Shown piece by piece: positions 1 through 64,000 of a stretch of DNA of 64,000 nt (its first letter is position 1; each line of letters begins with the position of its first letter). The stretch lies in NCBI GenBank assembly GCA_020848545.1, contig JADLHZ010000044.1, positions 124,001 through 188,000 on the forward strand. The letters are read 5' to 3'. The position numbers and the translations under genes are program-made. The notes beneath the pieces were generated by a model, which did no database searches, had not been told where the DNA came from, and saw nothing but the letters and a program-made list of their open reading frames with translations. This DNA comes from Deltaproteobacteria bacterium. Its GTDB lineage: Bacteria > Myxococcota > JADLHZ01.

Positions 1-28
1 AAAGAAGACCGAAGAAGCGCCGAAGTAA
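1..28 (+). CDS. C-terminal end of an unknown protein (partial)
   Basis: Reading from base 2 gives the codons Lys-Lys-Thr-Glu-Glu-Ala-Pro-Lys and then a TAA stop at 26-28. This Lys/Glu/Ala/Pro composition is typical of charged tails of bacterial proteins, and the strand agrees with rho downstream. Only eight codons are visible, so neither family nor function can be assigned. That it is a real gene end is inferred from composition and from the intrinsic terminator about 190 bases further on. Confidence 0.45.
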
Positions 29-219
29 TGCGCCGCGGGTTCACTGGTGAGCCTCGCGGCTACTGGTGAGCCCGTGTAGATGAGCCGCTGCCGTTGCAAG
101 TGCGGCGGCTCGTCGAGCGTTGCCCCCGGATGCCGGTCATTGGATGGTGTTCGGAAACAACGTGTAAACCCGGTGCGAGACCCACGCGCGCTCCGTGCCG
201 CGGCGGGTTCACTGGTTCT

Positions 220-269
220 CGAAAGGCGTCGGTGAGAGCGAAGGCTCCACCGGCGCCTTTCGTTTTGTT
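220..269 (+). terminator. Intrinsic (Rho-independent) terminator
   Basis: Bases 220-234 and 248-262 form a 15-bp stem that is perfect except for one G-U pair, with a 13-nt loop (235-247). It is followed immediately by the T-rich tail TTTTGTT (263-269). This is a textbook hairpin plus U-tract on the plus strand. It would stop transcription from the gene ending at base 28, or from a small RNA in between, before the rho promoter region. Confidence 0.85.
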
Positions 270-296
270 CAACCTAGGATTTCTGGTTCCGCCCGC

Positions 297-325
297 TTGA
301 CAGCCCCCGCCCACTTATTTATGTC
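297..325 (+). promoter_or_regulatory. Candidate sigma70 promoter for rho
   Basis: A perfect -35 hexamer TTGACA at 297-302 is followed after 17 bases by TATGTC at 320-325, a weak -10 match. It lies just downstream of the intrinsic terminator and upstream of rho on the same strand. The -35 is convincing; the -10 is not strong, so the call is moderate. Confidence 0.4.
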
Positions 326-609
326 CCCGGGCGGTCCGCTGCTCTTGCAGCACGCTCACCGAGCTCATTCCCGTTCAACCCATAGACTCGCGGCCATTTC
401 CTCTATCGAGAGCCAGGCCGCAGCGGACCCGAGATGCGTGCTGCATTGCGAGTGCTTGTCCACGTGACCGAGTCGCGTGGACGTTGGAGTCTCCCCTGGC
501 AACGCGTCGTCGACGGTCACATGGTGGCCACCACTCTCACGAAGGCATCCTCACGGTTCCGCAACAGGAACGCATGAACCCGGACTTTCTCCCCAAAGAG
601 GATCCCGCC

Positions 610-1995
<1,386 letters not shown>

Positions 1996-2004
<9 letters not shown>

Positions 2005-2190
2005 CGTCTTCTGGCCGGGCGTCCATCCGCAGGGCGCCAGCTCACCCGTCTGCAACGCGTTCAACACCCGCAGCGTCTCATCGACGTTTCTGCCCACGTT
2101 CAAGTCGTTCACGCCCACGTGACGGATGATCCCGTCGGGGTCGGCGATGAACGTCGCTCGCAACGCGACGCCGTCGTCCATCGCCGTACC
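1996..2190 (-). pseudogene. Peroxiredoxin (AhpC/2-Cys Prx) C-terminal remnant
   Basis: The minus strand reads a continuous C-terminal segment typical of AhpC/TSA peroxiredoxins: an ALRATFIADPDGIIRH motif, then VNDLNVGRNVDETLR, then ALQTGELAPCGW with the resolving-cysteine region, ending at TGA 1998-1996. About 64 residues are recognisable where the family has about 185. The upstream part with the peroxidatic cysteine is absent; in its place are a hexamer repeat and an inverted repeat. The reading frame stays open upstream to an ATG at 2370 but the encoded residues (VQVQVQ and Arg-rich) are unlike any peroxiredoxin. The stop overlaps the end of rho. I interpret it as a 5'-deleted gene. Confidence 0.75.
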
Positions 2191-2208
2191 GCGGTGGCCG
2201 CTGCTTCC

Positions 2209-2232
2209 CTGATCCTGAACCTGAACCTGAAC
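2209..2232. repeat. CTGAAC hexamer tandem repeat
   Basis: Four consecutive hexamers (CTGATC then three CTGAAC) sit exactly upstream of the surviving peroxiredoxin remnant, at the point where homology ends. Replication slippage products of this kind often mark deletion or rearrangement junctions. Confidence 0.7.
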
Positions 2233-2240
2233 CAAAGACA

Positions 2241-2329
2241 TGGCCCCGCTCGCGAGCCTGAGCTTGGCCCGGGACTTGGCCGCTCGCTCGCACGCGTCGA
2301 GTCCAGGGTCAGGCTCGCGAGCGCGGCCA
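2241..2329. repeat. 21-bp imperfect inverted repeat next to the peroxiredoxin remnant
   Basis: Bases 2241-2261 and 2309-2329 are reverse complements with one mismatch in 21 positions (core CGCTCGCGAGCCTGA is perfect over 15). The 47-base spacer contains a smaller palindrome (TTGGCCCGGGACTTGG). In RNA it would form a long hairpin. The region between rho and the helicase gene (2005-2499) contains no intact gene; besides this it has short GGCCAGGG direct repeats at 2337-2395 and a T-run at 2463-2469 with only a weak stem ahead of it. Confidence 0.75.
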
Positions 2330-2499
2330 CGGCGGTCGGCCAGGGGATTGGTCAGGGAGGGATAGGCCAAGGGTTGTGAGGCCAGGGTTTCAGAGGAGCG
2401 CCGCGCGTTCGGCGCGCGTTAGCGGTTGCCAAATCGACGCGCAGGTGATTTAAGCCGGGGGCCTTTTTTTCACGTCGATCTTGCCGGGAGCCAGCGAAG

Positions 2500-5439
2500 T
2501 TGAAAGCGCCGCAGTTCGAGCCCGTGCCCCAAGAGACCCCGCTAGACCAAGAAGACGGTGAAGCGCCGTCCGCCCCATCGCCGCGCAATCCCTTGGAGCG
2601 CTGGCTCTATGGCCGCCCCGGCGTCGGGCCGAAGCACCACTTCGGCTACCGCGTCACCCCGCAAAGCGGCCGTGAGGGCCAACAAGGCGGCGTCATGGTC
2701 GAGGTGCTCTCGCGCGGCATGGGCCCGGCGACGACGATCGATCGCTTCATCGGCAGCCACAACCGCATCGACGTCGCCGATCGCCGCGTGTTCGACGTGC
2801 TCAAGCTCGGCGCGCTCGGGCCGCGCCAGATCTACATCGTCTCGCCGAACCACGCCGGCCGTTTGCTCAAGATGATGCAGGGGCTGAACGTCGTCGACGG
2901 GCGCACGCAAAAACCGCTGCAATGGAAGGGCGCGGTCACGGCGCAGATCGAAGATGCGCGCGAAGGCGAGCGGGTCCGGCTCAGCGTGCGTTGGAAGAAC
3001 GCCGCCGGCGACGCGCTGAACATTCAGCAGCACCCGTGGGCCGTGTTCGATGAATATCCCCCGGTGCTCTGGGTCGCTGGCCAAGTCTTCTTCGGCCCCG
3101 AGCGCCTGGTCGGAGAGACCCTCCGCCGCCTCTTGCAAGAGCCGAGCATCGACTTCGACGTCTCGGTGCTCGGGCAGAGCGTGTCGCGCTTGGAACACGT
3201 GCTCTCGGAGCTCGGCATCGATCCCGCGTGGCTCAGCGAGCGCCTCGCCGCGCCGACCGAGGACAAGCCGAAGATGAAGCTCGTCCTCTCGTTCGCCGGC
3301 GGCGCGCTGGCGGCAGAAGCGACGGTGCACGTGGGCCCGCACGCCTTCACCTTGCAGGACGGCGTCGACGTGCCGGAGGCCGTGTGGTTGCCGGCGGCGG
3401 CGCCGAAGTGGGCGACGCGCGTGCGCCGCGATCGCGAGGCCGAGCGCTCGGCGATCCAGATCCTGCGCGACGCCGTCTTCGTGCACGAGCAGAACGGCCG
3501 CTGGCGCATCACCGGCGACGACGCGTTGGACCTCGTCCGCCGCGAGCTCGCGCCGCTCGTCGGCCACTTCGAGCTGTTCTGGGTGAAGGCACCAGAGCCG
3601 CGCGCGTTTCGGCCGGATCCGTTGAAGTCGAAGCTCACTGTGCGCGAGACCGGCCGCGGCGATTGGTTCGAGGTGGCGGTCGACTTCGCGACGGGCGACG
3701 CCAAGGTGCCGATCGCCGAAGTCATCGCGCAGGTCGAGAAGGGCACCCGCTTCATTCAGCTCTCTGACGGCACCTACGCCGAAGCGACGCCCGCGCTCCG
3801 CCAAGCCGTTCGCGTCATGCAGATGCTCCTCGGCGATCGCACGGGCGGCGGCAGCACGGCGGTCGCAGGAAAAGCGCTCTTGAGCAGCAAGGACGTGGGC
3901 GATCTCGAGGGGCTGATGGAGGTCGTCGACGGCTTCGATCTGTCGGAGCTCTCGGACAAACACTTCGCGCCGCTCAAAGACTTCAAGCGCATCGACCCGG
4001 TCGACGTCCCGAAGAACTTTCAAGCGACGCTGCGCGACTATCAGAAGGACGGCCTCGCCTGGATGGTCTTCCTCAACGAGCGCAAGATCGGCGGCATCCT
4101 CGCCGACGACATGGGTCTAGGAAAGACCGTGCAAACGTTGGCGGCGCTGCATCACTTGTCGCTCGTGCAAGGGCGCAAGCCGTCGCTCGTCGTGTGTCCG
4201 ACGTCCGTCGTGGAGAACTGGGTGCGCGAGACGCACCGCTTTGTGCCGGACTTCATCGTGCACAGAATCGACGGCCCGCACCGCGACGAGTACCTCGCGA
4301 AGGCCAAGGACGCCGACCTGCTCGTGACGTCGTACGCACTCCTGCGGCGCGACTTCGACAAGCTGAAGGTGCTCGACCTCCGCTACGCGATCTTGGACGA
4401 AGCGCAGGCGATCAAGAACCCGCAGTCGCAGACCGCGCAGTGTGCCAAGGCGCTAAAGGCCGAGCATCGCCTGGCGCTCACCGGCACGCCGATCGAGAAT
4501 CGCCTCTCCGAGCTGTGGTCGATCTTCGACTTCGTCTCGCCCGAGCTGCTCGGCACGCTCACGGACTTCAAGGAGCGCTTCTTGTCGCCCATCGAGCGGT
4601 ACAGCGATCAGCCGACGCTCGAGCGCTTGCGCCGGCGCATTCGACCCTTCGTGCTGCGCCGCGAGAAGGAGGTCGTCGCCAAGGAATTGCCACCGAAGAC
4701 GATCTCGCAGGTGTTCTGCGACGTGCCGAAGGCGACGCAGGGCCTGTACCGGCAGATCGCCGACGTCGCCAAGGATCACCTGGCGGCGGTGATGAAGCAG
4801 AAGGGTTTCGAACGCTCGACGGTCTCGATCCTGACGGAGCTGCTCAGGCTGCGGCAGATCGCCTGCGATCCGCGCTTGCTGAAGAACACCGAGATCCCGA
4901 AGGGCGCGCTGTCGCCGAAGCTCGAGCCGTTCCTGGAGCTCGTCGAAGAGGCGCTCGACTCCGGCCGCAAGATCCTCGTCTTCTCGCAGTTCGTCGGCAT
5001 GCTCGAGCTGATCAGCGAAGGGCTCACCGAAAAGAAGACCGAGCACTTGATGCTCACCGGGCAGACGCGCCGGCGCCAAGTGCTCATCGACAAGTTCCAA
5101 GCCGACGACGGGCCGCGCGTGTTCTTGATCAGCCTGAAGGCCGGCGGCAGCGGCTTGAACCTCACCGCCGCCGACACCGTGATCCACTTCGATCCGTGGT
5201 GGAACCCGGCCGTCGAAGAGCAAGCGACCGATCGCGCCCATCGCATCGGCCAGACGAAGCCGGTGTTCGTCTACGAGCTCGTCGCGCGCAATACGGTGGA
5301 AGAGAAGATCTTGAAGCTCAAAGAGCGCAAGCGCCAGCTCGCCGAAGGTGTGCTCGGCGTCGACGCGGCGTTGAACAAGCTGCTCAGCGAAGATGAAGTG
5401 ATGGCCCTGTTCGACGTCGACGAGTGGCAAGACGAGTAG
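2500..5439 (+). CDS. SNF2-family DNA-dependent ATPase/helicase
   Basis: Large superfamily 2 protein of the bacterial SNF2/Swi2 class, which translocates on double-stranded DNA and remodels DNA-protein complexes; the cellular role of the bacterial members is generally unknown. 979 residues. The N-terminal half (1-510) has no recognised motif. The ATPase half has Walker A DDMGLGKT (Lys542), the DEAQ box (633-636), motif III LTGTPIENRLSELWS, and the C-terminal RecA lobe with KAGGSGLNL and the arginine-finger motif DRAHRIGQ (about residue 911). The start is TTG 2500 with GGGAG 9 bases upstream; the next in-frame ATG lies deep inside the gene. Only 35 bases separate it from the DGQHR gene, so the two may be co-transcribed. 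Confidence 0.92.
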   Translation: MKAPQFEPVPQETPLDQEDGEAPSAPSPRNPLERWLYGRPGVGPKHHFGYRVTPQSGREGQQGGVMVEVLSRGMGPATTIDRFIGSHNRIDVADRRVFDVLKLGALGPRQIYIVSPNHAGRLLKMMQGLNVVDGRTQKPLQWKGAVTAQIEDAREGERVRLSVRWKNAAGDALNIQQHPWAVFDEYPPVLWVAGQVFFGPERLVGETLRRLLQEPSIDFDVSVLGQSVSRLEHVLSELGIDPAWLSERLAAPTEDKPKMKLVLSFAGGALAAEATVHVGPHAFTLQDGVDVPEAVWLPAAAPKWATRVRRDREAERSAIQILRDAVFVHEQNGRWRITGDDALDLVRRELAPLVGHFELFWVKAPEPRAFRPDPLKSKLTVRETGRGDWFEVAVDFATGDAKVPIAEVIAQVEKGTRFIQLSDGTYAEATPALRQAVRVMQMLLGDRTGGGSTAVAGKALLSSKDVGDLEGLMEVVDGFDLSELSDKHFAPLKDFKRIDPVDVPKNFQATLRDYQKDGLAWMVFLNERKIGGILADDMGLGKTVQTLAALHHLSLVQGRKPSLVVCPTSVVENWVRETHRFVPDFIVHRIDGPHRDEYLAKAKDADLLVTSYALLRRDFDKLKVLDLRYAILDEAQAIKNPQSQTAQCAKALKAEHRLALTGTPIENRLSELWSIFDFVSPELLGTLTDFKERFLSPIERYSDQPTLERLRRRIRPFVLRREKEVVAKELPPKTISQVFCDVPKATQGLYRQIADVAKDHLAAVMKQKGFERSTVSILTELLRLRQIACDPRLLKNTEIPKGALSPKLEPFLELVEEALDSGRKILVFSQFVGMLELISEGLTEKKTEHLMLTGQTRRRQVLIDKFQADDGPRVFLISLKAGGSGLNLTAADTVIHFDPWWNPAVEEQATDRAHRIGQTKPVFVYELVARNTVEEKILKLKERKRQLAEGVLGVDAALNKLLSEDEVMALFDVDEWQDE

Positions 5440-5474
5440 CTTGCAATCACCTAAGACCGCTGTAAGCATGCAGC

Positions 5475-6593
5475 ATGCTCGCCACTCAGATTCGCCAAAA
5501 AGACGGTGTCTTCTACTTCGTCGCCTACCCGAGCGAAGACCTCTTGCACAAAGTGCGCTTCATCAGCCGCTTCTACGCCGAGGGTGACAAGATCGCCGCG
5601 GACGAGGTGGCTGAGAACGACGAGGTCGCGCAGTTCATCGCCAAGATCGAGTCGACCGACAAAGCGTTTCAGCGCCAGATGTCGAAGGCGAAGGTCGCGG
5701 CGATCAAGAACTTCTACGAGACCGCGGTGAGCCAGCCGCCGATCCCGGGCACGGTGCTCCTGTTCACGCCCGAGAAGCTCGGCTTCGAGAGCGTCGGCAA
5801 GTACGAAAACGTCGGCAACCTCGATGAGCCGCGCGAGAAGTACTTGATCATCGACGGCCAGCACCGGCTCGCGGCGCTGCAGTTCTACATGAAGCAGCGG
5901 CCGGACGAGGCGAAGGGCATCCACGTGCCGTGCGTGATCTTCGACGGCAAGAGCGAAGACTTCGCCACCGAGATGTTCGTCATCATCAACTCGACGCCGA
6001 CGCGCATCAACAAGAGCCACTTGGTCGATCTCTACGAGCGCGTGTCGTGGGCGGCGCCAGACAAGAAGTTCTCGGCGAAGGTCGTCGATCGCCTCTACAG
6101 CGAAGGCGACAGCCCGCTGCGCTACAAGATCAACCGGCTCGGCGGCAGGAGCAAGCAGGAGAAGTGGATCCTGCAGGCCGAGCTCTACAACGAAGTGCAC
6201 CGCTGGGTGAGCGCCTCGTGGCGGAAGCTGCAGAAGAAGGATCCGCAGCGCGAGCCGCAGAAGATGTACGAGACGATCCGCGACTTCTTCAAGGCGGCGG
6301 AGAAGGTGTTCGGCGACGCTTGGGGCAACGGCAACTACATGGTGACGAAGCCCGTGACGATCAAGGCGCTCCTGCGCGTTTGCGCCGATCTCGCGCGCGA
6401 GGATCAATCGCCCGACGATCGCCAGAAGCGCTGGGAGAAGCGGCTGTTTCCGTGGATCGATCAGGCGCGGACGTTTCGAGCCGAGGGCTTCTACGAGCGC
6501 TTCCCAGCGAAGGGCCAAGTCGAGCGCGTCGCGCGCATCCACAAGGAGCTCGCGCGCCTCATCAACGTGTCGACTAGCCGCGAGAAGGACTAG
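5475..6593 (+). CDS. DGQHR-domain protein (DndB-like)
   Basis: 372 residues. The defining motif IIDGQHRLAAL (Asp127-Gly-Gln-His-Arg) is intact, followed by FVIINSTPTRINKSHLVDLY, typical of the DGQHR family. This family includes DndB, the regulator of DNA phosphorothioate modification, and relatives in other DNA-modification islands; it has a ParB/sulfiredoxin-like fold. No dndA, C, D or E gene is visible here, so a phosphorothioation role is not supported locally. The gene follows the SNF2 ATPase by 35 bp. A short palindrome (AGCATG-CAG-CATGCT, 5465-5479) spans the chosen ATG and may mask or regulate the start; no strong Shine-Dalgarno sequence is seen. Confidence 0.85.
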   Translation: MLATQIRQKDGVFYFVAYPSEDLLHKVRFISRFYAEGDKIAADEVAENDEVAQFIAKIESTDKAFQRQMSKAKVAAIKNFYETAVSQPPIPGTVLLFTPEKLGFESVGKYENVGNLDEPREKYLIIDGQHRLAALQFYMKQRPDEAKGIHVPCVIFDGKSEDFATEMFVIINSTPTRINKSHLVDLYERVSWAAPDKKFSAKVVDRLYSEGDSPLRYKINRLGGRSKQEKWILQAELYNEVHRWVSASWRKLQKKDPQREPQKMYETIRDFFKAAEKVFGDAWGNGNYMVTKPVTIKALLRVCADLAREDQSPDDRQKRWEKRLFPWIDQARTFRAEGFYERFPAKGQVERVARIHKELARLINVSTSREKD

Positions 6594-6662
6594 ACAACTG
6601 TCGAACGCGCGTCCCGATCTTTAGTTGTGCGCCTGGCCCATCATCGTTCATCCTACTGTGTG

Positions 6663-7457
6663 ATGCGCGCGCTTCTCGTCCTCTGTCTCCTCGCGACGCC
6701 GGCCTTCGCTGCCAAGAAGAAGGACGCACCGCGCGGCGCTGCAACGCGCGACCAACTGCACGACAAAGCGATGAGCGCCTACCAAGCGCTCGACTTCAAG
6801 ACCGCCGCAGACCTCTTCGCCAGGGAGGTCGCGATGCTGAAGCCCGACGATCTCGGCAAGCCGGTCGAGCTCGAAGCGCGCACGCGCCTCGTGCTCTCGC
6901 TCTATCAAGCGGACAAGAAGGACGCGGCGATCGCCGAGTACAAGACGCTGAAGCAGCGCTTCTTGCGCTTTCAGTTCGACGACAACGAAGTGCTGCCCGA
7001 GACGATCGAGTTCTTCGATCGCGCCGTCCCGCCCGTCGCGCCGCCGCCAGAGGATCCGACGAAGCCGCCTGACGAGACGCCGCCGAAGGAGCAGCCAAAA
7101 GAGCTCACTGTCGTCTCGCCAGATTCCCCGCGCGTGGTGGCGCCGGCCGTTCCTCCACCAACGGTTCAGCCGGTGAAGCGCTGGCACTGGTACTACCTCG
7201 TGCCATTGGGCATCGGGCAGTTCCTCGCCGGCTCGCCCGTCCGCGGCGCGATCTTCGCGATCCTGCAAGCCGGACTGATCGCCGCCGACGTCGCGCTCTA
7301 CGTACGCTTCAATCAAGTGGCGACCGTGGTCGGCAACGAAGCGCGCACGCCCGATCCGAACGGCACGCGCAACCTGCAAACCGCGATGAACGTCGTGTTC
7401 TTCAGCATGCTCGGCTCGTTCGTCGCCGGCTTCATCGACGGCTGCTTGGAGCCGTGA
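6663..7457 (+). CDS. Exported protein with TPR-like N-terminus and C-terminal membrane segment
   Basis: 264 residues from ATG 6663, chosen because it begins directly with a signal peptide (MRALLVLCLLATPAFA) and a cleavage-like AFA-AKKK site. Residues 30-115 are helical and resemble a tetratricopeptide-like accumulator (repeated Ala/Leu helices). A Pro-rich linker follows (about 125-175). The C-terminus has LVPLGIGQFLAGSPVRGA followed by two hydrophobic helices, reminiscent of DUF5683-type membrane domains. It is the first gene of a translationally coupled trio: its stop overlaps the GTG of the esterase gene. Function unknown; an envelope-associated role is inferred. Confidence 0.75.
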   Translation: MRALLVLCLLATPAFAAKKKDAPRGAATRDQLHDKAMSAYQALDFKTAADLFAREVAMLKPDDLGKPVELEARTRLVLSLYQADKKDAAIAEYKTLKQRFLRFQFDDNEVLPETIEFFDRAVPPVAPPPEDPTKPPDETPPKEQPKELTVVSPDSPRVVAPAVPPPTVQPVKRWHWYYLVPLGIGQFLAGSPVRGAIFAILQAGLIAADVALYVRFNQVATVVGNEARTPDPNGTRNLQTAMNVVFFSMLGSFVAGFIDGCLEP

Positions 7458-8278
7458 TCCTCCGCGCGCTGTGTTTGTTGCTGCTCGTCGCGTCCTGCGG
7501 GCGTCCTGTGGTGGTCCCGGGCACGACGGTCGTCTCGACGCTCGAGGCGCCGGAGATCGGCGAGACGTATCGCATCACCGTGCACTTGCCGCCGGAGCAC
7601 GCGACCGACGAGGGGCGGCGCTTTGCCGTCGTCTATCAATTGGATCCGAGCTTCGCCGGGCTCGCGCAGCTCGATCGCACCGTCGTCGCGGCGGCGCGAC
7701 TCGAGCGGCTCAGCGCGCTGCCTCCGGTCATCGTCGTCGGCGTGGGCTACGACTACGAGGACGCGCGCGTGGTGAAGCGCGGGCGCTGGCGTGACTACAG
7801 CTTTCCGGTGGCCGATCCGGAGCCGCTCACCGCCGCGCTCTACGGCTACGGCGGCGACGCGTTCTATCGCTTCATCCGAGACACGCTCGTTCCGCGCATC
7901 GACGCCGACTATCGCACCGACCCAGCGGCGCCGCGCACGATCGTCGGTCACTCGCTCGGCGGCTTGTTCGTTTTGTATGCGCTCACACGGGGCGACGGCG
8001 TCTTCGGTCGCTTCGTCGCGGCGAGCCCGACCTTCAACTTCGAGAACGGCGCGATCTTCGCCGAGACCGACGCGGCGCCAGCTTTGCGCGGACGCTTGTT
8101 CCTCGGCATCGGCGCGCTCGAGGGGTTGCCGCCAAACGGCTACTTCGACGCGTACGCCGAGCGGCTCGCGCGCCACAGCGGCGTTGCGCTCGCGACCGAG
8201 CGCTTCGCCGGCGCCGATCACCTCGACACGATCACGCCGTCCGTCGAGCACGGCCTCGCGTGGGTGCTGGCCGAATGA
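7454..8278 (+). CDS. Exported esterase-like alpha/beta hydrolase (lipoprotein)
   Basis: 274 residues beginning at GTG 7454, overlapping the preceding stop by four bases (GTGA). The N-terminus LLLLVASC fits a lipobox, so it is probably a lipid-anchored periplasmic protein. The body resembles the enterochelin-esterase/S-formylglutathione-hydrolase type of putative esterase (PF00756-like): VVYQLDP near the start, the nucleophile elbow GHSLGG around residue 160, and the histidine in FAGADHLD near the C-terminus. Substrate unknown. It is coupled to both neighbours through overlapping stop/start codons. Confidence 0.82.
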   Translation: MILRALCLLLLVASCGRPVVVPGTTVVSTLEAPEIGETYRITVHLPPEHATDEGRRFAVVYQLDPSFAGLAQLDRTVVAAARLERLSALPPVIVVGVGYDYEDARVVKRGRWRDYSFPVADPEPLTAALYGYGGDAFYRFIRDTLVPRIDADYRTDPAAPRTIVGHSLGGLFVLYALTRGDGVFGRFVAASPTFNFENGAIFAETDAAPALRGRLFLGIGALEGLPPNGYFDAYAERLARHSGVALATERFAGADHLDTITPSVEHGLAWVLAE

Positions 8279-8850
8279 TCGCGCTCGTCGCAGCGTTCGT
8301 CTTTGCCGTGCCGCTCGAGCTGCGCTTGGAGGCGCGACCGCAGATCGTCTTCGCGCCGGTGCTCAATGGCTACGGCGCGGTCGCAGAGCTCGCGCTTGGC
8401 CGCGTATTCTCGCCGTCGCCGCATGCGGACGTGAAGATGGAGCTCGGCGTCGTGCTCGGGTACGCGAACGCGCCGTATGCGCAAGCGGCATGGCTCGGCC
8501 GAAACGAGCGGGTGAACGGCGCCGAGCATCGCGTGCAGGGGTGGGTCGTCATCGGCTCGGCGGTGCGCTTGACCGAGAGCCGCCGCCTCGTGCTCGGGCT
8601 GCAGTTGGCGCTCGGCTTCACGCACTTGCGCATCGCCGGCACGCTCACGAACGCACAGGCCGCGGTCAGCGTGCGCCGCGACGACAGCGACACGCTCTTC
8701 GTGCTTGGCGTCGATCTCTACGCAGCTGTCATCATCGCGCATGGGATCGGGGTGAGCGCGCACGTCGTCGGCCATCCGTTGCCGTGGGCCTTTCGCGTCA
8801 CGGGCTACGCGTCGCTCTCGCTCGGCGTGATCGCATTGTTGCCGATCTGA
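8275..8850 (+). CDS. Putative outer-membrane beta-barrel-like protein
   Basis: 191 residues starting at ATG 8275, overlapping the esterase stop (ATGA). It opens with a short hydrophobic signal-like segment (MIALVAAFVFAVPLE). The rest alternates hydrophobic and polar residues in strand-length blocks (LELRLEARPQIVFAP, ADVKMELGVVLGYA, RLVLGLQLALGF) and ends with strand-like sequence, as expected of a small outer-membrane barrel. No family was recognised. It ends 29 bases from the convergent kinase gene. Confidence 0.65.
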   Translation: MIALVAAFVFAVPLELRLEARPQIVFAPVLNGYGAVAELALGRVFSPSPHADVKMELGVVLGYANAPYAQAAWLGRNERVNGAEHRVQGWVVIGSAVRLTESRRLVLGLQLALGFTHLRIAGTLTNAQAAVSVRRDDSDTLFVLGVDLYAAVIIAHGIGVSAHVVGHPLPWAFRVTGYASLSLGVIALLPI

Positions 8851-8879
8851 TGGACGTGCGCGCGCTCTGGCTGGCGCGA

Positions 8880-10511
8880 TCACATCGGCGAGTCGGACAG
8901 GAAGTCCACCTTGCACGGCGTCTCTTTGCCGGGCTTGATCGTGAAGTTGGCACGCTTCTCGCCGAGCTTGCTGTTCTTGAACAAGACGTCGTGCTTGCCT
9001 GGCGCGAGCGGTAACTTCGCGCCGAGCTGCAGCTTTCCGTACGACTTACCGTCGACGTAGATCTCCGCCCACTGCTTCAAGACGCAGTTCAAGACACCGT
9101 TCGCCGGGGCTGCCTCGACGACCTTCTTCTTCGGCTCCACCTTCGCCGGCTCTTCGACGGCTTCGCGCTCTTTCGGCACGACCGGCACGTCGACGCCCGC
9201 GGTCGGCACCGGGAGCGCCGCTGGATCCTTGGCCGCCGCTTCCACTGGAGGCGGCAGCGGCGGTGCGACCGCGACTGTTGCTTTCGGCTTCTGCGGCTGC
9301 AGCGCATACGCGGCGGCGGCGATCGCGACGATCGCTGCGACGGCGACCCCGGCGATGAGCCCCCACGGTCGCGCGCGCGCGGGCGCCTTTGCCGGCTGGG
9401 TCGACGACACCGTCACGATCGACGTGTGCTGCGGCATCGGCGTCTCGGTCGACACCGCAGGCTTGCCGACGATCGTCGGCATGGTCGTTGGCCGCGTCGG
9501 CGTCTGCAGCGCGGTCGCGCCGGTGACGACGTTCGTGACGGTGTGCTCCGCGATGTCCGGCACCGTCGTCGGCGTCGGATTTTCGGAGACACGGTTCGCC
9601 GGCGCCGGGGCCGCTGCACCCTCGCCGCCGCGCATGTACGCCGCCGACTCGTCCTGGTGGCCGGGGTACTTTTGCTCGAGCGCCTTCCACAGCTTGCGCG
9701 CCTCTGCCGCCGTCGGCCGATCGGCCGCTTCTTCGGCGAGCATCGCCTCGACCGCCGCGATCACCTTCGGATCGTAGTTCGGCAGGTGCTCGGCGAGCGG
9801 CCGGCGCTTCTTCATCATGATCTGCCCGGCGATCTCGAAGGGCGTGTTGCCGGGGTAGGGTGGCTTGCCGCTGGCCAAGAAGTAGAGCGTGCCGCCGAGC
9901 GAGAAGATGTCGCTCTTCATGTCGAGCGTGACGCCCTTGATTTGCTCGGGCGACCAATACTGCGGCGTGCCGAGGATCTTCGTGCCGAAGCTCTGCGCGA
10001 GCGTGCTCGAGACCTCGTTGTTGGTCGCACGCGCCAAGCCGAAGTCGAGCACGACGAGGCGCCCGTTGTTGCAGAGGTAGAGGTTGCCCGGCTTGATGTC
10101 GCGGTGGACCACGCTCATGCCGTGCGCGGTCTCGAAGGCGGAGAGCGCTTGCAACGCCACGTCGACGAGCACCGCCTCCGGCATCGGGTGCCGCGTGGCG
10201 ATCGCGTCCTCGAGATCGAAGCCTTCGAGCAGCTCGGTGACGACGTACGGGATGCCGTCCACCGTCTCGCCGTGATCGATGAGCTGTAAGACGTTCGGGT
10301 GATCGATCAGCATGAGCGCCTTTAGCTCGCGGCGGAACCAGCCGCGGATGGTCTCCGCCTGATCGTTCGTCGGGACGTAGATCTCTTTGAGGGCGACGCG
10401 CTTGCCGTTCTTGCGGTTGGTCGCTCGAAACACGCGCGCCATGCCGCCCGAGCCGATCTGGGCTTCGAGCAGGTAGCGATCGTCTACGACCATGCCGACG
10501 TTCAGACTCAT
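8880..10511 (-). CDS. Hanks-type Ser/Thr protein kinase with C-terminal PEGA-like domain
   Basis: 543 residues. The kinase domain is complete: glycine loop IGSGGMARV, catalytic Lys42 in RVALKE, catalytic loop HRDIKPGN (Asp138), DFG at 156-158 and the SPEQ segment. A Pro/Thr-rich linker (about 270-370) leads to one transmembrane helix (about 375-400) and a C-terminal beta-rich domain resembling PEGA (AEIYVDGKSYGKLQL...LAPGKHDVLF), probably periplasmic. ATG 10511 overlaps the stop of the upstream DWDD-protein gene (ATGA), so the two are translationally coupled, suggesting the kinase acts on or with that system. Substrates unknown. Confidence 0.93.
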   Translation of the reverse strand: MSLNVGMVVDDRYLLEAQIGSGGMARVFRATNRKNGKRVALKEIYVPTNDQAETIRGWFRRELKALMLIDHPNVLQLIDHGETVDGIPYVVTELLEGFDLEDAIATRHPMPEAVLVDVALQALSAFETAHGMSVVHRDIKPGNLYLCNNGRLVVLDFGLARATNNEVSSTLAQSFGTKILGTPQYWSPEQIKGVTLDMKSDIFSLGGTLYFLASGKPPYPGNTPFEIAGQIMMKKRRPLAEHLPNYDPKVIAAVEAMLAEEAADRPTAAEARKLWKALEQKYPGHQDESAAYMRGGEGAAAPAPANRVSENPTPTTVPDIAEHTVTNVVTGATALQTPTRPTTMPTIVGKPAVSTETPMPQHTSIVTVSSTQPAKAPARARPWGLIAGVAVAAIVAIAAAAYALQPQKPKATVAVAPPLPPPVEAAAKDPAALPVPTAGVDVPVVPKEREAVEEPAKVEPKKKVVEAAPANGVLNCVLKQWAEIYVDGKSYGKLQLGAKLPLAPGKHDVLFKNSKLGEKRANFTIKPGKETPCKVDFLSDSPM

Positions 10512-11044
10512 TTGGCTTTCTTCGTGCGCTCCTCGACGTAGCCCTTCACGGTGAAGCCGACTTGCTGAAGGAACGCTTTTTCCTGATCGAGCACGCTCTG
10601 GGTCACCGGCGAGCGCATGTCCGGATCGTTCTGCATCAGCCAATCGACGAGCTGCGCGCGCATTTGGTGCGAGAGCTCGTCCTTGGCCTTCTTCAGCTTC
10701 GCCATCTCTTCGTCGATGCGCTTGTTGCCGTTCGCGAGGCGCGTCTTGAGCTCCTTGAACGCAGAGACGACGTCGCTCGAGGCTTCGACGCCTTTGCTCG
10801 CCGGCTTCTGCGTCGCGCCGACCGAGGCGGGCTTCGTGACGCCGACCGACGCCGGTTTTTTCGCTTGAGCCTCGGCGATGGCTTTTTGCGTTTGCGCTTG
10901 ATTCGCCTGATCCAGCGCGACGTTGGTCGTCATGCCGCGCTCGCGCAGGGCAGGGTTCATCTCGAGCAATTTGCGCACGACGTCCGGCGACACCGTCTGC
11001 TGCGCGCGATCCCCGAGGGCGTCGTCCCAGTCGTCATCCGCCAT
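10508..11044 (-). CDS. DWDD-type coiled-coil protein, copy A
   Basis: 178 residues from ATG 11044. Not a family I recognise, but clearly paralogous to the protein at 15885-16433. Shared elements are an N-terminal DWDD-x-LG, then SP-x5-LL-x-MNP-x-LRE-x-G, a low-complexity linker (KPASVG repeated), a helical coiled-coil region, and a C-terminal motif KAFLQQVGFTVKGYVE. The product is probably cytoplasmic, as there is no signal peptide. It is divergent from the large protein gene A (109-bp gap) and overlaps the kinase gene, so it probably acts with both. Confidence 0.8.
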   Translation of the reverse strand: MADDDWDDALGDRAQQTVSPDVVRKLLEMNPALRERGMTTNVALDQANQAQTQKAIAEAQAKKPASVGVTKPASVGATQKPASKGVEASSDVVSAFKELKTRLANGNKRIDEEMAKLKKAKDELSHQMRAQLVDWLMQNDPDMRSPVTQSVLDQEKAFLQQVGFTVKGYVEERTKKAK

Positions 11045-11100
11045 GGGACGATCGTAGCATGGCCTCGCACATCGGCTCGACATTTGTCTGAGTCCGGCCG

Positions 11101-11119
11101 GCGGCGGGAAGAACAGTCA
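11101..11119 (+). promoter_or_regulatory. Possible shared upstream motif, copy A
   Basis: GCGGCGGGAAGAACAGTCA lies 34 bases before the start of the large protein A gene. It resembles 16463-16482 (before large protein B) and the minus-strand site 15811-15830: GCGGCGG, a short spacer, then AGTC. GCGGCGG is common at this base composition, so the match may be chance. Confidence 0.25.
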
Positions 11120-11153
11120 CCCGCTCGCGACCTCTATGGTAGATCTTTGCACT

Positions 11154-14100
11154 ATGGTGACCGTCAACAACAACCGCGTCGATCGCCCCGTCGTCCCTGA
11201 TTCCGCTCCGCCGGAGGCGACTGACGCGGGTAAGGTTCCGGAAGCGGCCCAGCAGCAGCCGAAAGCCGCTGATGCCAAGAGCGCCGCCCGCGCGAATGAG
11301 ACGGCGAAGGACAGCCTGAGCACCCAGGGCAAGGAGGGCGCGGGCGTCAAGAAAGGGGAGGCGGCGCCTGGGCTCGTCGAAGTGCCGCCGCGCGCGCCGG
11401 TCACTCCGGAAGGGACGCGCCTGGCGGCCGAAGGGTTTGCGGCGCTCAGCGTCGCGCTCGGCGGCACGATGCCGCCCGGGGAGGTGGCGCCTTTTCTCGG
11501 GGTGAACCTAAAGAGCCTGGACAAGCCCTGCGGAACGCTGTCGTCTTTACTGAGCTCGAACGCGATGGCTTCGGCGCTCTCGGCGATGAACAAACTGCAG
11601 TCGGGCGAGTGGACCTCGGCCCCGCCGGCGCTCATGGACTCGATCACTTTGGTGACGGCCGAGCTCGACGGGCGCGCCAGCAGCATTTCCAAGAAGAGCT
11701 TCGACAAGCTGGCGGCGCCGCAGCAGCAAGCGGTGAACGACGTCGCCAAAGAACTGTCGCCCATCTTGGCGGCATCGATCGCCTTTGAAAGCGGCGAGAA
11801 GAAGGCGAGCAAAGAAGAGAGCAAAGCGAGCGACGCGGCGGCGACGGCGAAAGCGGAGAAGAGCGATCGCACGAGCAGCGGCGACAAGATCCACGGTGTC
11901 GGCGGCGATCGCGGCGGCGGTGCACAAGACGGCGATCCGAGCGCCGGCAACGCGCAGCGCATGACCGCGGGCGAGGCAGCCATCGACGGCGCGTCAACCA
12001 ATCGGGCCGGAGATTTGCGCAACCCCTCGGCGAGCGGACGCCGCGTCAATGAGTCGCGCGGGTTTCGCGAGGACACGCACGCGCGCGCCGGCCTCGATCC
12101 GTCGGTGATCGAGCTGCCGGGGCACGACGTCATCACGATGGAGCGCGCCATTGGCTCGCGCTACAGCCTGCTCGCCGGCGGCGACGTCGAGGAGCTCGTC
12201 AACATCGTCATGATGCAAGTCGCGCGCGACTCCGAGACCGATCTGCGCGACCTCATCAAAGAAGTGCAGAAGCGCAACGCGGAGAAGAAGCAGGTGCGCG
12301 AGTTCATTGCGTCGGCCAAGAAGCAGGAAGCGGCGATGAACACGCAGCTCCGCGCGCGTTACGACGAGCGCGTGGCGCTGCCGGCCGGAAATCCGCGGCG
12401 CATCGATCCGCGGGTGACCAGCTTCGACGCGTTCAAAGACTCACAGAAGATCGCCATGCGCGCGGGCGGGTTAGCCTCGCCGGACGGGGAGTTTCTGCCG
12501 CCAGGCGATCCGGCGTTCAGCTTGTCGTCGCGCGAGACCTTGTACGCGCAGTCGCCGGAGGAAGCGCGCGATCTTCAGGGCAACGTGATCCCCGAGAGCA
12601 TCGTGCGCTTCGCCGAACGGCTGCGGGTGAGCCCACAGCAAGCCATGGGCCTCAAGCGGGTGTGGGACGGTGACAACGCTTTGCAGGCGCGCTTCGGGTC
12701 TTTCGAGCGCTGGCTCTGCGAGACGAGCGCCAACGGCGGCCTTGGGTTGCGCGCCAATCCCACGCAGGAGCAGGGGCCCCTGATTGCGCGCTTCTTGCAG
12801 GAGCGTGACCCCGTGGCGGTCAACCGCGCGCTCGCGACGAAGTTTCACGTTTCGCTCGCCGACCTCGAGGTGATGCGCAACCACTTCGACACCAAGCTGA
12901 ACGAAACGCAGCGCGCTGGCGGCTTCGAGGCGTGGCTGAAGTCGTCGGCAGGACCTGGCCTGACGGAGGCCGGGTCGGGCGAAGAGAACTCGGGCAAGAT
13001 CGAGCGCTTTTGCACGCAAGCGGAAGTCGACGCCGCCGAACGCCGCATCACCGGCCGCTTCGGCATTTCGCACGCGCAGTACCGGGCGCTCTCCGACTAC
13101 TTCTCGGAGATGCAGCGCACCGGCAACGCGAGCGGTGAGCTCGAGGCGTGGCTCACCGGGACGGTCGGCTTGCGGCCCGGCGAAGGCACGGCGAACCCCG
13201 GTCGCGTCCGCGATTACATGACGCAGGAGCGTGCTCGGCTCACGACACCAGGCGCAGCGCCGGGTGCTCAACCCGGAAACGAGACGCGCAACGTTCCGGC
13301 ACCGTATACGGCGACGCGCACCGACGGCAGCTCGTTCAGTCAGGAGGAGGCCGTCGCGTGGATCAACGGCTGCCGCACGGACGCGCCGCTGCCGCTGAAC
13401 CAACGCAACAGCGACTCGAACAACATCCGCTTGATCGTCAACCAGGCGCGCGGGCGAGTTGGGCTCGAGGCCGACAACATCGACAACCTGCTCGGCGATT
13501 ACCTCGAGGAGGTCCTGATCAAGGGACACTACGAAGCGCATCCCAACGTCGACAACCACGGGCGCCACGGGCAAGACGCCGCCAGCAAATGGAGCGCGCT
13601 GCGCGACGCCATCAACCGACTGCCCGAAGGCCAGCGCCAAGCGGCCGCGAACTACGTGCAGCTGCGCATGGCGGAGGTGCGCCGAGACGTCGAGATCGCG
13701 CGCAAGTGCGATGGCACTGCGATGGAGAGGAAGGGCGGCGGGACCCCGGCTGCGGCCCAGGATCCGTGGCTCGTCGAGCGCGGCATCGTGTATTGTCCGT
13801 GGGCGCATGGGCAAAATCACGTGCGCGGGCTCGACGGCGCGTACAACCATATGGACGAGGCCGCCTGGCAGCGCGCGGCAAACAACGTCAACCTCACGCC
13901 GGACTGGGGCAGCGCCACGCCCGGCACGCGGCCACCCGAGCCGCACGGGCCGCCAGCGCCGGGCCCGTCGGCGGCGACCGATCCGGCGAACGCTGGCCGC
14001 ATGGCCGTCCTCGATCGTTTCGCCAACGGCGGCTACACAACGACGATCACGATCGGAGCGATCTTCATCATCCCTGGCGTCACCGGCGGCGGCGCCGGCG

Positions 14101-14417
14101 GTGGCTCGACGACGCCGACTCCGCTCGGCAACCCAAGCGCGGAGGTGAGCGCGGCGATGGCAGCGATGCGGCAGGAGCAAGCCTCGGGCGGTGGCGTCGT
14201 CGGCCGGGAGAGCGCCCCTGAGATGACGCTCGCGCAGCTGCGGGCGACGATCGAAGAGTGGGAAGGCAAGAAGGACACACTCGGCGACCTCAGCGAGCAA
14301 CTCTCGCTGAAGCTTCAGATGTATCAGGATCGCCGCGCGAAGATGTACTCGACGCTGTCGAATATCCTGAAAAAGAATTCCGAGACCTCGAGCCAGATCA
14401 TCTCGAACCTGAAGTGA
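11154..14417 (+). CDS. Large repeat-containing protein A (unknown; possible exported substrate)
   Basis: 1087 residues; I recognise no named family. It is paralogous to the 1170-residue protein at 16519-20031. The first 90 residues are low complexity (Pro/Ala/Lys), without a Sec signal. A conserved block (about 318-447) contains AIGSRYSLLAGGDVEEL, ARDSETDLRDL, an EKKQVREFIASAKKQ helix and TSFDAF. Three tandem units of about 73 residues follow, each containing a GxFExWL-type motif (12696, 12918, 13134). A hydrophobic Gly-rich stretch lies at about 961-984. The C-terminal 64 residues are a coiled coil ending LSNILKKNSETSSQIISN. I chose ATG 11154 over 11136 because MVTVN then aligns with the paralogue's start MTITK. 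A TPR gene follows after 7 bp. The layout suggests a chaperoned export substrate or structural protein; this is inference. Confidence 0.85.
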   Translation: MVTVNNNRVDRPVVPDSAPPEATDAGKVPEAAQQQPKAADAKSAARANETAKDSLSTQGKEGAGVKKGEAAPGLVEVPPRAPVTPEGTRLAAEGFAALSVALGGTMPPGEVAPFLGVNLKSLDKPCGTLSSLLSSNAMASALSAMNKLQSGEWTSAPPALMDSITLVTAELDGRASSISKKSFDKLAAPQQQAVNDVAKELSPILAASIAFESGEKKASKEESKASDAAATAKAEKSDRTSSGDKIHGVGGDRGGGAQDGDPSAGNAQRMTAGEAAIDGASTNRAGDLRNPSASGRRVNESRGFREDTHARAGLDPSVIELPGHDVITMERAIGSRYSLLAGGDVEELVNIVMMQVARDSETDLRDLIKEVQKRNAEKKQVREFIASAKKQEAAMNTQLRARYDERVALPAGNPRRIDPRVTSFDAFKDSQKIAMRAGGLASPDGEFLPPGDPAFSLSSRETLYAQSPEEARDLQGNVIPESIVRFAERLRVSPQQAMGLKRVWDGDNALQARFGSFERWLCETSANGGLGLRANPTQEQGPLIARFLQERDPVAVNRALATKFHVSLADLEVMRNHFDTKLNETQRAGGFEAWLKSSAGPGLTEAGSGEENSGKIERFCTQAEVDAAERRITGRFGISHAQYRALSDYFSEMQRTGNASGELEAWLTGTVGLRPGEGTANPGRVRDYMTQERARLTTPGAAPGAQPGNETRNVPAPYTATRTDGSSFSQEEAVAWINGCRTDAPLPLNQRNSDSNNIRLIVNQARGRVGLEADNIDNLLGDYLEEVLIKGHYEAHPNVDNHGRHGQDAASKWSALRDAINRLPEGQRQAAANYVQLRMAEVRRDVEIARKCDGTAMERKGGGTPAAAQDPWLVERGIVYCPWAHGQNHVRGLDGAYNHMDEAAWQRAANNVNLTPDWGSATPGTRPPEPHGPPAPGPSAATDPANAGRMAVLDRFANGGYTTTITIGAIFIIPGVTGGGAGGGSTTPTPLGNPSAEVSAAMAAMRQEQASGGGVVGRESAPEMTLAQLRATIEEWEGKKDTLGDLSEQLSLKLQMYQDRRAKMYSTLSNILKKNSETSSQIISNLK

Positions 14418-14424
14418 GGCCCAC

Positions 14425-14826
14425 ATGACCCAGGAAGAAGCGGCGGACATCTGCGGGCGATATGGCTGGCAAGCGTTGCAAGCGAACCAAGTCGACGTCG
14501 CGGTCGTCGCCTTGCGTCAGGCGTACGGCTTGGCCACTGCGCGCGCCGATCGCGCGGCGGCCTACGGCATCGCGCTCGCGAAGGCGAACCAGATCGATGA
14601 AGGCGTCGCATACTTGAAGAAGAGCCTCGAGCTCGACCCCGCCAACATCGAAGTCTGGTGCGTGGTCGGTGAGCTCACGCTCGACATGATGGACTACCAG
14701 GGCTCGCTCGCGGCGTTGAAGAAGTGTCTCGAGCTCGATCCCAAGGCGGCGCACCCGTCCGGCCGCCGCGCCCGCGCCCTGATCAAGAAGGGCGAAAAGT
14801 TGCTCAAGCAGGCGCTCGCCGGCTGA
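14425..14826 (+). CDS. Small TPR protein A (putative dedicated chaperone)
   Basis: 133 residues made of about three tetratricopeptide repeats (the clearest is YLKKSLELDPANIEVW, then LKKCLELDPKAAHP), ending in a basic helix RARALIKKGEKLLKQ. Two paralogues in this window (14906-15370 and 20052-20456) share that tail. The size and all-TPR architecture match class II type III secretion chaperones such as SycD/LcrH, but also many scaffold proteins. It lies 7 bp downstream of the large protein A gene, with GAGG before its ATG, so it is almost certainly co-translated with its likely partner. Confidence 0.85.
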   Translation: MTQEEAADICGRYGWQALQANQVDVAVVALRQAYGLATARADRAAAYGIALAKANQIDEGVAYLKKSLELDPANIEVWCVVGELTLDMMDYQGSLAALKKCLELDPKAAHPSGRRARALIKKGEKLLKQALAG

Positions 14827-14828
14827 CC

Positions 14829-14913
14829 CGCGAAAAGGGCGCGAAAAGGGACCGGGGAGCATTTCGCGAAAAGGGACCGGGGAGCGTCAGCCTTCCGGGG
14901 AGCGTTCAGCCTT
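14829..14913. repeat. Nested REP-like repeats between convergent TPR genes
   Basis: The 21-base unit beginning CGCGAAAAGGG and ending GGGGAGC occurs at 14840-14860 and 14865-14885, with a truncated copy (CGCGAAAAGGG) at 14829-14839. A second overlapping repeat starting CCGGGGAGCG and ending CAGCCTT occurs at 14877-14894 and 14895-14913, running into the stop of the convergent TPR gene. A lone relative (AAAAAAGGGACCG) occurs near 59269. Intergenic GGGACCG-type repeats resemble REP elements; no transposase is nearby. Confidence 0.8.
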
Positions 14914-15370
14914 GGGTGAGCAGCTTCTCGCCTTTTTTGATCAATGCGCGCGCGCGTAGGCCGTGCGCGTTCTTGGCGTTCGGATCGAGCTCGAGGCACC
15001 TGCGCAGGGCGGCCGCCGCCTTCTTCCATTCCATCTCGTCCATCGCGAGCTCGCCGAGCACGCACCAGGCTTCGATGTTCTTCGGGCGCAGCTCGACCGC
15101 CCGTTCGAGCGCCAGGATCGCTTCACGGCGCTGGCTGTTCTTGGCGAGGGCGAGGCCGAGCGCGGCCCAGTAGTCCGGATTTTTCGGCTCGCGCCGCGCC
15201 AACTCGCGAAAGAGAGCGGCGGCGGTCTTCGGATCTTGCAAGAGCGCTTGCCAGGCGAAGCACGCGAGCGTCTCGTTCTCGCGCGCGAGCGCGGCTTCCG
15301 GACTCTCGTTGACTGACGCCTGCTCTGGCGCCTCGGGCATGGCGCCGGGCTCGGTCCCGGTCTCAGTCAT
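14906..15370 (-). CDS. Small TPR protein C
   Basis: 154 residues from ATG 15370. An acidic, Pro/Glu-rich N-terminal tail (about 35 residues) precedes three tetratricopeptide repeats (for example YWAALGLALAKNSQRREA and LERAVELRPKNIEAWCVLGE), then the RARALIKKGEKLL tail also found in TPR protein A. It is transcribed opposite to TPR A, and its start overlaps the stop of the 143-residue protein gene by 8 bases, so the two are probably coupled. By analogy with A and B, that neighbour may be its partner. Confidence 0.8.
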   Translation of the reverse strand: MTETGTEPGAMPEAPEQASVNESPEAALARENETLACFAWQALLQDPKTAAALFRELARREPKNPDYWAALGLALAKNSQRREAILALERAVELRPKNIEAWCVLGELAMDEMEWKKAAAALRRCLELDPNAKNAHGLRARALIKKGEKLLTQG

Positions 15371-15794
15371 GGGTCTTCGCGCCTGCATTGTTCGGAAGGG
15401 TTGGGCTTTCGCTGAGCTTCGTCGCGACCGCTTGTGCGTTGGCCTTCTCCTGAGCCGTGAGCGCGCGGTCCCACTGCGGGAAGCTCATCTCTAAGAACCC
15501 GGCGACGCGGCCCTCGGGTCGCCCGCTCTCGACGAGCGCGCTGAGCGCCTTGAAGTCGGCTGCGGCTTCGCTCGGGGACGACGCGGGATCGGCGGTCGCC
15601 GGTGCGGTGCCTTGGCCGAGGAGCTGCTTCAGCGCCGGTGAGAGCGGGCTCGGCGCTTCGCTTGTCGTCGCCGCGTTGCTCGTTGCGGCGGTCGTCGCGG
15701 CGGTCTCGGCGGCACGCTCCGGTGCGGCCGCGGCGTCTGTCGTCGTCTCTCCCGGCGCCCGCGGCGGCGGCGAGTCTTTGATGCGCATGCTCAT
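15363..15794 (-). CDS. Small Ala/Thr/Pro-rich protein coupled to TPR protein C
   Basis: 143 residues from ATG 15794, with AGAGG 7 bases upstream. The first 60 residues are low complexity (Ala, Thr, Pro, Ser) and probably disordered, as in the two large proteins. The rest is helical, with FLEMSFPQWDRALTAQEKA. No family recognised. Its stop overlaps the start of TPR protein C, mirroring the [large protein]-[TPR] order of the two main modules on a smaller scale. It may be a small substrate or partner of that TPR protein (inference). Confidence 0.7.
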   Translation of the reverse strand: MSMRIKDSPPPRAPGETTTDAAAAPERAAETAATTAATSNAATTSEAPSPLSPALKQLLGQGTAPATADPASSPSEAAADFKALSALVESGRPEGRVAGFLEMSFPQWDRALTAQEKANAQAVATKLSESPTLPNNAGAKTHD

Positions 15795-15810
15795 ACCCGT
15801 ACCTCTTTCC

Positions 15811-15830
15811 GTAAGACTACAGCCGCCGCC
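15811..15830 (-). promoter_or_regulatory. Possible shared upstream motif, copy C
   Basis: On the minus strand this reads GGCGGCGGCTGTAGTCTTAC, 16 bases before the ATG of the 143-residue protein gene. It resembles the site before large protein B (AGCGGCGGCAACAAGTCTAC). The different distance to the start codon weakens the case for a promoter element. Confidence 0.22.
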
Positions 15831-15884
15831 ACAGAGCGTCGACCAAGGTTCAAGGCGGTGGTCTCAGACAGACACTTGTCGCCC

Positions 15885-16433
15885 TCACTTCGTCCCGTGC
15901 TTGCGCTTGAACTCGACGAACGCCTTCACCGAGAAGCCGAGCTTGTCGAGGAACGCCTTCTTGTCGGCGAGCGCCTGCTGCGTCATCGGCGAGAGCAGCT
16001 CCGGATCCTTGTTGATCAAGACGCGCATGAAGTCCTCGAGCGTGCTCTGCTTGGCGCGCGCCTTCTCGACTTGGATCTGCTGAAGCTGCAGATCGAATTG
16101 CTGCTCGTCGAGCTCGAGCTTGCGCTTCAACGTGTCGAGCTCGCTGAACACGTCGCCGGCGGCGGCGGGCTTCGCCGCCGGCGCTGCGGCCGCGGCCTTC
16201 TGCTTCTGTGATCCCTGGTGGGCGGCTTTTTGTCCGCTTGAGACAACCCACGCCGTGTTCTTGCCCTCTTCGCGGAGCTTCGGGTTCATCGAGAGCAGCG
16301 TGCGCGCCATCTCGGGCGAGATGCCGCTTTGTTGCTCTTCGCCGAGCATGTCGTCCCAGTCTTCCTTCTCGGCGGCTTTCTTGGCCGGCGGAGCGGACGG
16401 CGGCGGTGCGTTCGACGGAGGTTTCGGTGCCAT
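15885..16433 (-). CDS. DWDD-type coiled-coil protein, copy B
   Basis: 182 residues from ATG 16433 (an in-frame TTG at 16457 could add eight). It is paralogous to the protein at 10508-11044: after a Pro/Ala/Lys-rich tail come DWDDMLGEE, then ISPEMARTLLSMNPKLREEG, an Ala-rich linker, a coiled-coil region rich in Gln/Leu/Lys, and KAFLDKLGFSVKAFVE. It diverges from the large protein B gene with an 85-bp gap, as copy A does from large protein A. Unlike copy A it has no adjacent kinase gene. Function unknown. Confidence 0.8.
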   Translation of the reverse strand: MAPKPPSNAPPPSAPPAKKAAEKEDWDDMLGEEQQSGISPEMARTLLSMNPKLREEGKNTAWVVSSGQKAAHQGSQKQKAAAAAPAAKPAAAGDVFSELDTLKRKLELDEQQFDLQLQQIQVEKARAKQSTLEDFMRVLINKDPELLSPMTQQALADKKAFLDKLGFSVKAFVEFKRKHGTK

Positions 16434-16462
16434 GGCTCCCAGCAGTCTGCCGTACAATTGTC

Positions 16463-16482
16463 AGCGGCGGCAACAAGTCTAC
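16463..16482 (+). promoter_or_regulatory. Possible shared upstream motif, copy B
   Basis: AGCGGCGGCAACAAGTCTAC lies 36 bases ahead of the large protein B start, almost the same distance as the similar site at 11101-11119 from large protein A. The equal spacing is the main reason to list it. Confidence 0.28.
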
Positions 16483-16518
16483 ATGGCCGCACCTACATGC
16501 GTCGGTTAAGGTTGCGGC

Positions 16519-19500
16519 ATGACGATTACTAAGGTGCCGCAGGGAACATCGGGGCAACCGATGTCGGTCGAACCGCCGCCGCAGGACAAGACGCCGCCGA
16601 AGACGAACGAGAAGAAGTCGCCAGGCGAGACAGCGAAAGCCGAAGCGCAGCCCGGGGCGCAAGCGAAGAAGACCGACGGCGTCAGCAAGGTAGCGGTGCC
16701 GAACCAAGACGAGCTCGTCACGCTGCGCCTTCGCACGATGTCCGACACCGGCGTCGTCGTCCATGACGCGCCGCCGGTCGCGCCGCCGACGAGCGACGGC
16801 AAGCTGCAGGCTGCGCTCGATCTCTTCAACGGGCTCGCGGCGCAGCTCGGTCAGGCGCAAGGGACTCCTGCGGCGAAGTTTGCGGCGAGCGTGGCGGTGC
16901 CAAAAGCGCTCGCAGGGTTGCCGGAGCTCGCGCTCGGCCGCGAGCAGACGCAGGCCATCGTCATGGTGCACACCTTGGTCGCGCAAGGGGCGATCAAGTT
17001 GCCCGCGGCGATGCAGCAAAAGCTCGACGCGCGCTTTGCGTTGGTGACCTCGCCGCCGCCGTCGAGTGGAACGGTTCCGCTCACGCCAGCGCAGCAGCAA
17101 GCAGCGCAGCGCATCGCGGCGGCGTTCTTACCGGTGCTGCGCGGGATGCAAGGCACTGGGCGCGTCGACGCGCGGACGGCGATGTTGATGCGCTTCGACC
17201 CGCGGCGCGCGGTCGACGTCGAGGACGACGCTGAGCTCGCGATGCTGCCCGCCCCGATGCGGCGCGCGTTGTCGCTCGCGCTCGGCATCGGCGGGGACGA
17301 GCCCGGCGGCGCCGAGGCGACCGGCGGCGCGCAGCGGCAAGTGAGCGACGCCGACGAGACCGGATCGCTGCGCGAAGACAGCGGCCGTGGCACCGAGACC
17401 GCGGGGATGCGCCAGCCCACGACGGATGCGATCGAGGGGCGCCAGCGGACCGGCGAGAGCGATCTCGCCACGCTCGATCCGATCACCGTGCCCGGCCCCG
17501 AGGTCATCGCCTTCGAGAAGGCGATCGGCGGCGACATCTTCGCCCTCGCCGGCGCCGACGTCGAGATGCTCTGCCAGATCATGATGATGGAGCTCGCGCG
17601 CGACGCCGAGGTCGACCTCCGCGAGACGCTGAACGATATGAAGAAGATCAACGACGAAAAAGCGCAGATGCGCGAGCACATCGCGGCCGCAAAGGAGCAG
17701 GCGACCGCGATGAAGAGTGCGTTGCGCAGCGAGTACGATCGCCGCTGCGCGCTGCCGAAGGGCCCGCCGGGAGATCACATCGACGCGTCGGTGACGAGCT
17801 TCGACGACTATTGCGCGTCGCAGAAGCTGAGCTTGCTCGGCGGTTCGCTCGCCCCGGACGGAGACAGCGTGGTTCCGACCCCGCCGCCCGAGTTCGGCAT
17901 CTCACCGAACACGACGCGCTATCCGCAAGCCACCGAGGCGCAGGAGACGTGGAATGGCTATACGGTGACCGACCAAGATCGCGCGGTGGCTGATCGCCTC
18001 GGCATCGACGCGACGCAAGCGACCGCGCTACGCCGCACATGGGACAACGATCCGAAGCTGCAGGCGAAGTTCAGCGGCAGCTTCGAAGAGTGGATCGTGC
18101 GCAGCCAAGACGAAGGCGGCGTCGGCCTCACGGTCGGCGGAACGGAGTCGCAAAAGGCGGCGGTCACGCTCTATCTCGCCCGTCACGATCCGGCGGTCGT
18201 CACCGACGCGGCGGCGAGCAAGTACAGCCTGAGCCAAGAGCAGATGACCACGCTCTACCAGCACTACACGGCGAACCTGAGCGAGGCCGAGCGACAAGCC
18301 GCTGGCGGCACTTTCGACACGTGGCTCGCGAACGAGCTCGGCATGAGGCCGGGGATGCAGCGGCACAACACGACGCAGATGAACCAGTACCTCGCCGGGT
18401 TCGAGACGGACGCCGACATGCAGCGGATGATGGATGTGTACGGCGTCGCGCCGCACGATCTTCACGCGCTCCACGACGTCTACAACACGCTCGACGACAA
18501 GCCCGCGACCTTCGAGGAGTTTCTGACTTCGGCCGTCGGCCTCAGCGAGAGCAACGTCGGCGGGAACGACGGACGCGTGGGGACCTATTTCTACCAGCTG
18601 GCCGTGCAGGCGAGCACACCAGCGGCTGCCGCAGCCGCACCGACCGGGCCACCCGAATACACCGAACGCGACGCGGCGCTCTTCGATCAATGCTGCGATG
18701 CCGCGCAGGGGCATGTTCCGACCGACAGCAACACGTACAGCCCTGAGGAACAGTACATTCTCGATACGATCGCCGCGATCGAGGAGAGTGTTCCGGCGGC
18801 CGTCAAGGCACAGATGGAGGAGATCCTGTCCGCCGTTTTGCGCTCGCTCTTCGCGTCGACCGCCGGCGGCGGTGGCGACAAGGGTGCGCAGCAGCAGCCG
18901 GTCATCGACTTCCTGACCAAGCTCGTGGATGCGCAGGACGCGAACGGGATGATCACCGCGTTGAACGAGTTTGCCGCCAACGGCCAGTTCGCGAACTTTT
19001 CGAGCGGCGCCGAGTTTGCGAACGCGTGCCACAACCTCGCGAGCCAGCTGCGCGGAAGCCCCGAGCTATTCGATGATGTCCACGAGTGGTTCCGGGGGCG
19101 GACGATCATCTGCCAAAACGACCTTGTCTATGGCGAGACGTACTACCAGCCGCGCGGGAACGAGAATTCTTGGATGTCCGATCGAGTCTTGCACAGCGCG
19201 CAGGGCTCGGGCGCCCGCAACCACGTGCTCTATGCGAGCTACAGTGAAGGCTGGCACCTCAGCCAATCGAACTTCACGACTGCGCGTTCTGCGCTCGACA
19301 GCGTCTTCGCCAACTTGCGCGGCGCGGAGCGCGAACGCGGCCCGAGCGAGCCGGAGGAAGCGCCCCCGGCACCGCCGCTCAGCGATCGCGAGAAGGACGC
19401 GATTCGCGAGATCGCTGTGCGCCGTCGAGAGGCTGGCTTGCTCGAAGACTTGATGGCCAGCGGCACCGCGCCGCCGCCGCCCGACGCGGAGACGCTGAAC

Positions 19501-20031
19501 CGGCCGCTCAACGAGGACGACCTCGACCGCATGCAGGAGCTCGAACGCCAGCTCGGGGGCGCGATCTTCGCCGCCATCTTCGGCTCTGAAGAAGCGATCG
19601 CCATGCTGCAAGGCGACAGCCCGCAGATGCGCGAGTTCTGGGAGTTGAAGTATCGGCGCGCGCACGAGCTGGGCGTCGAAACCCAGACGCCAGAAGACAG
19701 CGGCGACACTTTCGGTCGCGATGGCCGCGGCGGGCTGTCCGATCTCAGCGCTGAGCAACGCGCCGCGATGGAGGCGCTGCGCACAGCGCCACAGACGAAC
19801 ATCGATCAGCCGTCGCAAGTCGGCGGACTGCGCGAGATGTCGCTCGAAGAGCTCAACGCCTACATCGACGAGTGGAAAGACAAGAAGGAATCGAAGGCCG
19901 AGCTCGGCGAAGAGATCTCGCTGAAGATCCAGATGCAGCAGGACCGCCGCGCGAAGGCCTTCACCACGCTCTCGAACCTCCTGAAGAAGTGGAGCGACAC
20001 GAGCGGCGCGATCATTGCGAACATGAAGTAG
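16519..20031 (+). CDS. Large repeat-containing protein B (unknown; paralogue of protein A)
   Basis: 1170 residues from ATG 16519, with AAGG 6 bases upstream. Layout as in protein A: a Pro/Lys-rich disordered N-terminus, the conserved block at about 324-454 (AIGGDIFALAGADVEML, ARDAEVDLRETL, EKAQMREHIAAAKEQ, TSFDDY), then three repeat units marked by GSFEEWI (18076), GTFDTWL (18307) and ATFEEFL (18505), a divergent central-to-C-terminal part, and a C-terminal coiled coil in which QDRRAKAFTTLSNLLKKWSD matches protein A closely. The central parts differ more than the ends, suggesting an old duplication with diverged functional middles. No Sec or Tat signal. A TPR gene follows after 20 bp. Confidence 0.85.
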   Translation: MTITKVPQGTSGQPMSVEPPPQDKTPPKTNEKKSPGETAKAEAQPGAQAKKTDGVSKVAVPNQDELVTLRLRTMSDTGVVVHDAPPVAPPTSDGKLQAALDLFNGLAAQLGQAQGTPAAKFAASVAVPKALAGLPELALGREQTQAIVMVHTLVAQGAIKLPAAMQQKLDARFALVTSPPPSSGTVPLTPAQQQAAQRIAAAFLPVLRGMQGTGRVDARTAMLMRFDPRRAVDVEDDAELAMLPAPMRRALSLALGIGGDEPGGAEATGGAQRQVSDADETGSLREDSGRGTETAGMRQPTTDAIEGRQRTGESDLATLDPITVPGPEVIAFEKAIGGDIFALAGADVEMLCQIMMMELARDAEVDLRETLNDMKKINDEKAQMREHIAAAKEQATAMKSALRSEYDRRCALPKGPPGDHIDASVTSFDDYCASQKLSLLGGSLAPDGDSVVPTPPPEFGISPNTTRYPQATEAQETWNGYTVTDQDRAVADRLGIDATQATALRRTWDNDPKLQAKFSGSFEEWIVRSQDEGGVGLTVGGTESQKAAVTLYLARHDPAVVTDAAASKYSLSQEQMTTLYQHYTANLSEAERQAAGGTFDTWLANELGMRPGMQRHNTTQMNQYLAGFETDADMQRMMDVYGVAPHDLHALHDVYNTLDDKPATFEEFLTSAVGLSESNVGGNDGRVGTYFYQLAVQASTPAAAAAAPTGPPEYTERDAALFDQCCDAAQGHVPTDSNTYSPEEQYILDTIAAIEESVPAAVKAQMEEILSAVLRSLFASTAGGGGDKGAQQQPVIDFLTKLVDAQDANGMITALNEFAANGQFANFSSGAEFANACHNLASQLRGSPELFDDVHEWFRGRTIICQNDLVYGETYYQPRGNENSWMSDRVLHSAQGSGARNHVLYASYSEGWHLSQSNFTTARSALDSVFANLRGAERERGPSEPEEAPPAPPLSDREKDAIREIAVRRREAGLLEDLMASGTAPPPPDAETLNRPLNEDDLDRMQELERQLGGAIFAAIFGSEEAIAMLQGDSPQMREFWELKYRRAHELGVETQTPEDSGDTFGRDGRGGLSDLSAEQRAAMEALRTAPQTNIDQPSQVGGLREMSLEELNAYIDEWKDKKESKAELGEEISLKIQMQQDRRAKAFTTLSNLLKKWSDTSGAIIANMK

Positions 20032-20051
20032 CTCGGCGATAACCATCGCCC

Positions 20052-20456
20052 ATGGCACCTCCGCTAGAAGCCGAGCGGCTCGCGCGCATTGGTTGGGCCG
20101 CGTCCGAAGCGAACGAGCACACGCACGCGGTCGCGGCGCTCGAGCAGTGCGTGCGCCTCGCGCCGAATCACGTTCCGTACTTGAACGCGCTTGGCCTAGC
20201 GCTGGCGCGCGCGCTGAAGCCGGTCGAAGCGCTGCCGTATCTGCTGAAGAGCCTCGCGCTGAAGCCGGACGACATCGAGATCGCCTGCGCCGTCGGCGAG
20301 ATCAGCGTCGAGCGCTTGGACTACGAGACCGCGGGGAAGTGGCTGAAGCAGTGCCTCACGCTCGACCCGAAGGCGCAGCACCCGGCGGGCGTACGCGCGC
20401 GTGGGCTGATCAAGAAGGCCGAGAAGCAGCTCAAGAAGTCGCTCGGCAAGGCGTGA
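20052..20456 (+). CDS. Small TPR protein B (putative dedicated chaperone)
   Basis: 134 residues, three tetratricopeptide-like repeats (ALEQCVRLAPNHVPYLNALG, YLLKSLALKPDDIEIACAVGE, WLKQCLTLDPKAQHPAG) and the same basic tail (ARGLIKKAEKQLKK) as TPR proteins A and C. It follows the large protein B gene by 20 bp. Its stop overlaps the GTG of the permease gene (GTGA), so the permease may be translated from the same message, though functional linkage is doubtful. Confidence 0.85.
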   Translation: MAPPLEAERLARIGWAASEANEHTHAVAALEQCVRLAPNHVPYLNALGLALARALKPVEALPYLLKSLALKPDDIEIACAVGEISVERLDYETAGKWLKQCLTLDPKAQHPAGVRARGLIKKAEKQLKKSLGKA

Positions 20457-21220
20457 GCGCGGCGCTGTGGCTCGGCGCTGGCGTCTTCGTCGGCACGATC
20501 GGAACGTTGATCGGCGCGGGCGGCGGTTTTCTGCTCGTCCCGTTGCTCGTGCTGGCGATGCCGGACGCGTCGCCGAGCGCGATCACCGCCATCTCACTGA
20601 GCGCCGTCTCCGCGAACGCGTGGTCGGGATCGATCGCGTATGCGCGAAAGGGGCGCGTCTCCTACCGCCACGCATTGATCTTCGGGCTGTGCAGCGTGCC
20701 CGGCGTCGTCCTCGGCGTGCGGGCAACGTGGCACCTCGATCGCCACACCTTTCTGTCGCTCTTCGTCGCGCCGCTCGTCGTGCTCGCGATCTTCGTGCTC
20801 GTTCGGGGCGAGCGCGGCGGCGATGGGCCGGCGCCGCCCACGGACACGCGCGCGGTGTATCTGAAGGGCGGAGTGCTCAGCGCGTTGATCGCGGTCGTCG
20901 CGACGATCCTCGGCATCGGCGGCGGCCTCCTGCATGTGCCGATGTTCGTCTACGTGCTCGGCTTCGCGCCGCACATGGCGACCGCGACCTCGCATGCGAC
21001 GCTCGCGCTGACCGCGACTTTGGCGGCGGCGCTGCATTACTTCGCCGGCGATCTCGTCGGCGAGTACGGCCGAGTCCTCGCGATCGCAGGCGGAATGATC
21101 GCCGGCGCCCAGCTCGGCGCGCGCTTGAGCCCAAGGGTGCAAGGGCCGTGGATCATGCGCGTGCTCGGCGTGGCGTTGCTCTTCGTCGCGCTGCGCCTCG
21201 CGCTGATCGCCTGGCGCTGA
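20453..21220 (+). CDS. TauE/SafE-family membrane permease
   Basis: 255 residues starting at GTG 20453, overlapping the TPR B stop. About eight hydrophobic segments. The duplicated family motif is clear: GTLIGAGGGFLLVPLLV near the N-terminus and ATILGIGGGLLHVPMFV in the second half. The TauE/SafE family is proposed to export sulfite, sulfoacetate or other organic anions at the inner membrane; the substrate here is unknown. It ends 63 bp from the convergent nucleotidase gene. Confidence 0.9.
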   Translation: MSAALWLGAGVFVGTIGTLIGAGGGFLLVPLLVLAMPDASPSAITAISLSAVSANAWSGSIAYARKGRVSYRHALIFGLCSVPGVVLGVRATWHLDRHTFLSLFVAPLVVLAIFVLVRGERGGDGPAPPTDTRAVYLKGGVLSALIAVVATILGIGGGLLHVPMFVYVLGFAPHMATATSHATLALTATLAAALHYFAGDLVGEYGRVLAIAGGMIAGAQLGARLSPRVQGPWIMRVLGVALLFVALRLALIAWR

Positions 21221-21283
21221 TCCTGTCTACTCGAGCTCGGCGCTGAGCGGGGCGAGATCGCGCCGGCGGTCAAAGGTTCTGGT

Positions 21284-22912
21284 TCACTGGCGCGCGGCGC
21301 GGCCGCAGCGGACCGGCCGCGACGACGGCGCGCTGATCCGCGGGGCGCCGCGATCGAACCACGCGCGGGCGTCGAGGGCGACCTTGGCGACGCGCAGCCG
21401 ATCGGCGATCTGATCGCGGATCGACGCCTGGTCCTCCATGATGCGCACGTCGCCGCCCTTCCACGCGTCGTCGCCGCCGGTCGCGAGGAAGTCGTTCGTG
21501 GCGACCACGACCTTGTCTTCGTCGCCGAGCTCTTTGCCTTTGTCCAAGCGGATCCGCACGCTCAGGTGTTGCTCGTCGCAGCGCGCTTCAATCTTGGCGC
21601 CGGCGATCGACAAGAAGCCGTTGTCCGTATGCAGATTGCGCGCGAAGGTGCGCGCGAGATCCTTGCCGGTGAGGGTCACGAGCGCGAAGCGGTTGTCGAA
21701 GGGCAGGGCCTGATAGATCGCGCCGTAGGTGAGCGGGCCAGCCGGAAGATCCGCGCGCATGCCGCCGCCGTTCATGATCGCGACGTCGGCAGCCGGCATC
21801 AACGCGAGCATCTGCGACGCGACGAAGTTTCCGAGCGCCGACTCCTCTGCGTAGCGACGCTCGAGCGCGTGCGCCAAGGTCGGGCCGAGCGTCTGTCGTT
21901 TGCGGGTGTCTGCCCGCGCGAGCGCCGGCGCGATGATCGTCGCGATGGCTGCCTCAGCGGTGATCTCGCCACCTTCGTAGATCGCCTTTGCCCTCAACCC
22001 CTCGGGCGCGTGCAGCAGCGCCGCCGTGATCTTCTTCGTCTCCGGATCGATCGTCAGATCGATCCGCCCGAACGCCTTGAGCCCACTGTACGACTGAATG
22101 ATCGCGATGCCGTTCACGGTGTGGGCGATGGCCTGATGGGTGTGCCCGGCGATGATCGCGTCGACGAGCCCGGCTGGCAGCGCGCGTGCTGCCTCGAAGA
22201 TCTCGCCCTTCTCGTCGCAGGTCGACAGCGACTTCGGGCCGATGAAACCTTTGCAATGCCCACCGGCATGCGCCGCGACGATGACGATGTTGGCGCCGCG
22301 CTCGCGCAGGGACTTCGCGCGCGTCGCGATCGTGGCGGCGATCGGCCGTACCTCGAGATCCGCGACGTTCGCGGCGATGGTCGTGTGCAGCGTCGCTTCG
22401 CTGGTGACCCCGACGATGCCCACCTTCATGCCCGCGATCTTCTCGACGATGACGTCGGGCGGGAACGCTTCGACGCCGCAGCCCGCTTGCTTGCACGCGA
22501 CGTTGGCGGCGAGCATCGGGAAGCGCGCCTGCTTGCTGCGGGCGAGGAGGGCGCCGCGCGGGTCGCCGCCCTTCTTGCGCCCGGTGGTCTCCGGCCCGAC
22601 CGGCCCGTAGTCGAACTCGTGGTTGCCGACCGCCATCGCGTCGTAGCCGATCGCCGAGAACGCCGCGGTGACCGACTCGCCTTCGTCGAGGTCGCTCTCG
22701 AGCGTGCCTTGGAACGCGTCGCCGGCGTCGATGAGCACGACGCCTTTGTCGCCGTGCGTCGCGCGCAGCGCCTTCATATAGCTCGCGAAGATCGGCAGCT
22801 GCGCCATGCGGCCGTGGGTGTCCGAGGTGCCGACGATCGTGAGGACGACGGGCTCGCCGGCGAAGGCAGGCGCGGCGAAGAGGGTGAGCGCGAGCAGAAC
22901 GACACGACGCAT
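21284..22912 (-). CDS. Exported 5'-nucleotidase / cyclic-phosphodiesterase (UshA-like)
   Basis: 542 residues from ATG 22912, which begins directly with a signal peptide (MRRVVLLALTLFAAPAFA); a TTG at 22924 would add four. Metallophosphatase motifs: TSDTHGR, DAGDAFQG, GNHEFDYG, AAHAGGH and AGHTHQ, followed by the C-terminal 5'-nucleotidase domain with MNGGGMRADLPAG and the substrate-stacking region ATNDFLATGGDD. It should hydrolyse nucleotides or 2',3'-cyclic nucleotides in the periplasm using two metal ions. It lies 58 bp downstream of the 804-residue unknown gene on the same strand. Confidence 0.92.
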   Translation of the reverse strand: MRRVVLLALTLFAAPAFAGEPVVLTIVGTSDTHGRMAQLPIFASYMKALRATHGDKGVVLIDAGDAFQGTLESDLDEGESVTAAFSAIGYDAMAVGNHEFDYGPVGPETTGRKKGGDPRGALLARSKQARFPMLAANVACKQAGCGVEAFPPDVIVEKIAGMKVGIVGVTSEATLHTTIAANVADLEVRPIAATIATRAKSLRERGANIVIVAAHAGGHCKGFIGPKSLSTCDEKGEIFEAARALPAGLVDAIIAGHTHQAIAHTVNGIAIIQSYSGLKAFGRIDLTIDPETKKITAALLHAPEGLRAKAIYEGGEITAEAAIATIIAPALARADTRKRQTLGPTLAHALERRYAEESALGNFVASQMLALMPAADVAIMNGGGMRADLPAGPLTYGAIYQALPFDNRFALVTLTGKDLARTFARNLHTDNGFLSIAGAKIEARCDEQHLSVRIRLDKGKELGDEDKVVVATNDFLATGGDDAWKGGDVRIMEDQASIRDQIADRLRVAKVALDARAWFDRGAPRISAPSSRPVRCGRAARQ

Positions 22913-22970
22913 CGGGCGCTTCAAGTAGGGCTACGAGCGGAGAAACGCAACGGGCCGTGAACGCTGTTCC

Positions 22971-25385
22971 CTATTTGTCCGCCAGTTGGATCGCGATCCG
23001 CTTCTCGCCCGTTGGCCGGCGGAAACGATCGACGACGTCGCTCACCGTCACCTCGGCACGAAACACGACCGAGCGATCGATCACCTCGGCGATCGCCCGG
23101 CCGAGTTGCGCAGCCGTTTCGTCGCCCAAGAGCGGCACCTCGATGGGAAAATCGTCGAGGCGCAGCCTCAAGCTCACCGGTGTGCGTGATTTGAGAGCCG
23201 TACCGCTGAGCGTGATGCGCCCTTGGCCGCCCGCGATGCTCACGCCGTCGCTGTGCGGCTCGATGACGGCGCTCAGGCGCGGCGTCGGCTCGGACGCGAT
23301 CATGCCCATCATCTCGAGCGCGTACGCGGCTTTCTGTCGCGTTGGCTTGACGCCGGACCCAAAGCCCCACGCGCGGAGCTTGTTCGCCGCCGCGCTCATC
23401 TGCAGGTAGCTCCCGTCAGAGTAGAGATCGGCCTCGGCGAGATCTTCCAGGTTGTGGATCTTCGGTTGACCGGCGCAGGTCGCTCGGTCGCTGAGGCCCG
23501 CGAGCACGGTGCTTTGCTGCGCGCGATCGACCACGGTGATCCCCGCGCGCGATGCGATCGCCGGCGCCTCTTGGACAGGAGCGATCGCCACGGCTTGAAC
23601 GTGCTCGAGCTCGATCTCGACTTGCTTGCCGCGCACGGAGACGACCTCGAGCACGTGCGGCGCCCCGCCGGCGTCGCGCGAGATCGTCACGTCGACGTCG
23701 AGCCGTCGCGTGCCGGCGTTCGTGTACTCGACGAAGGACGCGCGCGTCTCGACGCCCGGAGTGGGGTCGACCGGGCGCCCCGCCGCTTCGATCTGCTGTT
23801 GCCAGTGCGCGTGCTTCTCGTCGACGGACGCGCCGCGCGTCGACGGCGGCTCGATCACCGCATGCTTGCCAGTCACGTGGATGAAGTCGTTCGAGATCTC
23901 GGCTTCGAGCCCCGAGGCGTGGCGGAGCGTGAACTTGTAGCGAAGCGCGTCGTTGTCGAGCACGTTCGTGGCGACGACGTCCGGGCGAATCGCCGGGTTT
24001 TTCTTGCGATATTCGGCGAGCGGGTTGAACGGCGGCGCTTCATCGCGCAAGAACGCCGTGAGCTCGGCCATCGCGGCGGCGTCGCTGGCGATGCCGGGCA
24101 AGGTGTCGAGCGCATATTCGATCCGCGTCGCCACGAGCGAGCCCGGATCTTTCACGCCGCCGCCCGGCTTGACGTTGAGCTTGCCCATCGTTCGGTGGCG
24201 CTCGCCGTCCTTGATCTCGCCGTCGCGAAAACGCACGGCTCCGTTGCCGCGCGCCGCGCGAAGATCGAGCGCGTCTTGGTAGTGATCGAGCATGCCCGCG
24301 ACCTTCGGCAGCCCGGCGAAGTCGAAGTCGCGCTCGCCGGCGTCGTCCATCACGCGCCAGACGAGCTCACCGGGCGCGTAGGTGTCGCCAGTGTAATAGC
24401 GCTCCGTCCGCGCGAGCGACCAGCCGTCTTCACCGAAGATCGCGGCGAGCGCCCGCTCTTGTTCGCCGGCCGGCAGCCGCGAGAGCGCGTCGAGGCGCAG
24501 GGTGAAGTCCTTCAGCTCGTCGAAGGTCTTCGGCTCTAGCTTCATCTCGGCTTCGCGGCGCGAGACGAGCTTGGCGCCCTTCGGAAACACCGCGGGATAC
24601 TTCTGCACGAGCGCGTCCGGCAGCGCGATCGCGAGATCGACGGGCTTGTCGCTCGCGCGGCCAGTCACCACCGGCGCGGCGGGCTTCGCGATCGGCACGG
24701 CCGCGCTGCGCACATCGAGGGGACTGCCGACAGCGACCAGCGGCGGCGTGGCGAGCCAACCTTGCGAAGCGTCGCGACGCCCGCCCGATTGATGGCCGGC
24801 GCCCTGCCAGTACGCGTCGATCGACAACGGATCGCCCGGGCGAAACACGAGCTTGTCCGCGCCGTGCTTGGCGAAGAACGCGTTGACGTCGGCCAGCGCG
24901 ACGAAGAACTTCTTGGTGGTGACGAAGAGCCCGTGTTTGTCGCTCCCGCTGGCGCCGTCCATCACGCCAGCGAAGGGCATGGCCAGCGGCACCCAGTGCT
25001 CGACCGGCGGGTCGGTCACGCGCACCGAGACGAACAAGCTGACGTCGTCGCCGCGCTCCGCGTGGTGGGTCTCGACCTCGATCTCCCAGCCGGCGTCGGT
25101 CGCCGTGATTTTCGATTGAATATATCCGCGCGCCGACCCCCAGCTGCTGCTCGCGAGCGGCGCTCGGCCGACTTGCGCTTGGGTGCTCGGAAGCGAGCGT
25201 CCCCGTGCGATCGCGTCCTCGAGCCCGTTCACCTTGACCCGCGGCGCCTGGCTCGACGCCGTGCGCGGGCCGAAGCCGACGATTGCGGGCGGGCCGCTCG
25301 CCGCTCGGCTCGACGCAGAAGGGCCCGCGATCGCGGCGATTGGCGCGATCCAAGCGGGCACCCCTTTGCCGACCGGGCTCGTCAT
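22971..25385 (-). CDS. Large unknown protein with a possible CYTH-like segment
   Basis: 804 residues from ATG 25385. The first 50 residues are rich in Ala, Pro and Ser with no clear signal peptide. A beta-rich region follows (about 80-200). A middle part (about 340-580) contains LDLRAARGNGAVRFRDGE, then KLNVKPGGG and later QVEIELEHVQ, which faintly recall the strand motifs of CYTH triphosphatase folds; this is suggestive only. The C-terminal part repeats beta-type sequence (VSLRLRLDDFPIEVPLLG). It is divergent from the pyruvate-kinase-like operon (117 bp apart) and may be co-transcribed with the 5'-nucleotidase. No confident function. Confidence 0.7.
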   Translation of the reverse strand: MTSPVGKGVPAWIAPIAAIAGPSASSRAASGPPAIVGFGPRTASSQAPRVKVNGLEDAIARGRSLPSTQAQVGRAPLASSSWGSARGYIQSKITATDAGWEIEVETHHAERGDDVSLFVSVRVTDPPVEHWVPLAMPFAGVMDGASGSDKHGLFVTTKKFFVALADVNAFFAKHGADKLVFRPGDPLSIDAYWQGAGHQSGGRRDASQGWLATPPLVAVGSPLDVRSAAVPIAKPAAPVVTGRASDKPVDLAIALPDALVQKYPAVFPKGAKLVSRREAEMKLEPKTFDELKDFTLRLDALSRLPAGEQERALAAIFGEDGWSLARTERYYTGDTYAPGELVWRVMDDAGERDFDFAGLPKVAGMLDHYQDALDLRAARGNGAVRFRDGEIKDGERHRTMGKLNVKPGGGVKDPGSLVATRIEYALDTLPGIASDAAAMAELTAFLRDEAPPFNPLAEYRKKNPAIRPDVVATNVLDNDALRYKFTLRHASGLEAEISNDFIHVTGKHAVIEPPSTRGASVDEKHAHWQQQIEAAGRPVDPTPGVETRASFVEYTNAGTRRLDVDVTISRDAGGAPHVLEVVSVRGKQVEIELEHVQAVAIAPVQEAPAIASRAGITVVDRAQQSTVLAGLSDRATCAGQPKIHNLEDLAEADLYSDGSYLQMSAAANKLRAWGFGSGVKPTRQKAAYALEMMGMIASEPTPRLSAVIEPHSDGVSIAGGQGRITLSGTALKSRTPVSLRLRLDDFPIEVPLLGDETAAQLGRAIAEVIDRSVVFRAEVTVSDVVDRFRRPTGEKRIAIQLADK

Positions 25386-25502
25386 CTGTCACTCATTATC
25401 GCTCTCGACGCCGCCGGGAGTGCGCTTCGCACAACTCTTTGCGAGCCGGTGCCGACAACAGCAAACGCCAGGGTTTTTTCCGCCTACGGGCGAGGAGTGT
25501 GT

Positions 25503-28067
25503 GTGAAGGTCTCAGCCCCGTCGATCGTGACGTTGCCCCTCGCGCAGACCGATCAGGCCAAGGCGGCGGAAAAGCCCGCTGAAACCCCGGAAGCGAAGAA
25601 GCCCGCGCGCGCGTTGACCCCCGCCAAGACCCCGAACGCGCCGGCCAAGCTCTCGGCGAGCGACGACGCGCTGGTCGCGGCCGGCCGCCACGAAGAGTAC
25701 CTGACGCGCGTCGAAGGTCACGTTGCGCAGATCAAGACGACGAACTTCAAGCAGCTCGACGCCGCCCTCACCGAGAGCTGGATCGGCGAGCTCTACTTTC
25801 TGCAGCAGCGCCTCGTCGGCATCGCCAACAAGGTGATCGGCAAGCCGGCGCTCGAAGCGCGGGCGCACGCTGCGCTGCAGACCGTCTGTGACTTGCAGAC
25901 TATCGCGTTCAACCGCGCGTGTGAGATCTTGGACGAAGGCCAAACCAACCCGCTCGGCGCGTGGGTCGTCTACAAGAACACGATGAAGAAGTCGGGCTAC
26001 CACCACGAGTCGGTCGCCCACGACTATTACATCCAGCAGGCGAAGAAGTTCATCGAGGCCGGCGGCAAGATGGGCGACATCATGGTCGCGATGCCGCAGA
26101 CGATCGAAGGCATCGAGGACGCGATCCCGTACGAGTATGTGGTCGACGAGTTCAACGTGGCGCGCTTCGCTCGTTGCGTCGACGGTGAGCCGACGCCGGG
26201 CCACACCCTGCTCGCGGGGGGCAACGACGCGCTGGCGGCAGGCACGCTGCGCCGCTTCGGCAAGATGTACATCGTCGGCACGATGTCCGGCCACTTCCGC
26301 ACGCCCTTCGAGACCACGAAGTTCATGGTCGAGCACTTGGTGAAGAGCGGCGTTCCGCGCGAACGCATCGTCGTGCAAGAGGGCGAGGCCGGCACGCCGC
26401 GCGCCATCGAGATCGTGCACCGCGCGCAGAAGTGCTTCGACGAGGAGACGAAGGTCCTCGTGCGCGAGCTGCAGCTCGAAGCGATGCGCTACAACCCCTT
26501 CGCTGTCCACGTCGGGGCCGCGAAGCCGACGAAGCCCACGTTCACGACGGCCGGCGTGCCGAAGATCGATCCCGCGGTCAAAGAGCTGCCGCACGCCGTC
26601 TACCGGATGAACGGCTACCTGCGCGAAGCGTTGAAAGACAGCATGCTGATCAGCGCCAACGGCGAGGCGGCGAAGGCGTTGAACGCGATCGATCACGTGC
26701 TCGTGACCAGCGAGATCGCCGGCAACAAATCCGAGTACAACAACGCGCTCGCCGTCTTGCGCCACCTCGGCACGCTCGACGAAGTGCACTGCGACTTCGA
26801 GACGCGCCAGGCGTTGAAGAACCGCATCGAGCGTTGGGGCTCGCACTTGTTCGGCACCGGCTGCACCACGCCCGCCGATGTGTTTTCTCCGCTGCCCTCC
26901 GACCTGCGCCGCATGCGCATCGTCGCCACGCTGAACCCGAAGGCGACCGACGAGATGTTGAAGAAGCTGATCCTCGCCGGCATGGACGTGGCGCGCATCA
27001 ACCCCGCGCACGGCACGCTTCCAGGGCTCGTCGATCTGCTGGAGCGCCTGCGCAAGATCGGAAAAGATCTCGGCCGCGAAGTGCGCGTGCAGGTCGATCT
27101 GCCGGGGCCGAAGATCCGGCTCGGCAAGTTCGCGAACCCGAACAAGCTCGAGAAGAACGACATCCAGCTCGACAAGGGCGACTCGGTCACGCTGACCACG
27201 AAGAACGTGCTCGGCGACAAGAAGACGCTGCCGATCGAGTACGACACGCTCGCGAACGACGTGAAGGTGGGCGAGCCGATCTACCTGAACGACGGCAAGG
27301 TGAAGCTCATCGCGCGCGAAGTTGGCAAGGACAAAGACGGCCACGCCGAGATCGAAGCGACGATCGAGACGAGCGGCATCGTTTGGGATCGCAAGGGCGT
27401 GAACCTGCCGAATTCGCAGCTGAGCATTCCGACCGTCGGCGAAGACGACGTCGCCGCGTTGAAGGCGCTCTTGCCGCACGTCGATCTCGTCGCGATGAGC
27501 TTCGTGCGCCACGAGGCCGACATCTTCGAGCTGAGAGAGCACATGATCGGCGCCGGCAAGGTGGTGCCGATCATCGCCAAGATCGAACGCCGCGAAGGCC
27601 TCGAGCGCTTGGATCGCATCGCCGACGCCGCGGACGCGTTGATGGTCGCGCGCGGCGATCTCGGCGTGGAGATCGGCATGCAGTTCGTGTCGATCGCCGA
27701 GCAGAAGATCAACGCTGCCGGCGATCTGCGCGGCAAGCCCGTGATGGTCGCCACCGAAGTCGCGATGAGCATGGTCACCGATCCGTCGCGGCCGACGCGT
27801 GGCGAGGTCGAGGGCCTCTCGAGCGCGGTCAGGAACGGCGCCGAGGCGATCATGCTCGGCAAAGAGACGAGCGCGCCGGAGCACGCCGACGAAGTGATTC
27901 GGCAAGTGGCGCAGATCATCAAGGCGGTCGAGAGCGCCGAGCTCGAAGGCGCGTTCGAGCGCATGCTGGCGGGTGAAGAAGCCTTCGAGGACGCGCCGCC
28001 GGTCGAGGTCGAAGCGCCGAAGGCCGTGTCGATGACGGCGCTGCGCGTTCAGCAGACAGTGAAATGA
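25503..28067 (+). CDS. Pyruvate-kinase-like protein with large extra N-terminal region
   Basis: 854 residues from GTG 25503, with GAGGAG 6 bases upstream. Residues 1-50 are low complexity (Ala/Pro/Lys). Residues about 50-465 form a region I do not recognise (it includes TMSGHFRTPFETTKFMVEHL). From about 470 on it is a pyruvate kinase barrel and B domain: GMDVARINPAHG, DLPGPKIRLG, IIAKIERREG (catalytic Lys693) and MVARGDLGVEIG. The usual ATQMLESM is ATEVAMSM, the NFSHG serine is Ala, and the LSGETA motif reads LGKETSA. No C-terminal allosteric domain. Phosphoryl transfer between phosphoenolpyruvate and ADP is possible but the substrate may differ. First gene of a four-gene run; the CYTH gene follows after 1 bp. 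Confidence 0.88.
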   Translation: MKVSAPSIVTLPLAQTDQAKAAEKPAETPEAKKPARALTPAKTPNAPAKLSASDDALVAAGRHEEYLTRVEGHVAQIKTTNFKQLDAALTESWIGELYFLQQRLVGIANKVIGKPALEARAHAALQTVCDLQTIAFNRACEILDEGQTNPLGAWVVYKNTMKKSGYHHESVAHDYYIQQAKKFIEAGGKMGDIMVAMPQTIEGIEDAIPYEYVVDEFNVARFARCVDGEPTPGHTLLAGGNDALAAGTLRRFGKMYIVGTMSGHFRTPFETTKFMVEHLVKSGVPRERIVVQEGEAGTPRAIEIVHRAQKCFDEETKVLVRELQLEAMRYNPFAVHVGAAKPTKPTFTTAGVPKIDPAVKELPHAVYRMNGYLREALKDSMLISANGEAAKALNAIDHVLVTSEIAGNKSEYNNALAVLRHLGTLDEVHCDFETRQALKNRIERWGSHLFGTGCTTPADVFSPLPSDLRRMRIVATLNPKATDEMLKKLILAGMDVARINPAHGTLPGLVDLLERLRKIGKDLGREVRVQVDLPGPKIRLGKFANPNKLEKNDIQLDKGDSVTLTTKNVLGDKKTLPIEYDTLANDVKVGEPIYLNDGKVKLIAREVGKDKDGHAEIEATIETSGIVWDRKGVNLPNSQLSIPTVGEDDVAALKALLPHVDLVAMSFVRHEADIFELREHMIGAGKVVPIIAKIERREGLERLDRIADAADALMVARGDLGVEIGMQFVSIAEQKINAAGDLRGKPVMVATEVAMSMVTDPSRPTRGEVEGLSSAVRNGAEAIMLGKETSAPEHADEVIRQVAQIIKAVESAELEGAFERMLAGEEAFEDAPPVEVEAPKAVSMTALRVQQTVK

Positions 28068-28068
28068 G

Positions 28069-28533
28069 ATGGGCAAAGAGATCGAACGAAAATTCTTGGT
28101 GACGAACGACGCGTGGCGCGCTGGCGCCAAGGGCAAGCGCTACGTCCAGGGCTACCTGTCGACGAACAAAGAGCGGACCGTGCGTGTGCGCATCGCCGGT
28201 GAACAAGCGTTCCTCACGATCAAAGGTCTCACCGTCGGCACCGCGCGCGCGGAGTTCGAGTACGCGATCCCGGTGCCAGACGCGGCCGAGATGCTGAAGA
28301 GCCTGTGCGAGCAGCCGATCATCGAGAAGACGCGCTACAAGGTGGAGCACGGCGGGCTCACTTGGGAGATCGACGAGTTCGACGGCGTCAACAAGGGTTT
28401 GATCGTGGCCGAAGTGGAGCTCTCGTCCGAAGGCCAGAGCATCGACAAGCCGAGCTGGGCCGGCGCCGACGTGTCGGACGACCGGCGATATTTCAATAGC
28501 AACTTGATCAGCAAGCCGTTCACGACGTGGTGA
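28069..28533 (+). CDS. CYTH-domain triphosphatase
   Basis: 154 residues beginning MGKEIERKFLV, carrying the defining ExExK motif (Glu4, Glu6, Lys8). Further charged strand motifs line the expected tunnel: RTVRVRIAGEQAFLTIKG, EFEYAIP, EKTRYKV, WEIDEFDG and VAEVELSSE. Short single-domain proteins of this type hydrolyse tripolyphosphate or the gamma phosphate of nucleotides with Mg2+ or Mn2+. Starts 1 bp after the pyruvate-kinase-like gene and ends 7 bp before the kinase-like gene, so it is certainly within an operon. Confidence 0.93.
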   Translation: MGKEIERKFLVTNDAWRAGAKGKRYVQGYLSTNKERTVRVRIAGEQAFLTIKGLTVGTARAEFEYAIPVPDAAEMLKSLCEQPIIEKTRYKVEHGGLTWEIDEFDGVNKGLIVAEVELSSEGQSIDKPSWAGADVSDDRRYFNSNLISKPFTTW

Positions 28534-28540
28534 GGATGAG

Positions 28541-29476
28541 ATGAAGATCCGTGAGACAGCGGTGCAGACGACTTCGGCCACAGCCACGGCAACGGCCACG
28601 ACGCCGGCGACCACGAAGGCCGCAAAGGCGAAGGAGCTTTCGCCGGACGCGAAGCTGTTTCCGATGACACTGAAAGCGATGGAGCAGACGGCGCCGGTTG
28701 GATCGTTCAAGCCACACGCACGCTTCGAGGCGAGCTTCGCAGCGGCGTTCTTGAACGTGAAGGGCCCGAGCGCGATCGCCGATTTGAAGAAGCTGTTCAC
28801 CGAGACCTTGCTCGTCACCTTCGGCGGCGATCAGCTCACTGGGAAGAGCACGCAGTCGAAGGGCCTCGCCGCCACGCTGAAGGGCACGGCCGGCGGCACC
28901 GGCGCGATCGTCCGCAAGATGGCGGCGGACGCAGGCTACAAGCCGGAAGAGATCGGCGAGTTCGCCAAGGAGCTCGCGAAGAACCCGACCCAAGACGTCG
29001 AGCTCGACTACCGCGCGCTGCAGCTCATGGCGAAGGGCGACGTCACGACCTTCGAGAGCCGCCTCGCCGGCCACCTCGCCGAGTTTCTCCGCCAGCTCGG
29101 GCGCAAGAACGTGGTCAGCGTCTACTTGAAGTGCGCGCCGAAGGAGCTCGCGCTTCGCTATGTGCAGCGCGAAGTGTCGCCGGCGGCGCGCGCGCGCATC
29201 GAGCCGTTGCTCAACGTGCCAAAGAGCGCGACTTTCATCGAAGCGCTCGAAGCGCTCGGCAAGATCGACGACGCCGACGCGAAGGCTGTCGCGGCCAAAG
29301 CGCAAGACATCGCCGGCCGCGACGTCACCGACTTGAAGCGTTTGAAGCTCCTCTACGGCGTGAACTATCAGGACACGTCGTCTTTCGATCTCGTCGTAGA
29401 CACCACCGGCAAGACCCCGGAGCAGATCCAGGACGAGATCAAGGCCTTCGTCGATGCGCGGGCGAACGTCGCATAA
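28541..29476 (+). CDS. P-loop kinase resembling cytidylate/nucleoside monophosphate kinase, with long N-terminal tail
   Basis: 311 residues. The first 35 are a Thr/Ala-rich low-complexity tail and residues 35-90 a linker with helices; the P-loop GGDQLTGKST (Lys102) follows, far later than in ordinary CMP kinases. The C-terminal part resembles the Cmk family: RDVTDLKRLKLLYGVNY with DTSSFDLVVDTTGKTPEQ, matching the 'DLVIDT' strand that ends that fold. The likely reaction is ATP-dependent phosphorylation of a small molecule, perhaps CMP; this is inferred from motifs. Third gene of the operon, with GAGG before its ATG. Confidence 0.75.
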   Translation: MKIRETAVQTTSATATATATTPATTKAAKAKELSPDAKLFPMTLKAMEQTAPVGSFKPHARFEASFAAAFLNVKGPSAIADLKKLFTETLLVTFGGDQLTGKSTQSKGLAATLKGTAGGTGAIVRKMAADAGYKPEEIGEFAKELAKNPTQDVELDYRALQLMAKGDVTTFESRLAGHLAEFLRQLGRKNVVSVYLKCAPKELALRYVQREVSPAARARIEPLLNVPKSATFIEALEALGKIDDADAKAVAAKAQDIAGRDVTDLKRLKLLYGVNYQDTSSFDLVVDTTGKTPEQIQDEIKAFVDARANVA

Positions 29477-29524
29477 ATCGGCGCTGAACGAGCCAAGCGC
29501 ATACGAATCTGGTAGGCTGGATGG

Positions 29525-30844
29525 GTGAATCCCCGTCCCGACGCCGTTGGCGCGCAGTTTCAAGGCACCCTCGTCGCGAGCCGCGAAGTCCGCCTGCCGG
29601 AGGTGATGCCGACCGTCCTCGCGCATGCGCCCGAGACGCGCGCGTTCCTGGGTATCCTGCGCGCAGAGATCGGGCCGGTGCGACTGGTGTTTGTCGTGTC
29701 GCAAGAAGGCTCGAACGGTCCGGCGCCCGGCGCCGAAGTCACCGCGCACCCGCGCGAGATCTTGGACGCGGCGCCGGTCGTCTATGGGCGGACGCCCGGG
29801 TGGCGCAGCGACGAGCACGTGTGCCGCTTTTGCAACCACTGCAACACACGCGGCGGGGATGCGCGCTCCCAGGTGACCGTATTCATGCCCCTGCCTGCGG
29901 CGATCCGGCCGCAAGTCGAAGCGGCGCGGCCGCAGGCGCCGACCGCCGAGCAAGACACGAAGCACCACGCCGGTCTCGATCGCCCGCAAGAACGGCGCGG
30001 CGTTTCGATGAAGGGCCAGAGCGAGAAGGCGCAACCAGGCATCAAGGAGCGGCCGGCTGAGCGCGCAGCGGCGCCGCTGCCCCGCGACGCTGACGCGAGC
30101 GTCGCGCGCGTGCATGAGCGTTACATCGACCTGCGCGCCGAGCTCGCCGGGCGCACACAAGAGCGCGCGGCCTCGGAGATGGCGGCGCTCACCGACCTAG
30201 GCGCAAGGCCTACGTCGAGCGATTCTGCGCCGGCTCTCGCGCCGCGGGAAACGAACGATCCGCCGAAGAACGCGATCGAGCAGAAGATCTTGGAGCAGCT
30301 GACGCGCCTCGACTCGGCGGCACGCGAGTACTTCGCGCGTCCCGGTTGGCAGCGCGAGGCGGCGTTCCAACGTGCGATGATGCTCGCGCTCTTCGCCAGC
30401 GGCACACCGCTCTCAGTGGCCCAGCAAGAGCTCGCGGGTCTGTTTAGCGGGCGCATGAACCTCGATCTCGATCAGCTCGGCAAGCTCGCGCAATCGTACG
30501 GGCTCGCCGACGCGCAGGCCATGAGCGACGCGAAGGGTGACCCGAAGGCGCCGGCCGACGCGCAGCGTGAAGCGGCCGATCGGGCGGCGCTGCGCGACAA
30601 GCAGAAGCAAGGTCGGCTCCCGGAAGAGATGCTGCTCGCGCAAAACGCCGTCGCCGCTGCGACCGGCGGGAAGAAGAAACTAAAGGGCACGCTCGATCGC
30701 GTCGAGGGCGTCGACCAAGAACGCCGCGGCGAAGAAGAGGCTGACGAAGAAGAGTCGGCGGACGAAGAAGCCGCGCTGTTGGCTGATCAGGCCGATTCCG
30801 AACAAGCCCGCCCACATCGCCCCACCTCGCAACGAAATTCTTGA
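29525..30844 (+). CDS. Unknown protein with CxxCxxC cluster and low-complexity regions
   Basis: 439 residues from GTG 29525. The N-terminal 100 residues look globular and carry CRFCNHC, a cluster that could bind zinc. A disordered Pro/Ala/Glu/Arg-rich part (about 120-230) precedes a helical domain (about 245-340: EQLTRLDSAAREYFARPG, AFQRAMMLALFASG). The last 60 residues are strongly acidic (EEEADEEESADEE). No family recognised. The gene follows the P-loop kinase by 48 bp on the same strand. Codon third positions become less GC-rich near the end, so the exact C-terminus is less certain. Confidence 0.6.
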   Translation: MNPRPDAVGAQFQGTLVASREVRLPEVMPTVLAHAPETRAFLGILRAEIGPVRLVFVVSQEGSNGPAPGAEVTAHPREILDAAPVVYGRTPGWRSDEHVCRFCNHCNTRGGDARSQVTVFMPLPAAIRPQVEAARPQAPTAEQDTKHHAGLDRPQERRGVSMKGQSEKAQPGIKERPAERAAAPLPRDADASVARVHERYIDLRAELAGRTQERAASEMAALTDLGARPTSSDSAPALAPRETNDPPKNAIEQKILEQLTRLDSAAREYFARPGWQREAAFQRAMMLALFASGTPLSVAQQELAGLFSGRMNLDLDQLGKLAQSYGLADAQAMSDAKGDPKAPADAQREAADRAALRDKQKQGRLPEEMLLAQNAVAAATGGKKKLKGTLDRVEGVDQERRGEEEADEEESADEEAALLADQADSEQARPHRPTSQRNS

Positions 30845-31005
30845 TCTCGGTCGTTCTGCTGCTTTTTCGCGGCGAACCAGCACGTGCGCTTAACGTGCGC
30901 GTGAAACACACGTGGTCTAGTCTGAGGCAGGTCGAGTTGCGCCCGCGATCCTCGTGAGCCAAGTCACGGGACGCACCGCACGTAGCGTCTAGCCTGGAGG
31001 GATCA
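30845..31005. promoter_or_regulatory. Intergenic region upstream of the giant Calx-beta gene with operator-like direct repeat
   Basis: ACGTGCGC occurs at 30882-30889 and again at 30893-30900, offset by 11 bases (one helical turn), and a further CACGTGG lies nearby. This spacing is typical of tandem regulator binding sites. The region lies ahead of a 13.8-kb gene, so it probably holds the promoter, but no clear -35/-10 pair was identified. Confidence 0.35.
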
Positions 31006-34000
31006 GTGTCAGCGCACGGCAACGATGGTGTGGGGGCTCTCTTGGCGAGGTCATCTCGATCGGTGCGGATTGCGATCCTGCTTCTGCTCGCGCTCGGTGC
31101 GCCCCACGGCTGCCGCTGCGGGGCGTGGCCTCCCGGCGCCTTCGATGATCTCGACGGTGATGGAAACGGCGACGGTGAAGGCAACGGCGACAGTGATGAA
31201 GCGTCCGGCATCGCGCACTTGACCGGCGCCAACGCTGGCAGCGACACGCGCGTCTGCCTCGGTGCCACCGCAGCGCTCGGCGCCGCAACCCGATCGGGAA
31301 TCACCTACGTGTGGGAGCCCGCGACTTACCTCGACGCGACCGACATTGCGCAGCCGACCTTTAGCGGCGCGCCTGCGGGCGACTATATCTACAGTCTGAC
31401 GGCGACCGACCTCGTCGGCCGCGCCCACACGACGAGCGTCCACGTCACGGTGGTGGCCCCGCCGGCGGCGACGATCGTCAGCGACCGAAACGATCTCTGC
31501 GCGCTCGGCGTCGTCGACTTCTCGATGGCCGGCGTTGCGGCGAGCTACGCGTGGGACTTCGAGAACGACGGCATCATCGACGCGGTGACGGTGGACCCTT
31601 CGCCGTACACGTACGCGGCGAACGGTCCGTACATGGCGACGCTCTTGGCCGCCGACGCTGACGGCTGCTCCACGCAGCTGCAGCAGCCGATCGCCACCTG
31701 CGCGCAGGTGCCGAACCTGAGCTGGACGGCGGCGGCGGCCACGGCGGCGGAAGCCTCGGGGACGGTGACACTGACGCTCTCGACCGATCTGCCGGTGCGC
31801 ACGGCGCTCGTCGTACCGCTCACCTACGGCGGCAACGCGATCGCCGCGGACTTCAGCGGGTTGCCGGCGACGATCACGCTGCCCGCGGGCGCTTCGAGCG
31901 TCACGCTGACGTTGACCATCGTCGACGACGCGCTCGACGAGGCTGACGAGACCCTCGTCGTCACCATCGGCGCGTCGCCGAGCTCGGCCGTCGGCGCGAC
32001 GCCGGCGTTCACTCTGACCATCACCGACGACGACGCGCTGCCGTTCGTCGCTATCGCGGACGCCGGCTTCGTGTCCGAAGGCGCGGCCACCGCTTCCTTC
32101 CCGGTCACCCTGTCGACGCCGAGCGGGCAGACCGTGACGGTCACCTATCTGGCGCTCTCGGGCAGCGCGACTGTCGGCGCCGACTTCTCGCCGGCCATGG
32201 GCACGGTCACCTTCATGGCCGGCCAGACCGCGCAGACGATCGACGTTGCGCTGCTCGACGACGCGATCATCGAAGCGAACGAAGTCTTCGGCGTGCTGCT
32301 CTTTGCGCCGGCGAACGCGGCGCTCGGTTCCGCGGCTGGCACCGCGACGATCCTCGATGACGACGGTTCCGTCGCCACGATCGGTATCGATGACGCGATC
32401 GTCTCGGAAGGCGCAGGCACGGCGTTCATCACGGTGTGGCGCGCAGGGCCGAATGGCGCCGCGGCAGGCGCCGACTTCACGACGACGGACGGCAGCGCCT
32501 TCGCGGTGACGGACTTCGTGGCGAGCGGCGGGACGGTCATGTTCGCGCCGGGCGAAGTCACGAAGACCATCCCGATCACGCTCGTCGACGACAGCACGAT
32601 CGAAGCCGTCGAAGCGTTCACCGTCGATCTCTCGAACCCGTCGGGCGGCAACTTCGTCGACGCGCAGGCCGTGGTGACCCTCGTCGATGACGATGGCCCG
32701 ACGACGCTCTCGACCAGCGCCGTCAACATCTCCGAGGCCGGCGGCTTCGCCGAGGTCATCGTCCTGCGCAGCGGCGCCAACAGCGTGAGCTCGTCGGTCG
32801 ACCTCGCCACCGCGCCAGGATCGGCGATCGCGCCCGACGACTTCACCGCCACGAGCACGACGCTCACCTTCATCCCCGGCGACATCAGCGCTTCGATGTT
32901 CGTCGCCATCGCGCAGGATCTCTTGAACGAGATCGACGAGACGTTCACGGCGGATCTGACGAACCCGACGGGCGCGGGCATCTCCGCGGCGCAGTCGCTC
33001 ATCACGATCCTCGATGACGACAACTTGCCCGGGCTCGCGCTGACCGACGTCTTCGTCGGCGAAGGCGATGGCACGGCGACGATCACCGTCACGCTCAACA
33101 CGTTGAGCGCGCGCGTGGTGACCGTGGCCTACGCGACCGCGCCAGGCACGGCGGGCGCCGGCGCGGACTACACGACGACGGGCGCGACGCTGCAGTTCGA
33201 CCCCGGCGATCTGGTGAAGACCTTCGACGTGACGATCAACCCGGACGCGGCGGTGGAGGCGAACGAGCACTTCTTCGTCACGCTCGGATCCGAGACGAAC
33301 GCCGTGTTGTGGACGACGCAAGCGCGCGTCACCATCGTCGACGACGACTCGGCGACTTCCGACATTACCATCGTCTCGCCGATCTTCGCCGCGGAAAACG
33401 GCGGGCCGGCGCGCTTCACCGTGCTGCGCTCTGGCGACAACAGCGGCGCCGCGAGCGTGGACTTCACGACGAGCGACGGCACGGCGATCGCCGTCTCCGA
33501 CTACGTGGCGCTGCCCGGGAGCGTCAGTTTCTCCGCTGGCGTCGCGGTTCAAACGATCGACGTGACGCTCGTCGATGACGCGGTCGTCGAGACGGACGAG
33601 GCCTTCACCGTCGATCTCAGCAACCCGCTCGGCGCGACGAACAGCGTGGCGAGCGCCGCCCTCACGATCATCGACGACGACGGCCCGACGCGCTTCGACG
33701 CGCGCGACGGAAACGCCGGTGAGGCCGACGGCTTCGCGCAAGTGTTCGTCACGCGCAGCGGCAGCAACGGCGCCGTCTCGAACGTGGACTACGCGACCGC
33801 GCCGGGCACGGCGACGGCGGCGGACTTCGGCGCGAGCGCCGGCAACCTGCAGTACGGCGCGGGCCAGATCTTCAACGCCGCGTGGGTCCCGCTCACCAGC
33901 GACGCGCTCGACGAAGACGATGAGCTCTTCTCGCTCACGCTGAGCAACCCGACGAACGCCGTCCTCGGCACCGCGAGCGCGCAAGAGACGATCCTCGACG

Positions 34001-37000
34001 ACGATCCGATGCCGGTCGTCACCTTCACTTCGCCGTCGCAGTCGGTGGGCGAGGGGAGCGCGAGCGCCACCGTCACGGCGCACTTGTCGGCGATCTCCGG
34101 ACGCAGCGTGACCGTGCTCTACACGGTCGATCCGAGCTCGAGCGCTAGCGATCCCGCCGACTACACCGTCGCGCCGGCGACGCTCGTCTTCCCCGCGGGG
34201 ACGCAGGACCTGACGCTGACGATCACGCTGGTCGCCGATCCGAACGACGAGATCGACGAGACGCTGAAGATCGACCTCAGCTCGGCGACGAACGCGACGC
34301 TCGGCGCGGCGGTGAGCCACACGCTCACGATCCTCGACGACGACGTGCTGCCGTTCGTATCGATCGCCGATCCTACGCCGGCGTTCGTGTCGGAGAGCGC
34401 CGCTGACGTCACGTTCCCGGTGACGCTCGATGTCGCGAGCGGCAAGACCGTGACGGTCGCTTACACCACGAGCAACGGCAGCGCCGCGGCTGGCCAAGAC
34501 TACACGCTGACCGCCAATGTGCTCACCTTCTTGCCCGGGCAGACGACGCAGAACGTCGTCGTGCCGCTCACCGGCGATCTCGCGATCGAGCCGAACGAGA
34601 ACTTCACGGTCACGCTGTCTGCGCCGACGAACGCGCTGATTGGCGCCGGCACCGCGGCGGTGACCTTGCTCGACGACGACAGCCTCACGACGACCGTCGG
34701 CATCGATGACGTCATCGTGTCGGAGGGAGACGGTGTCGCCACCTTCACCGTGTGGCGCAGCGGCTCGACCCTCGCGGCGAGCAGCGTCGATTACTTCACC
34801 CAAAACGGCACCGCGATGGCCGGCGCTGACTTCGTACCGGCCGGCCCGCTCCCCGTCGCGTTTGCGCCCGGCGAAACCACGCAGACGGTGACGATCACCT
34901 TGGTCGACGACGGCGCGATCGAGATCCCCGAAGCCTTCACGGTTGAGCTCGCGAACGCCGCCGGAGCGACCATCGGCGACGCGAGCGGCACCGGCACGAT
35001 CGTCGACGACGACGGTCCGCCGCAGCTCTCGACCAGCGACCTCGTCGTGCTCGAAGGCGACGGCTTCGCGGCGGTCGTCGTGCTGCGCAGCGGCGATCCG
35101 AGCGCGGTCGCGAGCATCGACTATGCGACCGCCACGGGCACCGCGAGCGCCGGCGATTTTAGCGCAGCGAGCGGAAACCTGGTCTTCATTCCGGGCGCGT
35201 TCAGCGAGACGATCTTCGTCTCGATCACCAACGACTTGCTCGACGAGGATGACGAAGCCTTCGCGGTGAACCTGACGAACGCGGTCGGCGCCGGAGCGCC
35301 GATGCCGCCGCTCGCGAACGTGACGATCCTCGACGACGACGCGCCCCCGCGGCTCTCGATCGTCAACACGATCGTCAGCGAGAGCGCCGCGAGCATCACG
35401 CTCGACGTCACGCTCGACGCTCCGAGCGCGAAGATCGTGACGGTCGCCGCCAACACGCTGCCCGGCACGGCGACCGCCGGCGCTGATTACGCGACGACCG
35501 GCGTTGCCCTCACCTTCAATCCGCTCGTGACGCTGCAGCAAGTCACCGTGCCGCTCATCGGCGATGGCGCCGTCGAAGCGAACGAGACCTTCTTCGTCGT
35601 GCTCAGCGCGCCGGCGAACGCGACCTTCGCGAGCAACGTGGCGCAGGTGACCATCGTCGACGACGACGGCGCCGAGCGCTTCTCGATCGACGACGTGTTC
35701 GCGGCGGAAAACGGCGGCAACGCCTCGTTCACCGTCCTGCGTGCCGGCAGCAACGCGCTCGCGCGCACCGTCAACTACGCGACCGTGGACGGCAGCGCTG
35801 GCCCCGGCGACTACACTGCGGCGACGTCCTCCGTCGGCTTCGCCGCGCTGCAGATCTCCGCGCCGATCGCGATCGCGATCACCGACGATCTCCTTCTCGA
35901 GCCGGCGACCGAGACCTTCTTCGTGGACCTGAGCGGCGCCGGCCTCACCTTCAGCGACAATCAGGGCCTCGGAACGATCGTCGACAACGAAGGTCCGACG
36001 ACCGTGACGCCAAACGATGCGACCGTCGCCGAAGCGGCCGGCATGGTCGCGGTCTTCGTCGTGCGCAGCGGCGACAACAGCGTGACGTCGAGCGTCGACT
36101 TCGCGACCAACGACGGCAACGCGACCGCGCCCGCGGACTACACCGCGACGAACGGCACGCTCCCGTACGCCGTGCTGCAGGTGCTGCAGACCGCCTGGGT
36201 GCCGGTCGCGAACGACGTGCTCGACGAAGCGAACGAGACGTTCACCGTCGATCTGTCGAACGCGATCGGCGCTGCGATCGGCGCGCCGAGCGCCACCGTG
36301 ACCATCACCGACGACGATGCGACGCCGAGTGTCGAATTCACCGCCGCGACGCAGAGCGCGGGCGAGGGCGCCGGCAACGTCACCGTCACGGCGCACCTCT
36401 CGGCGATCTCCGGCCAGATCGTCACGGTCAACTTCGCACCGAACGCAATCTCGACGGCGAGCGCCGCCGACTACACGCTCGCGCCCCTGAGCGGCACGTT
36501 GAGCTTCCCGCCGGGCTCGCAGGATCAAGCGATCACGATCTCGATCGTCAGCGACACGACGGACGAGCCGAACGAAGACCTTCGCCTCGATCTCTCGGGC
36601 CCGAGCAACGTCACGCTCGGCGCCCAGACGACGCACACGCTGACGATCACCGACGACGATCCTTTGGTCGTCGTCTCGGCGAGCGCCCCGGCGTTCGTCT
36701 CCGAGAGCGCCGCGCTCGTCACCTTCACGGTCAGCCTGAACGTCGCGAGCGCCAAGCAAGTCGATGTGACGTATACGACCTTCGACGGCAGCGCGCTCGC
36801 CGGGCAGGACTATCAATTCAAGACCGGCTTGCTCACCTTCAACCCTGGCCAGACGAGCCAAACGGTCGACGTCAACTTGCTCGGCGACGTGGCGCCCGAA
36901 GGCAACGAGACGTTTGTCTTTGATCTGTCAGCCCCGGTGAACGCCACGATTGGCGCGCAAGCGAACGTGACGATCCTCGACGACGATGGCCCGACCACGC

Positions 37001-40000
37001 TCGGGGTCGATGATCCAATCGTCGCCGAAGATGCCGGCACGGTGACCTTCACGATTTGGCGCGCTGGCCCGAACGGCGCCGCGTCGAGCGTGAACTACAC
37101 GACCGCGGACGGCACGGCGCTCGCTGGCTCTGACTACACGACGACCTCGGGCACGGCGAACTTCGTCGCTGGCCAAGTGACCGCGACCGTGGTCGTGCCC
37201 ATCCTCGACGATGGCGCCGTCGAGAACCCGCCGATCGAGACCTTTGCGCTCGATCTGATCGCGCCGATCGTCGGCGCCAGCGTCGCCGACGCACAGGGCC
37301 TCGCGACGATCGTCGACGATGACGGCCCGCCGGGCTTCACGACCGCCGACGTCACGGTCGGCGAAGCGGTGGGCTCGGCCTCGGTGAGCGTGTTCCGCAC
37401 CGGCGACAACAGCGCGCTCGCGACCGTCGATCACGCGACGGCCGCCGGCACCGCGACCGCCGCCGACTTCACCGCGATTCCGCTGACGACGCTGGGCTTC
37501 CCGGCCGGCACCGTCAGCCGAACCGTGTTCGTGGCGATCGCCAACGACGCGCTCGACGAGAACAACGAGAGCTTCAACGTCAACCTGTCGAACGCGGTGG
37601 GCGCTGCCCTCAACGTCTCGCAGGCGATCGTCACGATCACCGACGACGACGCGCCGCCGACGGTCAACGTCGCCAACGCGATCGTGGGCGAAGCTGCGGG
37701 CTCGCTCGTCTTGAATGCGACGCTCTCGACGGCGAGCGGCTTGCCGATCTCGGTGAGCTACACCACGGTCGCCGGCACCGCGACCGCGGGCAGCGACTAC
37801 ACGACGACGTCCGCTGTGCTCAACTTCGCCGCGGGGGTGGTCTCGCAGCCGATCACCGTGCCGATCCTCGATCTCGCCGCCGTCGAAGCGAACGAGACTT
37901 TCTTCATCGTGCTCAGCGCGCCGACGAACGCGACGATCGGCAGCGGGACCGCGCAGATCACGATCGTCGACGACGACGGCCCCGAGAGCTTCTCGATCGA
38001 CGACGTGGTCGTCGCCGAGAACGGCGGACCGGCGGTCTTCACCGTCATCCGCTCGGGTGCGAACGCCGCCGTCCGCACCGTCAACTATGCGAGCGCGAAC
38101 GGCACGGCGATCGCCGGCAGCGACTACACGGCCGCGGCGCCGGGCGCCAACGTCGCCTTCGCCGCGCTGCAGATCACAAGCAACATCCCGATCGCGATCA
38201 CGAACGACGTGGCGATCGAGGCGAACGAGCTCTTCTCGGTCACGATCAGCGGCGCCGGCCTCACCTTCAGCGACGCGATCGGCGCCGGCACGATCGTCGA
38301 CAACGACGGCCCGACCTCTTACGCCGCGCTCGACACCAGCATCATCGAAGCCGGCGGCCTCGTGCCCGTGACGATCTTGCGCAGCGGCGACAATAGCGCG
38401 GCTGCGACGGTCAACTACGGCATGACGGCTGGCACCGCGACGGCGGCCGACTTCACCGCGAGCGCTGGCAGCGTCAACTACGCACCGCTCGCGATCGTGC
38501 AGACCGTGTGGGTGCCGATCACGAGCGACGCGCTCAATGAGATCAACGAGACTTTCACGGTCGACGTCACCAGCCCGGCCGGCACGAGCGGCACCGTGAC
38601 GATCACCGACGACGATCCGGTACCCACGCTGTCAATCAGCGACGCGTTCATCGGTGAGGGCGCCGGCGCCACGACGATCACGGTCACGCTGTCGACCGCG
38701 AGCGGCCGCACGGTCACCGTCGACTACGCGGCGACGGACGGCTCCGCGGATGCGAGCGACTACACGCTCGCCGCCGGCACCGTGACCTTCCTGCCGGGGC
38801 AAACGTCGCGCACGATTCCGGTGACGATGATCTCGGACGCGGTCTACGAAGGGACGACGAACGAAACCTTCTTCGTCACGCTCGCGAACCCCACGAACGC
38901 GCTGATCTCGATCGCGACCGCGCAATACACGATCGTCGACGACGATGGCGCGCCGATGTTCAGCGTCGCCGATGCCGTCGTCAGTGAGGGCGGCGGCAGC
39001 GTCGTTCTGACCGTCGTGCGCAGCGGCGCGACAAACGCCGTTCACGCAGTGGACTATCTGACCGTGAACGACACCGCCGGCGCCGCGGACTACACCGGCG
39101 TTGGCAGCACCCTGAGCTTCGCGGTCGCCGAGGTCACGAAGACGGTCACCATCGACATCACGCAGGACTTGCTGCTCGAGAACCTCGAGCGCTTCTTCTT
39201 CAACCTCTCGAACGCGACCGGCGGCGCCGGCATCTCCGATGCGCAGGCGAACGTCTTCATCGCCGACGACGACAGCCCGCCGACGCTGACGATCCTCGAC
39301 GACAGTGGCCGCGAGGACGACGGCCAGCTCGCCCTCACGATCGTCAGAAACGGCAATCCGCTCGGCGTCGCGTCGGTGAACTACACGCCGGCCGGGGTCA
39401 CGGCGACGGCGGGGACGGACTTCGACGCCACGGTGGGGCTCGCGACCTTCCTCAGCATGCAAGTGATGCAGACCGCGTACGTGACGCTCTTCGACGACGT
39501 GCTCGACGAGGATGACGAGACGCTCACGGTCACGCTCTCCGGCGCAGCCGGCGCGGGCATCGCGGGCGGTCCGGCCACCGCGACCATCCTCGACGAGGAC
39601 GCGACGCCGAGCTTCTCGATCGACGATCCAGTCGCGGTAGCCGAAGGTGCCGGCGCCTCGATCACCTTCACGGTGACGATGAGCGCCGTTGCGGGACGAT
39701 CGTTCACCGTCAACTACGACACGCAGCAAGTCATCGGCACCGCGCTTGCCGGCAGCGACTACACCGCCGCGACGAGCTTCGTCACCTTCGCGCCCGGTCA
39801 GACGACGCGGCCGATCACGATCAACTTGCTCAACGACAACGTGAACGAAGCGATCGAGACGTTCACCACGACGCTGACGAGCGCGTCGAACGGCGCCACC
39901 TTCAGCGACGCGAACGGCGTCGGCACGATCGACAACGACGACGCCGTCGGCTTCACGATCGACAGCCCCGCTGCGGTCAGCGAAAACGCCGGTACCGTCA

Positions 40001-43000
40001 CCTTCACCGTCACGCGCACCGCGGCGACGGAGCAGGCGTTGAGCGTCACCTTCACGACGGTCGACGGGAGCGCGACGCAGCCGGGCGACTACACGAGCGC
40101 GGGCAACACGCTGAATTTTCCGGCAGGCGCCGCGGGAGTCACGCAAACCTTCAACGTGACGATCGTCAACGACGCGCGCAACGAGGCAACGCAGACATTC
40201 CTAGGTCGCCTCGTCAGCGCGACCGGCGGCGCGACCGTAGGCGCCGACGGCACCGCGACGATCAACGACGATGACGCCATCGTCGTGTCGATCAACACGC
40301 CCGCAGCCTTCGACGAAGCGACGGCGCCCGGCACCCTCGGCTTCCAAGTGAGCCTCTCGACCGACAGCGAGCAGACGGTCACCGTCGACTATCGCACTGT
40401 CGACGGCACGGCGGTCTCGACGGCCGGCGGTGACTTCACGGCGGTGCCGATCACGACCTTGACCTATACCCCCGGCCAGACGCTGAAGACGGTGAACGTT
40501 TCGATCCTGCAGGACACCCTCGACGAGAACAGCGAGAGCTTCACGGTCCCGCTCTCGAACCCGACGCCTGCGGCGAGCGTCTCGATCAGCGGCGTGAACG
40601 GCACTGGCACCGGCTCGATCACCGACGAGGACCCGACGCCGAGCTTCCGCATCGACGATCCGGCGGCAGCCGTGACCGAGGGCGCCGGCGCGACGATCAG
40701 CTTCAACGTGGTGCTCTCGGCGGTGGCCGGGCGCGCGTTCACGATCGAATACCTGACGGTGAACGGCACGGCGACCGCCGGCAACGACTTCAGCGCGGTC
40801 GCCGCGACGACGATCAACTTCCCCGCCGGGACGACGACGGTGCCCGTCACGATCAACCTGATCAACGATGGCATCAACGAGGCGCAGCAAAGCTTCATCG
40901 TGCGCATCCAAAACCCGTCGAACGGCGCGCTGATCACCGACAGCGACGCGACTGGCACGATCGCCGACGACGACGCGATCACCTTCTCGATCGACAGCCC
41001 GTCCGTCGCGGAGAACGTCGCTGGCGGAACGGTGACCTTCACCGTCACGCGCTCGATCGGCACCGAGCAAGCGCTGAGCGTCGACTACGCCACGGAGAAC
41101 GGCACGGCGGTGCAACCCGGAGACTACACGACGCGGGCGAACACCTTGGCCTTTGCGGCGAGCGGCGCGTCGGCGCAGCTCACGTTCACGGTGCCGATCA
41201 TCGACGACAACGTCTACGAAGGCGCGAGCGAGACCTTCGGCGCACGGCTGAGCAACCCGACAGGCGGCGCGACGATCAGCGGCACCAACCCTGGCGTCGC
41301 CACGATCACCGAGAATGAAGCGGTGCCGACGATCCAGTTCACGGCGACGACCTCGAGCGGCGGCGAAGCGACCACGCCGGCGAACCTGCAGCTCACGCTC
41401 TCCGGGCCGTCGAGCACGAACGTGACCGTCAACTACACCGTGACCGGCGGCACGGCGACCGGCGGTGGCACCGACTACACGCTCGCGGCCGGCACAGCGA
41501 CGGTGACCGCGCTCGCGACGACGACGAACGTCAGCCCGGTGATCGTCAACGACCCGACGGCCGAGGTCGACGAGACGATCATCGTCACGCTCACCGCCGG
41601 CAGCGCGGTCGGCGCCACGATCGGCACGAACAACGCGCATACGTTCACCATCGTCGACAACGATCGCAGTGGCCCGACGGTCACGCAGGCGGCGTACCTC
41701 GACACCGACAGCAACGGCCGCATCGATCACGTGCGGCTCACCTTCAACAAGAACGTGACGGACTCGACCTTCGACGGCTATGACGCGAGCGGCACTCCGA
41801 ACGACAAGCTGCACCCGGTGACCGGCGTTTGGCTGCTCGCCGCCCGCACGAACGTCCGCCTCGACACCCGCGACGTCATCGGCAACACCGGCGACGGCAT
41901 CGACAACGACGCGATCTTGTTCCTCGCCTTCGACGAAGTGAGCTCGGGCTTCGACACCGCCGCCACGCCGGATCTCACCGTCACCGCGGGCTCGTCGCTC
42001 CGCGAGACGGCGGGCGGCCTCTGCTACCTCTACACGAACGCCGCCACCTGCTCGACGCAGAGCTCGGCGACGATCGCCAGCGGCACCGTGACCGAGGCGG
42101 ACCTGGCGCCGCCGCTCATCATGATCGCGTCCGGCATCAGCGGCACGACCCCGCTGACCATGGTGTTCAGCGAGGCGGTCGACGCGAACGCGGCGCTCGG
42201 CTGCAGTGGCACCCTCACGCCTGCCCACTTCACGTACACGAACAACGCTGTGGGCGGCGCGACCGGCTTGGCCGCCGTGGGCTCGTGGACCGACACCAAC
42301 GCCTGCGACGGCCGCCTGGACACCGCCGCGTTCAACGCAAACTTGGCGGCGAACGACTTCAGCGCAGCGCCGCCCGATCGCATCGCCGCCGTCAACGCGA
42401 CGACCATCTACGACAACGCCGGCAACGCCATGCCGACGACGACGCGCAACATCACCGGCCAAGTCTCGCCGCAGGTGCTGCTCGTCACGGCGTACACCGC
42501 GACGAAGATCCGCATCACCTTCACCGAGGCGATGGACGCCGGCACCGGCGCGACGGGCGCCGCGAACCTCGCGAACTACACGCTGACGGAAGATCCCGTC
42601 GAGGCGGGCTGCGCGGGCAACGGTACTGACAACATCACGCTCACCGGCACCGTCGTCCCGGTAGCCGGCAGCGGCAACGCGACCTTCGAGCTGACCACGA
42701 GCGCGGCGCAGTGCTCGACGACCACCTATCGGCTCACGGTCGCGAACGCGGTCGTCGATCAGAACGACACGCTGCCGATCGTCGATCCGAAGTTCGGTAA
42801 CTTCCTCGGCAACGAGCTCCTGCGTGTCGTCAGCGCCGCCTGCACCGACACGACGCACGTGCGCGTCACCTTCAACAAGCCGATCCTCACAGGTGGCGTG
42901 GGCGTCGTCGGCCGGGCCAACGATCCTTTGAAGTTCACCTTCATCCCCACGCTCGGCGCGATCAGCGCGGCGACGCTCATCGGCACGGACACCATCGAGC

Positions 43001-44838
43001 TCACGCACGCGACGGTGCAGCTCGGCACTTCGTACAACGTCATCGGCTCGAACGGCATCGACGGCGACGGCTTCAACGACGCGCCGGCCTCGAACGCCAT
43101 CCAAGATCTGACGCAGACCGAAGTGCTGCAAGCGCAGCCGCGCGATCGCACGGCCTTCTTCGGCTGTGGCGCGCCGGTCACGACCTTCACCTTCCCGTGG
43201 GCCTCCGACCCCTTCGGCGACGGCTCCGACTTCGGCAACCTGTCGGACTTCAACACCAAGGTGTACATCGGCCCGAACATGCTCGGCGATCGCGCGACGA
43301 GCTTCGCGTACAACGGCAGTGGTCGCGCGTACCTCGACTTCGCGATCAACCGCGACTCGACGGGCAACGTCCATCAGAACACCAGCAACCCGGCGACCTA
43401 CGCGACCTTCGGCCACGCCGCGAACGCCGCGCTCGGCGTCGCCGCTTGCACGCAGAACAGCGCGGCGCGGCTCACCGGCTGCGGCCCCGACAACGAGAAT
43501 GGCCGCGGCGTCTTCACGGTCGTCGATCTCAACGGCGCCCGGCGTCTCTTCGCCGGTGGCGCGCGCACGCAGGCGTCGAACGACTTCGACTTCGCGTACT
43601 TCACGAACGACGCCGACACCTTGCTCAACTTCTTCTACGTCGACATGGACGCCGACGTCGGCGGCAACACGAACGCGATGGAGAGCTTGCTCGGCGCGGG
43701 CAATCGGCTCTTCGTCGGCTTCGCGCGCGGCCCGCAACGGCGCCCTGACTACAACCGAATCAACTTCAACGGCGGTGCGGCGACCACGGCCACCAATTGC
43801 GGCACCGCCGACAACTGCGACGCGAGCGGTCAGAGCATCCGCCTCAACATCCACGTGATGGAGTACTTCGGTCGCTACATCGACGGCACCCGTCCGCTGC
43901 AAGGTAACGGCGCGCACTACGTCGGCGTCGACTCACAGACGACCTACAACAACTTGATCTACGCGGGTAACGGCGGCCACCCGCAGACCGATCGCGCCGG
44001 CGCGATCATCCGATCGAGCAGCTTGAATCCTGTCGCTTGCAACGAAGGCACGACCGGAAGCTGCACCACGACCGCCGGCTGGACGCTGGTGACGCCGTCG
44101 CACGCGTACTGGGCGAACGGCGTCTCCGGCTCCACCGGCCCGCACTGGTCGCTCGAGCTGCAGAAGACCTACGATCTCGATCCGGGCGACAAAGCGATCC
44201 CCGCGTTCGTGCAGTACGGCACGCGGATGTACATGGCGCGCAACGTCTGCCGCGTGGCCGGCTATGACGCGACCGGCTCGGTGAGTGGCGGCGGCGGCAC
44301 CGGTGCCAACTACGATGGGAATCGTCCGGGCACATGGGCGGCAGATCACGGCGGCTCGTACACCGGCTGTCACGACGAAGCCCAGCCGATCGCGACGCGC
44401 CATCTGTCTCGCCGCGCGCAGCTCTGGTACTGTGATCCGACCTTGAACGCGCCGAACGGTGACTGCGATGCCGGCGATTGGCGCGTGATCGACGGCGGCA
44501 GTGGCCGCGTCGTCGACGGTTACACCGACTTCAAGGCGGCGGGCTTCCCCGAGAACCGCACGATCAGCATGCTCATGGTCAACGGCGGCTACCTCTACGT
44601 CGGCTTCGACGGCCCGAACGGCATACAAGTTTGGCGGACGAACAGCGTGAACCCGACCACCGAGTCGACGGCGACGAGCGGCTGGGCGCAGATCGGCGCC
44701 ACCGGCTTCGACAACCCGACGAACCTCTTGCAGATCTTCTCGTCGATCTCGGTCGTCGACGCTGGGACGAGCTACCTCTACCTTTCGGCCGGTCGCCTCG
44801 GGTACCCAGTGAGCATCTACCGCCAGACCTCGCCGTAG
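31006..44838 (+). CDS. Giant exported protein with 30 Calx-beta repeats
   Basis: 4610 residues from GTG 31006, with GGAGG just upstream. An N-terminal hydrophobic signal (IAILLLLALG) precedes an Asp/Gly-rich stretch, a region with a PKD-like domain (about 150-230; SYAWDFENDG), and then 30 tandem Calx-beta domains of about 110 residues (about 234-3553). Each carries VSEG-type and D-E-x-E-T/A-F calcium-site sequences and ends in T-I-x-D-D-D. Next come Ig-like segments of the Big_5 type (VRLTFNKNV, IRITFTEAM, VRVTFNKPI) and a Cys-containing C-terminal region that may be a beta-propeller. Such proteins are calcium-stiffened adhesins or surface filaments; the export route is not visible. An OmpA-type gene follows after 49 bp. 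Confidence 0.9.
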   Translation: MSAHGNDGVGALLARSSRSVRIAILLLLALGAPHGCRCGAWPPGAFDDLDGDGNGDGEGNGDSDEASGIAHLTGANAGSDTRVCLGATAALGAATRSGITYVWEPATYLDATDIAQPTFSGAPAGDYIYSLTATDLVGRAHTTSVHVTVVAPPAATIVSDRNDLCALGVVDFSMAGVAASYAWDFENDGIIDAVTVDPSPYTYAANGPYMATLLAADADGCSTQLQQPIATCAQVPNLSWTAAAATAAEASGTVTLTLSTDLPVRTALVVPLTYGGNAIAADFSGLPATITLPAGASSVTLTLTIVDDALDEADETLVVTIGASPSSAVGATPAFTLTITDDDALPFVAIADAGFVSEGAATASFPVTLSTPSGQTVTVTYLALSGSATVGADFSPAMGTVTFMAGQTAQTIDVALLDDAIIEANEVFGVLLFAPANAALGSAAGTATILDDDGSVATIGIDDAIVSEGAGTAFITVWRAGPNGAAAGADFTTTDGSAFAVTDFVASGGTVMFAPGEVTKTIPITLVDDSTIEAVEAFTVDLSNPSGGNFVDAQAVVTLVDDDGPTTLSTSAVNISEAGGFAEVIVLRSGANSVSSSVDLATAPGSAIAPDDFTATSTTLTFIPGDISASMFVAIAQDLLNEIDETFTADLTNPTGAGISAAQSLITILDDDNLPGLALTDVFVGEGDGTATITVTLNTLSARVVTVAYATAPGTAGAGADYTTTGATLQFDPGDLVKTFDVTINPDAAVEANEHFFVTLGSETNAVLWTTQARVTIVDDDSATSDITIVSPIFAAENGGPARFTVLRSGDNSGAASVDFTTSDGTAIAVSDYVALPGSVSFSAGVAVQTIDVTLVDDAVVETDEAFTVDLSNPLGATNSVASAALTIIDDDGPTRFDARDGNAGEADGFAQVFVTRSGSNGAVSNVDYATAPGTATAADFGASAGNLQYGAGQIFNAAWVPLTSDALDEDDELFSLTLSNPTNAVLGTASAQETILDDDPMPVVTFTSPSQSVGEGSASATVTAHLSAISGRSVTVLYTVDPSSSASDPADYTVAPATLVFPAGTQDLTLTITLVADPNDEIDETLKIDLSSATNATLGAAVSHTLTILDDDVLPFVSIADPTPAFVSESAADVTFPVTLDVASGKTVTVAYTTSNGSAAAGQDYTLTANVLTFLPGQTTQNVVVPLTGDLAIEPNENFTVTLSAPTNALIGAGTAAVTLLDDDSLTTTVGIDDVIVSEGDGVATFTVWRSGSTLAASSVDYFTQNGTAMAGADFVPAGPLPVAFAPGETTQTVTITLVDDGAIEIPEAFTVELANAAGATIGDASGTGTIVDDDGPPQLSTSDLVVLEGDGFAAVVVLRSGDPSAVASIDYATATGTASAGDFSAASGNLVFIPGAFSETIFVSITNDLLDEDDEAFAVNLTNAVGAGAPMPPLANVTILDDDAPPRLSIVNTIVSESAASITLDVTLDAPSAKIVTVAANTLPGTATAGADYATTGVALTFNPLVTLQQVTVPLIGDGAVEANETFFVVLSAPANATFASNVAQVTIVDDDGAERFSIDDVFAAENGGNASFTVLRAGSNALARTVNYATVDGSAGPGDYTAATSSVGFAALQISAPIAIAITDDLLLEPATETFFVDLSGAGLTFSDNQGLGTIVDNEGPTTVTPNDATVAEAAGMVAVFVVRSGDNSVTSSVDFATNDGNATAPADYTATNGTLPYAVLQVLQTAWVPVANDVLDEANETFTVDLSNAIGAAIGAPSATVTITDDDATPSVEFTAATQSAGEGAGNVTVTAHLSAISGQIVTVNFAPNAISTASAADYTLAPLSGTLSFPPGSQDQAITISIVSDTTDEPNEDLRLDLSGPSNVTLGAQTTHTLTITDDDPLVVVSASAPAFVSESAALVTFTVSLNVASAKQVDVTYTTFDGSALAGQDYQFKTGLLTFNPGQTSQTVDVNLLGDVAPEGNETFVFDLSAPVNATIGAQANVTILDDDGPTTLGVDDPIVAEDAGTVTFTIWRAGPNGAASSVNYTTADGTALAGSDYTTTSGTANFVAGQVTATVVVPILDDGAVENPPIETFALDLIAPIVGASVADAQGLATIVDDDGPPGFTTADVTVGEAVGSASVSVFRTGDNSALATVDHATAAGTATAADFTAIPLTTLGFPAGTVSRTVFVAIANDALDENNESFNVNLSNAVGAALNVSQAIVTITDDDAPPTVNVANAIVGEAAGSLVLNATLSTASGLPISVSYTTVAGTATAGSDYTTTSAVLNFAAGVVSQPITVPILDLAAVEANETFFIVLSAPTNATIGSGTAQITIVDDDGPESFSIDDVVVAENGGPAVFTVIRSGANAAVRTVNYASANGTAIAGSDYTAAAPGANVAFAALQITSNIPIAITNDVAIEANELFSVTISGAGLTFSDAIGAGTIVDNDGPTSYAALDTSIIEAGGLVPVTILRSGDNSAAATVNYGMTAGTATAADFTASAGSVNYAPLAIVQTVWVPITSDALNEINETFTVDVTSPAGTSGTVTITDDDPVPTLSISDAFIGEGAGATTITVTLSTASGRTVTVDYAATDGSADASDYTLAAGTVTFLPGQTSRTIPVTMISDAVYEGTTNETFFVTLANPTNALISIATAQYTIVDDDGAPMFSVADAVVSEGGGSVVLTVVRSGATNAVHAVDYLTVNDTAGAADYTGVGSTLSFAVAEVTKTVTIDITQDLLLENLERFFFNLSNATGGAGISDAQANVFIADDDSPPTLTILDDSGREDDGQLALTIVRNGNPLGVASVNYTPAGVTATAGTDFDATVGLATFLSMQVMQTAYVTLFDDVLDEDDETLTVTLSGAAGAGIAGGPATATILDEDATPSFSIDDPVAVAEGAGASITFTVTMSAVAGRSFTVNYDTQQVIGTALAGSDYTAATSFVTFAPGQTTRPITINLLNDNVNEAIETFTTTLTSASNGATFSDANGVGTIDNDDAVGFTIDSPAAVSENAGTVTFTVTRTAATEQALSVTFTTVDGSATQPGDYTSAGNTLNFPAGAAGVTQTFNVTIVNDARNEATQTFLGRLVSATGGATVGADGTATINDDDAIVVSINTPAAFDEATAPGTLGFQVSLSTDSEQTVTVDYRTVDGTAVSTAGGDFTAVPITTLTYTPGQTLKTVNVSILQDTLDENSESFTVPLSNPTPAASVSISGVNGTGTGSITDEDPTPSFRIDDPAAAVTEGAGATISFNVVLSAVAGRAFTIEYLTVNGTATAGNDFSAVAATTINFPAGTTTVPVTINLINDGINEAQQSFIVRIQNPSNGALITDSDATGTIADDDAITFSIDSPSVAENVAGGTVTFTVTRSIGTEQALSVDYATENGTAVQPGDYTTRANTLAFAASGASAQLTFTVPIIDDNVYEGASETFGARLSNPTGGATISGTNPGVATITENEAVPTIQFTATTSSGGEATTPANLQLTLSGPSSTNVTVNYTVTGGTATGGGTDYTLAAGTATVTALATTTNVSPVIVNDPTAEVDETIIVTLTAGSAVGATIGTNNAHTFTIVDNDRSGPTVTQAAYLDTDSNGRIDHVRLTFNKNVTDSTFDGYDASGTPNDKLHPVTGVWLLAARTNVRLDTRDVIGNTGDGIDNDAILFLAFDEVSSGFDTAATPDLTVTAGSSLRETAGGLCYLYTNAATCSTQSSATIASGTVTEADLAPPLIMIASGISGTTPLTMVFSEAVDANAALGCSGTLTPAHFTYTNNAVGGATGLAAVGSWTDTNACDGRLDTAAFNANLAANDFSAAPPDRIAAVNATTIYDNAGNAMPTTTRNITGQVSPQVLLVTAYTATKIRITFTEAMDAGTGATGAANLANYTLTEDPVEAGCAGNGTDNITLTGTVVPVAGSGNATFELTTSAAQCSTTTYRLTVANAVVDQNDTLPIVDPKFGNFLGNELLRVVSAACTDTTHVRVTFNKPILTGGVGVVGRANDPLKFTFIPTLGAISAATLIGTDTIELTHATVQLGTSYNVIGSNGIDGDGFNDAPASNAIQDLTQTEVLQAQPRDRTAFFGCGAPVTTFTFPWASDPFGDGSDFGNLSDFNTKVYIGPNMLGDRATSFAYNGSGRAYLDFAINRDSTGNVHQNTSNPATYATFGHAANAALGVAACTQNSAARLTGCGPDNENGRGVFTVVDLNGARRLFAGGARTQASNDFDFAYFTNDADTLLNFFYVDMDADVGGNTNAMESLLGAGNRLFVGFARGPQRRPDYNRINFNGGAATTATNCGTADNCDASGQSIRLNIHVMEYFGRYIDGTRPLQGNGAHYVGVDSQTTYNNLIYAGNGGHPQTDRAGAIIRSSSLNPVACNEGTTGSCTTTAGWTLVTPSHAYWANGVSGSTGPHWSLELQKTYDLDPGDKAIPAFVQYGTRMYMARNVCRVAGYDATGSVSGGGGTGANYDGNRPGTWAADHGGSYTGCHDEAQPIATRHLSRRAQLWYCDPTLNAPNGDCDAGDWRVIDGGSGRVVDGYTDFKAAGFPENRTISMLMVNGGYLYVGFDGPNGIQVWRTNSVNPTTESTATSGWAQIGATGFDNPTNLLQIFSSISVVDAGTSYLYLSAGRLGYPVSIYRQTSP

Positions 44839-44887
44839 CCGACCAAAAACTTCCGAAGCGAGAGGGAACGCGCGAAAATTCCCACCT

Positions 44888-46201
44888 ATGCTCGTCGTCG
44901 CCATCACGTTTTGCCTCGCTGCGTCGGAGGGGATCTTCTCGAAGCCGATCCCGCCCTACGCGCAGGGCGTGCACCGGCAGTTCTCGATCGAAGCGTCGCT
45001 GCAGCTCGGCACGCAGATCTTTCGTAACGCCGGCGACGATCAGCTCCTCTACAACGCGTTCTTGCTCGAGCCGCGCTTTGCCTTTCGCGTGATCCGCCCG
45101 ATCGCGATCGAGCTCGGCCTCGGCATCGCGCCGACCGCGACGGTGAGCCCGCCGTCGGCGCCGGCGGGGGTGACGGTCGTCAACCCGCACCTCGACGTGT
45201 CGATCGATCTCGCGCACGGCGGCGACGGCATCTTCAGCTTCCCAGCGCCGCTCCTGAAGAGCCGCATTCGCTTCCTGCCCTACGCCGGCGGCGGCATCGG
45301 CTTCATGGCGTTCTCGTCGGCGATCCGGCCGATCACGCACTTCTCGGCGAACCTGCAGGCCGGCATCAAGGTCGGCATTTGGCGTGATCTCGGCGTGCGC
45401 GCGGAGTTTCGCGGCGTGTTCTACCGCGGCGTCAACCCGGCGGCGTTCGGGCCCGGGATCTTCGGCAACCTGATCTTCACCCTCGGCGTCTACTATCAAT
45501 TCGGCGGCAAGCCTCCGCCCGATCCGGAGGAGGCGGCATCGAGGCCGGTGGCTGCGCCGCCGCCGTGCCCCGAGCCTGCAGTGGCGAAAGCGCCGCCGCC
45601 GGTCGCGGTCATCGAGCGCGACAGCGACAACGACGGCGTCTTCGACAAAGAGGACGCGTGTCCGCTAGTCATCGGCTTGGCGACGAACCGCGGCTGTCCG
45701 CCGCCGGATCAAGACAACGACGGCATCCCTGACAGCGAAGATCAGTGCCAAGTCGAAGCCGGCACGCCGGAGCGCAAGGGCTGCCCCGAGAAGCCGATCG
45801 TGCAGGAAGAGCGTGAGCGTCTGGTGATCCGCGAACGCGCGAAGTTCGAGCTCGACAGCGCAAAGATCGACGCGGACTACTTACACGCGCTCGACGCTGT
45901 CGCGGCGTTCGTGATGCAGCACCCGGACATCGAGCTCATCGGCGTGCACGGCCATTCGGACAACCAGGCGCGCCCGGCGTACAACATGGACATCTCGCAA
46001 AAACGCGCCGCTGCCGTCGTCGACTACTTGGTGTCGAAGGGCGTGCAGCGTGAGCGGCTGCAAGCGAAGGGCTTCGGCGATACGAAGCCGATAGCGCCGC
46101 ACGGCTCTGCCCGCGGCCGCGCCGAGAACCGCCGGGTCGAGTTCGTGATCCTGAAGCGCTCGGAGTCGAGCACCTGGCCGGCGAGCGCGCCCACGCCTTA
46201 G
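44888..46201 (+). CDS. OmpA-family outer-membrane protein with thrombospondin type 3 repeats
   Basis: 437 residues from ATG 44888. A short signal-like start is followed by a beta-barrel domain (to about 205; strands such as RIRFLPYAGGGIGFMAF and GNLIFTLGVYYQF), a Pro-rich hinge, and two calcium-binding thrombospondin type 3 units (DSDNDGVFDKEDACP and DQDNDGIPDSEDQC). The C-terminal OmpA/MotB peptidoglycan-binding domain has FELDSAKID, VHGHSDNQ, ISQKRAAAVVDYLV and NRRVEFVI. It should anchor the outer membrane to peptidoglycan. Placed directly after the Calx-beta giant, it may help present that protein (inference). Confidence 0.92.
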   Translation: MLVVAITFCLAASEGIFSKPIPPYAQGVHRQFSIEASLQLGTQIFRNAGDDQLLYNAFLLEPRFAFRVIRPIAIELGLGIAPTATVSPPSAPAGVTVVNPHLDVSIDLAHGGDGIFSFPAPLLKSRIRFLPYAGGGIGFMAFSSAIRPITHFSANLQAGIKVGIWRDLGVRAEFRGVFYRGVNPAAFGPGIFGNLIFTLGVYYQFGGKPPPDPEEAASRPVAAPPPCPEPAVAKAPPPVAVIERDSDNDGVFDKEDACPLVIGLATNRGCPPPDQDNDGIPDSEDQCQVEAGTPERKGCPEKPIVQEERERLVIRERAKFELDSAKIDADYLHALDAVAAFVMQHPDIELIGVHGHSDNQARPAYNMDISQKRAAAVVDYLVSKGVQRERLQAKGFGDTKPIAPHGSARGRAENRRVEFVILKRSESSTWPASAPTP

Positions 46202-46226
46202 ACGACCCGATGCCTGCGTGGCGGCT

Positions 46227-48107
46227 TTAGTCTGGATTGCACGGCCCGTCGCACAGGTTCACGACCTCGCCTGTCTCGAGGAAGTGCCAGAGCTGATCTT
46301 GTCCGAGCAGGCTCTTTCGCAGGTGCGAGTGCGTGTCGTACTGCTGCAGCACCGGGTGGTTCGGCTGCGTCTTCGCCGGCATGCCGAAATCGTACTCGAC
46401 GTACGCGACGCCGCTGAACGGCGCCGGCGCCACCGAGAGCCCCCACACCGGCCGCACGTAAGGCGCGATCAACGTCGCACCGGTGACGCGGCCCATGATC
46501 GCCGAGACCTGATTGTCGACCTGCGCGTCTTCTTTGGCCACGTGCAAGAGCGCCGTGTGCGACTCCGAGAGGTGCTGCGCGTAGTTCACGGGATCCATGC
46601 GATCGAAGCTCGTCTGCACGAGGCCCATGATCGCCAAGAAATCCGTCGGCTCGGGGTACGCCGACTGCACGACGAGCGCGTAACCTTTGAAGTCGACGCT
46701 GCGCGTGAGCAGAAACGCGAAGGCGCCGCCCGGGACGCCCAGCACCGCGCGCGAAATGTCCGGGTGCAGCGTCGTGATGAGCGCGCCCATCGTGCCACCC
46801 TGCGAGTTGCCGTAGTAATAGACGCGCGACGGGTCGTACAAAGGCGCGCCGTTCTTGGTCCAGCGCGGATCGCTGCTCGCGAGAAACGACGTCTTCATCA
46901 TGCGCGTGACGGCCAGGTGGTTGAGCACGCCTTGGTGCACCTTGTCGGCGACGAGGGGTAGCTCCGCCATCGCCTCGCGAAACGTGCGCAGCCAGATCTC
47001 GATGTCGGCGGTGGCCATGCCCTGCATGTCGATGCCGAGGATCAGAAAGTTGTGACGCTCGGCCATCTCTTGCAGCCACGCGTTGTACGCTTCGCCGCGG
47101 CGGCCGAGGAGCCCATGGCCGTATTGCAACACCGCCGCCGGCGTGGAGCTCGTGAGCGCCGTCCGCGGGATCTGTAGATCGAAGACGATCTCTTCGAAGC
47201 CCTCGTGCACCGGCGCGCCGGTGTCGTCTCTGCGCAGGCGGCGCAGGTGATGCGCGGGCGTCGCCTCCAAGAAGCTCGGCACGCGCACGGTGCCCGTGAC
47301 CATTCGCGCGATCGGGCCGTCCGCGTGCTCCTCGACGGCGCTCACCGAAAATTCCGGACCGCTCGCGGGGAGCGCGGCGATTCCCCCGGCCGTCACCGTG
47401 TACATGTCGCGCGTCGCGTCGTCTTCGCTGCCGACGGTGAAGTCGAACGCGAGCTGCAGCGACTTGCGCGGGACTGAGGCGCGCTCCAAGACGGCGAAGA
47501 TCTCGCGCTCGAAGCGATCGCGGCGAGCGTCGATGCCCTTCACCACGCTCGCGCGCTTGTCACGCAGGGCGAGAAAGCCGCGCGCGGGTGCCACCGCCGC
47601 GCCGTCGTCGCCGGTGAGCTCACGCACGGCCACGATGTAGCGTTTTCCATACACGAGCTTGCTCGCGAGGCGCAGCGCGATGACCGGCTTCTCGCTGCCC
47701 TCGCTGAAGTGATCGAGCTCGGCCCAGTGCGGCATGCGCTCCAAGGTCTCGGCGTCGATCACCTGCGTCTTGGCGCCGGTGGCGAGCGAGGCGTCGAGGT
47801 CGTCGAAGGGCGGCGCACCGGCGAGCGTGGCGCCAGCGATGTGAAAATAGATCGGCGTGATCGCCGAGTAGCCGTCGCGCGCGTTGAACGCCTCCGGCGA
47901 GAAGCGCAGGCGATCGGCGCTGCGCGGCATGGCGCGCTCGGTGAACGCCAGGTGGCCGCCTTTACGAAAATAGTCGGACGGGAAGGGGAACAGGCAGTTC
48001 GCTTCGTCGAGCCCGTCGCACGCTTCGTCGCCCTCGGTCTCTTTGCCGCCGAAGTTCGCGGGCTGACAGCCGGCAACGAGGAGCATCAGCCCAAGGACAT
48101 AGCGCAT
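46227..48107 (-). CDS. Exported lipase-like lipoprotein (alpha/beta hydrolase)
   Basis: 626 residues from ATG 48107. The N-terminus MRYVLGLMLLVAGC has a clear lipobox (LVAGC), and the mature protein begins with a Cys-containing, acidic segment. The C-terminal half is an alpha/beta hydrolase: LQYGHGLLG, ILGIDMQGMA, and the nucleophile elbow YYGNSQGGTMG, with a candidate catalytic His near the end (QYDTHSHLRKS). The N-terminal beta-rich half (IALRLASKLVYGKRYIVAV) resembles that of secreted bacterial lipases. Substrate unknown. It is convergent with the OmpA-like gene, 25 bp apart. Confidence 0.82.
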   Translation of the reverse strand: MRYVLGLMLLVAGCQPANFGGKETEGDEACDGLDEANCLFPFPSDYFRKGGHLAFTERAMPRSADRLRFSPEAFNARDGYSAITPIYFHIAGATLAGAPPFDDLDASLATGAKTQVIDAETLERMPHWAELDHFSEGSEKPVIALRLASKLVYGKRYIVAVRELTGDDGAAVAPARGFLALRDKRASVVKGIDARRDRFEREIFAVLERASVPRKSLQLAFDFTVGSEDDATRDMYTVTAGGIAALPASGPEFSVSAVEEHADGPIARMVTGTVRVPSFLEATPAHHLRRLRRDDTGAPVHEGFEEIVFDLQIPRTALTSSTPAAVLQYGHGLLGRRGEAYNAWLQEMAERHNFLILGIDMQGMATADIEIWLRTFREAMAELPLVADKVHQGVLNHLAVTRMMKTSFLASSDPRWTKNGAPLYDPSRVYYYGNSQGGTMGALITTLHPDISRAVLGVPGGAFAFLLTRSVDFKGYALVVQSAYPEPTDFLAIMGLVQTSFDRMDPVNYAQHLSESHTALLHVAKEDAQVDNQVSAIMGRVTGATLIAPYVRPVWGLSVAPAPFSGVAYVEYDFGMPAKTQPNHPVLQQYDTHSHLRKSLLGQDQLWHFLETGEVVNLCDGPCNPD

Positions 48108-48240
48108 CGGGGCGCGACCCTACCGACGCGCCGCGACAACAGGCAAGGCGATCGGCGCGCCAATCGCCCGGTTCCATCGCGCCGCGCACGAACAGGCGCG
48201 TCGGTTGAGCCGGGCCCGAGGCAACGGTCTCGCCGGCGGC

Positions 48241-49032
48241 TCAGGCGACGAGCTGCTTCGCCCACGCGCTCGGCTGGACTTCGGCGTGCGGCACGCGCGA
48301 GCGCCAAAACTTGTACGCGAGCTTCTTCAACCCCTTCGTATCGCGATCGTTCAGGGCGTAGGGCACGAGGCGCGAGAGCTTCTTGTGCAGCGCGATCTTT
48401 TGCAGCCGGTGCGTGGCGGCGATCGCCGGATCGTAAACGCGTTGTGCCCAGCCGATGGAGCCGACGACGCCGCAAGCGCCGAAGCGATCCGACGCGAGCA
48501 CGTCCTCCATGAACACGCGGACCGGGCCGTCGTACGGGTGCAGCACGTCGTGAAACGCGATCATCCCGCGATCGACCAAGTGCCGCGAGAAGAGATCGAA
48601 GTCCTGCTTCGTGCCCGGGTAGCTGTGATCGGCGTCGATCCACAAAAGGCGCAGGGGCAACGTCCACGACGGTGAGAGCTCGTGCGAGTACATTTGGTGA
48701 AACGCGACGCGCGCTTTGACGCCGTGCTTCTCGATGTTGCCGTAGAAGTCTTGCGCGATGGTCTGGTTCTCGCTCTTGTACTGATCGGTGATCGCCGGCG
48801 CGGTCAGCGGATCTACGGCGTGCACTGTCCCCGCGGCCATCGCTTTGGCGAGCACCACGGTCGAGCGGCCCCGGTACGATCCGATCTCGAGCACCTCGCC
48901 CGTCGCCGTCGGACACGCCGCGAGCAGTCCGAGGAAGCGGATCTCGCGCGGTGACAGGTGGCCCTCGATCGAGCGCGCGATCGGCACGAGCGCTTCGAGC
49001 TGCTGCGACAAATCGTTTGGGACGTTCAACAT
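48241..49032 (-). CDS. Class I SAM-dependent methyltransferase (CmcI/TylF-like)
   Basis: 263 residues from ATG 49032, 11 bp after the upstream methyltransferase gene. The SAM-binding motif is EVLEIGSYRGRSTVVLAKA, followed by HAVDP. The LLWIDADHSYPGTKQDF and IAFHDVLHP segments provide the acidic metal-binding residues typical of the methyltransferase_24/CmcI group, which often modify sugars or small molecules. The substrate cannot be read from the sequence. It is the last gene of the operon with the response regulator. Confidence 0.88.
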   Translation of the reverse strand: MLNVPNDLSQQLEALVPIARSIEGHLSPREIRFLGLLAACPTATGEVLEIGSYRGRSTVVLAKAMAAGTVHAVDPLTAPAITDQYKSENQTIAQDFYGNIEKHGVKARVAFHQMYSHELSPSWTLPLRLLWIDADHSYPGTKQDFDLFSRHLVDRGMIAFHDVLHPYDGPVRVFMEDVLASDRFGACGVVGSIGWAQRVYDPAIAATHRLQKIALHKKLSRLVPYALNDRDTKGLKKLAYKFWRSRVPHAEVQPSAWAKQLVA

Positions 49033-49043
49033 CGCGGCGCTGA

Positions 49044-49775
49044 CTAGATCGCGGGCGGCTTCTTCACAAGCACGTTGACCTCTTGGGTCAGGTTCGGAAA
49101 GCGCCGGCCGATGCCCATCGAAACGCGGTAGAACCACGCCCAGTCTTCGAGCGGCAGCTGCTTCCTCGCGCTCAGCACGCGAAAGCCCCAGATGCGCAGC
49201 ACCTCGTAGCCGTGCAGAAAGCGGCGCAACGACGGCATGCTGAAGAACACGCAGTGCCCGTAGGGTCGCCGCCCACGCAGGCGATACCAAAGCCGCATCA
49301 GCCACGACACGACGACGAGGTGCATCGGCACGCCGATGAGCAGGAGGCCGCCGGGCTTCAACACGCGGTACCAATCTGCGAACGCGGCGTGCGTGTTCGA
49401 GAGGTGCTCCAAGATGTGGCTCGCGATGACCACGTCGAAGCTCGCGTCGGGGAAGGGCAGCCTCGTCGTCTCCAGGTTCACGTCGTCGACGACCTTCACG
49501 TAGCCACGCCGCCGGCACTCGGCCACGCGATCCGGCTTCATCTCGACGCCGGTCCACTCGGCGCGCGGCGCGACGGTGTCGAGCACGAGCTTCGCTTCGC
49601 CGGTGCCGCTGCCGATGTCGAGCACGCACGCCGTGTCGCCTTTTTGACGCAGCACCTCGCCGAGCGCCGGGATCATCTCCATGTAGCGCGCCTGGCGCAG
49701 CTCGTAGCGGCGATGTGCGGGCAGCAGGCCGAACGCGAGCACGTCGGCGTCACGCTTGTAGAACACCCGGCCCAT
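49044..49775 (-). CDS. Class I SAM-dependent methyltransferase (Methyltransf_11-like)
   Basis: 243 residues from ATG 49775, whose first base overlaps the stop of the response-regulator gene (TGATG); a GTG three bases earlier is also possible. Motif I is VLDIGSGTGEAKL, then WTGVEMKP, and VIASHILEHL followed by LKPGGLLLIGVP, the classical pattern of this superfamily. The C-terminal Arg-rich section (LWYRLRGRRPYGH) may contact a membrane or an anionic substrate. Substrate unknown. Confidence 0.88.
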   Translation of the reverse strand: MGRVFYKRDADVLAFGLLPAHRRYELRQARYMEMIPALGEVLRQKGDTACVLDIGSGTGEAKLVLDTVAPRAEWTGVEMKPDRVAECRRRGYVKVVDDVNLETTRLPFPDASFDVVIASHILEHLSNTHAAFADWYRVLKPGGLLLIGVPMHLVVVSWLMRLWYRLRGRRPYGHCVFFSMPSLRRFLHGYEVLRIWGFRVLSARKQLPLEDWAWFYRVSMGIGRRFPNLTQEVNVLVKKPPAI

Positions 49776-51505
49776 CACGCGGTCTGCGTGGCCAAGTCGA
49801 AGTTCATGATCTTCTTGCGCACGAGATCGCGCAGCACGTCCTCGATCTCGGTCGGCGGCAGATCCACCGAGGCGACGATCTCCCTCGGCGTCTTGCCGGC
49901 GCGCACGGCTTGCAGCACGGGGAGCAGGCGCTGCGGGACGAGCTGCATGTAGAAGTCGAGGACGCGCGTGTCGAGGCGGATGCCTTCGGCGCTGACCAGG
50001 TTGGTGTCGACGACGCGCTGCTCGGCCTCGGTCAAGTCGCGCTCGGCGTCGGCGATGAGCTTCTCGAACTTCTCGTCGATGTTCGGCTTGAGCCCGCTCG
50101 CCTCCGGCGACAAGAGCAGCTCGCCCGAGGTCTGCGCGCAGAGCTCCTCGAACGCCAGGCGGCCGCTCGCCTCGACCATGCCGTGATCTTCGACGCCGCC
50201 CGGCTGGCCGTAGGCGATCTCGGCGGTGATCTTGTGCCAGATGTTCTCGACCTTGAGCGTGCCGGAGAAGCGCGCGTTGTGCAGCGTCCTCAGCGCGTGC
50301 TTGATGCCGATCGCTTCGACGCGCGAGCTGAACACGCCGGTGAGGCCTCCCTTCAACGCTTCGTCGAGATCACGCCGTGGCTTCAACAGCCCTTCGATGC
50401 GCTGGATGAGCTGGCCGAGCATCGTGCCCTTGGCGACGTAGCCGTCCGCGGCCACGCCTACCTCGCGCAATTTCTGCTCGAGATCCGGGTATGCCGAGAG
50501 AAAGATGAAGCGCGCCTCGTTGATGCGAAAGTCGGCGCGCAGGCGATGGTAGAGCTGCCAGCCGTCCATCTCGGGCATCATGATGTCGCAGATGACGATG
50601 TCCGGCCGCACGAGCGCGGCGCGGGCCAGGCCGTCCTTGCCGTTCGCCGCAATCGCGACATTGTAGCCGTTCATGTGCAGCGCTTTGTCCATCAGCTTCA
50701 AGATGTCGGGCTCGTCGTCGACGATGAGCACGGTGCCGCGATCGGCCGAGATGATGGCGTCGTCGGCGAGCGTCAGCACGCCGTCGTCGACACCGTCCGC
50801 CGTGTCGATCGAAATGTCTTCTTCGACGAGCTCGACGATGTCGGCTTGGATGCCGTCGACGCCCGAGAGCTTGAAGTCACCGTCGGAGAGCGCCTTCAGT
50901 TGCGTGAGCGCGCCGTCGCCGCGCATCGAGCCGTAGCTCGCCTCGCTCACCTTGCCGCCGACGAAGGTGACGCGGCCGTGTCCTTCGCTGCCCTTCACTT
51001 CGAGCAGGCCCGAGCGGCGCTCGCGCTCCATCAACGCGAGCACGAACTCGAGCGAGGTGCGTCGCAACGAGCCGTGCAGGTGGTTCTGACGTTGGCCAAT
51101 GTCGGCCAGCAGATCCTTCAGCTGGCCGCCGAGCCGCGCCGGATGAAATGGCTTTTCGAAGTAGCCGACGACGCCGTGGGCGAACGCGCGCGGCAGGTTG
51201 TCTTGCGGCGGCGCCGCGCTCAAGAACGCGACGGGGATCGCGGCGGTCAACGGGTTCTCGCGCAGGCCCTTCAACACGCCGTAGCCGTCCATGCGGGGCA
51301 TCATCAGATCGCTCAGGATGATCCGCGGCATTTCCTTCGTCGCCGTTTCGACGACGCGCAGCGGATCGTTGACGGTGACGACCGAGAAGCCGGTGCGCTC
51401 GAGCGCGTGCTTCACGAGCATCAAGATCTGAGTCTCGTCGTCGACGACGAGCACCTTGATCAAGGGCTCAGCAGACTGAGGAGCTTTGGGAGTGGGAGGG
51501 GCCAC
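49775..51505 (-). CDS. Response regulator with two receiver and two PATAN-like (DUF4388) domains
   Basis: 576 residues. Receiver 1 (about 15-135) has VLVVDDE and phospho-acceptor Asp66 in LSDLMMPRMDG. A DUF4388/PATAN-like domain follows (SLEFVLALMERERRSGLLEV, then GRVTFVGGKVSEA). Receiver 2 (about 258-380) has VLIVDDEPD and phospho-acceptor near 307 in ICDIMMPEMDG. A second PATAN-like part follows (IGIKHALRTLHNARFSGTLKV...HKITAEIAYGQPGGV). There is no DNA-binding domain, so the output is probably protein-protein interaction; PATAN regulators in other bacteria act in motility and polarity. Translationally coupled to the methyltransferase gene downstream. Confidence 0.9.
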   Translation of the reverse strand: MAPPTPKAPQSAEPLIKVLVVDDETQILMLVKHALERTGFSVVTVNDPLRVVETATKEMPRIILSDLMMPRMDGYGVLKGLRENPLTAAIPVAFLSAAPPQDNLPRAFAHGVVGYFEKPFHPARLGGQLKDLLADIGQRQNHLHGSLRRTSLEFVLALMERERRSGLLEVKGSEGHGRVTFVGGKVSEASYGSMRGDGALTQLKALSDGDFKLSGVDGIQADIVELVEEDISIDTADGVDDGVLTLADDAIISADRGTVLIVDDEPDILKLMDKALHMNGYNVAIAANGKDGLARAALVRPDIVICDIMMPEMDGWQLYHRLRADFRINEARFIFLSAYPDLEQKLREVGVAADGYVAKGTMLGQLIQRIEGLLKPRRDLDEALKGGLTGVFSSRVEAIGIKHALRTLHNARFSGTLKVENIWHKITAEIAYGQPGGVEDHGMVEASGRLAFEELCAQTSGELLLSPEASGLKPNIDEKFEKLIADAERDLTEAEQRVVDTNLVSAEGIRLDTRVLDFYMQLVPQRLLPVLQAVRAGKTPREIVASVDLPPTEIEDVLRDLVRKKIMNFDLATQTA

Positions 51506-51560
51506 GCACAGGGGTTATCGTTTGCCGCGCGGCGGTATTCAAGGGGTCGCGAGAGAAGGA

Positions 51561-51752
51561 TTAAGAGCCGAAGTCGATGATGACGACGCCGCGTTCGCCC
51601 TCTTCTTTGTCCGGGCGGCTATCACGCTCGCGTTCCTTCGACGGATCGTCGCTCAACGGCGGCTGCGGCAACGGAAGCTCGAGCACGGGTCGAGCTTCTT
51701 CGTGCTCGCGTTCGCGCCGCCGGAGTTGTTCGATGATGAAGGCGTCTAACAC
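51561..51752 (-). CDS. Small conserved-looking protein (63 residues)
   Basis: Begins at GTG 51752 with an excellent Shine-Dalgarno sequence (AAGGAG, 8 bases upstream). The product starts MLDAFIIEQLRRRERE, continues with a Pro-rich charged middle and ends in ERGVVIIDFGS. I have an impression of similar short proteins (start MLDAFIIE, end VVIID) in myxobacterial genomes, but could not check. No signal peptide or membrane segment. It is divergent from the TolQ-like gene and is 55 bp upstream of the response-regulator gene on the same strand. Function unknown. Confidence 0.72.
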   Translation of the reverse strand: MLDAFIIEQLRRREREHEEARPVLELPLPQPPLSDDPSKERERDSRPDKEEGERGVVIIDFGS

Positions 51753-51946
51753 AGCAGAGCTCCTTCCTTCGTGTTGCCCTCGGCGCAGCCTTCTCGAGCC
51801 AGCCGCACAAGTGTTCCCACTTCTCATATTATCGTCAAACTGGCTCTTTTGGTTAGAATTTCGCACGCTTTTGCGGCTGGATGTGGGCATTTTCGCCCTC
51901 GCCAGACGCTCTTGTCCTTTGCCGGAAGGGGCCTTAGGGTGCGTGT
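51753..51946. promoter_or_regulatory. Divergent promoter region with AT-rich core
   Basis: These 194 bases separate the 63-residue protein gene (minus) from the TolQ-like gene (plus). A stretch at about 51818-51872 is much richer in A+T than the surroundings and contains GATAAT on the minus strand and TAGAAT on the plus strand, both close to a -10 hexamer. I found no good -35 partner at standard spacing. Confidence 0.35.
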
Positions 51947-52609
51947 GTGCACAGCCTCATCGAGATCTTCAAAACCGGTGGCCTCACGCTCGCGTCGATT
52001 TTCCTCTTGGCGTTGGTCGCCGCGTTCGTCCTCTTTGAACGCTTGATCGCGACGGCCGGGGTTCGCGAGCGGGTGCGTACCACCACGGATTCATTGATTA
52101 AATTGCTCTATCAGGGCGAGCTGGCCACGGCGCGCACGCAGGCCGCGGCCATGGAGCCTGATGTGGGAGCGCTGTTTACCGAGGCCCTCGGGCGCATGGC
52201 GCAAAATCGCCCAGGCGTGCGCGAAACGATCGAACGCCAGCGGGCACAGTTCAATCAGGGTCTGCGCAAGGGCCTGTGGATGCTCGGCACCATCGCAGCG
52301 GCGTCGCCCTTCATCGGCCTCTTCGGCACCGTCGTCGGCATCATGCAGTCGTTCAAAGACATCGCCGAGACGGGCGGCGGCGGCTTCTCTGTCGTGTCGC
52401 GCGGCCTCTCGGAAGCGCTGATCACGACGGCGGCGGGTATCATCGTCGCGGTCATGGCGGTTGTCTTCTACAATTTCTTGCAAGCCCGTCTGGCCAAGAT
52501 CGCCTTCGTCGTGCGCCTCTCGTGCGAGGAGCTCGCCGAAGTGCTGCTCGAGCGGCGTGGCGCCGGCGGGAAGGAGAAGCATGGCGATCTCGGGTCCACA
52601 GGAACGTAG
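51947..52609 (+). CDS. TolQ/ExbB/MotA-family proton channel protein
   Basis: 220 residues from GTG 51947. Three transmembrane helices (SIFLLALVAAFVLFE near 20; the pair around 110-135 and 155-180). The family signature is present: GLWMLGTIAAASPFIGLFGT, VGIMQSF, and GLSEALITTAAGIIVAV. With an ExbD/TolR partner it uses the proton-motive force to drive envelope work such as energising transport or outer-membrane constriction. The ExbD-like gene starts within its last 29 bases. Confidence 0.92.
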   Translation: MHSLIEIFKTGGLTLASIFLLALVAAFVLFERLIATAGVRERVRTTTDSLIKLLYQGELATARTQAAAMEPDVGALFTEALGRMAQNRPGVRETIERQRAQFNQGLRKGLWMLGTIAAASPFIGLFGTVVGIMQSFKDIAETGGGGFSVVSRGLSEALITTAAGIIVAVMAVVFYNFLQARLAKIAFVVRLSCEELAEVLLERRGAGGKEKHGDLGSTGT

Positions 52610-53027
52610 CGAGCTCGACGAGGACGACGGCAGCATCTTCGCGGAGATCAACGTCACGCCGCTCGTCGACGTCATGCTCGTCTTGCTGATCATCTTCATG
52701 GTCTCGACGACGATCATCACCGAAGAGGTGCAGTCGGCCGGCATCAAGGTCGACTTGCCGAAGTCGTCGGCGAAGGGCGGCGCCATCGAGCAAGGCGATG
52801 TCATCGTTGCGCTGACCAAAGAGGGCCAGATCGTGCACGCCGGCGAGGCGCTCAATCTCGAGCAGCTGAAGACGATCTTGGAAACGGCCAAGGCGAAGAA
52901 CCCGAAGACCGTCGTCATCGTGCAAGCCGATCGCGAAGTGCAGCACGGGCGCGTCACCGAAGTGCTCGATCTCGCGCGCTCGCTCGGCTTGGAACAGCTT
53001 GCGATCGCGACCGAAGCCAGCGAATAG
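52581..53027 (+). CDS. ExbD/TolR-family protein
   Basis: 148 residues from ATG 52581, with AAGGAG 6 bases upstream, overlapping the TolQ-like gene by 29 bases. One transmembrane helix carries the essential aspartate in INVTPLVDVMLVLLIIFMV. The periplasmic part (SAGIKVDLPKSS through VQADREVQHGRV) is typical of the family. It forms the stator-like motor with the preceding protein. Confidence 0.93.
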   Translation: MAISGPQERSELDEDDGSIFAEINVTPLVDVMLVLLIIFMVSTTIITEEVQSAGIKVDLPKSSAKGGAIEQGDVIVALTKEGQIVHAGEALNLEQLKTILETAKAKNPKTVVIVQADREVQHGRVTEVLDLARSLGLEQLAIATEASE

Positions 53028-53035
53028 AAGGATCG

Positions 53036-53740
53036 ATGATCGCGCTCCTTCTGCTCACGTTGTCGGCGATCGAGCCGCACCCCTCGAGCACCGTCGCCTT
53101 TGCACAGCTGAAGTACGCGGGCGGCGCCTGGAACCCGCGGCCGAACGCGATCCGCCGCCTGTCCTTCGAGATCGAGAAGCGCACGAGCATCATCACCACG
53201 CATGAAGCGACGCCGGTCGCCGCCACCGACGCGCGCCTCGTCGACATGCCGTTCATGTACTGGGCCGGCGACGGCGCCATGGCCCCGCTCGACGGCGCGC
53301 AAGTCGCCGCGCTGCGCCGCTACGTGAAGGCCGGAGGCGTCATCTTCATCGACTGCGTAGATGAAGCGTTCGAGGCGAGCGTGAAGAAGGAGCTCCTGCG
53401 GATCTTGCCTGAGTCGCCGCTCGGCCTCATCCCAGAGGAGCACGTCTTGTATAAGTCCTTCTACTTGATCCCCGCGCACGGCGGCCGGGTGCTGCGTAAG
53501 CCTGCGCTCGAAGGCATCGTGCAAGAGGATCGCTTGGTCGTCGTCTTGTCTCCGAACGATCACGGCGGCGCCTGGTCGCGCGACGACTTCGGCCGCTACG
53601 ACTTCGAGGTCGAGCCCGGCGGCGAGTCGCAGCGCGAGATGGCGCTGCGCTTCGGCATCAACCTGCTGATGTACACGTTGTGCCTCGACTACAAAGAGGA
53701 CCAGGTCCACATCCCGTTCATCATGCGGCGTCGCAAGTGA
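53036..53740 (+). CDS. DUF4159-family protein
   Basis: 234 residues from ATG 53036, with GAAGGA upstream. A short signal-like segment (MIALLLLTLSAIEPHP) is followed by features of DUF4159: FAQLKYAGG, WNPRPNAIRRL, YWAGDG and LRRYVKAGGVIFIDC, then NDHGGAW and an ending GINLLMYTLCLDYKEDQVH. Members occur beside VWA and AAA genes and have a glutamine-amidotransferase-like fold of unknown function. Overlaps the next gene at GTG 53737. Confidence 0.85.
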   Translation: MIALLLLTLSAIEPHPSSTVAFAQLKYAGGAWNPRPNAIRRLSFEIEKRTSIITTHEATPVAATDARLVDMPFMYWAGDGAMAPLDGAQVAALRRYVKAGGVIFIDCVDEAFEASVKKELLRILPESPLGLIPEEHVLYKSFYLIPAHGGRVLRKPALEGIVQEDRLVVVLSPNDHGGAWSRDDFGRYDFEVEPGGESQREMALRFGINLLMYTLCLDYKEDQVHIPFIMRRRK

Positions 53741-55992
53741 AGCTGCTGCCGCCGGGCTATAACGACTGGGCGTTCATCTCGCAGTCGCCGCTGAATGGCT
53801 GGGTGCTGGCCGTCGCGGCCGTCGTCACGCTCGCGATCGTGACGATGAGCGTGCTTGCGTACCTGCGCGCCGGCCGCCGTTACTTGGTGCTCGGCGCGCT
53901 GCACGTCGTGGCTGCGCTCTCTGTGCTGATCGTCGTCGTGCAGCCGGCGCTCGATCTGCGGGCGGTCACGCGCATCCCCGGGCGCATCGCGTTCGTCATC
54001 GACGACTCGCAGTCGATGGCCGAGAACGACGGCTTGCCAAAGAGCCGCGCTGAACGCGTCAATCAGTGGCTCGCCGAGCACCAAGCAGAGCTCGACGCGC
54101 TGAAGGGCCAGAACCCGATCGAGTACTACACGCTGTCAGGGCCCGGCCGGGCGACGCGCGCGCAGGGGCCGGAGTCGGACCTCTTGCAAGCGCTGCGGCC
54201 GCCGCTCTCGTCGAACGACAAGGCGCGGCCACTGTCGGCGGTGGTCTTGGTGTCGGACGGCGCCGACACCGAAGCGCTCGGGCAAGCGGCGACGGCGGCG
54301 GAGCGCAAGAAGCTCGCGGAGCGCCTGGCCGCAGCGGACGTGCCGGTCAACACGATCACCGTCGGCGGCAAGCGCAGCGCCGACCTCTACATCTCCGGGG
54401 TCATCCAAGATCCGATCGCCTTCGTACGCAACACGGTGAAGGTCGAGGTGCGCGTGGAGCAGAAGGGTCTCGGCGCCGTGACGGTGCCGGTGAGCCTGAA
54501 GCGCGAGGGCTCGCTCGTCACACAGCAAACCGCGCGGGTGCCCGAGAGCGGCGCTGCGAAGGTGCAGTTCGAGATCGTGCCGGCCGAGGTCGGCGAGTTC
54601 GTCTTCACCGTCGAAGTGCCCGTGCAGCCCGACGAAGCCGTCGTCGAGAACAACAAGCGCGAGTTCATCGTGAAGGTGGTGCGCGACAAGATCCGCGCGC
54701 TGCTCGTGTCCGGCCGGCCCTCGTGGGACGAGCGCTTCTTGCGGCGATCGCTGAAGTTGTCGCCGAACGTCGACCTCATCTCGTTCTTCATCCTGCGCAC
54801 GCCGAGCGATTTTCAGCCGGTGCCCCAGAACGAGTCGTCGCTGATCCCGTTCCCGACGCACGAGCTCTTCGAGACGGAGCTGCACACCTTCGACGTCGTC
54901 GTGCTGCAGAACTTCGACTACCGGCCGTACAACATGGCTTATCTGCTCAAGAACCTGCGCGAGCACGTGCTGAACAAAGGCGGCGCGCTCGCGATGTTCG
55001 GCGGCGAGTCGAGCTTCGGCGGCGGGGCGTACGCGCAGACGCCGCTCGCGGACGTGCTGCCGGTGGAGATGGCGGCCGCCGAGATGGACAGCCGCGATTT
55101 TCAACCGGTGTTGACGACCGCGGGCGAAAAGCACCCGGTGCTGCGCCTGCAGGCCGCGAGCACCAGCCGATCGAAAGCGATCGCGGCGTTGCCGAAGCTC
55201 TCGGGCGTGATGAAGGTGGACGGCCTGGCACCGGGTGGCACCGCGCTGCTCGTGCATCCCGATCTGAAAGCGCGCGACGGCTCGCCGATGCCGGTGCTCG
55301 CGGTGCGCGAAGTGGGGAAGGGCCGCACGCTCGCCGTCACGACCGACACTTTGTGGCGTTGGAGCTTCGCCGACAAGATGCGCGGCGAGAGCGGCCAAGC
55401 GTACGAGCGCCTCATCGCGCAGATGTTCCGCTGGCTCATGCGCGATCCGGAAGCGTCGCGCTTGCGCCTCGTCGCCAGCCGCGATCGCGTGCGCGTGGGC
55501 GAGAGCGTCGACTACTCCGTGCGGGTGCTCGGTGCCGACTATCAGCCGCTGCCGAAGGCGCCGGTGACGCTGACGATCTCCGAGCACAGTAGGCCAGACA
55601 CCGTGACCAGCGGCGAGACCGCCGAGGACGGCACGTACAGCTACTCGTATACGGTGCAGCACGGCGGCGTCGTGCGCGCCAAGGCCGAGGCGCGGCTCGA
55701 AGACGATCCACTCGAAGCCACGCTGCTCGTTTACGGAGACGACGCCGACAAAGAACGCGCGGCGCTCGGCTCGCGCGACGACGTGATGGGCGCGATCGCG
55801 GACGCCACAGGCGGCGTGGCGCAGAGCCTGGATCGCGCGGATCCGTCGGCGTGGGCCCGGGCGAAGGCGACGACGACGAACGTCGATCGGCACCAAGAGA
55901 TCGCGCTGTGGAACACCTGGGCCGCGCTGCTCGTGGTCGTCTCGGTGCTCGCGGTCGAGTGGTGGCTCCGCCGGCGCTGGGGCTTCGTGTAA
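53737..55992 (+). CDS. Membrane protein with VWA-like and glutamine-amidotransferase-like domains
   Basis: 751 residues from GTG 53737, overlapping the DUF4159 stop. Two N-terminal transmembrane helices (about 20-40 and 50-70) are followed by a VWA-type fold with a MIDAS-like DDSQSMAEN. Then come an Ig-like region (FVRNTVKVEVRVEQ), a class I GATase-like domain (VLQNFDYRPYNMAYLLKNLREHVLNKGGALAMFGGESSFGGG region, about residues 390-430), a further beta domain and a C-terminal transmembrane helix (WAALLVVVSVLAVEWWL). Probably a large periplasmic receptor or scaffold served by the TolQ/ExbD motor upstream. No catalytic triad could be assigned. Confidence 0.85.
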   Translation: MKLLPPGYNDWAFISQSPLNGWVLAVAAVVTLAIVTMSVLAYLRAGRRYLVLGALHVVAALSVLIVVVQPALDLRAVTRIPGRIAFVIDDSQSMAENDGLPKSRAERVNQWLAEHQAELDALKGQNPIEYYTLSGPGRATRAQGPESDLLQALRPPLSSNDKARPLSAVVLVSDGADTEALGQAATAAERKKLAERLAAADVPVNTITVGGKRSADLYISGVIQDPIAFVRNTVKVEVRVEQKGLGAVTVPVSLKREGSLVTQQTARVPESGAAKVQFEIVPAEVGEFVFTVEVPVQPDEAVVENNKREFIVKVVRDKIRALLVSGRPSWDERFLRRSLKLSPNVDLISFFILRTPSDFQPVPQNESSLIPFPTHELFETELHTFDVVVLQNFDYRPYNMAYLLKNLREHVLNKGGALAMFGGESSFGGGAYAQTPLADVLPVEMAAAEMDSRDFQPVLTTAGEKHPVLRLQAASTSRSKAIAALPKLSGVMKVDGLAPGGTALLVHPDLKARDGSPMPVLAVREVGKGRTLAVTTDTLWRWSFADKMRGESGQAYERLIAQMFRWLMRDPEASRLRLVASRDRVRVGESVDYSVRVLGADYQPLPKAPVTLTISEHSRPDTVTSGETAEDGTYSYSYTVQHGGVVRAKAEARLEDDPLEATLLVYGDDADKERAALGSRDDVMGAIADATGGVAQSLDRADPSAWARAKATTTNVDRHQEIALWNTWAALLVVVSVLAVEWWLRRRWGFV

Positions 55993-56052
55993 CGGACGCG
56001 GCGACCCAAATGCGGCTCTGGGGCCTCGGCGCCCAGCGCGCGAGGTTGTGAG

Positions 56053-56634
56053 TTGACCGACTTCGCGCTAGCCAACGGGCGCATGGACGAGCTCGATCTT
56101 TCCGAAATCTTCGCGACCGATCCGCAAACCCTCTTCAACGCCTGGCTCGATGGTGCCATCCACGGCGCGATGACCGGCGCTCCGGCCACCGGCACCGCGA
56201 CGGTCGGCGGACAATGGACCGCGTGGGACGGTTATTCCTCGGGCGAGAACCTCGAGATCGAACCGTACAGCCGCATCGTGCAGTCCTGGCGGACGACAGA
56301 TTTTCCGGTCGACGCTGGCCCTTCGCAGATCGTCGTCACGTTCACGCAGCTGCACGACGGGCAAACGGTGCTGCGCATCGTGCAGACAGCGCTGCCGGCG
56401 GGGACGGGCGCGAGCTACAGCGATGGCTGGAAGAAGTTCTACTTCGCGCCCATGCATAAGTACTTCCGCCGCGCGGTCGCGAGCGCAGCGTACGGCGAGC
56501 CAACGAAGAAGAAGGCGCCGAAAAAGAAAGCCGTGAAAGCGAAGGCCAAGCCCAAGAAGACGGCCGCGAAGGCGAAGCCGAAGAAAGTCGCCGCCAAGAA
56601 GAAGCCGAAGAAGAAAGCTCGCCGATCGAAGTAG
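56053..56634 (+). CDS. SRPBCC (AHSA1-like) protein with histone-H1-like basic tail
   Basis: 193 residues from TTG 56053, with GAGG 7 bases upstream; ATG 56083 is an alternative. Residues 1-145 form an AHSA1/START-type ligand-binding fold (IFATDPQTLFNAWLDG, GGQWTAWDGYSSGENLEIEP, IVQSWRTTDFP, GWKKFYFAPM). The last 45 residues consist almost entirely of Lys, Ala and Pro (KPKKTAAKAKPKK pattern), like bacterial histone-H1-type tails that bind DNA. The combination suggests a nucleoid-associated or nucleic-acid-binding variant (inference). Confidence 0.82.
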   Translation: MTDFALANGRMDELDLSEIFATDPQTLFNAWLDGAIHGAMTGAPATGTATVGGQWTAWDGYSSGENLEIEPYSRIVQSWRTTDFPVDAGPSQIVVTFTQLHDGQTVLRIVQTALPAGTGASYSDGWKKFYFAPMHKYFRRAVASAAYGEPTKKKAPKKKAVKAKAKPKKTAAKAKPKKVAAKKKPKKKARRSK

Positions 56635-56635
56635 A

Positions 56636-56654
56636 TATACATTTAATACGTATA
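56636..56654. promoter_or_regulatory. AT-rich inverted repeat between genes
   Basis: TATAC and GTATA (5-bp arms, 9-base spacer) sit in about 28 bases of very AT-rich sequence, unusual in this GC-rich window. It could be a promoter or operator for the short reading frame at 56688 or mark a transferred junction. The evidence is only base composition and symmetry. Confidence 0.25.
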
Positions 56655-56687
56655 ACTAGAAACTTCTGTCGAGACACGCTGCGCGAG

Positions 56688-56837
56688 ATGACCGTCGAGG
56701 AGTGGCGTTGGATCCGCACCGACGTCTGGGGCGAGCCCTGGCGCGACATCTCTGGGCGCGTCCCGGATCTCATCGCCCAAGACCCGACGCTGACACCGCA
56801 AGAGCGCGCCGATCTCGGCGAAGTGTTCGGGCGCTAA
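56688..56837 (+). CDS. Possible 49-residue protein
   Basis: ATG 56688 to TAA 56837. The product (MTVEEWRWIRTDVWGE..., ending LTPQERADLGEVFGR) has balanced, protein-like composition with several Trp residues and helical, charged segments. No family recognised. The frame stays open upstream of the ATG, so this could also be the surviving end of a longer, decayed gene. No Shine-Dalgarno sequence is evident. Confidence 0.45.
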   Translation: MTVEEWRWIRTDVWGEPWRDISGRVPDLIAQDPTLTPQERADLGEVFGR

Positions 56838-56838
56838 G

Positions 56839-58170
56839 TCAGTACCGGCGCGGAAACGCTCGCCAGGTGTCCGTCTGCAAGCGCCCGCCGCGCACGAGCA
56901 GGATGTCTTCGAACTGAAAGATCGCGTCGGCTTCCTTCGGATAGTGGAAGATCCAGTCGCCGGGCCCGATGCGCGGCGAGCCTGGCGCGATCATCCACGA
57001 CTGGTTCGGCACCAGGTTCTCGTTGTGCTCCCCGCTGACGAAGGGCGCGCTCTCGACGCCATTCGGCCACACGATCTCGCCCGGCCAGCCGCCGCCGTAC
57101 ATCGTGAACCCTTGCATGCCGTCATAGATCGCTTCGCCGATCGTCTTCACGAACGGCAGCTCGACGGTGTCCGAATGGGTGAGCACCGGCGCCGCCAAAA
57201 AGATCGCCGGCTTCAACGCCGGGATGAACATGCTCGCGTAGGTGCCGGGGCGCAGCATGCCGCCGCCGGCCGACACGTCGTTCACCGGTCCCGAGGTGTA
57301 GAGCGAATACGTCGAGGTGCCGCCGCCATTGAAGATCAACTCGTCGCGCCACAACGCGGGAAACTCGTTGCGCAGGACGGCGATGAACGCGTCGTAGAAC
57401 GCCATCGCCGTCTTCCACGTGGCGCGCGCGGCGGACTCTTCGAGCCCGGGCAACGCCGGCGCGTTCGTCACGTGGCCGTCGTAGCCCATCATGCCGGTGA
57501 AGCGCAGCCGCGCCTCGTCGAACACCGAGAGCACGTCGCCGAGCTTGCTCGGATGGCGGATGCCGCCGCGGTGCAGGCCGATGTCGATCTCGGCGGCGGC
57601 GTTCAGCACGACGCCGAGCTCGGAGGAGAGCGCGACGAGCTCTTCCGCACGCGCGCGGGAATCAACGAGGAAGTGTACGCGCGCGGCGACGCTCTGAAGC
57701 TCGGCGGCCGTGAACGCGCGGAACAAGCGGCGGACGGCGCCGATCGGCTGCGGCTTGCCGATGAGCACGGCGGCGGTTGGGAACGCGCGCAAGATGCCGG
57801 GGAGGAAGGGCAGGTGCATCACCATGAAGCGATCGACGCCGGTGCGCCCGTGCACGTAGCCCAAGAGATCGAGCGAGGGCAGCGACTTCTCGACGATGCG
57901 GTAGCGATCGGCAGAGATGCCACCGGCGATCGCGTCGGCGTTGCTGTCGAGCGCGTCGAGGTCGATCAGGATCTGCGGGGTGCCGAGATCCGCCGCCTCG
58001 AGATCGGCAGCGAGCTGCGCGAAGTACGCGCCGTCCGGCAGCCCGGGCCGCGGCCGCGCGCAGTCGCCGTTGCCTTCAGGATCGCACGCACGCTTCGGCG
58101 CCTCGCACGCGGCGAGCGCAGCGATAGCGGCGGCCCCTTGGAGAAATCCACGGCGATTCAAAGTGCTCAA
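56839..58170 (-). CDS. Tat-exported alanine-racemase-like PLP enzyme (lipoprotein)
   Basis: 443 residues from TTG 58170, which overlaps the preceding stop (TTGA). The N-terminus has a twin-arginine motif (NRRGFLQG), a hydrophobic Ala stretch and a lipobox-like LAAC, so it is probably folded before export and lipid-anchored. The body is an alanine racemase N-terminal-type barrel related to D-threonine aldolase/DSD1 enzymes: a probable PLP lysine in YRIVEKSLPSLD, then HFLVDSRARAEEL, EIDIGLHRGG, MMGYDGHV and FNGGGTSTYSLY, with a C-terminal beta domain. Likely substrate: a D-amino acid, by family resemblance. Confidence 0.85.
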   Translation of the reverse strand: MSTLNRRGFLQGAAAIAALAACEAPKRACDPEGNGDCARPRPGLPDGAYFAQLAADLEAADLGTPQILIDLDALDSNADAIAGGISADRYRIVEKSLPSLDLLGYVHGRTGVDRFMVMHLPFLPGILRAFPTAAVLIGKPQPIGAVRRLFRAFTAAELQSVAARVHFLVDSRARAEELVALSSELGVVLNAAAEIDIGLHRGGIRHPSKLGDVLSVFDEARLRFTGMMGYDGHVTNAPALPGLEESAARATWKTAMAFYDAFIAVLRNEFPALWRDELIFNGGGTSTYSLYTSGPVNDVSAGGGMLRPGTYASMFIPALKPAIFLAAPVLTHSDTVELPFVKTIGEAIYDGMQGFTMYGGGWPGEIVWPNGVESAPFVSGEHNENLVPNQSWMIAPGSPRIGPGDWIFHYPKEADAIFQFEDILLVRGGRLQTDTWRAFPRRY

Positions 58171-58802
58171 AAGACCCCCGCGATGCCGAGGCTCGTCGGC
58201 GAGAAGGTGGGCATGATCACGAGCGCTTTTTTCTCGCGCGGCGCGCGTCGCACCGGAGACGACAGCTCGTAGCCGAGCACGGCGCCGAACACCGGAAAGA
58301 GCGCAGCGAGGGCGAGCGTGCCCGGCACCGCTTTGATCGCCAGGATGATCGCCGACAGACCGGTACCGGCGGTGCTGCCGAGGAGCGTCCAGCCGAACGA
58401 TCCGTCGCCGCCCATCGCGTAGCCGCCGAGCCACACGCCCGGTGCGACCCCGAGCGCGGCGCCCAAGACCAGGCCCACCGGCAAGCCGGCGCCGACCTCG
58501 TGGCCCGCGACGACGTCGAGCGTGAGCCCGATGTACGCGCCGCTGATCTCGGCCGGGGCGCCCATGGCCACGCCGAGCACGGCTTCGAGCGCGACGCGGG
58601 TCACGCGCAGGACGATCGCTTGTGGCGGCGTCAGCGCACACGCGCTCAGCTTTGGCAGCAGCGTAGGTCGGGTGGGGCAGTCGTCAGCGCTCGTCGTGAG
58701 CGCGGGGATCGCCACCGGCTCGCTCGCGGGCGTCGACGCCGCAGCGGATGCCGGATCGACGGCAAGAAGGACGAAGAGAACGAGGGGCATGCGCGGGGAC
58801 AT
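58167..58802 (-). CDS. Unknown membrane/exported protein
   Basis: 211 residues from ATG 58802. A signal-like hydrophobic start (MPLVLFVLLAVDPASA) and a Cys pair (DDCPTRP, LSACALTPP) are followed by Gly/Ala/Val-rich hydrophobic segments (VGAGLPVGLVLGAALGVAPGVWLGGYAMGG), which resemble Gly-rich membrane helices. Translationally coupled to the PLP-enzyme gene downstream. No family recognised. Confidence 0.65.
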   Translation of the reverse strand: MSPRMPLVLFVLLAVDPASAAASTPASEPVAIPALTTSADDCPTRPTLLPKLSACALTPPQAIVLRVTRVALEAVLGVAMGAPAEISGAYIGLTLDVVAGHEVGAGLPVGLVLGAALGVAPGVWLGGYAMGGDGSFGWTLLGSTAGTGLSAIILAIKAVPGTLALAALFPVFGAVLGYELSSPVRRAPREKKALVIMPTFSPTSLGIAGVF

Positions 58803-58854
58803 GTAGCAGGAAGAGGGAGCAGGAAAAAAGGCCGCGCGACCAGGTGCGAGCGGA

Positions 58855-59244
58855 CTATGCGACGCGGACGCCGTCGGTCTTCGCGAAGAGCGCGGCCGCG
58901 CCGGCGGCGGTCGCGATCAGCGGGCGCCAGTGGCCGGTGTCGTCGGTGACCTCGACGTTGCGGCCTTCGGCGGCCCAGAGCGCGGCGAGGTACGGCATCT
59001 TCTCGTAGGCCGCGATGCGGCTGCCGTCGACGAGCTCGGCGGCGAGCTTGCGCGCCACGGGTTGCGTCAACCAGATGTCCTTCGTGCTCGCGTCCTGGCC
59101 CTTCCTGAGCGCGGCGACCGCCGACGGATCCGTGCCGCTGATCGTGCCGGCTTGGCCCTGGAGCTGGTGCGGATGCGTATAGGTGCGCCACGCGCCTGCG
59201 CTGTTTTGAACTCGAACACTGAATTGATTGCTGAACGCGCCCAT
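58855..59244 (-). CDS. Small unknown protein (129 residues)
   Basis: Begins at ATG 59244 with a strong Shine-Dalgarno sequence (GAGGAG, 8 bases upstream), which supports the gene. The product starts MGAFSNQFSVRVQNSAGAW, continues with IWLTQPVARKLAAELVDG and ends in an Ala-rich helix. No signal peptide, no known motif. It is separated from the divergent aldehyde dehydrogenase gene by 161 bases, in which AAAAAAGGGACCG (about 59268-59280) resembles the repeat at 14829-14913. Confidence 0.65.
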   Translation of the reverse strand: MGAFSNQFSVRVQNSAGAWRTYTHPHQLQGQAGTISGTDPSAVAALRKGQDASTKDIWLTQPVARKLAAELVDGSRIAAYEKMPYLAALWAAEGRNVEVTDDTGHWRPLIATAAGAAALFAKTDGVRVA

Positions 59245-59405
59245 GAACGATTCTCCTCAAAGGTTTCGAAAAAAGGGACCGCAGTATCGGCAGCGGCCGC
59301 CGTCGAGTTGCGCTCGAACGCATTGTCTTCACGACAAATTTCGCCCGATCCCGAAAAGAAGACGGAGTGACCGGACCGCACGAGCGATGTTAAGCCGGCC
59401 TCCTC

Positions 59406-60974
59406 ATGCTGATCCCAGACATCGCCAGCGTCGACACCAAGCCCTACGACATGCGCTACCTCATCGACGGCGAAGTGCGCACCTGGAGCGGCGCGCACAT
59501 CGACGTGCTGTCGCCGATCGAAGACGAGCACGGGAAGCGCACCGTGCTCGGCCGCGCGCCGAAGCTGAGCAAAGAGGAAGCGCTCTCTGCGCTCGCCGCC
59601 GCCAAGCGCGCGTGGAGCAACGGCCGCGGCGAGTGGCCGACGATGCGGGTCCAAGATCGCATCCGCTGCGTCGAGCGCTTCACGAAGGGTATGCTCGCCG
59701 TGCGCGAAGACATCGTGCGCCTGCTGATGCTCGAGATCGGCAAGAGCCGAAAGGACAGCGAGAGCGAGGTCGATCGCACGATGGTCTACATCAAGGACAC
59801 CATCGAAGCTTTGAAGGAGCTCGACCGGGCGAGCGGCCGCTTCGTCATGCAAGACGGCTTCATCGGCCAGACGCGGCGCTCACCGCTCGGCGTGGCGCTG
59901 TGCATGGGGCCGTTCAACTATCCGCTGAACGAAACATTTACCACGCTCATCCCCGCGTTGATCATGGGCAACGCCATCGTCTCGAAGCTGCCAAAGTACG
60001 GCACGCTGCTGCACGCGCCGATGTTCCAAGCGATGGCCGAGTCGTTTCCGAAGGGCGTGATCAACATCGTACAAGGCGACGGCGCCACGGTCGTCGGGCC
60101 GATGATGGAGTCGGGCGACGTCGACGTGCTCGCCTTCATCGGCTCCTCGCGCGTCGCCAACATCTTGAAGAAGCAGCACCCGCGGCCGAACCGCCTGCGC
60201 TGCATCTTGGGGCTCGAAGCGAAGAACCCGGCGTTCGTGCTCGAGGACGCCGACCTCGATGTGGCGATCCCGGAGTGCGTCTCGGGCGCGCTCTCGTTCA
60301 ACGGCCAGCGCTGCACCGGGCTCAAGTTGATCTTCGTGCACGAGACGCGCGCCAGGGAATTCGCCGAACGCTTCGCCGCTGCTGTGTCGAAGCTGAAGGC
60401 CGGCGCGCCGTGGGAGCCCGGGGTGCAGATCACGCCGCTGCCGGAAGAAGGCAAATCGCCGTGGCTGCAAGGCTACATCGATGACGCCGTGCAGAAGGGC
60501 GCGAAGCTCATCGCCGGCGGCAAGGCGCAGGGCACGCTCTTCATTCCGGGCGTCCTCACCGGCGTGACATCTGCGATGCGCATCTTTCACGAGGAGCAAT
60601 TCGGTCCGCTCGTGCCGATCGCGAGCTACACGGACGAAAGAGAGCTCGACGCGTTCATGCAGGCGAGCCCGTACGGCCAGCAGGTGGCGATCTTCGGCAA
60701 GTCGCCGGCGGCGATCGCGCGGCTCGTCGACGCGCTCGCGAACCAAGTCTCGCGCATCAACCTCAACACGCAGTGCCGGCGCGGGCCCGACACCTTTCCG
60801 TTCACTGGCAGGAAGGACTCGGCCGAGGCGACGCTCTCGGTGCACGATGCGCTCAGGGCGTTTTCCATCCGTACGGTCGTCGCCACCAGCGCGAGCGACG
60901 CGAACAAGGCGATTGTCAGCGACATCGTCACCACGCGCCGATCGGCTTTTCTCTCCACCGACTACGTGTTCTAA
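59406..60974 (+). CDS. Aldehyde dehydrogenase, GapN-like (NADP-dependent non-phosphorylating GAPDH type)
   Basis: 522 residues from ATG 59406. Family motifs: PFNYPLNETFTTLIPALIMG (cofactor and oxyanion region), FIGSSRVANI, LEAKNPAFVLEDAD (catalytic Glu), NGQRCTGLKL (catalytic Cys) and EEQFGPLVPI. The C-terminus has NLNTQCRRGPDTFPFTGRK, characteristic of the GapN group that oxidises glyceraldehyde 3-phosphate to 3-phosphoglycerate with NADP+. That substrate is a good inference but other aldehydes are possible. Monocistronic as far as visible. Confidence 0.88.
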   Translation: MLIPDIASVDTKPYDMRYLIDGEVRTWSGAHIDVLSPIEDEHGKRTVLGRAPKLSKEEALSALAAAKRAWSNGRGEWPTMRVQDRIRCVERFTKGMLAVREDIVRLLMLEIGKSRKDSESEVDRTMVYIKDTIEALKELDRASGRFVMQDGFIGQTRRSPLGVALCMGPFNYPLNETFTTLIPALIMGNAIVSKLPKYGTLLHAPMFQAMAESFPKGVINIVQGDGATVVGPMMESGDVDVLAFIGSSRVANILKKQHPRPNRLRCILGLEAKNPAFVLEDADLDVAIPECVSGALSFNGQRCTGLKLIFVHETRAREFAERFAAAVSKLKAGAPWEPGVQITPLPEEGKSPWLQGYIDDAVQKGAKLIAGGKAQGTLFIPGVLTGVTSAMRIFHEEQFGPLVPIASYTDERELDAFMQASPYGQQVAIFGKSPAAIARLVDALANQVSRINLNTQCRRGPDTFPFTGRKDSAEATLSVHDALRAFSIRTVVATSASDANKAIVSDIVTTRRSAFLSTDYVF

Positions 60975-61045
60975 GGAGGCTCGCTGCGGGCCTGTGCGCG
61001 GGTCGATCTTGACTTCATCTCGGTCTGGCGGCTGTAACACCGGCC

Positions 61046-61921
61046 ATGATCACCACCATCGTCCTCGCTCTCCTCGCCGCCGACGCCGCCAAGTCCGAAG
61101 CCCCTAAGGAAGCGCCGAAACCCGAGGCCCTCGCTTCGTTCGCGCAGCCCGAGAGCGCGTATTGGGATGCGACGGCGAAGCTCTGGTACGTCTCGAGCGT
61201 CGCCGGCAGTCCGGCCGAGAAGGACGGCAAGGGTTGGATCACCACGGTCGGGGCCGACGGCAAGGTGATCGACCAGCGTTGGATCGACGGCCTCAACGCG
61301 CCGAAGGGCATCCGCACGCACGCGGGCAAGCTCTACGTCGCCGACATCGATGAAGTCGTCGTCGTCGACATCAAGGCGAAGAAGATCGCCGAGAAGGTCA
61401 AGGTCGGCGGCGCCAAGCTCTTGAACGACCTCGCCGTCAGCGACAAAGGCGTCGTCTACGTGACCGACACCTTCGGCGACGCGATCTACGAGCTGCAGGC
61501 GGGCAAGCCGGCGAAGCTGCTCGTCAAGTCGGAGGCGCTCGAAGGCCCGAACGGCATCCTCGTCGAGGGCAACCGCCTCGTCGTCGCCTGCTTCGGCACG
61601 ATCACCGATCCGGCCAAGTGGGCGACGAAGGGACCGGGGAAGATCGTCACCGTCGACCTCAAGACGAAGAAGGTGGCGACGCTCGGCAAGATGAAGCCGC
61701 TCGGCAACTTGGACGGCCTCGAGAAGATGAAGGGCGGCTACCTCGTCAGCGACTACATGGCCGGCAAGGTTTACCAAGTGAGCAACGAGGGCGAAGCGTT
61801 CGTCGTCGGCGAAGGGTACAAAGCGTCGGCCGACATCGGTTACGACGAAGTGACCAAGCGCCTCGGCATCCCCGAGATGGGCGGCGACAAGGTGACCTTC
61901 GCCGATCTCGGTAAGAACTAA
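61046..61921 (+). CDS. Exported SMP-30/strictosidine-synthase-like beta-propeller protein
   Basis: 291 residues from ATG 61046. A signal-like start (MITTIVLALLAADAA) and a Lys/Pro/Glu linker precede a six-bladed propeller pattern: PESAYWDATAKLWYVSS, APKGIRTHAGKLYVADI, LLNDLAVSDKGVVYVTDT, GPNGILVEGNRLVVACFG and NLDGLEKMKGGYLVSD. The Glu near residue 36 and the Asn/Asp residues at blade starts match the metal site of SMP-30/gluconolactonase proteins. Substrate unknown. Ends three bases before the next gene's start. Confidence 0.82.
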   Translation: MITTIVLALLAADAAKSEAPKEAPKPEALASFAQPESAYWDATAKLWYVSSVAGSPAEKDGKGWITTVGADGKVIDQRWIDGLNAPKGIRTHAGKLYVADIDEVVVVDIKAKKIAEKVKVGGAKLLNDLAVSDKGVVYVTDTFGDAIYELQAGKPAKLLVKSEALEGPNGILVEGNRLVVACFGTITDPAKWATKGPGKIVTVDLKTKKVATLGKMKPLGNLDGLEKMKGGYLVSDYMAGKVYQVSNEGEAFVVGEGYKASADIGYDEVTKRLGIPEMGGDKVTFADLGKN

Positions 61922-61924
61922 GCT

Positions 61925-62746
61925 TTGCTCTTCCTCTTGCTCCTCGCGGCAGCGCACTCGAAAGCCGCGCCGCCGCCGCCGATCCGCGAGCTCAACCCGC
62001 CGCCCTTCGGCAAGGCGTACCCCACGATCATCCAGACCGACGTCTTCGACGTGATCGACGTCGACTGGAAGAAGCAGCTCGTCGCGTTTCGCCACATCTA
62101 CCGCTTGAGCGAGCGCGATCCGGCTGGGGTCGACGACGAGGGCAACGCGCTCGCGCACGCCGACGGCACGGCGTTGAAGCGCTGCGCGTACCCCGGCATG
62201 AGCGACACGCCGTATGCGGGCTTGATCGTGGGCGTCTACGACATCGGCAACGACAAGCTGAAGGGCGCGTTTCAGATCTACGAGTCGACCCGGGGCGAGT
62301 GCACCTCCGAAGAGAAGGCCGCCGAGCAGAAGCGCAGCGCCGAGCAGGTGCTGAAGTCGTTCGGGCTCGGGCCGAGCTCGCGCGCGCAGGTGTTGAAGCT
62401 GCCGCCGCCAAAAGACGGCGTGCAGAGCTTCGTATTGCGATCGAAGGCGAAGAGCTACGAGCTCACGGCCACGAACGTGCGCCACGCGGCCGACGATCCG
62501 CCGACCGTCTGCGGCAACGAAGCGATGGTGACGGCCGGCATCGTCAAGTACGGCGCGATGACGGTGTGGGTGCGCTGCCAGCGCGATCGTTACCGCAGCG
62601 CGAGCGGCGGGGCGTTCACCTATCCGCTCGCGGTCATCGGCGACGGCCGCCTGCTCCTCGTCGAGAAGTTTCACCACAGCTCGTTCGAGACCGACGTGCC
62701 GACGCGCGAGATGTGGTCGTTCTCGCGGATCTTGAAGTTGAAGTGA
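61925..62746 (+). CDS. Secreted protein of unknown function
   Basis: 273 residues from TTG 61925, three bases after the propeller gene's stop. A hydrophobic signal (MLFLLLLAAAHSKAA) precedes a largely beta-type protein with four Cys residues (KRCAYPG, GECTSEE, TVCGNE, VRCQRD) that could form two disulfides. No family recognised. Coupled to the following gene through a GTGA overlap. Confidence 0.68.
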   Translation: MLFLLLLAAAHSKAAPPPPIRELNPPPFGKAYPTIIQTDVFDVIDVDWKKQLVAFRHIYRLSERDPAGVDDEGNALAHADGTALKRCAYPGMSDTPYAGLIVGVYDIGNDKLKGAFQIYESTRGECTSEEKAAEQKRSAEQVLKSFGLGPSSRAQVLKLPPPKDGVQSFVLRSKAKSYELTATNVRHAADDPPTVCGNEAMVTAGIVKYGAMTVWVRCQRDRYRSASGGAFTYPLAVIGDGRLLLVEKFHHSSFETDVPTREMWSFSRILKLK

Positions 62747-63675
62747 GCTACGTCGAACCGTTCGATCTTCACGGCGGCTTGCTGCTCCACGCCGACGCGC
62801 CGAAGCGTCCGGAGCTCGCGTGCGAGTACGCGTTGAAGCGGGAGAAGAACGCGACGTCGTACGTGCTGCGGCTCGCGATCGCCGGTGAAGCGCGGATGTG
62901 GTTTCGCATCGACGACTGGTGGAGCGCCGTCACGATGGCGCGCGCCGACGGCGAGGTGGCGATCGTCGATCCGATCCGCGCCGCGACCGTGCGCGAGACG
63001 AAGGACTGGCTGCGCTACTTCGCCGACGCGTTGATCCGCTCGCCGCGAACGCCCCTGCACCAAGGGACCTTCTGGCTGACCCCGCTCGTCGAGACGAAGC
63101 GGCACAAGCGGCTGCCGCCCTACGTGAAGCCGCTGACGGACGTCGGGCGAACGTTCGCCCGCGGCCGGGAGGTGTGGGAGCCGAAGCACTACGGCGCGAT
63201 CTGGCCGCTGCGGAGCGCGTCAAACAACGACTCGGGACGCGTGAAGATGTGGAGGAAGCACGCGCGCGCCGGAACGTTGCCGCCGATCCTCTTGCTCCTC
63301 GTCTCGCCGATCGAAGGCTACATCTTGCTCGACGGCCATGATCGCCTGCTCGCCGCGCTGCTCGAGCACAAGCGACCAGGGGCGATCGCGCTCGCACATC
63401 TCAGCGACGACGCGCGAAACGCCGGCCACTTGTCGTGGCAGCGCGCGCTCGAAGAGCAGCTCGCGAAGGCGCGCACCGAGCGCTTCTCACAGCAGACCAT
63501 CGAGCGCTTCAACCTGCAGCTGATCATGGCGCACGGCGCCGATCGCTACGAGGCGCGCACCCGGTGCTATCCGATGCGCGGCGGGCTCGCGGGCTTTCGC
63601 GCCGAGGTGAAGCGCGCCGTGAGCCATCCCGACATCGCTTCCGACCTCGCAGGCATTGCGCGGCGGCGGCGCTGA
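62743..63675 (+). CDS. Unknown protein with ParB-like DGHDR motif
   Basis: 310 residues from GTG 62743, overlapping the preceding stop. Residues 1-70 are beta-rich. In the C-terminal half, ILLLLVSPIEGYILLDGHDRLLAALLEHK resembles the 'strand plus DGHHR' core of ParB/sulfiredoxin-fold proteins. Here the motif is DGHDR. A preceding KHYGAIWPLRSASNND segment could form part of the same fold. Whether it is a nucleotide-binding ParB-like domain cannot be judged by eye. Ends 16 bp before the acyl-CoA synthetase gene. Confidence 0.6.
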   Translation: MSYVEPFDLHGGLLLHADAPKRPELACEYALKREKNATSYVLRLAIAGEARMWFRIDDWWSAVTMARADGEVAIVDPIRAATVRETKDWLRYFADALIRSPRTPLHQGTFWLTPLVETKRHKRLPPYVKPLTDVGRTFARGREVWEPKHYGAIWPLRSASNNDSGRVKMWRKHARAGTLPPILLLLVSPIEGYILLDGHDRLLAALLEHKRPGAIALAHLSDDARNAGHLSWQRALEEQLAKARTERFSQQTIERFNLQLIMAHGADRYEARTRCYPMRGGLAGFRAEVKRAVSHPDIASDLAGIARRRR

Positions 63676-63691
63676 CACTAAGTCGCTTGGC

Positions 63692-64000
63692 ATGAAGACC
63701 CACTTAGACTTCGTCTACGAGCATGAGACGCAGATCCCCGACCGGCCGTGGCTGACGCAACCGATGGGCGGCGGCGCGCTCGAAGAGTACACCTGGAAGC
63801 GCGGCATGGACGAAGCGCGGCGCATGGCGGCGCACCTCGGCACGCTCGGCTTCGCGCCGAAGACCAAGATCGCGATCTTCGCCAAGAACAACGCGTGGTG
63901 GCTGATCAGCGATCTGGCGATTTGGATGGCAGGGCACGTCTCGGTGCCGGTCTATCCGACGCTCGCCGCCGGCAGCATCAAGCAGATCCTGGAGCACAGC
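63692..64000 (+). CDS. AMP-forming acyl-CoA synthetase (N-terminal part, cut by the window edge)
   Basis: 103 codons from ATG 63692 to the edge. The sequence has the start of a long-chain fatty-acid-CoA ligase: EEYTWKRGMDEARRMAAHL, GFAPKTKIAIFAKNNAWWL, and the ISDLAIWMAGHVSVPVYPT segment, with LAAGSIKQILEHS aligned to the usual first AMP-binding subdomain. It would activate fatty acids with ATP and CoA. The catalytic ATP-binding motifs lie beyond the window. Confidence 0.88.
   Translation, partial: MKTHLDFVYEHETQIPDRPWLTQPMGGGALEEYTWKRGMDEARRMAAHLGTLGFAPKTKIAIFAKNNAWWLISDLAIWMAGHVSVPVYPTLAAGSIKQILEHS

What the first reader, a model, noticed from the sequence alone, without database searches (positions are those of the whole stretch)
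10508..20456. Duplicated divergent module: DWDD protein / large repeat protein / small TPR protein
Seen: two sets with the same layout, DWDD coiled-coil gene on the minus strand, then a 1087- or 1170-residue protein and a TPR protein on the plus strand. The sets are at 10508-14826 and 15885-20456, with a third TPR and a small disordered protein between. Large proteins share an N-terminal block, three repeats and a C-terminal coiled coil, and have no Sec or Tat signal. DWDD proteins share N- and C-terminal motifs. Known: small all-TPR proteins encoded directly after large substrates are typical of class II type III chaperones. Inference: this encodes chaperoned exported or structural proteins of an undescribed system.
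Basis: partly seen in the sequence, partly recalled or inferred. Interest (0 to 1): 0.82.

Follow-up and report, generated by a model that had tools for sequence, protein, structure and literature searches.

The report
Giant secreted proteins with needle-like tails
The two gene sets belong to a family of about 33 large proteins in this genome whose tails resemble the subunit of the bacterial type III secretion needle and which are usually encoded beside a small chaperone; short relatives sit where the supposedly missing needle gene should be in other bacteria of the same phylum.

Summary
The two large, three TPR, two DWDD and one small disordered proteins are where stated and related as described. 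They belong to a genome-wide expansion: about 33 large proteins (292-1412 aa) sharing a helical block (NB) and a 60-residue C-terminal domain (CT), 24 DWDD genes, and a TPR gene directly downstream of 21 of the CT genes.

CT resembles the type III needle subunit SctF. T3SS_needle_F and III_needle are its most-matched Pfam and NCBIfam families (reversed sequences: none), and its best PDB hit is a chain of a type III needle-chaperone complex. Elsewhere in the phylum, 148-209-aa CT proteins lie just upstream of sctI-sctJ, the usual sctF position (all 14 CT hits among 339 genes of T3SS loci). CT and T3SS-type SctJ occur together in 151 of 195 genomes, with 14 discordant. This challenges the published 'needleless' T3SS of this group.

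Most likely the large proteins are type III substrates whose needle-like tail is held by the TPR chaperone and whose variable middle is displayed or delivered. Similarity, gene order and linkage are shown; secretion, polymerisation and target are inferred. DWDD's role is unknown. The genome has SctR/S/T/U/V outside its flagellar cluster; SctJ was not found.

The parts
10508..11083 (-). DWDD protein A (likely start at the ATG near 11044)
   Evidence: DWDD profile 7e-53
11136..14417 (+). large protein A (1093 aa ORF; likely start 11154, 1087 aa)
   Evidence: NB and CT profiles
12108..12749 (+). NB block of large A (aa 325-538), holds a predicted 63-residue helix (aa 351-413)
   Evidence: (3e-72)
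14232..14414 (+). CT domain of large A (aa 1033-1093), SctF-like, predicted single long helix
   Evidence: (1e-27)
14425..14826 (+). TPR protein A, 8 nt after large A
14906..15388 (-). third TPR protein (C); matches LcrH/SycD at 6.9e-10, below the family cut-off
15363..15794 (-). small disordered protein; N-terminus (MSMRI...) like that of the C59 large protein
   Evidence: no family match
15885..16457 (-). DWDD protein B (likely start at the ATG near 16433)
   Evidence: DWDD profile 6e-55
16519..20031 (+). large protein B (1170 aa)
17482..18129 (+). NB block of large B (aa 322-537)
   Evidence: 7e-75
19846..20028 (+). CT domain of large B (aa 1110-1170), SctF-like
   Evidence: (2e-27)
20052..20456 (+). 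TPR protein B

Best explanation
Each set encodes a type III secretion substrate and its dedicated chaperone. The large protein ends in a needle-subunit (SctF)-like helix. The TPR protein encoded next to it binds that helix, as EscG/YscG-type TPR chaperones bind needle subunits, keeps it from polymerising in the cytosol, and brings it to the export gate (SctV/SctU with SctR/S/T, all present in this genome). After export the tail joins or caps a filament of the phylum's T3SS, and the variable middle is displayed outside or delivered into a target cell. The DWDD protein is a co-encoded accessory factor, perhaps a second chaperone. Shown: similarity, gene order, linkage, co-occurrence. Inferred: chaperone binding, secretion, polymerisation, display or delivery, target.
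For: CT's most-matched families are T3SS_needle_F (10/32, best 1.6e-6) and III_needle (9/32, best 2.3e-4); best PDB profile hit 7y6c_F from a needle co-chaperone complex (0.0065); reversed sequences give no T3SS family. In T3SS loci of other genomes all 14 CT hits among 339 genes are 148-209 aa proteins upstream of sctI-sctJ on the same strand, and their tails match T3SS_needle_F, HrpF and HrpA pilin as the top three Pfam families. CT and SctJ co-occur: 151 both, 30 neither, 14 discordant. TPR directly downstream of 21 CT genes. Non-flagellar SctR/S/T, SctU and SctV in this genome. Hydrophilic N-termini.
Against: Single-sequence needle scores are below curated cut-offs, and reversed decoys give E-values down to about 7e-4 for unrelated families. 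The profile of the T3SS-locus CT proteins alone finds no needle in PDB. The proteins are 10-15 times the size of a needle subunit. SctJ was not found in this genome. Some CT proteins hit SipB, SseC, SseB or EspA models, so a tip or translocator role is not excluded.
Confidence: 0.6

Rival explanations
1. The large proteins are type III tip, translocator or EspA-like filament proteins rather than needle-like ones: a long NB helix and a long C-terminal helix form a coiled coil with a variable domain inserted between them, sitting at the end of a separate needle and chaperoned by LcrH/SycD-class TPR proteins.
For: AlphaFold predicts long helices at both ends of the variable region (aa 351-413 and 1032-1092). 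Some CT members match SipB (1.1e-4), SseC, SseB or EspA models. A CT relative matches NolX (1.4e-6) and HrpK1 (2e-5) translocator models. TPR C and other TPRs match LcrH/SycD.
Against: Needle families are matched more often and better than tip or translocator families. The short relatives occupy the sctF position.
Confidence: 0.25
2. The large proteins are effectors or toxins of the T3SS; CT is only a docking tag for the TPR chaperone and the middle is the active part.
For: Variable middles of 166-770 aa with 16% mean identity, against 40% for CT and 28% for NB; about 33 copies.
Against: No enzymatic family in Pfam for 20 members; no immunity-like partner noticed; the tail of the T3SS-locus relatives is shared, which fits a structural part better.
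Confidence: 0.12
3. CT is a generic coiled coil, the needle similarity is convergent, and the module is an unrelated cytoplasmic or structural assembly.
For: Short amphipathic helices give chance matches; PDB profile of the T3SS-locus members found none.
Against: Position upstream of sctI-sctJ, co-occurrence with SctJ, linked TPR genes, and the reversed-sequence control.
Confidence: 0.1

Closest known systems
T3SS needle subunit SctF (MxiH, PrgI, YscF, EscF; PF09392, TIGR02105)
   Same: C-terminal helix profile similarity, invariant Q and SN positions, terminal I..N.[KR]; short relatives encoded just upstream of sctI-sctJ; TPR gene alongside
   Different: Window proteins are 1087-1170 aa, not about 80; not in a T3SS locus; many copies; scores below curated cut-offs
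T3SS class II / needle TPR chaperones (LcrH/SycD TIGR02552; SctG/YscG/EscG)
   Same: Small all-TPR proteins directly beside the substrate gene; the C59 and T3SS-locus ones and TPR C match TIGR02552 weakly to moderately
   Different: None reaches the TIGR02552 cut-off; TPR A and B match generic TPR models better
Needleless T3SS* of Myxococcus xanthus (mxan_2434-2464)
   Same: Same kind of loci in the phylum (SctI, SctJ and further genes in a compact cluster), from which needle and translocon were said to be missing (PMC12075869, PMC3459982)
   Different: Those loci contain an SctF-like CT gene; this genome's T3SS genes are scattered and SctJ was not found
NolX/HrpF and HrpK translocators (PF05819, PF16937)
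   Same: A 521-aa CT relative in another genome matches both before its CT tail
   Different: The window proteins do not match these models

Membership tests
SctF needle subunit | Sequence similarity of the C-terminal helix to SctF models | tested here: met
   Most-matched family in Pfam and NCBIfam over 32 members, best 1.6e-6, below curated cut-offs; reversed control negative
SctF needle subunit | Small protein of about 70-90 aa | tested here: not met
   1093 and 1170 aa; even the T3SS-locus relatives are 148-209 aa
SctF needle subunit | Gene beside sctI-sctJ | tested here: not met
   Not for the window proteins; met for 14 short relatives in other genomes
SctF needle subunit | Polymerises into a hollow filament | not testable with these tools
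   Needs purification and microscopy
LcrH/SycD class II chaperone (TIGR02552) | Score above the curated cut-off (104.8 bits) | tested here: not met
   TPR C 38.8 bits; TPR A and B not listed
LcrH/SycD class II chaperone (TIGR02552) | Small TPR protein encoded next to its substrate | tested here: met
   21 CT genes with a same-strand TPR 2-301 nt downstream
LcrH/SycD class II chaperone (TIGR02552) | Binds and stabilises the substrate | not testable with these tools
   No complex prediction available
Type III substrate | No Sec or Tat signal; hydrophilic N-terminus | tested here: met
   No strongly hydrophobic 15-residue window in the first 50 aa
Type III substrate | Non-flagellar T3SS in the genome | tested here: inconclusive
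   SctR/S/T, SctU, SctV present outside the flagellar cluster; SctJ not found; SctN, SctC not searched
NolX/HrpF translocator (PF05819) | Match to the Pfam model | tested here: not met
   No match in window proteins; a relative elsewhere matches above cut-off

The most novel reading that the evidence does not exclude
The so-called needleless T3SS of this phylum has a needle, a cryptic SctF encoded beside sctI-sctJ, and in this lineage the needle-subunit domain has been fused to dozens of large variable proteins, giving a set of decorated or interchangeable needle or tip components, each with its own TPR chaperone, probably used against other cells.
Probability: 0.4. Interest if true: 0.93.

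Novelty: new variant of a known kind. Interest (0 to 1): 0.82.

Why it matters
Myxococcus kills prey with a Tad pilus plus a T3SS* described as lacking secretin, needle and translocon, with unidentified effectors (PMC12075869). Abby and Rocha inferred that SctF was lost in this basal T3SS group and argued from that, and from the missing secretin, that such systems do not deliver effectors (PMC3459982). A conserved SctF-like gene beside sctI-sctJ, with linked TPR chaperones, gives a concrete candidate for the missing needle and, with the CT-tailed protein families, for T3SS* substrates. It is testable by deleting one gene in a laboratory predator. An expansion to about 33 needle-tailed giant proteins would also be an unusual way to diversify a secretion machine.

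Tried and rejected
A single CT sequence against PDB gave only a weak SipB coiled-coil match (E 1.1). Named-genome scans with the large proteins and with a T3SS-locus CT protein gave no relatives; the tool notes that records of or near the window's genome may be left out, so no organism names were obtained. A 20-member alignment had no stretch conserved enough to scan with. Foldseek against PDB found nothing at E<=0.001 for the large-protein model (pTM 0.32) or the DWDD model (pLDDT 81.5). Pfam on 20 large and 19 DWDD proteins gave only scattered weak matches, mostly coiled coils, and DWDD against PDB likewise. The TPR alignment against PDB is uninformative because generic TPRs dominate. P0004, the ORF opposite the third TPR, is judged non-coding. 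A simple local duplication was dropped as the explanation: the genome holds about 33 relatives. Whole-genome download was not available; my first genome search only served to place the window.

Full report
1. Observation. The window is 124001-188000 of contig C44 of an unnamed 8.0 Mb genome, the only member of its family in the listing. Large A and B align at 36% over 464 residues (5e-67) and 49% over the last 100 (9e-20); DWDD A and B at 8e-22; the three TPR proteins at 4e-18 to 3e-33. The repeats are weak but are recovered by an iterated profile of the shared block at two further positions in each protein. The third TPR and the small protein are on the minus strand.

2. A genome-wide family. 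A profile of the two large proteins found a third at C59, with its own TPR and DWDD genes. A profile of the last 65 residues (CT) found 31 places in this genome, and a deeper one 36. Annotating those loci gave 33 CT proteins of 292-1412 aa, all but one with the upstream block NB. There are 24 DWDD genes, all within CT loci. In 21 cases a same-strand TPR domain begins 2-301 nt after CT; several other CT genes are the first of a tandem pair followed by one TPR. Between NB and CT lies a variable middle of 166-770 aa with 16% mean identity, against 40% for CT, 28% for NB and 33% for the TPRs. TPR distances correlate with those of the neighbouring NB (r=0.51) and CT (r=0.39), permutation P=0.0005; co-duplication alone could also give this.

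3. Beyond this genome. CT reaches E<=0.01 in 161 of 195 genomes of the phylum. In several genera of one family a CT protein of about 350-565 aa is followed by a TPR gene next to RuvX-like and M48-peptidase-like genes (named by eye), and a similar pair next to a RuvX-like gene is found in another family (L108). One such protein matches NolX (1.4e-6, above cut-off) and HrpK1 (2e-5), T3SS translocator families. A compact DWDD-CT-TPR operon exists in G189 (L095), and a DWDD gene lies just upstream of two large CT genes in G192 (L092). The module is therefore not private to this genome.

4. What CT resembles. When 32 CT domains were scanned one by one, the most-matched family was T3SS_needle_F in Pfam (10 of 32, best 1.6e-6) and III_needle/SctF in NCBIfam (9 of 32, best 2.3e-4). 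As a profile against all PDB sequences, the best hit was 7y6c chain F (E 0.0065). The record labels the molecule as a needle-protein co-chaperone; its 43 residues suggest to me that it is the bound needle helix, which I did not verify. Reversed CT sequences matched no T3SS family and no family in more than 3 of 32. Invariant Q, S and N and the near-invariant final N carry the similarity.

5. Location test. SctJ-type genes (TIGR02544) were located in 17 of 20 chosen genomes, including weak FliF-like matches, and 20 loci were fetched; genes were called in 19. Of 339 genes, 14 carry CT. All 14 encode 148-209 aa on the same strand as, and upstream of, sctI/sctJ: seven within 8-201 bp, six at about 1.6-1.7 kb with a TPR gene next to CT, and one at 3.1 kb. 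Five of the 19 loci gave no CT hit. From general knowledge, sctF-sctI-sctJ is a common T3SS gene order (for example prgI-prgJ-prgK). The tails match T3SS_needle_F (6 of 15), HrpF (5) and HrpA pilin (2) as the top three Pfam families, and III_needle (4) and HrpA pilin (2) in NCBIfam. Their profile alone found no needle in PDB. Homology thus rests on consistency across libraries plus position, not on one decisive score. Across 195 genomes, 151 have CT and SctJ, 30 neither, 10 CT only and 4 SctJ only (Fisher 2e-22, not corrected for relatedness).

6. The T3SS of this genome. Besides a flagellar cluster (C153) it has SctR, followed by S- and T-like genes (C84), SctU followed by a 161-aa protein and an LcrH-like TPR (9e-22) (C140), SctV (C123), and an SseC-like translocator candidate (8e-5, below cut-off) beside a DWDD gene (C7). 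S and T are assigned by position and appearance. SctJ was not found; other parts were not searched. C102 has a 389-aa CT protein, four TPR genes and two coiled-coil proteins, one with a clear hydrophobic segment, which looks like a translocator operon.

7. Mechanism. The most economical reading is that the large proteins are type III substrates. Their N-termini are hydrophilic. The needle-like tail would be bound by the TPR chaperone, as needle subunits are by EscG-type TPR proteins (established knowledge), brought to SctV, exported, and joined to or placed upon a filament, with the variable middle exposed or delivered. AlphaFold predicts a long NB helix (351-413) and a long CT helix (1032-1092) flanking helical middle domains; overall confidence is low (pTM 0.32), and this architecture would also suit a tip or EspA-like protein. 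DWDD has a fairly confident all-helical model with a 48-residue helix and no PDB match; its constant linkage suggests an accessory factor or second chaperone, but nothing else supports that.

8. Comparison and novelty. The Myxococcus T3SS* is described as lacking secretin, needle and translocon (PMC12075869), and SctF was inferred lost in the Myxo group because similarity searches should have found it (PMC3459982). The present data suggest it was missed. That this phylum is Myxococcota is my inference from the T3SS layout and the two loci per genome in one family; no organism names were available. I describe the large proteins as T3SS-linked proteins with an SctF-like tail and do not file them as SctF, because size and gene position do not fit.

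Noticed in passing
L136 12565-13146; L143 6710-7279; L144 10124-10591; L149 10061-10510 and others: Short CT proteins upstream of sctI-sctJ share an N-terminal part with a PGG.IVSAAVSS-like hydrophobic stretch, which may have a function of its own.
   Followed up: partly
L077 6277-12999 and L097 688-5244 (C102, about 111-122 kb): A 389-aa CT protein, four TPR genes, a 621-aa coiled-coil protein, a 290-aa protein with a hydrophobic segment and a 1518-aa protein: looks like a translocator operon.
   Followed up: partly
L100 13659-19901 with L083 2-4894 (C7): An apparently continuous very large ORF (over 3,600 aa) next to a DWDD gene, followed by an SseC-like 587-aa protein.
   Followed up: no
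L184 8061-9887 (C125) and L185 8093-9739 (C98): Two diverged CT proteins of about 550-610 aa without a neighbouring TPR or DWDD gene.
   Followed up: partly
L072 12169-13455 and L086 13047-14159: NB-containing proteins without a CT tail next to full modules.
   Followed up: no
window 8880-10643: Ser/Thr protein kinase gene (PF00069, 1.6e-39) directly beside DWDD A.
   Followed up: no
window 2500-6593: SNF2-type helicase gene followed by a DndB-like gene (PF14072, 7e-11).
   Followed up: no
window 31006-44838: 4610-aa predicted secreted or surface protein, not analysed.
   Followed up: no
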